In this document: one piece after another, positions 1-30,115 of the stretch
How positions within the stretch are numbered: position 1 is the stretch's first letter
Layout of the letters: the number at the start of each line of letters is the position of its first letter
From: a virus
IMG/VR virus record: IMGVR_UViG_3300007515_000030
Location: 1-30,115 of that record
Length of the DNA stretch: 30,115 nt
Reading direction: 5' to 3' (one strand)
Program-made: the position numbers and the translations under genes
The notes under the pieces: model-generated
What the model saw: the letters and a program-made list of their open reading frames with translations, nothing else
Told to the model about the DNA's origin: nothing
The model's database searches: none

Positions 1-3000
1 GATTCGACCTCAACTATCAAAGGTCACATGAAAATTAGCAAGAAAACAGACCAAGGAGATTTCTTATTATTCACTATATCATCTTTGGTAGAAGCCACAG
101 GCTACTTTAAAATTACGGTAGCCAATGTTGCTTCGTCTGCGTCAAGCCCATTTTCAGGTGACGATAATGTGTATATCACATTTGCACGAACAGGCGATAA
201 GGGAGATACAGGGGCTACTGGGGCTACCGGTCTTACTGGGCCACAAGGTGCTACAGGACCAACTGGACCTACAGGTCCAGCAGGTTCTGACGGAGCCACC
301 GGACCAACTGGGCCTACAGGTCCAGCAGGTGCTGATGGTTCAGACGGGTCTGATGGTGCTACAGGTCCTACTGGGCCTACAGGACCTACAGGACCTACAG
401 GACCAACTGGTCCTACTGGCCCTGCCGGAAGCGACGGCTCAGACGGAGCCACAGGAGCGACAGGACCAACTGGTCCTACTGGTCCTACGGGAACAACTGG
501 GGCTACCGGACCGGTTGGAGCATCAGAAGGTGGAATATGGAGATTCGGAAATGCAACCGGAGCGTCTATTCCATCAACAGGTTATTTCAAAGTCAACAAT
601 GCCACATGGTCGAGTGGAACTCACATTTACATTAACAGGCTTGATAAGAACTCTGACGCATGGACTAACTGGTTTGAGCATCTACAATCCTTAACTTCAT
701 CTACCAAAGGATTCATTAGAATTGTTGGAACAGACTCAGGCACACCCGACCCAACCAATGAGGGTCATTTGTTTGAGATAACTGCGGTTGCAGATATGAC
801 GACCAGTTCTAATGTTGGTTATGACCTAACCGTGACCCCAGTATTTAACAACACAGAACCTACAAGTGGTGATGAGTGCTATGTTTTCCTTTCATTCTCC
901 GGCGATAAAGGAGATACTGGAACTACAGGGCCTACTGGCCCTACTGGTGCTACTGGACCTACAGGTCCTACCGGACCTGCTGGAACAGATGGTTCTACAG
1001 GCCCTACTGGACCAACAGGCCCAACCGGTCCTACCGGACCTGCTGGTTCTGATGGGAGCGACGGAGCCACCGGACCTACTGGTCCTACTGGTGCTACTGG
1101 ACCTACAGGTCCCGATGGTCCTACCGGACCTACCGGACCTACTGGACCTACAGGAAACTTTGGTGGTATTTCGGTTAAATACAACTACGATTCTAATGCC
1201 TTTTCTACACCAACTGACCCCGGAGCGGGAGATATTCAATTCAACAATAACTCATTTGGTGGAACGACTGTCGCATCATCCACAAGAGCAGACCTTGACG
1301 ACCAAGATTTAGACGGAACAGACATACAAGCCTTCCTTCGCACAATAGACGATTCAACTTCTACAATTAAGGGACAAATGAGAGTCAGCAAAGTTGATGA
1401 TTCATCTAAGTTCGCTATGTGGACTATTTCTGCATTGTCCGAAGAAACAGGATTCTTTAGTATCACTATATCCCCTGTTGATAGTTCATCTGATAACCCA
1501 TTCACTAACGGTGATGATGTAATAGTCACCTTTGCGAGAACTGGTGATATTGGCGCAACAGGGCCTACTGGCCCATCAGGGGGAACAGGACCAACTGGTT
1601 CTACAGGACCAACCGGACCAACTGGTCCCGCCGGTTCTAATGGAAGCGATGGTTCTACAGGCCCTACTGGACCACAAGGACCAACTGGTTCTACAGGACC
1701 AACTGGTCCAACTGGACCCACAGGACCGAGTGGTGTTGCCGGTGCTATTGATGACCTTTCAGATGCTCGGACATTTGACTATCGTAATTTAGGTCTTGGA
1801 ACTAATGCTGGTCAGGCTTGGATAAGTGGTGCTAATCAGAATATCGCAGTCGGTGAAGATTCGATGCAAGCCCTGACCACAGGTGATGGTAATATCGCTG
1901 TTGGTTATCGCTCATTATACACAGCAACAGGAAATGTTGCCTACAATGTATCAATTGGAGATGATGCTATGCGTCTTGCTACGGCTTGGAGATGCGTTGC
2001 TATTGGTAGTGCGGCACTTGAGAATGTGACTTCAAGCAATCAAACGGCAGTCGGGTATCAAGCCGGAAAATCTATCACAAGCGGCCAAAACAATGTGGCT
2101 CTTGGTTCAGCCGCTCTAACCGCCGTGACCACAGGACATAGAAATATCGGAATAGGAACTAATGCTCTTGATAACGCAGACACAGAATCCGATAATATCG
2201 CAATTGGATATGATGCTCTCGGTGGTCCTGTTGATGGTGGCGAATACAATCTTGCTATTGGGAATTATTCACTTGATGCCCTAACTTCGGGTGATAAAAA
2301 CATAGCACTCGGACATAATGCTGGTAGTGCGATTACTTCCGGTAATGAGCGAATAATGATTGGATATGGAGCGTTAGATAACACTACGACGGGTGCGGCG
2401 GGAGCCATTGCTATTGGAGCAAACGCCATCGGTAGCGGTGCGGTCACAGGAAACTACCCAATCGCGCTCGGTTATAACGCCGTCAAAAATAACACAAGTG
2501 CAAATTACACAATCGGTGTAGGCTACCAAGCGGCGGCTGGTGTATTAAACGGTCATGCTAATATAGCCATCGGTGCTAACGCATTATCGAACAAATCATC
2601 CGGTGCTGGCGGCGGCGAAGGGACAGAAAATATCGCAATAGGATATTCCGCATTAAGTAGCACAGGAATGACTACCGCAAATTACAATGTCGCTATTGGT
2701 TCAAATACGCTCGACGCGATTACAACAGGTGATTCCACAATTGCCATTGGGAGATATGCTGGAAGTGCCATTACTACGGGTTCAAAGAATGTTATGATTG
2801 GAGAGAGAAGCGGTGAAACTAACGCTACCGCAAATGAGAATGTATATGTTGGTTATCGGACAGGAGCAGATGCTACTTCGTCAAACAACACCTTTGTTGG
2901 AACTGAGGCCGGTTTTGATGTGCATACCGGCGGGAATAATTCTTTCATCGGCTTCCAATCCGGCTATGGAAGTAGCACTACCGGCTCTTACAATACTGCT

Positions 3001-3606
3001 CTTGGTGCATCGAGTTTGAACTCACTCACTTCGGGGTCGAACAACATCTCGCTTGGTTGGTTTAGCGGGGATGCTTTGACTGAGGGAAGCCACAACATTT
3101 TCATCGGAAACCAAGCCGGAAATAATGTCGTCACAGGCCAGCGAAATGTCGTAATCGGAAACGCAGATGTTCCTGATGCAGACGGCGATAATCAATTGTC
3201 TATTAGTTCGGGAACGGGAGTAGTCACTTGGATTACAGGAAACTCAAACGGCGGTGTATCTATTGGTGGTATTGAACAAAGGGGGGCTACTGTTGCGGCA
3301 ACATCAACTGCCGATAATGGTTATATCACATTGTTAGAAGTCCCCCATGCAGACTACAAAGCAATTAAAGCATCTGTTCATATTACAGATTCAACAAACA
3401 ACGAAGTTCAAACTATGGATGTTATGGCGCATTATGACGGTTCAGCCGCTAACTTTACAGAATACGGTATTCTCTTTGATGGTGCGGCGGCAATAGGTAG
3501 TGTAGAGGCAGATGTAAACGGCTCTAACTTAAGACTTAGATTCAAGAATGAACAAGGGGGAACTGCGACTCTTGCTGGAAGCATACACGCAGTATTACAC
3601 GCATAA
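1..3606 (+). CDS. Collagen-like tail fibre / adhesin, 5'-truncated by window edge
   Basis: Probable receptor-binding fibre on the tail tip or virion surface. The reading frame is open from base 1. The ATG at base 28 is unlikely to be the start, because the residues before it (DSTSTIKG) recur before an equivalent internal domain near base 1350. The visible 1201 residues are built from about 125-residue beta domains alternating with three Gly-X-Y stalks (37, 29 and 22 triplets, mostly Gly-Pro-Thr and Gly-Pro-Ala). A long run of 20-25-residue repeats with NIAIG/NIAVG cores follows (about bases 1810-3190), as in trimeric YadA/Hia-like heads. The C-terminus is a roughly 100-residue beta domain starting near [11 protein letters not shown]. 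No S74 chaperone/peptidase is visible. Collagen stalks and NIAIG repeats both imply a homotrimer. A second fibre gene follows 11 bases downstream. Exact position on the virion is inferred. Confidence 0.85.
193..525 (+). repeat. Collagen-like Gly-X-Y stalk 1
   Basis: 37 uninterrupted Gly-X-Y triplets, mainly GPT with GPA, GSD, GAD and GAT. The DNA is itself repetitive (CCTACTGG / CCTACAGG units), so copy number could change by slippage or recombination. Pro is in the X position and Thr in the Y position in most triplets. Confidence 0.95.
901..1161 (+). repeat. Collagen-like Gly-X-Y stalk 2
   Basis: 29 uninterrupted Gly-X-Y triplets, opening with GDKGDTG as stalk 1 does. GPT dominates, with interspersed GSD and GTD triplets. 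The shared opening suggests duplication of a whole beta-domain-plus-stalk module. Confidence 0.95.
1543..1740 (+). repeat. Collagen-like Gly-X-Y stalk 3
   Basis: 22 uninterrupted Gly-X-Y triplets opening with GDIGATG and ending GPSGVA. It leads into the NIAIG-repeat head region. Together with stalks 1 and 2 it gives 88 triplets in the visible part of the gene. Confidence 0.95.
1810..3190 (+). repeat. NIAIG-type head repeats of fibre 1
   Basis: Degenerate protein repeats of about 20-25 residues with the core N-I/V-A-I/V-G-x-x-A-L followed by TTG or TSG turns. This is the pattern of left-handed beta-roll heads in YadA-like trimeric adhesins. A copy near bases 2164-2343 closely matches one in the downstream fibre at 4311-4490 (47 of 60 residues identical by hand count). 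Confidence 0.85.
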
Positions 3607-3617
3607 GGTGATTAAAT

Positions 3618-5585
3618 ATGGGTAGGCAACCGTTTAGGAGAAGGAAAGCAGACAACACAATAGATGATGGGACAAGTGCCGGTGGTGCTTCTGCTATTGG
3701 TGGTTTAGATGATGTATTGATGGATGCTACTAACTTTACTAACGGGTTCTTACTTCAATTAAATAGTGATGGTTCAGCCCCAACAACAGGAACACTAAAT
3801 AGCGCAACAGGAAATGTCGGTCTTGGAGAAGATGTTTTAGCCAATTTAACATCTGCTGATTATAATATTGCTATAGGAAATCAATCACTTAATGATATAA
3901 CTACAGGTGGTTATAACATAGCAATAGGCGGTTGGGGTGCATTACAAAAAATAACTACTCAATCAAATAATATAGGTATTGGTTCGGGTGCAGGTCAAAA
4001 CATAACCAATGGTGCAGGTAATATCTGTATTGGTGGAAACGCCTCAAAAGGTAATTCGAGCGGCGTTGCATCTTCATACAATGTTGCTATTGGCGATAAT
4101 GCTATGTATGCAATAAATGGTGTTGCTAACAACAATGTCGCAATAGGCAAGTATGCTATGAGAGATGGACTAACAACCGGAGATGATAATGTAGCAATTG
4201 GAGAAAGTGCAGGTCGTAATATATCAACTGCTTCAAACTTAGTTTTTATTGGGAAAGAAGCCGGACATAATAATACAACAGGTCTTAGAAATATTGCTAT
4301 TGGCTACAAGGCTTATGATAATGCAGATACAGAATCGGATAACATAGCAATTGGATATGATGCTTTAGGTGGTTCTATTGCCGGTGGCGAGCAGAATCTC
4401 GCAATTGGTAATTATGCCGGAGATGCAATAACAAGCGGAGATGGAAATGTAGCATTAGGTCATAAAGCAGGTTCGGGAATAACTACCGGCTACAAAAATG
4501 TTTATGTTGGTTGGGAAGCGGGTGAATCCACTACAAGTGCCGGAGAAAATGTAGGTATAGGTGATTTAGCATTAAACGATAATACAACAGGCGGTGGAAA
4601 TGTAGCCGTAGGTCATCAGACATTAAAGTCAACAACAGATGGATATGTTAATGTGGCCGTCGGTCAAGATGTTGGAATGTTTATCACTACAGGCCAAAGA
4701 AATACAGGTGTCGGTGGAAATGCTTTGAGAGCCGCTACTACCGGACACTATAACATCGCATTAGGTCAATACGCTGGAGATAATATCACTACCGGAACAG
4801 GAAATGTTGTAATCGGAAGGGCAGATGTTCCGAGCGCAACGGCAAATAGGCAGTTATCAATAAGTGCGGGAGATAGCACAACTCCCGTATGGATAACAGG
4901 AGAAAGTGATGGTTCGGTCAATATCCCCAATTCAATTCTCAAAATCAATGGTTCAGTTGGTTCAGACGGACAGGTTCTCACTTCAACAGGTAGCGCAGTA
5001 GCATGGGAAGATGCTGGCGGTGGTTCTTCTCACTTTGATGGTGCAAAGTTAATTGATATTCCTCAATCTTACCTTAACCAACTTTACCCCTTCGGTGATG
5101 CTCAAATGGCTTATGGAAATCCATTTACTTCTTATGTTCAATACTTCCCATTCCTTGCGCCTGATTCAGGAAATATAACAAAACTCGGTATAAGAGTGCA
5201 TAACTATGCTGGTGATGCAGATGTGCAAATAGGGATTTACTCAGACTCTAATGGCTCTCCGGCTTCAAAATTAGGTAGGGTTGAAATCAGTATTGATTCA
5301 GCCGCCGCATTTGACTCCACACAGTTCGATTCAACGATTACATTAGTCAAAGGAACTCAGTATTGGGTCGGATATATGGTTGATGACTCAAGCGTGAATA
5401 ACTCACTTTATGGTAGTAATACTTCAAATAGGGCAATAACCTATTCAGGTCAGGCTGGTGGAAATCAGGCCTCGCGAGTTAATGTAAGAAGCAACAATAA
5501 CGCGACTTCTTTACCTTCAAGCCCTTCGAGTATAAGCGGGTATTGGGCTTATATGATTCCACAGGTTTATTGTGTGATAGGATGA
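3618..5585 (+). CDS. Second tail fibre / adhesin with NIAIG repeats and C-terminal jelly-roll domain
   Basis: 655 residues. The ATG is preceded by AAGGTGATTAAAT, a Shine-Dalgarno-like context. The N-terminal 70 residues are low in recognisable features. Residues about 70-410 are NIAIG-type repeats like those of the preceding fibre, but there is no collagen stalk. A short linker ending near WEDAGGG leads to a C-terminal domain of about 180 residues: YFPFLAPDSG, GIRVHNYAG, VQIGIYSDSNG and KGTQYWVGYM read as strands of a carbohydrate-binding-like beta sandwich common in phage fibre tips. It probably acts as an alternative or accessory receptor-binding fibre. Codon third positions are more A/T-rich than in fibre 1 over the shared segment, so the two are not a recent duplicate. 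The receptor is unknown. Confidence 0.8.
   Translation: MGRQPFRRRKADNTIDDGTSAGGASAIGGLDDVLMDATNFTNGFLLQLNSDGSAPTTGTLNSATGNVGLGEDVLANLTSADYNIAIGNQSLNDITTGGYNIAIGGWGALQKITTQSNNIGIGSGAGQNITNGAGNICIGGNASKGNSSGVASSYNVAIGDNAMYAINGVANNNVAIGKYAMRDGLTTGDDNVAIGESAGRNISTASNLVFIGKEAGHNNTTGLRNIAIGYKAYDNADTESDNIAIGYDALGGSIAGGEQNLAIGNYAGDAITSGDGNVALGHKAGSGITTGYKNVYVGWEAGESTTSAGENVGIGDLALNDNTTGGGNVAVGHQTLKSTTDGYVNVAVGQDVGMFITTGQRNTGVGGNALRAATTGHYNIALGQYAGDNITTGTGNVVIGRADVPSATANRQLSISAGDSTTPVWITGESDGSVNIPNSILKINGSVGSDGQVLTSTGSAVAWEDAGGGSSHFDGAKLIDIPQSYLNQLYPFGDAQMAYGNPFTSYVQYFPFLAPDSGNITKLGIRVHNYAGDADVQIGIYSDSNGSPASKLGRVEISIDSAAAFDSTQFDSTITLVKGTQYWVGYMVDDSSVNNSLYGSNTSNRAITYSGQAGGNQASRVNVRSNNNATSLPSSPSSISGYWAYMIPQVYCVIG
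3815..4850 (+). repeat. NIAIG-type head repeats of fibre 2
   Basis: Roughly a dozen and a half degenerate repeats with NIAIG, NVAIG or NIGIG cores, the same class as in the upstream fibre and presumably a trimeric beta-roll. Boundaries are approximate. Confidence 0.8.
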
Positions 5586-5592
5586 TGATAAT

Positions 5593-5847
5593 ATGAATAT
5601 ACGAATGAGAAAAACTGATGGAGAAGTATCTTATACTGAACTTGGGTGGCAAGATGTATTATCTTTGAGATTATCTTTGTTGATTCAAAGTGATTTATGG
5701 ATGCTGGCCGATAGATATGAAAAATTAACTGAGGAACAGAAAACTGAACTTACTACTTACAGACAAGCCCTACGGGATATTACAGATTACGAAACGGCTA
5801 ATCTTGCTGGTGAGAACTTTCCTGATACCCCGAATTGGGTGGTTTAG
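5593..5847 (+). CDS. Tail fibre assembly chaperone-like protein
   Basis: 84 residues, starting 7 bases after the fibre 2 stop. The layout matches the phage tail-assembly-chaperone family often placed behind fibre genes (Pfam Phage_tail_APC): an N-terminal helix with LRLSLLIQSDLWM, then TTYRQALRDITD, then FPDTPNWVV at the C-terminus. This corresponds to the family pattern of a helix with SDW, YRQALRDI and a Trp/Pro end. It likely helps fold or trimerise the adjacent fibres and may not be in the virion. The match is by eye from motif order and is fairly distinctive. Confidence 0.7.
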   Translation: MNIRMRKTDGEVSYTELGWQDVLSLRLSLLIQSDLWMLADRYEKLTEEQKTELTTYRQALRDITDYETANLAGENFPDTPNWVV

Positions 5848-5887
5848 TAATACCAATGTTTAATACCTATCATGTTGAGGTTGTATT

Positions 5888-6439
5888 ATGAGAAAGCACC
5901 CCGCTTGGATGATGTGGGAAGCAGAATTAACAGATGAACAATGCGATTATATCATTGCATCCGGCCAAACCTTAGAGCCACAAAAAGCAAGAACATTCAA
6001 AGATGAAGACGACCCTAACAGAAAAACACAAGTTAGGTGGATTCATAGTGATAGGTTCCCTGATATATTGGAGTTGGTAGATAAATATGCAAGAGAAGCC
6101 AACAAGCATTTTAAGTTGCATATAACAGAACTTCCTTATCTTCAATATACTGAATACAAAGACATAGGGCATTTCTATGGCGACCACCATGATGTAGATT
6201 GGGATAGAGATGATGGTTTGCACAGAAAAATATCTGTAGTTATTCAATTATCAGACCCAAAAGATTACGAAGGGGGAGAGTTCTCCTTTATGACCACACA
6301 AAACCCCGATTCCGAAGCGGTTAAAAGGCGAGGAACAATCATAGCATTTGTATCATACTACGACCACGCAGTTTCCCCTATTACAGAGGGTAATAGAAAC
6401 AGTCTTGTGGGATGGTATGAAGGACCGAGATGGTGTTAA
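5888..6439 (+). CDS. 2OG-Fe(II) dioxygenase, prolyl 4-hydroxylase type
   Basis: 183 residues. Predicted 2-oxoglutarate-, Fe(II)- and O2-dependent hydroxylase of the P4Hc/PKHD class. The facial triad is visible as H100 and D102 (in GDHHDVDW) and H160 (in YYDHAVSPI), with the 2OG-binding R170 ten residues on (EGNRNSLVGWY). Strand motifs KISVVIQLSD and EGGEFSF are also typical. The ATG follows a GAGGTTG purine run. The gene lies two genes downstream of a fibre with 88 collagen-like Gly-Pro-rich triplets, so prolines of that stalk are the obvious candidate substrate (inference). Such oxygenases also occur in marine phages without collagen genes, so other virion or host protein targets are possible. 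All catalytic residues are intact. Confidence 0.9.
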   Translation: MRKHPAWMMWEAELTDEQCDYIIASGQTLEPQKARTFKDEDDPNRKTQVRWIHSDRFPDILELVDKYAREANKHFKLHITELPYLQYTEYKDIGHFYGDHHDVDWDRDDGLHRKISVVIQLSDPKDYEGGEFSFMTTQNPDSEAVKRRGTIIAFVSYYDHAVSPITEGNRNSLVGWYEGPRWC

Positions 6440-6440
6440 T

Positions 6441-6608
6441 ATGAAAGAAGGTAAAATTGTATATCAACCACCCGAAAAGTGTTATACGAGAGTTCTCATA
6501 GAAGAAACCACACACGGATACAAGATATACAGAGTGGGCGAAGATGGCCCATTTACAGTAATTCCACATTCCGCAGTTAAGGAAATACAATACAAAGGGG
6601 GTGAATGA
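6441..6608 (+). CDS. Small hypothetical protein (55 aa)
   Basis: ATG one base after the hydroxylase stop. A longer reading to base 6348 would sit inside the hydroxylase out of frame and is disfavoured. Sequence highlights are KIVYQPPEKCYTRVLIEE and YKIYRVGEDGPFTVIPHSAVKEI, reading as an all-beta small domain of about five strands, SH3-like in pattern. No signal peptide or membrane segment. The stop overlaps the next gene's GTG start, suggesting translational coupling. Function unknown. Confidence 0.6.
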   Translation: MKEGKIVYQPPEKCYTRVLIEETTHGYKIYRVGEDGPFTVIPHSAVKEIQYKGGE

Positions 6609-6918
6609 TATACAGATTTATGGAGTAGAGTTAGAGATATGGCTTGGTCTTGCCGCCGCAGTAGGCGCAGGTGCTATATGGGGTCTTAAGAAGTATCAAC
6701 AAATCAATGCTGATGGTAAAATAACACTTGATGAAGTTCTTGGAGCAGTCGAAGAAGGCGAAAAGTTCGCAGACAAAATAGTTGATGCCGCAGAAGATTT
6801 GGAAGAGGCTCTTGAAACCAAGAAAAAGGCTGAGTTAATCGCTATCGCTAAAGAAAAAGGACTTTCTACTACCGGAACTAAAGCCGATTTAATCGAGCGC
6901 ATTTCCGGTGCTGAGTAG
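6601..6918 (+). CDS. Membrane-anchored protein with C-terminal SAP motif
   Basis: 105 residues from a GTG start preceded by AAAGGGG and overlapping the previous stop by 8 bases. Residues 11-28 form one hydrophobic helix (WLGLAAAVGAGAIWGL). Residues 34-45 (QINADGKITLDE) resemble an EF-hand-like loop. Residues 46-71 are an acidic helix. Residues 72-102 match the SAP DNA-binding motif: KKAELIAIAKEKGL, turn, TGTKADLIERI. The N-terminal half resembles small holin-like proteins of marine phages. The SAP tail suggests DNA or nucleoprotein contact at the membrane. Role is uncertain: holin, or a protein tethering viral DNA to the membrane. Confidence 0.6.
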   Translation: MNDIQIYGVELEIWLGLAAAVGAGAIWGLKKYQQINADGKITLDEVLGAVEEGEKFADKIVDAAEDLEEALETKKKAELIAIAKEKGLSTTGTKADLIERISGAE

Positions 6919-7290
6919 ATGTTAGATTCGGACTACGAAGAACAGGGCGGTGCTTTGTTTCTTTTTTTTGTGGTTCTGATTACTATTACTGCAAGTGCAT
7001 TATCCCCTTACAAGCCGTCAGGCTTGATATTTACGGATGATTGTTATTGGGTAGAGGGTTATGTGGTTGATAAATACTACGAAACAAATTACTTAAATAC
7101 TGATTACTACATAGTGTTTAATGGAACGGCTAATAACGAAACCGACTTTGAAGGAAGCGTTTATACGACCTTCGCAACCTATTTGATAACGCCGGTAGGC
7201 TATCACATTGAGGGGGGCGAGTTTTGCGAGGTTCAGACAGTAAAGGAGTGGATTCAGAGCGGGAACCTAACCCTGAACTTTCTCGAATAG
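6919..7290 (+). CDS. Small membrane protein, possible lysis/exit component
   Basis: 123 residues, with the ATG immediately after the previous TAG. There is a short acidic N-terminus, then one hydrophobic segment at residues 12-28 (ALFLFFVVLITITASAL). The remaining 95 residues are Tyr- and Asn-rich and beta-patterned (YWVEGYVVDKYYETNY, DYYIVFNGT), with two cysteines and N-x-T sequons (NGT, NET, NLT). The likely topology is cytoplasmic N-terminus and extracellular C-terminus, so glycosylation by the archaeal host is possible. It lies between two other small membrane proteins, which suggests a shared role at the envelope. No family recognised. Confidence 0.55.
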   Translation: MLDSDYEEQGGALFLFFVVLITITASALSPYKPSGLIFTDDCYWVEGYVVDKYYETNYLNTDYYIVFNGTANNETDFEGSVYTTFATYLITPVGYHIEGGEFCEVQTVKEWIQSGNLTLNFLE

Positions 7291-7472
7291 AATGGAGAAT
7301 ACACACTTTAGAAGAGAGGGTAATAGCGATGGCTACTACAATACAGAATATACAATACGAAAAGTTGGTTAAATATGACCGACAGATTGATAGGTCAGCG
7401 ACCTTAATGAACAGAATAGTGTGGGCCTTGAGGCTCTGTGCATTGTGTTTCTTAGCGGGTGTGTTTCTTTGA
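7224..7472 (+). CDS. XhlA/holin-like coiled-coil membrane protein
   Basis: 82 residues from TTG at 7224, preceded by a strong purine run (GAGGGGGGCGAG) and overlapping the previous gene by 67 bases. An in-frame ATG at 7329 is an alternative that would remove part of the coil. The layout is a charged N-terminus, an amphipathic coiled coil (about residues 20-60, with HTLEERV and VKYDRQIDRSA), and a C-terminal hydrophobic helix (about 64-82, IVWALRLCALCFLAGVFL). This is the layout of XhlA-type and related phage proteins associated with holins. A lysis role is inferred from topology and from the neighbouring membrane proteins. Confidence 0.55.
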   Translation: MRGSDSKGVDSEREPNPELSRIEWRIHTLEERVIAMATTIQNIQYEKLVKYDRQIDRSATLMNRIVWALRLCALCFLAGVFL

Positions 7473-8008
7473 GTTATTATTGTTCTAATGCTGATGTGGG
7501 CCAAAGATTAGGTCTTGATTCTGCACAAAGAAGCAGAGCCGCTACAAGATTAACAAGTGCTATCAGAAGGGCTACAATAGATATAGACCAAGCCTTTAGG
7601 GATTATGGAAGAGATGCACCAAGCAGAGAAATAGGCGAAACCACTTTGAATGGCGCAGTTGCCGCAGGTGCTACGAGTATACTTCTAACCGATGGTGCTT
7701 CTTTTGCCTCTGCTGGTAATGGGAATATAGATGGAGATTCGTTTTCGTGGACTGGTAAATCTACACATACCTTAACTGGTGTATCAGGAATATCCGCAGA
7801 CCATTTATCCGGTGTGACCGTTCAAGAAGGAGAGTTTGCTCATGTTATTAGAGAGATTTGCGCTGATTTAGCCGCATCCTACTACTTAGAAGATGACTCT
7901 GTGTTTCAGCAAGGTGGTTTAAGGGATGGTGGTTTGAGAACTAACACTCTAAGGTCAAGAGGAAATGATAATCTATCTCGTTTAGCCCACCTTGGAAGTG
8001 TTGACTAA
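7469..8008 (+). CDS. Head-tail connector, gp6-like, with inserted beta domain
   Basis: 179 residues from TTG at 7469, which overlaps the previous stop as TTGA and follows GCGGGTGTG. The longer reading from 7421 would only add residues in the previous gene's membrane-segment region. The N-terminal helices (DVGQRLGLD, AATRLTSAIRRATIDIDQAF) and a later helix (VIREICADLAASYYLED) match the helical connector fold of phage gp6/gp15-type head-completion proteins. Between them, residues about 55-120 form a small beta module (ATSILLTDGASF, DSFSWTGKSTHTLTGV) familiar from tail-fibre proteins. It probably sits below the portal. The assignment rests on helix pattern and position at the start of the neck genes. 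Confidence 0.6.
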   Translation: MSYYCSNADVGQRLGLDSAQRSRAATRLTSAIRRATIDIDQAFRDYGRDAPSREIGETTLNGAVAAGATSILLTDGASFASAGNGNIDGDSFSWTGKSTHTLTGVSGISADHLSGVTVQEGEFAHVIREICADLAASYYLEDDSVFQQGGLRDGGLRTNTLRSRGNDNLSRLAHLGSVD

Positions 8009-8736
8009 TGCCGTATACCCGCCAATTATCCCCTTATCGCCGCCGTAGTGGTGGGGCAAACATGGGTTCTGCCGTTCAATTTAGAGTAGGGTATTATGAT
8101 AGAGGGCTTATTAAAGCCATAGAAGATTTGGATACGGAAATAAATGATTCAAAACAATGGTTGGCGTATGAGATTTGGGGCTATTTGAAATCACAGGTAA
8201 TACCTGCGGCTCAAGCACAACTCAAGAAAAAAGACCCTACAACATGGAACCAATCACTACCACCAACAAGACAATTCAAAACAACCAAGAGTATATACAG
8301 AAGAGTTGCTGACTCTTTGGATGCAGAGGTTATGCCTGATGGTATAGTAAGAGCGGGTTCTTTTCCACTTCCTTATGGTGTTAAGGGTCAAAGACAACCC
8401 GAAAATACAAAGAAAACCATTGCTCAGATAGTAAAGCGCGGTATGAGTCCATTCACCTATAGAAAAAAGGGTAGATTAACCAATCTACCACCTACTGTAA
8501 GGTCTTCTGTTAGACATGGAGTCGCAAAGAAAGCGGCCGGTGTAAACCCATATAGCGTAATGAGTTCATTACCAATGTCGCTAAAGGGCAAGCACCCCGG
8601 ATTTACAGGTAGGAAAAGATATGATTATACTGCCTTTATGGAAAATATGATTAGAGAAGATTTCAGAGAAAAGTGGATACCAAGGCGACTTGAGTTCTTG
8701 GGAAGCGCATTAGGATTTAGAAGTGGAAGTGTATAG
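8008..8736 (+). CDS. Neck / head-tail joining protein, HK97 gp10-like
   Basis: 242 residues. The ATG overlaps the previous stop by one base (TAATG). The protein is strongly basic. Residues about 22-75 contain long helices (GLIKAIEDLDTEINDSKQWL, EIWGYLKSQVIPAAQAQLKKK) as in HK97-gp10-like tail-completion proteins. The rest is Arg/Lys-rich and low in recognisable motifs. Its place between the connector and the tail terminator fits a neck component. No catalytic motif. Family assignment is moderate and based mostly on order and the helix pattern. Confidence 0.5.
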   Translation: MPYTRQLSPYRRRSGGANMGSAVQFRVGYYDRGLIKAIEDLDTEINDSKQWLAYEIWGYLKSQVIPAAQAQLKKKDPTTWNQSLPPTRQFKTTKSIYRRVADSLDAEVMPDGIVRAGSFPLPYGVKGQRQPENTKKTIAQIVKRGMSPFTYRKKGRLTNLPPTVRSSVRHGVAKKAAGVNPYSVMSSLPMSLKGKHPGFTGRKRYDYTAFMENMIREDFREKWIPRRLEFLGSALGFRSGSV

Positions 8737-8737
8737 A

Positions 8738-9823
8738 ATGGCTATATCGGATAGAACTCATTATTGGACCAGTAGAACTAATTTGGCAGACCCAAGTAGT
8801 GCTAATGGAGCAAACAATGTAGATTGGGCTTTAAGTGCTGGAAGTGCTGGAGATGGTTCGGCAAATGATAGTAATTGGAGAATAGTAAGTGGTTCGGGGG
8901 GACAAACATGGAAAGTAAGTGCTGGAAATAGCAACACTCTCGTTGCCAGTTTTGTTTATGTTGCTAAACCGGATGCTGATGAAGTCGTTATGGCTATTGA
9001 TAATGGGACTCATAGAGCAGAAGTGCAAATAGCAAGTAGCAACGAGCAAATCAAATTAGTTGGTGCTACTACTGCTACTAAATCGGATTTGGATTTGGAT
9101 GCAAGCGAAGATTGGTCTGTTCCTGTTTTACTAAGGCTTACTTTAGACTCAAACGGCAAGGCTGAGTTGTATTTTGACGACATTATAGAGGATGATGATG
9201 CAAACACGCATTATCTGAGCGTCACAGGGTCTTCATCCAGTAGTAGTGGTATTTATTGGGGCAATACTACAGGAACATTAGATTGGGAACTCGTTTATTG
9301 CACTACACAAGGCGCATATTCACCTGATGAAATGGACATTAGCGATTTTGTGACTACATCTTTTATTAGAACTGGGTTATCTGTAGTAGAAGTTCTCAAG
9401 AACTCTAAGAGATTCTTCATTAAGAACCATGTGACCCCTTCCTCTATCATTTATGGCTATGATTTATCGAGTGGTATGGTAAGTAGACTTACTCCACCCA
9501 CTATTCATGTAGTTATTACTACTTCTGCATCCCCCCAATTCAATACTTTGGCCGGAGCAAATACAGAGCAAGATTATACTATTGATTTATATGTGACTAC
9601 AAGAGGAACAGATTACAAAAACGCATATAGATTGGGTCTTTCTATCTTAGGGGAATGTTTTGATGAACTGTATACTAAGACTGGTTTAGAGGGCAGTATT
9701 GATTCCTTAATTGGGTATAATCTAACATTTGATACAAAAATGGATGAAGATGAGGCAGTTTGCATCCACCAACTTAATTTATCATACATGAAGAGAGTAA
9801 ACATGACTCGTAGAGAGATATGA
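8738..9823 (+). CDS. Tail terminator-like protein with N-terminal lectin-like domain
   Basis: 361 residues from ATG at 8738, one base after the previous stop, with GGAAGTG upstream. Residues about 1-190 read as a concanavalin/LamG-like beta sandwich (VLLRLTLDSNGKAELYFDDI is the typical paired-strand signature). Residues about 200-361 resemble a tail-completion/terminator fold: PTIHVVITTSASPQFN, then YTIDLYVTTRG, a helix NAYRLGLSILGECFDELY and a final strand. The position directly before the tail tube gene is where the terminator is normally encoded. The protein would cap the tail at the neck, and the added domain would decorate the virion there. Fold calls are by pattern only. Confidence 0.55.
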   Translation: MAISDRTHYWTSRTNLADPSSANGANNVDWALSAGSAGDGSANDSNWRIVSGSGGQTWKVSAGNSNTLVASFVYVAKPDADEVVMAIDNGTHRAEVQIASSNEQIKLVGATTATKSDLDLDASEDWSVPVLLRLTLDSNGKAELYFDDIIEDDDANTHYLSVTGSSSSSSGIYWGNTTGTLDWELVYCTTQGAYSPDEMDISDFVTTSFIRTGLSVVEVLKNSKRFFIKNHVTPSSIIYGYDLSSGMVSRLTPPTIHVVITTSASPQFNTLAGANTEQDYTIDLYVTTRGTDYKNAYRLGLSILGECFDELYTKTGLEGSIDSLIGYNLTFDTKMDEDEAVCIHQLNLSYMKRVNMTRREI

Positions 9824-9871
9824 TAACAGTTAAATATCACAGACAGAGTGTATTGGTTTAGAGGCGACGAC

Positions 9872-10918
9872 ATGACGACATTCGCAAATAGATATGTAGC
9901 AGTTGGGAAGGAAGCGACCTTTGGAACCCCAGTCAGCGCAACCGCATACGGTGAAGTTGATGATGAAGGATTTCAAGAGTCTTTTGATGTTCTACAACGC
10001 TCAGATATGAACAGATATGGAACGCAAAAGGCAATGGATTCAAAGCATTATGCTGATGGGTCTTTTTCAATGCCTCTACAACCTGATAGATTCACTATGA
10101 TGTGTCTACACGGTCTTTTCGGCACACACACCCCCGGTGGAACCCCCGGAACCAATGATACTCTTACAGAACTAAGTTCCGGTTTGCTCAAATCATTTAC
10201 TTTCAGAGTTGGTAGGGATGATAAGGAGTTCTTGTATGCTGGTCAGGCTATTGAAAGTTGTTCGATTAGCGCATCCGTTGGCGAATACGCTATGATTTCC
10301 TTTAATACAACTGGTATGAGAAGCAACTTTAGTTTAGCAACCGGAGCGGCAGTAGCCCCCGGAACTTTAGCAACCCCTTCTTATGATTATACCGGAGATG
10401 CGGCACACTTCGTAGGTGCTTATGTGAACTTTGAGGGAGCGGCAACTACTTCTGCATATTCCAAGTTGGTTCAAAGCATCTCTGTTGATATTAAAACCAA
10501 CAGAGATATTGATAACTCATACAATTTAGGAGATTCTACCTGCACACGCAACCCACCCTTGGGCCTAAGAGAGGTTTCGGGGACTATTACATTCCACAAG
10601 AATGTTTTGGCTGGTGATGTGGCAACTAACGAACCTGATTTCGTTAATCTACTAACTGGAGATTTAGTAAATGGAAGCGCGGCCGCGCCAGCCATTTCAA
10701 TGCTTTTCTATGTAGATGCAAGCAACTCGATTCGATTAGATATTCACAAAGTTCATTATGAGGCCCCACAGACAAGTGTAAGCGGTAGAGATAGTCAAAC
10801 AATGTCGGTCAACTTTATTGGATTGTATGACGAAACAGAAACAGAGATGGCTAAAATTACCTTCTCATCTGCATCTACGGCCTTCACAGGTGGAGCAAAA
10901 GTAGATTTGGATGCGTGA
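9872..10918 (+). CDS. Major tail tube protein
   Basis: 348 residues. The ATG at 9872 follows GAGGCGACGAC. The upstream in-frame start at 9848 is less attractive. The N-terminus RYVAVGKEATFGTPVSA is typical of phage tail tube proteins (Phage_tail_tube_2-like). The rest is beta-rich with the repeated structure SFTFRVGRDDKEFLYAGQ, SCSISASVGEYAMISFNTTG, SISVDIKTNRDI, EVSGTITFHKN and SQTMSVNFIG, i.e. two related halves. It is followed by tail chaperones and the tape measure, as expected. It forms the hexameric rings of the tail tube. There is no sheath gene nearby, which supports a siphovirus-type, non-contractile tail. Confidence 0.8.
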   Translation: MTTFANRYVAVGKEATFGTPVSATAYGEVDDEGFQESFDVLQRSDMNRYGTQKAMDSKHYADGSFSMPLQPDRFTMMCLHGLFGTHTPGGTPGTNDTLTELSSGLLKSFTFRVGRDDKEFLYAGQAIESCSISASVGEYAMISFNTTGMRSNFSLATGAAVAPGTLATPSYDYTGDAAHFVGAYVNFEGAATTSAYSKLVQSISVDIKTNRDIDNSYNLGDSTCTRNPPLGLREVSGTITFHKNVLAGDVATNEPDFVNLLTGDLVNGSAAAPAISMLFYVDASNSIRLDIHKVHYEAPQTSVSGRDSQTMSVNFIGLYDETETEMAKITFSSASTAFTGGAKVDLDA

Positions 10919-10928
10919 AGGTGATTAA

Positions 10929-11114
10929 ATGGGAGCCATAACTGCCGCAAGCAATTTAACAGTCAATACTATTATTGGCTCGCATACTGGTTTAGGAGCA
11001 AGTGTGCAAACCTTCCTTAGGACACTTTCAAATGGTGATATTATCCACGATATTACCATCGTCAAGAAGGCCGCAGGTAATAATTACATTGCGTATATTA
11101 CCTACGAAACATGA
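10929..11114 (+). CDS. Small hypothetical protein (61 aa) between tail tube and chaperones
   Basis: ATG preceded by GAAGGTGATTAA, the same ribosome-binding context as fibre 2. Residues VQTFLRTLSNGDIIHDITIVKK recall [10 protein letters not shown] in the fibre 1 beta domains, but the match is short and may be chance. Predicted mixed alpha/beta, with no membrane segment. The position suggests a tail component. Function unknown. Confidence 0.55.
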   Translation: MGAITAASNLTVNTIIGSHTGLGASVQTFLRTLSNGDIIHDITIVKKAAGNNYIAYITYET

Positions 11115-11157
11115 GATTAGTTAGAGAATAGATTAGTATAGTAAAGAGTGAGAAAAT

Positions 11158-11511
11158 ATGCCAGTATTGAAAAAAGAAATAGAATTAGATGACGGAAGCA
11201 AGGTCTTGGTGCGCCAAGTATCAGGACTTGAACGATTAGAATTAGATGCAAAGCAAGCAAGAGTGTTTCGCTCAATGCGCGACTTTGGACCTAACCCCTT
11301 AGAGTGGTCAGAAGACCAACAAATGCAATTCGCAGAGGCTTTAGACGAAGCAGACTGCGGCCCAACCGCGCAAATAGCGGCTTGGGTTCCATTATGTATT
11401 CTCTCGGAAAATGTTGATGTAAACGATTTGACTTCCTCAGAACTACAAGAAATCCTTAGATTTGTTAGGGGCGACGATGAAGGGGGCGGTATCCCTTTGT
11501 CGAGTTCCTGA
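11158..11511 (+). CDS. Tail assembly chaperone, upstream frame (gpG-like)
   Basis: 117 residues. It starts MPVLKKEIELDDGSKVLVRQVSG, with a helical acidic remainder (SSELQEILRFVRGDDEG). The place between tail tube and tape measure, and the presence of a second overlapping frame, match the lambda gpG/gpGT organisation in which the short product is the main chaperone coating the tape measure before tube polymerisation. A slippery heptamer lies four codons before the stop. The 43 bases before the gene contain purines (GAGTGAGAAAAT) just before the ATG. Confidence 0.7.
   Translation: MPVLKKEIELDDGSKVLVRQVSGLERLELDAKQARVFRSMRDFGPNPLEWSEDQQMQFAEALDEADCGPTAQIAAWVPLCILSENVDVNDLTSSELQEILRFVRGDDEGGGIPLSSS
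11493..11499 (+). promoter_or_regulatory. Probable -1 ribosomal frameshift site (slippery heptamer C CCT TTG)
   Basis: In the zero frame of the upstream chaperone the codons read ATC CCT TTG, giving X XXY YYZ with X=C and Y=T, the canonical -1 pattern. Slipping gives CCC TTT and continues GTC GAG TTC CTG ATG into the downstream frame, which is open from 11481. The fused product would be 114 + 99 = 213 residues. Location and direction match known gpG-gpGT-type frameshifts. Confidence 0.7.
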
Positions 11512-11798
11512 TGGTAGCCCCTGCGTTATGTTCTTCGTTCAAAGGCATTTTGCCGAGTGAACTAAGGATGAAATATGCACAAGAGGGCGGAAGACACATG
11601 ATGGAAATAGACTTGGCGGTAGCATCTGAAATCTCTGAAAGAATAACAGAGCAAGCAGACCAAGATTCCCCCGCCGCCGCTTCAAGAAGGGCTAAAAAGG
11701 CCGTTAATAAGCGAAATCAGCGTAGAGCGGCTATGATAGATGCTCAAGGCTTAGGGGAAGTGTTAAATGAGGCGTTTGGTAATATGGAGAATGATTAA
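11511..11798 (+). CDS. Tail assembly chaperone, downstream frame (gpT-like extension)
   Basis: 95 residues if begun at the ATG that overlaps the upstream stop (TGATG). More likely made mainly as the C-terminal part of a -1 frameshift fusion with the upstream frame. Motifs are VAPALCSSF, ILPSELRMKYAQEGG, then a basic Ala/Arg/Lys-rich helix (AAASRRAKKAVNKRNQRRAA) and an acidic tail. In gpGT proteins the T part recruits tail tube subunits to the tape measure. The tape measure gene follows two bases after the stop. Confidence 0.65.
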   Translation: MVAPALCSSFKGILPSELRMKYAQEGGRHMMEIDLAVASEISERITEQADQDSPAAASRRAKKAVNKRNQRRAAMIDAQGLGEVLNEAFGNMEND

Positions 11799-11800
11799 GC

Positions 11801-14800
11801 ATGGCTTCACGAACAGGCTCGGCAAGAGTATTCTTCGAGGTAGTGGGTTCTTTTCAGGCTCAAAGGCTACTCAAAGATGTTGAATCCACTTCAACGGTCA
11901 TGCAAGCAATCTTACTCGATGCCGCAGGGGGCGTTGTAGAAGCAGTCCAGTTCGCAGTAGAAGGAGTTAGCGACTTAATCCAAGAACAAATTGATGCTTT
12001 CTATGCTTTTGAAGAGCAAATGATTCAAGTTAGAAAGTTCTATCAAGGTTCGGCAGAAGATGTGCAATTCTTTGCTGATGAATCAAAAAGACTTGGAGAA
12101 ACCTTTGGTTTTAGTGGTGCAGAAGCACTTAAAGCCGCCGCTAATATGGCTCAAATGAAGTCTGTTTTGGGTAGTAAAGAAGCAGTTATTACAGGAACAG
12201 AAATGGGGCTTCTCTTTTCTGAAATAGGAAATATGGAAACCCAAGAGGGAATGAAGAAACTAACAAGCCTAATGCAACAAACACAATTCCACATGGGCGG
12301 ATTAACTAAGGCGCAGTATGATATGTTAGAGCCTATGGAACAAGCCAATATCATTCGTGGAAATACAATAAGAGTTCTTGACCAACTAAACACTATTGAG
12401 AACTCAAGCGTTGCTACAATGCAAGACATGACTTTCGTTCTCAACCAATTTGCATCTCAGGCTAATCTTGCTGGAGAAACAATGGGAAGTATGGCCGCAT
12501 TAGCCGCCATGCTACTTGAGGCTGGAGAAGAAACAAGCAGAGCGGGAACGGGTCTGCGTATGATATTTTCTCGATTAGCAGTAGACGGTGGAGATGCTTC
12601 GCTGGCTTTGGCCGAGGTTATACCACACTTAGAAGCCCAAGAAATCTCTATGATGAGTCTAACTGAAATTATTACAGAACTTACTCCTTATTACAAAGAG
12701 TTAGAAGACCTTGAAAAGGTTAGATTAACACAAGCAGTAGCCGGAAACAGACACTATGTAAAATTGCAGAAGTTGTTGGAAAACCAAGAACGGTTGCTAA
12801 CTCTAAATGAAATGGCCTATTCGGGAGCCTATACTGCGGCAGACGAGTTCGCTAACAGGCAAGCATCAGATGTTTTCAAAATTGATAAGGCAAATGCCGC
12901 TATTGAGAACCTAAGAGTAGAAGTGGGAGAGAATCTTGTTGATGCTTACATTAGAGCAATGGGGCCGCAATACTATTTCCTACAGGGTCTTGAGAAGATA
13001 ACCGATGAACAAACTAAGTTCATGGGTATTGGCGTTGGGAAAAGAATGAACACCTTTATGGGTAATTTGATGTTTCTTGCTGAAACAATGCAACAAATGG
13101 AAGTTCCAATTAACTTCCTTATGGGAATAGGAAATATCTTTGTATCTATGAAAACACTCCAAGTTATCCTCAAACAAACTAACCAAATGGAAAATATGCA
13201 CACAGAAGCCTTCCAAAGAAGGTTGTTTATGAGAGAACAAGATGCCGCTCTAAGAAAGAAGTTCGCTCACGAAGAAATACAAGCAATCAAAGATATTCAA
13301 GCGGCACAGATGGGCGCAATAAATCAAAGCATCCAACAAATCAACATACAAAAAGCAAATGCGGCCAGTTCCAAAGCAAGCCACGACAGGGCTATTGAGA
13401 GGATTCATCAAGAAGTAATAGCAATGGGACAAATAGACACTTACAAGAAACAACTTAGAAGCAATGAGTTGATGTTGGATAAAGAGTATAGGGTGCAAAA
13501 GATAGCCGAACATAATGAAATGTTGATTATGAAAGATGGTGAAGCACAGGCACTAATGCGAATACGCACAGTTCAAGAAGAAGTAATGAAAGGGCAACTT
13601 GATTACTATACTCTTAGTGCTGGTTTTAGAGCAAATCAACAAAAGGAACAGAGGCAATTTTTGGGTCATATTCAACGAGAAGCAGATTATTTAGCAAACC
13701 ATATTGTTTTATTTACTGAATTAACTGAGGATGAATTAACTCATTTAGCAGTAAGGCAACAAGCAAATAACGAAAGGATGCTAACTGAACAACTTTTATT
13801 AGCAGAGGCAAGAAGAAGACTGGAACTTGATGATTTATCCGAAGAAGAAACAATGAATACTCTTACAGAAATAAACCTTAGACAAGAAAATATCAAAACA
13901 TTAGGTGAAGAAAGAGTAGGTATTGAAGGTCTAATAAATGCTAATGACCAATTAGCACAGAGAAACCGAGCAACTGAACTAACTCTAAATAGTTTGGAAC
14001 ACCACATGGAATCATTAGGTGATGAAGCAAACCTTCTAACCGCAACATTCTTGTATTTTGCTGAAACTCAAGAGTATGTTCAAAACCAAATGTTCGGAAC
14101 CGCCGAAGCCACTAAAACTACAGTAAATAGTATGATGACTTCTATGAATGGTTTACTTGGTATGACTGCCATGTTCACACATAATCAAGATTTAATGAAC
14201 GCTTCTCTAATAGGTGGAACAATTGTTAATGCGGGTGCGAGCGCATCTATGTGGGCGGTGGGTAAATCCGCCGAAGGTATGGCCGCAAGAGCAATTTTAG
14301 CAAGAGGGGCTATGGTTGCTTTAGGTGGTGGTATAGCCGCAATAGCGGCGTTAGCAATTGGTGGTCTTATTTGGAAGAAGTTTAAGCCGGATAACGATTT
14401 TGTAAGTGATTTGGAATCAATAAATGATGTGACGGAAAACTTAAACCAATTCCATACTACACTTACAGACTTATCAAAGAAAGGTGATGTTCGAGTAGAC
14501 GAGGCTCTTTTGGGTGGAATTACTTTCAATGACTTAAGAGCAGATGCAGAACTAACTGCTTCGTCGCTTGCTTCATTACAAAAGGAATATGATTATTACA
14601 CGGAGTTATCAGAAGATGTTGATAACTATACCGAAGCAGAACTAATTGCTTTGGAAACAAAGGCTGGATATTACAATAGATTAACACAAGAGGTTAGCGC
14701 ATTAAATGATGCTCACAATTCTTTATCAAAAACAGAACAAGATTATACGGGGGGGCTACACAAACCTTGGCAAACAGGCCACATGGATTATGAAAACCTA

Positions 14801-15379
14801 ACTATGGAGTGGATGACGGACCCCTCTAATTTTATAGCGGAAATGAATTATTCTGTTATGCAACATAATGCCGCGATGTGGCAAGCAGGGCTTATGACCG
14901 AACAAGACTTAGAAAATTACTTGGAAATGTATTCTTACATTGGAGATAATATAGGTTATGGGATAACAGGAGTAGCCACAGTTTACGATAGCGCGGAAGA
15001 AAGAAACCAAATAATGGAAGAGATGAATGCTGAATTAGTCCGTGAAGCAGAAGCCGCAGGTGTAGCGGTGGCTGATTATTATGCTGAATTATTGGTTAAT
15101 GTGGGGAATGGTGTATCAGCGTTTGGTGATGCAACCGGAACTGCCTTAGAAGCACTTAATGAGTTCGATAGCAAGAGAGAAGAGTTGTTTTTCGGCAACC
15201 AAGCGCAATTCCAAGGAGCCATTTACAGACAAATCACTCAAGGTGGCGTAGAAAGTTTGCTACATCGTGTTGAGATTATGCAAACCAATGTGTTTAACGG
15301 AGTGACCTTAGACGAAGCAATAGATAGAGTGTCCGAAGGGGTAATAATGAACCTACGAGGACAAGGTGTGCCTGTGTGA
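11801..15379 (+). CDS. Tail tape measure protein
   Basis: 1192 residues. ATG with GGAGA ten bases upstream. The N-terminal third matches the phage tail tape measure family (PhageMin_Tail-like): FGFSGAEALKAAANMAQMKSV and the diagnostic SRAGTGLRMIFSRLA near residues 246-260. The central part is a long, Gln/Glu-rich, coiled-coil-prone helix region (about 440-770). A hydrophobic segment at about 836-860 (MVALGGGIAAIAALAIGGLIW) could insert into the host membrane during DNA delivery. No peptidase or muramidase domain was recognised, as expected if the host has no peptidoglycan. It sets tail length, about 180 nm by the usual residue-to-length ratio (inference). The stop overlaps the next gene's GTG. 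Confidence 0.88.
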   Translation: MASRTGSARVFFEVVGSFQAQRLLKDVESTSTVMQAILLDAAGGVVEAVQFAVEGVSDLIQEQIDAFYAFEEQMIQVRKFYQGSAEDVQFFADESKRLGETFGFSGAEALKAAANMAQMKSVLGSKEAVITGTEMGLLFSEIGNMETQEGMKKLTSLMQQTQFHMGGLTKAQYDMLEPMEQANIIRGNTIRVLDQLNTIENSSVATMQDMTFVLNQFASQANLAGETMGSMAALAAMLLEAGEETSRAGTGLRMIFSRLAVDGGDASLALAEVIPHLEAQEISMMSLTEIITELTPYYKELEDLEKVRLTQAVAGNRHYVKLQKLLENQERLLTLNEMAYSGAYTAADEFANRQASDVFKIDKANAAIENLRVEVGENLVDAYIRAMGPQYYFLQGLEKITDEQTKFMGIGVGKRMNTFMGNLMFLAETMQQMEVPINFLMGIGNIFVSMKTLQVILKQTNQMENMHTEAFQRRLFMREQDAALRKKFAHEEIQAIKDIQAAQMGAINQSIQQINIQKANAASSKASHDRAIERIHQEVIAMGQIDTYKKQLRSNELMLDKEYRVQKIAEHNEMLIMKDGEAQALMRIRTVQEEVMKGQLDYYTLSAGFRANQQKEQRQFLGHIQREADYLANHIVLFTELTEDELTHLAVRQQANNERMLTEQLLLAEARRRLELDDLSEEETMNTLTEINLRQENIKTLGEERVGIEGLINANDQLAQRNRATELTLNSLEHHMESLGDEANLLTATFLYFAETQEYVQNQMFGTAEATKTTVNSMMTSMNGLLGMTAMFTHNQDLMNASLIGGTIVNAGASASMWAVGKSAEGMAARAILARGAMVALGGGIAAIAALAIGGLIWKKFKPDNDFVSDLESINDVTENLNQFHTTLTDLSKKGDVRVDEALLGGITFNDLRADAELTASSLASLQKEYDYYTELSEDVDNYTEAELIALETKAGYYNRLTQEVSALNDAHNSLSKTEQDYTGGLHKPWQTGHMDYENLTMEWMTDPSNFIAEMNYSVMQHNAAMWQAGLMTEQDLENYLEMYSYIGDNIGYGITGVATVYDSAEERNQIMEEMNAELVREAEAAGVAVADYYAELLVNVGNGVSAFGDATGTALEALNEFDSKREELFFGNQAQFQGAIYRQITQGGVESLLHRVEIMQTNVFNGVTLDEAIDRVSEGVIMNLRGQGVPV

Positions 15380-18300
15380 TAAAAATGAGAACTACAGATG
15401 ATGATTTTAGCGTATGGTTGGTAGGATACTATGACGACTTCCAGTCGTGTAGGTCTGTAGCAGACGACCTTAACTCTGCAAGTAAGATGGACCCCGACCA
15501 CACACTAACACATCATGGAAATCCCATGAACGGCCATGCTTTACTCAACCCTACCTTTCGTTATTCTTATCCCGATAGAATGCAAAGTGCTTCTTATCTT
15601 TCTGCTGATGACTCTTATTCTGCCTCTCAGTTATTTGCTACGGTTGCTAAAAAGCGAGATAGCAACGACGGACACCACGAATGGCTAACTCTTGATTTAA
15701 GCAAAAGTAAAGCGAAGAGATGGGAAGGAAGAGCGCAATTACAATATCCTGATTCAAGAAGAGGGACAAGACAAAGATTCAATGGTGCGGCTGGTGATTC
15801 CTATGAAGCATTTGTGAATGGTAATGATACTTTGGGAACATATTACGCCCCACTCAAAGCAATGGATTCTACGGCAGGTAGGTCGAGAGTGTATGAATCA
15901 GCCGCCAAAGACAATGACGGAGATATGTTCGAGGGTGCGGGAGCGCACCTAAGAGTAGAAACAGAAGGGCAATTTGCATCTCATTCCGTATCTTTGGCAG
16001 GGGTTCTAATGGGAGAGAGAATGAATACTGCTTACGCAAGCAGAGATACTGCTACAAAGCATTTATTCCCCCTCAAATCCCCCTCAGGTAAGCCATTTTT
16101 AGTATCTAAGTTATTTGGAACTTCGGCGGGTAGACATAGAATCCTAAATTATGATGGTCCTATGAGATTCCAAGGATTAGGTGATACATTTACTATTCGT
16201 ATTGCTTCACACGCAATGGGGGGGTGGGCTGATGCTCGATATACTCTTAATTTAGGATACAAAAAAGCAGATGGTTTTAACAAAAGCACTCAGGCGTTTG
16301 GTAGCAATCCGTTGCTATCTATTGATATATCAACCAGCAATCTAAATTACAATAGCGGAAATTATTTGGAAATAGACAACTATACTGCGGCAGACAATGA
16401 TGACCAATGGACTGATATAGATGTTGTGTTAGATTTTTCTGCCAATACCTACAAAGCATACGCTGACGGCTCATTAGTTAGTAGTGGTTCATTCACTAAT
16501 AATTGGTCTGCATCAGACATATATGGTTGGTCCTTAGATGTGAACTGTGCCGGGGGTATGACCCAAAATGTAGGGATGATTACCTGTATTGATAGGGCTT
16601 CCCTTTACATTAGTTTAGGCGATGCAGTAGAAGATACAGATTACACTCCTTTACACCAAGTTCAGATTAACAATACAACCGATTCTATTTCAACTGCAAT
16701 GGTCACCATTTTAGACGACGATAATAGATTTTCTGTTGCTCCGTTGCTATCTTCTACTGGGTTTGAAGAATGGGGATTGGTAATCTTCAAAGATAACCTA
16801 AATAGACCTGTATGGTGGGGGACTTTAACAGGTATAAACCACACACAATCTTCCAAAAGAAACACATTAGATACTCAATTTTTGGCAGAAGAAAAATATG
16901 GTTTATTTGATAGACAACTTCCTATTTGGGAAATGGGCCAAGCCGCGTATTTATCACAAGAAGGCCACTTAGCACTCAACACTCAGATAGAAAAGAGGTA
17001 TAATCAAGTTAAGAATATGGGAGATATTTTGAATACTGGTGCATCAAATCTCAAGTTCCTGAACTCTACTATTGGTTTTGTTGATTCTGATTTTGTAGAA
17101 GTAGATAAGCAAAGAACTTCTCTCAATTCCTCGCATCCTATTCAAATGTATATCAATGAAGATGTAGACGGACCCAATAACGCAGAAAGGGAATGGGATG
17201 GTTTCGATTCGCCAAAATATATGCTTACAGATGTAAGGTATATTCAAAACCCTACTGGAAATTATCAACATTACATTGTAGACTCAAGCGCATATTTGGT
17301 TGGTAGTAGTGGGGTATCTGCTTCTGACCAAGTTATGGTCACACATACTAACACAACCGGAACTACTAATGTTTTCACCATAGATTCAATAATTAGCAAG
17401 AGCAGAAGTAGCGATGCCCCTGATGAAACCCCTACTTCTTACAAAGCAATTAAGGTTTCAGACAGTAGTAGAAGAAACCTAACCCCTAATGCGTTATGCA
17501 CACAATACAAATGGATTAGTAGCGATAAAGTCAATACTACCAAGAAGATGTTGCGTTTTACTACTGCTTCTGCACACAATCTTTCTTTGGGTGATGAGAT
17601 TTTATTTGGTTCTGTAATAGATTCTTCAAGTAATAACGAAATAGTAAGCGGTAGTTTCTTATTTGATGGTGGGAGATATAGAGTATTGGGAGTTCCCACA
17701 ACAACTACTTTTGATATAGAAGTCACCAATATGAACATACTTGAGGTATCCAGCACAACCAATTTTGGAAACGCAAATTACCGTTTGCCTATCATAGATG
17801 AAGACCATAACGATTATGGGGTCACAGATAATAACTTACATATCATAGGTAAACAACAAACAGATTACTATATATCAAAGGCTGATAGAGCAAGTAGAAA
17901 TGTTCATACTCGTTGGATGAGAGATATTTCTGAATCATTATGGTTCAAATCTAAGTTCGGAGTTATCTCTAAGGATTGCCACCATAGCGCAGGTAAATCC
18001 ACTATAACTAACAACCCAGTTTCCCCTAATGAAGCAAGTAATTATTCGCCCGATACTTCTACTATGGTTGGTATTTCTACCTTCACTACAAGTAGCACCA
18101 GTCTTACTTGTGATGACCCTGCCATTTGGTATTGGAATGTAGTAAAAGGCAAACCGGGGATTTTAGATGTAATTAACCCCGATACTTTGGAAAGAGATAC
18201 TATTCTTTTTGATGGGACTACTGCGCCCAGTAGTGCTACACTCACATATATTCAGTTCAATAGTGGTTCTTGGGTCACCATTGGTGGTAAACAATGGTAT

Positions 18301-21300
18301 AACGGATTTCAAGTTAGCAACGAAACCATCCAACTATGGGATATTGTAGTTCATACTGGTTTTGATGATTGGAGATTAAATGGTGTATTCCAAGTAAGCG
18401 GTATTTATTCGCAGGGTAGTGGGGTCACTAAATATGCCGCAGTTAGAATAGAAGGGTTTGATAGCAAATCAAAAGATATTAACGACTCTACATCTCCTTG
18501 GTTTAGCGACCCTGATAAGTTATGGCCTATTTTGGGTAAGAAAACCATTACTACCTTTGAGAACTTTACGCTGTATGACTATACAAATACCATAGGTAGT
18601 CCTACAACTGCAAATACTAATTACAATGTTTTACCCTCTATAGTATCTTATGCTTCAAAGACAGGTCTTGTGCATTATGGTTCCTTCACAATACAGAATG
18701 TTAAGGGGCAAAGAAAGGATTGGACCCAAGGAGATTTTCTTTACAGATATAGGAAGATAAATGAAAGCAACGGCTACAAACACATTTGGTTGCTATGGAG
18801 AGATATGAGAAATGATGGTAATGCTGATGCTAACGGGGGATACAATGTAAGCGATTTCGGTTTAATGCTTCCTACTGTTGAAAATTACAATTTGAATATC
18901 GCTTTTGCTGAACAGTTTGACGAAGATGGAGATAACACCGCCTTTATTACTTTGAAAATAGGAGAGGAACTTGATATATGGAACATAGATGCTGATGTAG
19001 AACCATATAGTGGGGGTGATTGGTCTGATTTAGCAAATGCTTCTGATACCTATAAGATAGCAGACCTAACAGGAACTGGTAGCAATCCATATTCTGATTG
19101 GAAGAATAAAGGCGGGGCTTTCTTGGTTATTGATGCAAGCAAGTTTTTCAACTTAAATACTGAAGCAAGTAATGGAAGGCCGGGGTATGATGTTGGGGGT
19201 ATAGCACATTTTAGTGATTACGATATTCCTATTGCTGGAACTCCCTACCTATTGGATAATTATTGGAAATATGCGGTTGCTAATTACCAAATTAGCGGAA
19301 CCAATTTAGCCGGAACCACCACTACTAACATAGCAAACCACCCAAACCAATTTAACTTCCTAAATGATGCTACTGCGTTAGCAGAAGATGGTATTAGTGG
19401 CGGCCAAACAACATTAGCAATTGAAGATGCTACCCACTTTAATTTAGGCTCAGGTGTTGACGGGTATGGTGTAATTTTAGCAACGAAGAAAAATGAACAA
19501 TATCTATTTGCTCTTAGATGGAATGGAGTAATAGCAAATACAAATACACTAACTAATGTGTATGTTCAAGGATATGGTGATGTAAATACGGACCCAGTAA
19601 GCATAAGAGCATTTTTAGATGAAGATTCAGGGCTTTGGTCCACAGGTAGCCAAATACAAATTATGTTTGATGAAGAGAATAGCACCGAAGAAGGTTATGA
19701 TTCAATAGTTGTCTACAATACACCAGCCGCATTATATGGTTTAAGGTTGCTAATGAACTTGGAAGGTTTTGTAGAAGATAAAAACATAGGAACATATTTT
19801 GAAAATGATAAAATTAGACTCTTACAAAACATTGCCACATTAGATAGTTGGACTCGGAACTCTCACCTTTCTGCTATAGTAGATATTAACAATGTGCCTA
19901 TTACAAAAAGCATGACTAACACTCAGGTTGGTCATAGTGGAACCGATTATGAAGATTATGGAAGTGTTAGTGACCTGAGGGCGACTACTTTTGCTGGAGC
20001 AGTTGATATTGTGAGAAGAAATAGCGGTTCGGGTTCGAGTGGCACTACTAAAACCTTTACAAGAGTAGTGGGTAGAGATGGAAGATATGATTACAGACCA
20101 TCCTACAATACCGGTATTACTTTAACAAGAAGCAACATGAAGAATGCTAATTTATCAATAGAAGCAACCGGTATAGTCACGAATGTTAGGGCATATTACG
20201 ATGGCAATAAATCATTTGTAGATTATCCTACTCCAACAACAGGCTTAGAAGCAAGATGGAAGATATTAGACCTATCAAGAGTGCGAAGTAAAACAGAAGC
20301 ATTAGCATTAGCAAAGAAAGAATATGAAATGAATCAAACAAGCGCATTTACTGTTAATGTGGATTTAATCGGTAGTGGCACAGAAACAGACGCATTATTT
20401 TCAGGTGGTAAACATGGGTATATTGCAGACCCCGCAGTCGTCACATTAGATTTAACCGGATATAAGAAGTATGCTTGTTCTTGGACTTCTCTGTTCGGTG
20501 GTATTCCATATCCGGGGATGTGCAATGCTTTAGATGGTAGATTTAGTCGTTCTGATACGGGAACTGCGGTGGTAAGTGCTATCTACAATGATAGAACTAC
20601 TCCTTTAGCAATTAACTTAACTCCATTAGGAACTAACCAAACGGTAGGTAATAATGGTAAATTAAAGTGGCGGACTTCTGCGAATACTATAGATTGGTTT
20701 AAGGATTCTTCTGATACTTCTGCTACGGGAAGCCATGTATTGGGCGACCCCAGTTTAGGTGCTAACCAAAACAAAGTAATTACTATATCAGCAGGTGGTC
20801 ATTCAATAACACTTTATGTGACCAGTTTAGATGGTGTTTCAGATACCCAAGAAAACATAGAATACATTAAGACATATAATGCTGATGAATCCTACTATAA
20901 TTACGGGTCAAGAAGTTTATCTCATGCTATGCAAATAGTTCATATCCCAAAAGATGTTCCAAGCGTAAGTGCTAATTGGGGGTCAGAACTAAGGATGGGA
21001 ATTAGTGTAGCAAGTGGAACAAGTGCCGATGATGCGGTCTTTACTGTTCACGCAATAGATTATTCCTTTGCTAATACTGGTTCCCCTTCTCAGTTTACCC
21101 CTACATACAAATCAGATAGTTCAGTAAGTGTTTTCGGTAGTGGTTTTTATGAATTAGCATTCCCATCTACCTATGGCGCACCAGCAGGTTCTAAAATGAT
21201 TATTTCGGTAAATGCAGAATACCTAAGAGCAATTTTACGAAACAGATGTGGCGACCAAATCAAAAATGCTAATAGTATTACGGGCCTTTCAACATTTAGC

Positions 21301-22365
21301 ACACTTGATGCAAGGTCATTGTTCCCATTAGGGTTTAGAGAATACTCAAACGAAGGTGGTATATCAGATGATAGGCTGATATGGTATGCACCGAGATTAC
21401 ATATTGTTGATGATATGGCCTATTATCCATCTACAAATCTAACAATAACAGATGCTAATTTAGATTTAACATCTCAAAATATGGTAATTAAAGGATTAGC
21501 CTATAGTAGAACTCACCAAGGAGAACCCTCTTTGAAATTAGCATTAGAGAGAAATGAATCTCGCTTCAAGAAGACATTAGCATCCTTATTCAAAGACGGT
21601 AAACCTACAACCGGAGTTCAAGATGGAGAGGGGCAACAGATGTTCCAACCATCACAACCCCAAGGGCAAGGACCATCCTCTCCCAACAAAGAAGGCGGAA
21701 GAAGAGATGAAGGGCAAAGCATTAACACATTTAGTTCGACCACTATGAGCAGAATGACCGGTAGAACGGAGTTCACAGGGGATGGCACAAGTAGCGAGGC
21801 CGAGTGGGGTATTCTCGGCCAAAAGAAGATAGGCAAATCCTCTTCTGCTAATAGCACCATAGACGGGTTCGATTCTATAGCAAGCGGTAGCGGTAGTGTT
21901 AATTGTAGTGATGGGTTCGTTTTGCCGGGGGTCTATATTAACTCTGATGGGGAAGATAGAGCAGGGTTGAAACACGAACAGACATTTTCTGTTAGAATAC
22001 CGAGTGATGCTTTGGATTCTTATGTGACCATCAAAGCGAAAGTCACTCTTGATGGCAAGAAACAAACGGCGGCACAAAACGCAGTTATGACTACCAAAGT
22101 AGAGTCAGAAGAAAACGATTATTACGCTACTACTACTAAGACCATTGCTTCCGGCTCTGCCGATAGGAAAGAATACACTTTGTTTTCTCAGAAAATAAAG
22201 GGAGCAACTGCTGGTAGCAACTTAAAGATAACAATTAGTAGAAACCCCGGAACTGGTAGCGATGATGCTAAATACAGAGCATTGAGGATACATAATGTAT
22301 CACTTGCTACAAGAAGAGCAACAAACCCCTCTATATCACAGGCCAAAAAGTTCAAACCTTACTGA
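15376..22365 (+). CDS. Giant tail hub / tail tip protein
   Basis: 2329 residues. GTG start overlapping the tape measure stop (GTGA), with AAGGTG six bases upstream; an ATG at 15385 is an alternative. Residues about 250-410 read as a concanavalin/LamG-like sandwich (FTIRIAS, IDVVLDFSANTYKAYADGSL). Residues about 425-520 look like the first half of a tail-hub domain (MVTILDDDNRFS, PVWWGTLTGINHTQ). Residues about 1559-1655 look like a second hub half (TGIVTNVRAYYDGN, ARWKILDLSRVRSKTEALAL), as in Prophage_tail/gp27-like hubs. About 1000 residues of beta-rich sequence separate them. A Gln/Pro/Gly linker (about 2083-2115) leads to a roughly 210-residue C-terminal beta domain. Probably the central tip that binds the tape measure and fibres. 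Confidence 0.7.
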   Translation: MIKMRTTDDDFSVWLVGYYDDFQSCRSVADDLNSASKMDPDHTLTHHGNPMNGHALLNPTFRYSYPDRMQSASYLSADDSYSASQLFATVAKKRDSNDGHHEWLTLDLSKSKAKRWEGRAQLQYPDSRRGTRQRFNGAAGDSYEAFVNGNDTLGTYYAPLKAMDSTAGRSRVYESAAKDNDGDMFEGAGAHLRVETEGQFASHSVSLAGVLMGERMNTAYASRDTATKHLFPLKSPSGKPFLVSKLFGTSAGRHRILNYDGPMRFQGLGDTFTIRIASHAMGGWADARYTLNLGYKKADGFNKSTQAFGSNPLLSIDISTSNLNYNSGNYLEIDNYTAADNDDQWTDIDVVLDFSANTYKAYADGSLVSSGSFTNNWSASDIYGWSLDVNCAGGMTQNVGMITCIDRASLYISLGDAVEDTDYTPLHQVQINNTTDSISTAMVTILDDDNRFSVAPLLSSTGFEEWGLVIFKDNLNRPVWWGTLTGINHTQSSKRNTLDTQFLAEEKYGLFDRQLPIWEMGQAAYLSQEGHLALNTQIEKRYNQVKNMGDILNTGASNLKFLNSTIGFVDSDFVEVDKQRTSLNSSHPIQMYINEDVDGPNNAEREWDGFDSPKYMLTDVRYIQNPTGNYQHYIVDSSAYLVGSSGVSASDQVMVTHTNTTGTTNVFTIDSIISKSRSSDAPDETPTSYKAIKVSDSSRRNLTPNALCTQYKWISSDKVNTTKKMLRFTTASAHNLSLGDEILFGSVIDSSSNNEIVSGSFLFDGGRYRVLGVPTTTTFDIEVTNMNILEVSSTTNFGNANYRLPIIDEDHNDYGVTDNNLHIIGKQQTDYYISKADRASRNVHTRWMRDISESLWFKSKFGVISKDCHHSAGKSTITNNPVSPNEASNYSPDTSTMVGISTFTTSSTSLTCDDPAIWYWNVVKGKPGILDVINPDTLERDTILFDGTTAPSSATLTYIQFNSGSWVTIGGKQWYNGFQVSNETIQLWDIVVHTGFDDWRLNGVFQVSGIYSQGSGVTKYAAVRIEGFDSKSKDINDSTSPWFSDPDKLWPILGKKTITTFENFTLYDYTNTIGSPTTANTNYNVLPSIVSYASKTGLVHYGSFTIQNVKGQRKDWTQGDFLYRYRKINESNGYKHIWLLWRDMRNDGNADANGGYNVSDFGLMLPTVENYNLNIAFAEQFDEDGDNTAFITLKIGEELDIWNIDADVEPYSGGDWSDLANASDTYKIADLTGTGSNPYSDWKNKGGAFLVIDASKFFNLNTEASNGRPGYDVGGIAHFSDYDIPIAGTPYLLDNYWKYAVANYQISGTNLAGTTTTNIANHPNQFNFLNDATALAEDGISGGQTTLAIEDATHFNLGSGVDGYGVILATKKNEQYLFALRWNGVIANTNTLTNVYVQGYGDVNTDPVSIRAFLDEDSGLWSTGSQIQIMFDEENSTEEGYDSIVVYNTPAALYGLRLLMNLEGFVEDKNIGTYFENDKIRLLQNIATLDSWTRNSHLSAIVDINNVPITKSMTNTQVGHSGTDYEDYGSVSDLRATTFAGAVDIVRRNSGSGSSGTTKTFTRVVGRDGRYDYRPSYNTGITLTRSNMKNANLSIEATGIVTNVRAYYDGNKSFVDYPTPTTGLEARWKILDLSRVRSKTEALALAKKEYEMNQTSAFTVNVDLIGSGTETDALFSGGKHGYIADPAVVTLDLTGYKKYACSWTSLFGGIPYPGMCNALDGRFSRSDTGTAVVSAIYNDRTTPLAINLTPLGTNQTVGNNGKLKWRTSANTIDWFKDSSDTSATGSHVLGDPSLGANQNKVITISAGGHSITLYVTSLDGVSDTQENIEYIKTYNADESYYNYGSRSLSHAMQIVHIPKDVPSVSANWGSELRMGISVASGTSADDAVFTVHAIDYSFANTGSPSQFTPTYKSDSSVSVFGSGFYELAFPSTYGAPAGSKMIISVNAEYLRAILRNRCGDQIKNANSITGLSTFSTLDARSLFPLGFREYSNEGGISDDRLIWYAPRLHIVDDMAYYPSTNLTITDANLDLTSQNMVIKGLAYSRTHQGEPSLKLALERNESRFKKTLASLFKDGKPTTGVQDGEGQQMFQPSQPQGQGPSSPNKEGGRRDEGQSINTFSSTTMSRMTGRTEFTGDGTSSEAEWGILGQKKIGKSSSANSTIDGFDSIASGSGSVNCSDGFVLPGVYINSDGEDRAGLKHEQTFSVRIPSDALDSYVTIKAKVTLDGKKQTAAQNAVMTTKVESEENDYYATTTKTIASGSADRKEYTLFSQKIKGATAGSNLKITISRNPGTGSDDAKYRALRIHNVSLATRRATNPSISQAKKFKPY

Positions 22366-23078
22366 TTATCCTCATAGTCCTCTCTGATTGAGAGTATTCT
22401 TTCAGCAGTAGGGTTGCTAATCCCCCTTACTTTTGTAAGTGCTTTTTTGTTCGTCTTCTTTAGCAACAGATTTCTCAAAGAACCGAACTCCTTTAGCAAC
22501 GCATGAGCAGAATCTAAGGTGACTCCGGGGATTGTTGCTAACATCACGGCCCTATAATCCTCAGAAAAATCTCCACTTCTTCGTATCCTTTTTTGGGTTG
22601 CTATGGCCTTGCTAATAGTTAATTTAGTATGTGATGTGACTATCCAATCCACATAATCTTCCATAGTAGCGAACTCAATGTATCTAACTTTGGGGAAACG
22701 AGCATACAGATTTAATTTGAAATTACGAATAACACCTTTCATCTTCATTACTTCTTGAGCAACCGTTTTCTTGCTGGTCCCCCTTGTGAAATAGGGTTTT
22801 AATTGGCTACCATATACTGCTAAAATGGGGTATTCGTATGCGTCGCAGAGGTCTGCTAACTGTTGGGTTAGATTTCTATTCCTTCCTATACCCAAAATAG
22901 AGCGGTATAGGTCGTTTATCTCCTTTGCTTCTACGCCCCAACTACCTATCACATAGTCGCCCGTTGCTAATCTCTTTACCTTACCAGCACCCTTGCTGGA
23001 TAATTCGGCATCTCCTAATCTACCTAACAACAAATGTATGAGCGCGGGGTTCTCTCTATCGTCTATGTAGACTACCAC
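22359..23078 (-). CDS. XPF/ERCC4-type nuclease with HhH domain
   Basis: 239 residues. GTG start, with only a weak ribosome-binding context. The N-terminal ERCC4 nuclease core shows DDREN (residues 6-10), GDY (40-42) and E50-A-K52 followed by D56 and LYRSI, corresponding to the family's GDxx...ERKxxxDL motif with the Arg replaced by Ala. Residues about 183-230 form a helix-hairpin-helix pair (IPGVTLDSAHALLKEFGS, LTKVRGISNPTAERI), so the layout is that of archaeal short XPF/Mus81-type proteins. Known activity is incision of branched or flap DNA; in a virus, resolution of replication or recombination intermediates is likely. It is the last gene of the leftward operon and overlaps the tail hub gene's end by 7 bases, tail to tail. 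Confidence 0.85.
   Translation of the reverse strand: MVVYIDDRENPALIHLLLGRLGDAELSSKGAGKVKRLATGDYVIGSWGVEAKEINDLYRSILGIGRNRNLTQQLADLCDAYEYPILAVYGSQLKPYFTRGTSKKTVAQEVMKMKGVIRNFKLNLYARFPKVRYIEFATMEDYVDWIVTSHTKLTISKAIATQKRIRRSGDFSEDYRAVMLATIPGVTLDSAHALLKEFGSLRNLLLKKTNKKALTKVRGISNPTAERILSIREDYEDNQ
22443..22448 (+). terminator. Candidate U-tract terminator for the rightward late transcript
   Basis: A run of six T on the + strand, about 78 bases after the tail hub stop and inside the convergent nuclease gene. Archaeal termination needs only a U-rich tract. A second T6 lies at 22589-22594. There is no hairpin, so support is weak. Confidence 0.25.
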
Positions 23079-23114
23079 ACTACTGCGACTTTATTACGCC
23101 TTAATCAATGGTTG

Positions 23115-23222
23115 CTAATCCCCGCAACAACCAACTACCTTTGTTTTACAGTTTAGACACGCTTTGGAACCATGAACTTCCACAAACCCCTTGTGGCTAC
23201 CACAAAAGGGGCAACTTACCAT
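23115..23222 (-). CDS. Zinc-ribbon microprotein (35 aa)
   Basis: ATG to TAG open frame of 35 codons between primase and nuclease. It encodes CPFC, then CLNC after 18 residues, and a GCCGD end, i.e. a complete four-cysteine zinc ribbon with little else. The gap to the primase stop is 22 bases. The upstream ribosome-binding site is weak (GAATGTAGAATA). The Cys spacing makes random occurrence unlikely. Likely a structural zinc protein contacting nucleic acid or a replication partner. No named family recognised. Confidence 0.65.
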   Translation of the reverse strand: MVSCPFCGSHKGFVEVHGSKACLNCKTKVVGCCGD

Positions 23223-23244
23223 TATTCTACATTCTTCGCTTTCT

Positions 23245-24252
23245 CTAATTACCACAATACCAACAACCTTTGCCGTCACACAAATTATTCTTTCTATACC
23301 AAACCGGCGACGGGTAGCGTTTGTATTTCAGTAGTGACTTAACTGCTTTTCGGGTCACGCTTGGTTTGTAGTCGGACCAGTTCAGGGTAGATATGAAAGA
23401 GCAAATCTCATCCTCAATAAATTGCGTCTGTTCGGCCGTTAAGTCCTCAGGGTCGGCATACCATCTAAGGGTAGCCGCCATGTGTTGGCCGAGCGCAACA
23501 CGCACATGATGAGGGGGATTAGACACCCGTATAGCCCTCTCTAAACAGGTAGGCAAGGGGACCATACCTTGAGAGGGGTTGAAGTCGTCAGGGAGCGTCG
23601 TAGAGGCTTCTGTAGGGGTTTCAAATAGATGTTTGTTATCCCTACACCACTTGGTAAGACTGATTCTTTCAGTCAATGGAACCCCATTAAAAGGGTTGAG
23701 ATGACTTATTGTTGGGTCCGGTATTTTTGGTATCTTATAGCCGAAGGGGTCTTGAGCAAATGCTCTTGCGTCAATTGTGACGGCCCACCTACCCCTCTTT
23801 GGGTTATATGTGTCGGGGACTCTTGCTAACTTTTCAGGGTAGCCCACACCATCTAATGATACCAAGCCTTCGGCCATCTTCTTTTCATAAGAATCTAACT
23901 TTGTAGCCCAATCCCTACCAATTACTGGCTTATCGAAAAATTGGTGAACATGAAATCCTCTTCCCGTAGCAACGGCTCTAACATCTCCATCCAAACGATT
24001 TATCAAATTAGCAACATCACTCTTTACTTGGTCCATAGTTAGATTATGTGTAATATCAAAATCCCACCAAGCCCTATCCATAATTGCTGAATCATAATCT
24101 ACCTTTCTTTCATCAAGTAGATTATCAAACGCATACAGACTGGTGTATGTGGATGATAGGTTTCTAAGCCTACTGATATATTGGTTAAAGTCGTTTTCAG
24201 TAAGACATAAGGCTCTCTTTAGCCCTATTTGTCGGGGGAAAGATAGCAACAC
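23245..24252 (-). CDS. Archaeo-eukaryotic primase with PriL-like cysteine domain
   Basis: 335 residues. GTG start preceded by a clear GAGGGTGG and placed two bases after the upstream microprotein's stop. The AEP core is visible: WDFD with catalytic D64 and D66, GRGFHVH (97-103) for motif II, and RVPDT (144-148) followed by a basic strand for motif III. The C-terminal region resembles the Fe-S domain of the primase large subunit: C236 in PLPTC, then PPHHVRVALGQHMAATLR, C284, and CDGKGCWYC with C325, C330 and C333. If so, catalytic and Fe-S domains are fused in one chain. Makes primers for the PolB encoded in the same operon. Confidence is high for primase, moderate for the Fe-S reading. Confidence 0.82.
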   Translation of the reverse strand: MLLSFPRQIGLKRALCLTENDFNQYISRLRNLSSTYTSLYAFDNLLDERKVDYDSAIMDRAWWDFDITHNLTMDQVKSDVANLINRLDGDVRAVATGRGFHVHQFFDKPVIGRDWATKLDSYEKKMAEGLVSLDGVGYPEKLARVPDTYNPKRGRWAVTIDARAFAQDPFGYKIPKIPDPTISHLNPFNGVPLTERISLTKWCRDNKHLFETPTEASTTLPDDFNPSQGMVPLPTCLERAIRVSNPPHHVRVALGQHMAATLRWYADPEDLTAEQTQFIEDEICSFISTLNWSDYKPSVTRKAVKSLLKYKRYPSPVWYRKNNLCDGKGCWYCGN

Positions 24253-24254
24253 GG

Positions 24255-24410
24255 TTAAACCACCCTCGTTTCTATCACACCTTTATGTCCGCAAATGCGG
24301 CATTTAGCCGTGATAACTTCCAAGGTTGGGTTTTCTTCCTGTCCGGTCACTTGAACATAGGATTCTATGTCCTCAAAATCTGCTGAGTCGCATTCTTCAC
24401 ATTGTATCAT
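24255..24410 (-). CDS. Zinc-ribbon microprotein (51 aa)
   Basis: ATG to TAA frame of 51 codons between the Cas4-like nuclease and the primase. It starts inside the nuclease's last codons (14-base overlap) behind AGGTGTGGG. CEEC near the N-terminus and CRIC near residue 38 give a four-cysteine ribbon around an acidic middle and a strand (LEVITAK). Its own end carries the primase's Shine-Dalgarno, so the two are likely translationally coupled. Function unknown; position suggests a replication accessory factor. Confidence 0.7.
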   Translation of the reverse strand: MIQCEECDSADFEDIESYVQVTGQEENPTLEVITAKCRICGHKGVIETRVV

Positions 24411-25281
24411 CAAAACCCACACCTGCTATTTCTTCTTCACAAGACATATTGAAAGAACACCATTGAGGGCATCTCCAATCATCCCAATTCATTTCCCACT
24501 CATGGTTCCTGATACGCTCAAGAAATCCCTCGAAGCGGGATTCAAAAGATGATACACTTCTCTTATTAACCTTTTCAACCATAGTAATTCCCGCTTCCTT
24601 ACCTACCCAAACGGTTTTACTTTTCTTTGATAAAAGAGATTGTAATAACTTTGAATCTGTTGCGTCGGGAAGGACATAAATGAATCGGGTTGCTAACTCC
24701 CCATCCATGTCGTTAAGAACCATCCTATAGAAGCACAATTCTTTTCGAGTTTTAGAGATTTTACTTTCGTTGCTATTTCCTGTTTTCAATTCAAGTATTG
24801 CTAAAGTCCCATCCTCATGTCTTACTACACCATCAATCATACCTGTGATTACAATATCATATTTTTCATTGTAATAGATGCGCTTCTTTTCTGCTTCTAC
24901 TGGGGGGAAATGCTCTATACCCCATTCCTCTAATCTTCGTTGCTCTAATTGTGCCAATGTTTCAAACACTTCATCCTCAGGGAATAAAGGAATTAGGTGG
25001 TGCTGACCATCCCATACTTCGTAGAAATCTTCTAAGCCCTGATGAACATAAGTTCCCCTTACCATAGCCTCACTTGGGGGCATTCTCAAATCCTTTAGTA
25101 TGACCTTATCCCAGTAGTATTGGCGGGGACAATACTCGTAATTCATAAATGATGATTTAGACACCCTTAGGACTTTACCCTCGTCTGTGGGGTCATACGA
25201 AGACAACTCATACAACTGCTCGTCTGTTGCACACTTCATACAAACCCCAGTATCGGGATGGATAACACAATCACACCCCAT
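24397..25281 (-). CDS. Cas4/RecB-like PD-(D/E)XK nuclease with Fe-S cysteines
   Basis: 294 residues. ATG with AGAGG upstream. Cas4 family signs in order: SKSSFMNYEYCPRQYYW with C51; GTYVHQGLE with H80; ITGMIDG with D150; LAILELKTG with E164 and K166; FYRMVL in the place of the QhxxY motif; then C271, C275 and C281 (CPQWCSFNMSC), which with C51 could hold a 4Fe-4S cluster. An extra N-terminal cluster C3, C5, C14, C17 (CDCVIHPDTGVCMKC) resembles a small zinc knuckle. No cas genes are adjacent, so this is a replication/recombination exonuclease of the kind found in many archaeal viruses rather than CRISPR machinery. All nuclease residues appear intact. Confidence 0.85.
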   Translation of the reverse strand: MGCDCVIHPDTGVCMKCATDEQLYELSSYDPTDEGKVLRVSKSSFMNYEYCPRQYYWDKVILKDLRMPPSEAMVRGTYVHQGLEDFYEVWDGQHHLIPLFPEDEVFETLAQLEQRRLEEWGIEHFPPVEAEKKRIYYNEKYDIVITGMIDGVVRHEDGTLAILELKTGNSNESKISKTRKELCFYRMVLNDMDGELATRFIYVLPDATDSKLLQSLLSKKSKTVWVGKEAGITMVEKVNKRSVSSFESRFEGFLERIRNHEWEMNWDDWRCPQWCSFNMSCEEEIAGVGFDDTM

Positions 25282-25366
25282 CTGTATTCCTCTTACAGGG
25301 ACTGCACACCTTTTTTTCTGTTGCGTATAGGACTACCGAACAGATAGAGCAGACTCTATCGTTCAT
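25271..25366 (-). CDS. Zinc-ribbon microprotein (31 aa)
   Basis: 31 codons from an ATG that overlaps the preceding gene's stop (ATGA) behind GGAAGAGGAAGA, ending in TGA 11 bases inside the Cas4-like gene. It encodes CSIC and CSPC 11 residues apart, then KRNTDG. Both ends are coupled to neighbours, and the two CxxC knuckles fill most of the protein, which argues for a real gene in spite of its size. Role unknown. Confidence 0.65.
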   Translation of the reverse strand: MNDRVCSICSVVLYATEKKVCSPCKRNTDGV

Positions 25367-25644
25367 TCTTCCTCTTCCTTCACATCTATACTCTTACCAC
25401 AGGCCCTACAGTCCACATTCTCAACTTCCATACCCTCTATCAGGGGTATATTGTTGAAAAAGTCACAATTAACGCAGTTCGCTTGTCTAAGCAAGCCCCT
25501 CGCCTTTAGGTCATGTAGTAATAGCGTAGATACGATATTTGTTTCCGCGAGAACTACTTGTAATCCCCTGTGTAGGTTTTCTATATGCTGAGTTAGTTCA
25601 GCAATGTCGTTGCTAAGTTCCTTTGTCGTTTTTTCTCTATTCAT
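25363..25644 (-). CDS. Coiled-coil protein with C-terminal zinc ribbon
   Basis: 93 residues from ATG at 25644, chosen over an upstream in-frame start at 25797 because GGAGAG lies six bases before it and it overlaps the upstream stop by only 8 bases. Residues about 5-55 are an amphipathic helix (TTKELSNDIAELTQHIENLH, VVLAETNIVSTLLLHDLK). Then CVNC and CRAC form a zinc ribbon, and the end is acidic (KEEEE). Possibly an oligomeric DNA-binding or adaptor protein. No family recognised. Confidence 0.65.
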   Translation of the reverse strand: MNREKTTKELSNDIAELTQHIENLHRGLQVVLAETNIVSTLLLHDLKARGLLRQANCVNCDFFNNIPLIEGMEVENVDCRACGKSIDVKEEEE

Positions 25645-25942
25645 CACAATCTCTCCATTCGTATGTCCTGTATTGACTGGTATTTCCCGTAAAACCTCTG
25701 ACTTTAGTATAACCAACAGGTTGTATAAATCTACTTCTACTGAACTTACCTGATAGGGTAGCGGCAGAACAACGCATCCTCTTTGCGTAGTGAACATTGT
25801 TTCTTAACCAATCTTCTGCGTCTACAGTAGTAAATGGTTCGTGGTTTCTTTCTTCCCACATTTGGCGAATCCACTTTAACGCCCACCATTTTTCCATTCT
25901 GCCCTCTAACCTTCTCATAACCCTACCACCACACTTGTTCAT
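25637..25942 (-). CDS. Small winged-helix-like DNA-binding protein
   Basis: 101 residues. ATG overlaps the PolB stop as ATGA; an in-frame ATG at 25918 behind GGTGGTAGGG is an alternative. A basic, Trp-rich N-terminal helix precedes a winged-helix-like pattern: FTTVDAEDWLRNNV, CSAATLSGKFSRSRFIQPV, then a wing ending in SQYRTYEW. The layout resembles the other small winged-helix gene at 29284-29595 of this operon. It may regulate transcription or bind viral replication intermediates. Assignment is by pattern. Confidence 0.55.
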   Translation of the reverse strand: MNKCGGRVMRRLEGRMEKWWALKWIRQMWEERNHEPFTTVDAEDWLRNNVHYAKRMRCSAATLSGKFSRSRFIQPVGYTKVRGFTGNTSQYRTYEWRDCDE

Positions 25943-28176
25943 ATAAACCCAACTGTTGGTAATCTATGTAGAGCATTGTATATGGGTTGCATATCCCACT
26001 CGGCCAACTCGTAAAATGGTTCTACCTTCTTTACTACGAATCTTTCTAAAATGTGGTAATACCCCACAGTAGCAAACCCCTCTATATCGCTCGGTTCATC
26101 GAAGGCAATATATTTCCCGTTGCTATCCAAAGTCAATAGGAAAGTGCTTCCGTTGCGATAACCTTTACCGAGATTATCATTAGCCCATTTAGCACCGGCT
26201 GATGCACCCGACAAAACCTTGTATTTGCTCAAATCCTTTTTGAGTTCCGTTTTCATACACAGGTCTTCTATAGGATATTTTTCAGACAACACATCTTCGA
26301 TGATTTCTACTATCTGCCGAGTCACATAACCTTGGTCGGAACCTAACAGTATAGATTTAATCACATAAGTTAGCAAGTTCTTGACGAGAGGGAACATCTT
26401 TGCTTGCTTTAATTCAATCCCCTTAACATATAATTCAACATCATGTTGTCTACCATCGGTCCACTCTACTAAACCAGCATACCTATTCTTCGCTTTTAGC
26501 AACATAGCAGAACACCATTTCTCGAACTCGCACACAATAGGACTCATTGTTTCGTTCAATTCGGCAGTCAATAGCAACCCTGTTTCGGGGTTTGGGACAA
26601 CAACAAAAGCAGAATCGGTGTGTGAATATAGGACTTCATGCCCCCTCTTCTCGCATTCCGTTCTTAATCTTTTGAGAGTCATCCGAGATGTGTATGTGAT
26701 AGCCGCCGCTACCTTCGGGTGATAAAGCCCATACTTTGAATCCCCTGCCGCACCATACAAAGAAGCAACCAATGATTTTGTAGCAAATTGTAAAGCATCA
26801 TAACGGCTTCTTTCTTCGTCTGTTTTAGCAAGTCTAAGTTGTGCTTTGTATTCTTGCCTAAGAGTAGTCATCTTATTCATTTGTCTTAGCAACAGACTTG
26901 GTTTCCCTTGGCTAAAACATACGCCGTTTCCACAATCCTTACCGTTGCTATCTAATGTTTCGTGTCCTATGTTGTGTAAATCAACATTAGAATGATACAT
27001 AGCCTGTATATCCAAGATAGCAACATTCTCATATACGCCAGCATTGCTAATTTCTATTGATGCTCCATCATAGGGTTCATAGTCGAATTGCGGTTTGGTT
27101 GGTATTCTTAGGTCAAAGTCCTTATCTCTCAGAGCAAGAACAGTTAGAATCTTAGTGATAAATGGGGTGGTTCGTATATCGCAACCAACGATATGTTGTA
27201 TAGCCGTGTAATGTTCTATACAATTATTCAATGAGTTCAATTTAGGCAACAATTTCACATCTTGGATAGCATACGATAGGTATGTTCCAAAGTCAGAGTA
27301 ATATGTATCGTGTCCGTCTGCTAACTCTACCTTTGTTTCTCCTAAACATTCCGAGGCAACCGTTTCTAATTTCTTATTTGGTAATTGTCCGTTCTTCATT
27401 ACCCATAATCTTGTGAATGATAACATCATATCAACTACATTGATACCACCTATTGGTTGCGCCCACTCACCAAAGGTATACCTAATCCTATTGATAGGGG
27501 ATAATTTTCTTGGGTCCAACCCGTTTGCTTGGAATCTCTTAATGATTTTTTGAATATCCGCATTAACCACATTCCAACCAGTAATTATGTCGGGGTCTTG
27601 TTTCCTTAAGTGTTTAGCAAATGCTCTTAGCATTGCTTTCTCGTTCTTGAAGGCAATAGCGGGTTTGCTAAGATTAAGTTCTGTTATACCATCAGGGTGA
27701 TTTAGACAAGGAAATGTATCATGGTATCCCGCTTCGTAATCAGGGTGGGTAAAGAATACGAAATAGTCGTTGCTAAATGTATCATAGACAACCATGATTG
27801 TTAGTTTCCCTGTATTAACGGACCATTCGCAATCTAAATACCAAGTTCTATGGTTGTAATTATCAGGCAATAAACCATTCTCTGCTAATGCTCTGTTTAC
27901 ATACGGTATGTTTGCTTCCCATGTTTCTAAATGGGGGAATGCTTGCCTTATTTCGTAAATGTCTTCGGGAGTATGGGTATATACCTTAGTTAGTGGTTGA
28001 CCATAGACCCCCTTATGCCCTGTTTCATAGCGCAAAACCCCATTGTGTTGTAGGGGGACTGCATTATCTTCTACATAGAAGAATGGTTGGCAAATATGTT
28101 CCTCTGTTATCCGCTTTCCGTCTTCTTGTCGCCGTCGGATAGTGATTTTATTACGGCCCTTGCGCTCAATTATCAC
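25939..28176 (-). CDS. polB: Family B DNA polymerase with 3'-5' exonuclease
   Basis: 745 residues. GTG start behind AGAGGAAGGG, overlapping the upstream stop by 11 bases. Exonuclease: Exo I YLDCEW (D115, E117), Exo II GWNVVNADIQKI (N202, D207), Exo III YAIQD (Y302, D306). Polymerase: motif A LDIQAMYHS (D389), motif B KSLVASLYG (K467, Y474), motif C YSHTDS (D521), then KGIELKQAK. Two deviations: motif B has Ala where the usual Asn stands, and motif C has His in place of the first Asp of YGDTDS; the metal-binding D389 and D521 are kept. There is no intein and no protein-priming TPR insertion evident. It is the main replicative polymerase of the virus, expected to work with the clamp and primase of this operon. 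Confidence 0.95.
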   Translation of the reverse strand: MIIERKGRNKITIRRRQEDGKRITEEHICQPFFYVEDNAVPLQHNGVLRYETGHKGVYGQPLTKVYTHTPEDIYEIRQAFPHLETWEANIPYVNRALAENGLLPDNYNHRTWYLDCEWSVNTGKLTIMVVYDTFSNDYFVFFTHPDYEAGYHDTFPCLNHPDGITELNLSKPAIAFKNEKAMLRAFAKHLRKQDPDIITGWNVVNADIQKIIKRFQANGLDPRKLSPINRIRYTFGEWAQPIGGINVVDMMLSFTRLWVMKNGQLPNKKLETVASECLGETKVELADGHDTYYSDFGTYLSYAIQDVKLLPKLNSLNNCIEHYTAIQHIVGCDIRTTPFITKILTVLALRDKDFDLRIPTKPQFDYEPYDGASIEISNAGVYENVAILDIQAMYHSNVDLHNIGHETLDSNGKDCGNGVCFSQGKPSLLLRQMNKMTTLRQEYKAQLRLAKTDEERSRYDALQFATKSLVASLYGAAGDSKYGLYHPKVAAAITYTSRMTLKRLRTECEKRGHEVLYSHTDSAFVVVPNPETGLLLTAELNETMSPIVCEFEKWCSAMLLKAKNRYAGLVEWTDGRQHDVELYVKGIELKQAKMFPLVKNLLTYVIKSILLGSDQGYVTRQIVEIIEDVLSEKYPIEDLCMKTELKKDLSKYKVLSGASAGAKWANDNLGKGYRNGSTFLLTLDSNGKYIAFDEPSDIEGFATVGYYHILERFVVKKVEPFYELAEWDMQPIYNALHRLPTVGFI

Positions 28177-28477
28177 GCTTGACCCTTCCTCTTCTTCTCG
28201 TTGCTATTCCATGCCTCTTAAGCCATAGATTGATAGTCATTGGTGATACTGCGTATTTCCAAGCAAGTTGTTGCATTGTTTTTCCCTGTTCCTCGTATAG
28301 TGAACGAAGAGTATCTGCATCTCTATACCCCCTATCTCTATTGTCTTCTTTGTGAGCGGCTATGTTTACTACAAAGGTAGTTCCGCACTCGCATTGAATA
28401 TGATGGTTAGATGAACCAACGCTACACTCTATATGGTATTGCATTACCTTATCACAAACACTACATCTAAACCTCAT
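28166..28477 (-). CDS. Zinc-ribbon plus helix-turn-helix protein
   Basis: 103 residues from ATG at 28477, six bases after AGGTAGGTG; a GTG at 28486 is possible but lies closer to that site. N-terminal CSVC and CECG form a zinc ribbon (residues about 5-35). The C-terminal half, DADTLRSLYEEQGKTMQQLA followed by WKYAVSPMTINLWLKRHGI, is a clear helix-turn-helix of the kind seen in phage regulators and in DNA-binding tails of homing endonucleases, ending in basic residues. Overlaps both neighbours. Likely a transcription factor or replication-initiation accessory of the early operon. Confidence 0.7.
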   Translation of the reverse strand: MRFRCSVCDKVMQYHIECSVGSSNHHIQCECGTTFVVNIAAHKEDNRDRGYRDADTLRSLYEEQGKTMQQLAWKYAVSPMTINLWLKRHGIATRRRGRVKRDN

Positions 28478-29306
28478 GGGGAACACCTACCTGTAAAACC
28501 AAAGCATGGCCGTCGCTAAACGCCAAGACATATTTTCCCCCAAAATCTCTCATGTCGTAAATGTGTAATTTAATTTCTTCTCCGAAGACAGGAAGTAGGT
28601 TTTCTAAACCACCGCCGAACTTGAAGGGTTCCGTTGGTATTTGGTGGGGATGAATAAGAGTAGAAGTCTGACCTTTCAAAGTATTACCAGTCTTAATGAA
28701 GGTAGAATCTTCCATTGGTTCCATACTACAGGTTGATTCGTTCTGTCCGTTCAAATTAGCAACCGACAAAGCATCAACCAATATATCTCGCTTTAAGTTG
28801 ATAATACATACAGGGCTATGTTTTTTCCCCTTGGTATCGGTGTAAATAGCCATGTCTTTATCGAAGCGACTTGCTATCTCTACTGCATCTTGATGTTGTT
28901 TGATTATTGAGTTGCGAGAAGAGGGATAAGCCTTTGCTAAAGGAGAAGACATAAATGTCGTTTGTCTTTTATTTGAATGAATTAGCAAATTACCATTTGG
29001 TTTGTGTGATAGATATACAATATCCCCATGTGTTTTCAACGCCCCTATAACATCATTCAAATTAGGGATGCAAAGTTCGCATTCGGTTGCCGGTTCTTCC
29101 AAAGTGATTGCTATATCATGCACACTCGTTATCCCGTCTTTCACTCCGCTTACAATTTTAGCAACCGTCGGTCCGACTTTAATGATGCAAGCATAACATT
29201 GGGGTTGCTTTGCGCCACCAACAAATGTGAATCTTCTCGCGGCCCTTAGAGCATTTTGAAGAGCAGTATTGTTGAACGCAACATCATTGTTTTTTCTTCC
29301 GCTCAT
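28467..29306 (-). CDS. Sliding clamp-like (PCNA-like) protein
   Basis: 279 residues from ATG at 29306, six bases after GGAGAGAGG; a start eight codons earlier lacks such a site. The N-terminus FNNTALQNALRAARRF and the segment LCIPNLNDVIGALKTHGDIV, followed by NGNLLIHSNKRQTTF, resemble the helix-strand alternation of DNA clamps, and the end LAFSDGHALVLQVG resembles a final clamp strand. Length is close to the usual 245-290. Operon position upstream of PolB supports the call. Sequence similarity is weak to the eye, so a different DNA-binding role cannot be excluded. It would tether PolB to DNA and possibly recruit the nuclease. Confidence 0.6.
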   Translation of the reverse strand: MSGRKNNDVAFNNTALQNALRAARRFTFVGGAKQPQCYACIIKVGPTVAKIVSGVKDGITSVHDIAITLEEPATECELCIPNLNDVIGALKTHGDIVYLSHKPNGNLLIHSNKRQTTFMSSPLAKAYPSSRNSIIKQHQDAVEIASRFDKDMAIYTDTKGKKHSPVCIINLKRDILVDALSVANLNGQNESTCSMEPMEDSTFIKTGNTLKGQTSTLIHPHQIPTEPFKFGGGLENLLPVFGEEIKLHIYDMRDFGGKYVLAFSDGHALVLQVGVPHEV

Positions 29307-29595
29307 ATATACCTCTCTCCCTGTCCCCATATAAACCCCTATACTGCGGTCTAATCTGATACAGGTTTCTTTCTGAGTTGCTTGATGCTCGGAACACCTT
29401 TACCTCTTCCATTCTCGACATTATAGCCCCAATCTTTACGGCTGATATGTTAGCAGAACGGCGAGAGTTCCTATTTATTTTGGGGTCGCGGTGTTGTTTG
29501 ATTATATCAACAACCGCTCTCGCGGTGACTGGTGTATCTACTGTAGAAAGGGCAGTAATTATCCATCGTTTAACAAAATAATTACGCCTCGCCAT
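29284..29595 (-). CDS. Small winged-helix DNA-binding protein
   Basis: 103 residues from ATG at 29595, with GAGG ten bases upstream and a 14-base overlap with the preceding stop; a longer frame to 29670 lies inside that gene. Pattern: MARRNYFVKRWIITALS, then PVTARAVVDIIKQH, a recognition-helix region NISAVKIGAIMSRMEEVKVF, and a wing ending RNLYQI. The tail is very basic (KKKQ). Likely an early-gene regulator or DNA-binding accessory. Its stop lies 23 bases inside the clamp gene. Confidence 0.6.
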   Translation of the reverse strand: MARRNYFVKRWIITALSTVDTPVTARAVVDIIKQHRDPKINRNSRRSANISAVKIGAIMSRMEEVKVFRASSNSERNLYQIRPQYRGLYGDRERGIYERKKKQ

Positions 29596-30115
29596 TATTG
29601 GTAGCCTCTTTCTCGTTCTTGCCATTCCAATGCAAGAAAGGAAGACCATACCATGTGACCTCTCCATCATTTACACTAAGCACATCGTGTGTTGTCCCCA
29701 AGTATTCTTGATGAAGACCTTTCATTTCACTAATGGTTGCTCTAACAACCCACTCGTTGCTATTTAGGCTATCATCCTTCTTGACCCCTGCCGCCAAATC
29801 TCCTTTCTTACTATATCGGGTGAGCCATACCTGTTGCGAAAACAATCTCTTTGTTCCATTTTCCCACTCAGGGGTTTCACCAACCTTAGTTAATCCCTTT
29901 TGGCCGTTGCCAATATCCATATATTCCTTTACATCTTTCAGATGGAAGGTATAACCAACGAAGGGAACTTGAAGTTGATGCGCTCTATTGATAACATCAC
30001 GGAAGAGTTGATTTCGAGTTCGCCATTCCTTCTGATTAAAAGCATCCCCCTCTTGCTCTATTACTCCCCTTCTAAGGAGAACATCGGTCATACTGAACTC
30101 ACACCACTTAAGGAA
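29582..30115 (-). CDS. C-terminal part of a probable P-loop/RecA-like ATPase, cut by window edge
   Basis: The frame is open to the right edge (upstream codons FLKWCEFS precede the internal ATG at 30091), so this is a fragment of 177 residues. DAFNQKEWRTRNQLFRDVIN followed by AHQLQVPFVGYTFHLKDV resembles the segment after Walker B in RecA/Sak4-type or AAA_24 phage ATPases, where a hydrophobic strand ends near a sensor residue. Later WVVRATISEMKG and HDVLSVNDGEVTWYGLP read as C-terminal strands. Walker A lies outside the window, so the class cannot be fixed. Possibly a recombination ATPase. Confidence 0.45.
   Translation of the reverse strand, partial: FLKWCEFSMTDVLLRRGVIEQEGDAFNQKEWRTRNQLFRDVINRAHQLQVPFVGYTFHLKDVKEYMDIGNGQKGLTKVGETPEWENGTKRLFSQQVWLTRYSKKGDLAAGVKKDDSLNSNEWVVRATISEMKGLHQEYLGTTHDVLSVNDGEVTWYGLPFLHWNGKNEKEATNNGEA

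Follow-up and report, generated by a model that had tools for sequence, protein, structure and literature searches.

The heptamer GTTGCTA, built on the core TTGCTA, may well be a genome-wide dsDNA site recognised by a sequence-specific DNA-binding factor that a clade of viruses carries, a reading that we hold with about even confidence; the bearers are probably a group of marine-archaeal viruses, and the word is a lineage marker of virus branches. The window (the whole stretch analysed, 30,115 nucleotides), which is a portion of a 71-kb virus record (G001), contains 44 exact copies, 25 forward and 19 reverse (Table 1), while an order-2 Markov model predicts 5.8; the record as a whole has 114 copies, and the core occurs 89 times in the window and 224 times in the 71-kb genome. 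A sequence-only reading had tallied 24 copies (13 forward, 11 reverse) within 22413-29762 against about one expected, and an exact recount returned the same tally, with a Markov expectation of 1-1.5 there. The unit itself, formerly given as GTTGCTA(W), had to be redefined as the core TTGCTA with a preceding G and a following A; the W owes its appearance in part to the complete lack of CTAG, which keeps G from following.

Forward and reverse counts by record strand in three genomes (61/53, 51/62 and 64/89) show no orientation bias of the Chi type, and the motif is raised in both orientations and in all usable frames, which identifies DNA, rather than RNA or protein, as the unit. The earlier description of a strand-neutral iterated DNA motif that neither protein sequence nor codon use explains is thus borne out, including its details: the six copies in the XPF gene encode Ser-Asn once, Leu-Leu twice and Ala-Thr three times, and the seventh, at 23111, runs over the TAG codon that ends a small minus-strand gene. 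Neither preferred spacing nor inverted pairing among copies was found in clades A and B. Confinement to the replication region did not hold, the motif being spread over the whole genome, with conservation in late genes as well. The higher density in early genes stands as a count per kb (about 4.6/kb versus about 2/kb in late genes, clades A and B), but the gap is smaller as enrichment, 4.1-fold early versus 2.5-fold late in G001 relative to codon-shuffled genes, with collagen-like genes left out. In the viruses bearing TTGCGA, enrichment is fourfold in late genes and threefold in early genes.

Table 1. GTTGCTA copies and motif-rich genes in the window
Feature	Position	Strand	Remark
XPF/ERCC4-domain + HhH nuclease gene	22359..23078	-	six GTTGCTA copies; ERCC4 domain
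Family B DNA polymerase (PolB) gene	25939..28176	-	seven GTTGCTA copies; served for finding relatives
GTTGCTA copy	1996..2002	+	
GTTGCTA copy	4083..4089	+	
GTTGCTA copy	4122..4128	+	
GTTGCTA copy	8929..8935	-	
GTTGCTA copy	8960..8966	+	
GTTGCTA copy	9037..9043	-	
GTTGCTA copy	10335..10341	-	
GTTGCTA copy	10368..10374	-	
GTTGCTA copy	12410..12416	+	
GTTGCTA copy	12793..12799	+	
GTTGCTA copy	15643..15649	+	
GTTGCTA copy	15660..15666	-	
GTTGCTA copy	16311..16317	+	
GTTGCTA copy	16743..16749	+	
GTTGCTA copy	18315..18321	-	
GTTGCTA copy	18789..18795	+	
GTTGCTA copy	19276..19282	+	
GTTGCTA copy	19478..19484	-	
GTTGCTA copy	19746..19752	+	
GTTGCTA copy	22215..22221	-	
GTTGCTA copy	22413..22419	+	XPF gene, Ser-Asn
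GTTGCTA copy	22461..22467	-	XPF gene, Leu-Leu
GTTGCTA copy	22494..22500	-	XPF gene, Leu-Leu
GTTGCTA copy	22534..22540	+	XPF gene, Ala-Thr
GTTGCTA copy	22597..22603	+	XPF gene, Ala-Thr
GTTGCTA copy	22963..22969	+	XPF gene, Ala-Thr
GTTGCTA copy	23111..23117	+	over stop codon of small minus-strand gene 23115-23279
GTTGCTA copy	23967..23973	-	
GTTGCTA copy	24009..24015	-	
GTTGCTA copy	24244..24250	-	
GTTGCTA copy	24689..24695	+	
GTTGCTA copy	24769..24775	+	
GTTGCTA copy	25609..25615	+	
GTTGCTA copy	26119..26125	+	PolB gene
GTTGCTA copy	26497..26503	-	PolB gene
GTTGCTA copy	26572..26578	-	PolB gene
GTTGCTA copy	26887..26893	-	PolB gene
GTTGCTA copy	26944..26950	+	PolB gene
GTTGCTA copy	27018..27024	-	PolB gene
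GTTGCTA copy	27769..27775	+	PolB gene
GTTGCTA copy	28200..28206	+	
GTTGCTA copy	28757..28763	-	
GTTGCTA copy	29159..29165	-	
GTTGCTA copy	29756..29762	+	

A codon-preserving shuffle, the check that had been proposed along with the motif, left the excess in place and rules out codon bias as its cause: minus-strand (replication) genes contain 23 copies versus 2.3±1.35 in the shuffles, and late genes contain 20 versus 4.5±2.0. A stricter, well-mixed null model, in which protein, codon use, dinucleotides and all avoided words were held fixed, still gave only about 27 coding GTTGCTA copies in G001, where 102 are observed, about 43 versus 145 in G003 and, for TTGCAA in G004, about 91 versus 202.

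The second line of evidence comes from synonymous third positions, where substitution inside a genome's own motif was compared with that in the same codons outside it. The values inside and outside are 12 versus 44.6 for TTGCTA (G001/G002), 37 versus 98 for GTTGCT (G003/G334), 11 versus 37 for TTGCAA (G004/G335) and 11 versus 29 for TTGCGA (G336/G337), so that change within the own word is two- to fourfold lower than outside it. In the same comparison, no protection was found for control words or for another clade's word, nor, in clade A, for the near-identical TTGCGA and TTGCTT. Protection ends at the motif edges, giving a footprint of 6-7 bp, and it is present in early genes and weaker in late genes.

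Relatives of the virus bear related words, namely GTTGCTA/TTGCTAA, TTGCAA, TTGCGA or TGCGCA/CTGCG. The motif-bearing viruses form one clade, more distant relatives being without any such word, and the word classes track the virus tree, requiring 6 changes versus 20.7 in shuffles. GTTGCTA/TTGCTAA of the window's clade is non-palindromic, while TTGCAA and TGCGCA of other clades are palindromes that many related viruses avoid, although each is enriched in one branch. A site-by-site conversion of TTGCAA to TTGCTA was considered and rejected, since the coincidence of positions between clades is that given by protein conservation and density alone. Literature searches brought up no earlier account of a motif of this kind for this virus group.

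Across 319 Poseidoniales genomes, not one shows enrichment of GTTGCTA or TTGCAA, the density there being at most about 0.2/kb versus 1.6-2.2/kb in the viruses, and composition-controlled host samples contained no comparable word; the suggestion of a HIP1- or uptake-type element shared with the host consequently failed for Poseidoniales. The low counts in G140-G148 reflect a general scarcity, TTGCAA being low there too.

We place the reader of the word on the viral side, since it is virus lineages that the word tracks and candidate hosts show no enrichment of it. According to the proposed explanation, selection on synonymous positions would hold the copies in place, a sequence-specific DNA-binding factor travelling with the virus clade would read them and, when the specificity of this factor shifts, the genome-wide word would shift along with it (TTGCTA, TTGCAA, TTGCGA, TGCGCA/CTGCG). 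The likeliest mechanism, which we propose tentatively, is that the sites label viral DNA as the virus's own. Word-dense DNA would be spared by, or would stop, a candidate nuclease specific to the clade (HTH + Mre11-like phosphoesterase or HNH) or a complex with a CobS/CobT-like ATPase pair, and host or rival DNA, where the word is sparse, would be degraded. Such a self-recognition code of the clade's own, in which a viral nuclease complex destroys the DNA of hosts and rival viruses that lacks the word, and in which word and reader change by branch, is possible though doubtful; a change of both from branch to branch is what competition between viruses would be expected to produce.

The candidate readers, an HTH-Mre11-like nuclease, an HNH nuclease and a CobS/CobT-like pair, come from the clade-restricted proteins, which comprise an HTH + Mre11-like phosphoesterase, an HNH protein, an AAA_5/CobS-like ATPase, a DUF7192 protein and a nucleotide kinase; those of G001 and G004 include proteins of 243 and 77 aa. 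Co-occurrence of these genes with the word is confounded with descent, because the motif-bearing viruses form a single clade; some lineages (L275, L312 and L265), represented by short contigs, have the nuclease and no TTGC-type word. The HTH-phosphoesterase shows a weak fold match to Mre11, with a poor AlphaFold model (pLDDT 65), and searches of solved structures with the sequences of this protein and the HNH protein returned nothing useful. A divergence of the HTH part jumping with the word class was also looked for; this part evolves fast, with no clear class-specific jump.

As an alternative without any nuclease or self-tag, the word could be bound throughout the genome by a viral protein of the nucleoid, of replication or of transcription (a chromatin-like coat, a primase or initiator using it as a landing site, or an anti-silencing factor). 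This would draw on the same data, and the strand neutrality and the higher density in early genes of clades A and B agree with it. We nevertheless regard this alternative as rather unlikely: the TTGCGA viruses are as enriched in late genes as in early ones, no preferred spacing was found, and PolB and several replication genes are common to motif-free relatives, which makes core replication proteins unlikely readers.

A host-linked mark, read by a host modification enzyme, a Chi-like nuclease regulator or a defence system, with the word of each branch set by its own host, appears improbable. The distribution of the palindromes TTGCAA and TGCGCA looks as if only the hosts of the enriched branches made the site safe or useful; the lack of enrichment in the Poseidoniales genomes, the host samples without a comparable word and the agreement of word classes with the virus tree speak against it.

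It is very improbable that the word is a mutational sink, rarely mutating owing to some viral process of repair, modification or binding and so accumulating without benefit. The enrichment (about fourfold) and the drop in substitution (about two- to fourfold) are alike in size, as a pure cold spot would give, but the process would need specificity over 6-7 bp and a change of target between branches, and TTGCGA and TTGCTT are unprotected in clade A; such a sink would also yield enrichment and conservation, yet likewise needs sequence-specific recognition. Hardly more credible is a by-product of composition or restriction-site avoidance, in which the banning of about a hundred words of 4-6 bases fills the remaining allowed ones: avoidance in G001 is extreme (GATC, AGCT, CTAG, GTAC and ACGT are all at 0, versus about 200-600 two-strand occurrences expected), but it lifts the expected GTTGCTA only about 1.5-fold and so fails as the full cause, a two- to fourfold excess persists with avoided words, codons and dinucleotides fixed, synonymous conservation limited to the motif is not predicted, and relatives without the motif share many of the avoided words.

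Among known systems, HIP1 (GCGATCGC) of cyanobacteria is similar in being a short, lineage-linked word iterated in coding DNA far over chance. HIP1 is a palindrome of host genomes tied to orphan methyltransferases (PMC4390886), whereas the present word is viral, is not enriched in candidate hosts and differs in letters between close branches. The over-representation beyond codon and oligomer expectation that characterises HIP1 was found here; palindromy in the window's clade, residence in cells and a methyltransferase were not, scanning of 71 early proteins (G001 and G004) having revealed no DNA methyltransferase families. DNA uptake sequences, a class described in Haemophilus and Neisseria (PMC1939737), are likewise iterated, strand-neutral and located in genes, but their enrichment lies in the competent host's genome, while the bearer here is a virus. 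The viral word also resembles restriction-modification sites in length and in the frequency of palindromes, TTGCAA and TGCGCA being similar to type II sites; unlike the avoidance of such sites in viruses, enrichment and conservation are observed rather than loss, and the viral methyltransferase expected with a type II target is missing from the same 71 proteins. Chi sites, recognised by RecBCD/AddAB, are short, over-represented and lineage-variable, and separate self from foreign DNA for a nuclease. The viral word is similarly short, over-represented and different between lineages, but Chi is a strand-biased host motif, whereas the viral word is equal on both strands and is a palindrome in some branches; no RecBCD/AddAB was seen.

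Iterated words have been described in cells, HIP1, uptake sequences and Chi among them, and the present case is viral. New here are the purifying conservation of a 6-7 bp footprint, measured against matched codons, and the presence of four or more related words on a single tree. The pattern suggests a hitherto unknown DNA-recognition system carried by viruses. The purpose of such words becomes testable, as joint changes of word and reader, followed over dozens of genomes, can identify the protein, and the word may offer an easily computed tag for linking viral contigs of the group.

The window contains 44 copies of the word GTTGCTA, 25 on the forward and 19 on the reverse strand, and 24 of them (13/11) fall in the stretch that the sequence-only reading had described as a replication region carrying a strand-neutral, iterated motif; its figures are exact, and its details on the copies in the XPF gene were found correct on re-inspection. 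A codon-preserving shuffle gave 2.3 expected copies in the replication genes, where 23 are observed, and 4.5 in the late genes, where 20 are observed. TTGCTA, TTGCTAA and GTTGCTA all stand near the top when words are ranked by over-representation at each length. The window matches, over its full length and at 99.99-100% identity, a part of the IMG/VR record G001 (71,019 bases), which contains 61 + 53 copies, compared with 14 of the backwards control word. The closest named relatives of its DNA polymerase (PolB) are haloarchaeal tailed viruses (identity ~23%). The IMG/VR records carry no completeness estimate, and ORFs were called mechanically.

The word is abundant in the relatives G002 (113 copies; PolB 96%) and G003 (153; XPF 85%) and sparse in Poseidoniales genomes. 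Poseidoniales (Marine Group II) are taken to be the hosts from the earlier reading and the resemblance to published magroviruses; their contigs were found with a 16S probe, and the search covered 319 genomes of the order. The highest density of GTTGCTA there is ~0.2 per kb, versus 1.6-2.2 in the viruses, and that of TTGCAA, the word of a sister branch, ~0.9 versus 3.2; no similar iterated word was found in composition-controlled host samples. These counts speak against a host-linked mark, one rival explanation.

The genomes also lack many words. GATC, AGCT, CTAG, GTAC, ACGT, GAATTC, ATGCAT and CATATG are absent from the window, G001 and relatives; about 100 different words 4-6 bases long never occur in G001, and relatives likewise lack many. 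These absences constitute a strong restriction-avoidance signature and suggest heavy, varied restriction pressure. Since expected counts vary among null models, each excess is given with its null: a shuffle holding protein, codons and word absences yields 22 GTTGCTA in G001 versus 102 observed, and a well-mixed null that also keeps exact dinucleotide content yields ~27 versus 102 in G001, ~43 versus 145 in G003 and, for TTGCAA, ~91 versus 202 in G004.

The word differs between lineages. GTTGCTA is not enriched in the sister branch (G004, G005, G335 and G342; PolB 65%), whose word is the palindrome TTGCAA (202 versus 50 expected in the genes of G004); this palindrome is absent from G001-G003 (0 versus ~80 expected two-strand occurrences). 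G336/G337 have TTGCGA (113 versus 32) plus some TTGCTA, and G338 has TGCGCA (67 versus 17; 0 in 7 of the 10 other records tested) and CACTGCG (43 versus 6). The coding DNA of the more distant G007-G011, G340, G341, G343 and G344 showed no comparable word. The HTH-phosphoesterase, used as bait, retrieved 70 loci, and most of the sufficiently long ones contain one of the four words. On its tree the word classes require 6 changes, versus 20.7 after shuffling, and the TTGCAA and TGCGC classes each form a single, fully supported clade; the tree protein is itself a candidate reader, a point to bear in mind although it leaves the clustering of classes unaffected. Four loci with the same nuclease are enriched in other words (CCTTTAG/CTAAAGG, GTCTAA and CAAGAG in L275, L312, L313 and L308), possibly additional classes seen on short contigs.

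Conservation was assessed at third codon positions with synonymous choice and an unchanged amino acid, with codons in the motif set against identical codons elsewhere. In-motif changes numbered 12 versus 44.6 expected for G001/G002 (z 5.3), 37 versus 98 for G003/G334 (z 7.7), 11 versus 37 for G004/G335 (z 5.3) and, inside TTGCGA, 11 versus 29 for G336/G337 (z 3.6); fewer data are available for the TGCGC branch, where the trend is the same. No such protection was found for the clade A control words AAAGAA, CTTCTT, GTAATA, TTGGTT and TTGCTT, nor for other lineages' words (TTGCGA in clade A, TTGCTA in clade B). The protected footprint is GTTGCTA in sub-branch A2, TTGCTA in A1 and TTGCAA in B, with flanks changing at the neutral rate. 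Early genes are protected, and late genes less strongly, the class being assigned by homology to the G001 gene order. Coding and template orientations are equally frequent and all usable frames are elevated, which makes a function in RNA or protein less likely. Copies in TTGCTA and TTGCAA viruses had no favoured spacing. What is shown is a conserved, lineage-specific word of double-stranded DNA.

Features and candidate reader families
Feature	Record or locus	Position (strand)	Observation
GTTGCTA-dense stretch	window	22413-29762	
XPF gene (ERCC4 domain)	window	22359-23078 (-)	
Two adjoining late genes	window	1-5585	Collagen-like Gly-X-Y and tandem 'NIAIGYNAL'-type adhesin-like repeats, swamping naive k-mer lists
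Candidate: AAA_5 CobS-like ATPase	L066 and homologues	933-2666 (L066)	N-terminal Cys-x2-Cys...His-x2-Cys cluster, PARP-type zinc finger-like; in most, hydrophobic segments resembling membrane spans (clades A, B and D)
Candidate: DUF7192 CobT-like protein			Gene adjoins that of the CobS-like ATPase
Candidate: two-HTH-like + Mre11-like metallophosphoesterase			phrog_7339; weak fold match to Mre11; HTH label by eye and predicted helices, not database match
Candidate: HNH endonuclease			phrog_5200; widespread in phages
Candidate: nucleotide kinase			
Long palindromes around CTACAAATTTGTAG	G007 (L085-L088), G008 (L089-L092), G009 (L093-L096)		Dozens; flanks lineage-dependent; some copies outside called genes; distinct from the short coding motif
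ATTAGTCG/CGACTAAT	G011 (L100-L103)		59 copies versus 1.9 expected, divergent pairs among them

The palindromes of G007-G009 look like operator or promoter elements, and the G011 repeats may be another operator family.

The word is inferred to have a sequence-specific reader that the virus itself carries. A scan of 71 early proteins from G001 and G004 found no DNA methyltransferase family; genome comparison yielded five families present in motif-bearing genomes and essentially missing elsewhere, an association that is suggestive only, because the motif bearers form one clade. CobS and CobT are also encoded by published magroviruses (PMC10160649). A viral nucleoid or replication factor binding the word is the other rival to be weighed. 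In the proposed mechanism, the word would mark viral DNA as self against a viral nuclease, and such self-marking would explain why hosts are not enriched, why the word is spread genome-wide on both strands alike and why it changes between branches.
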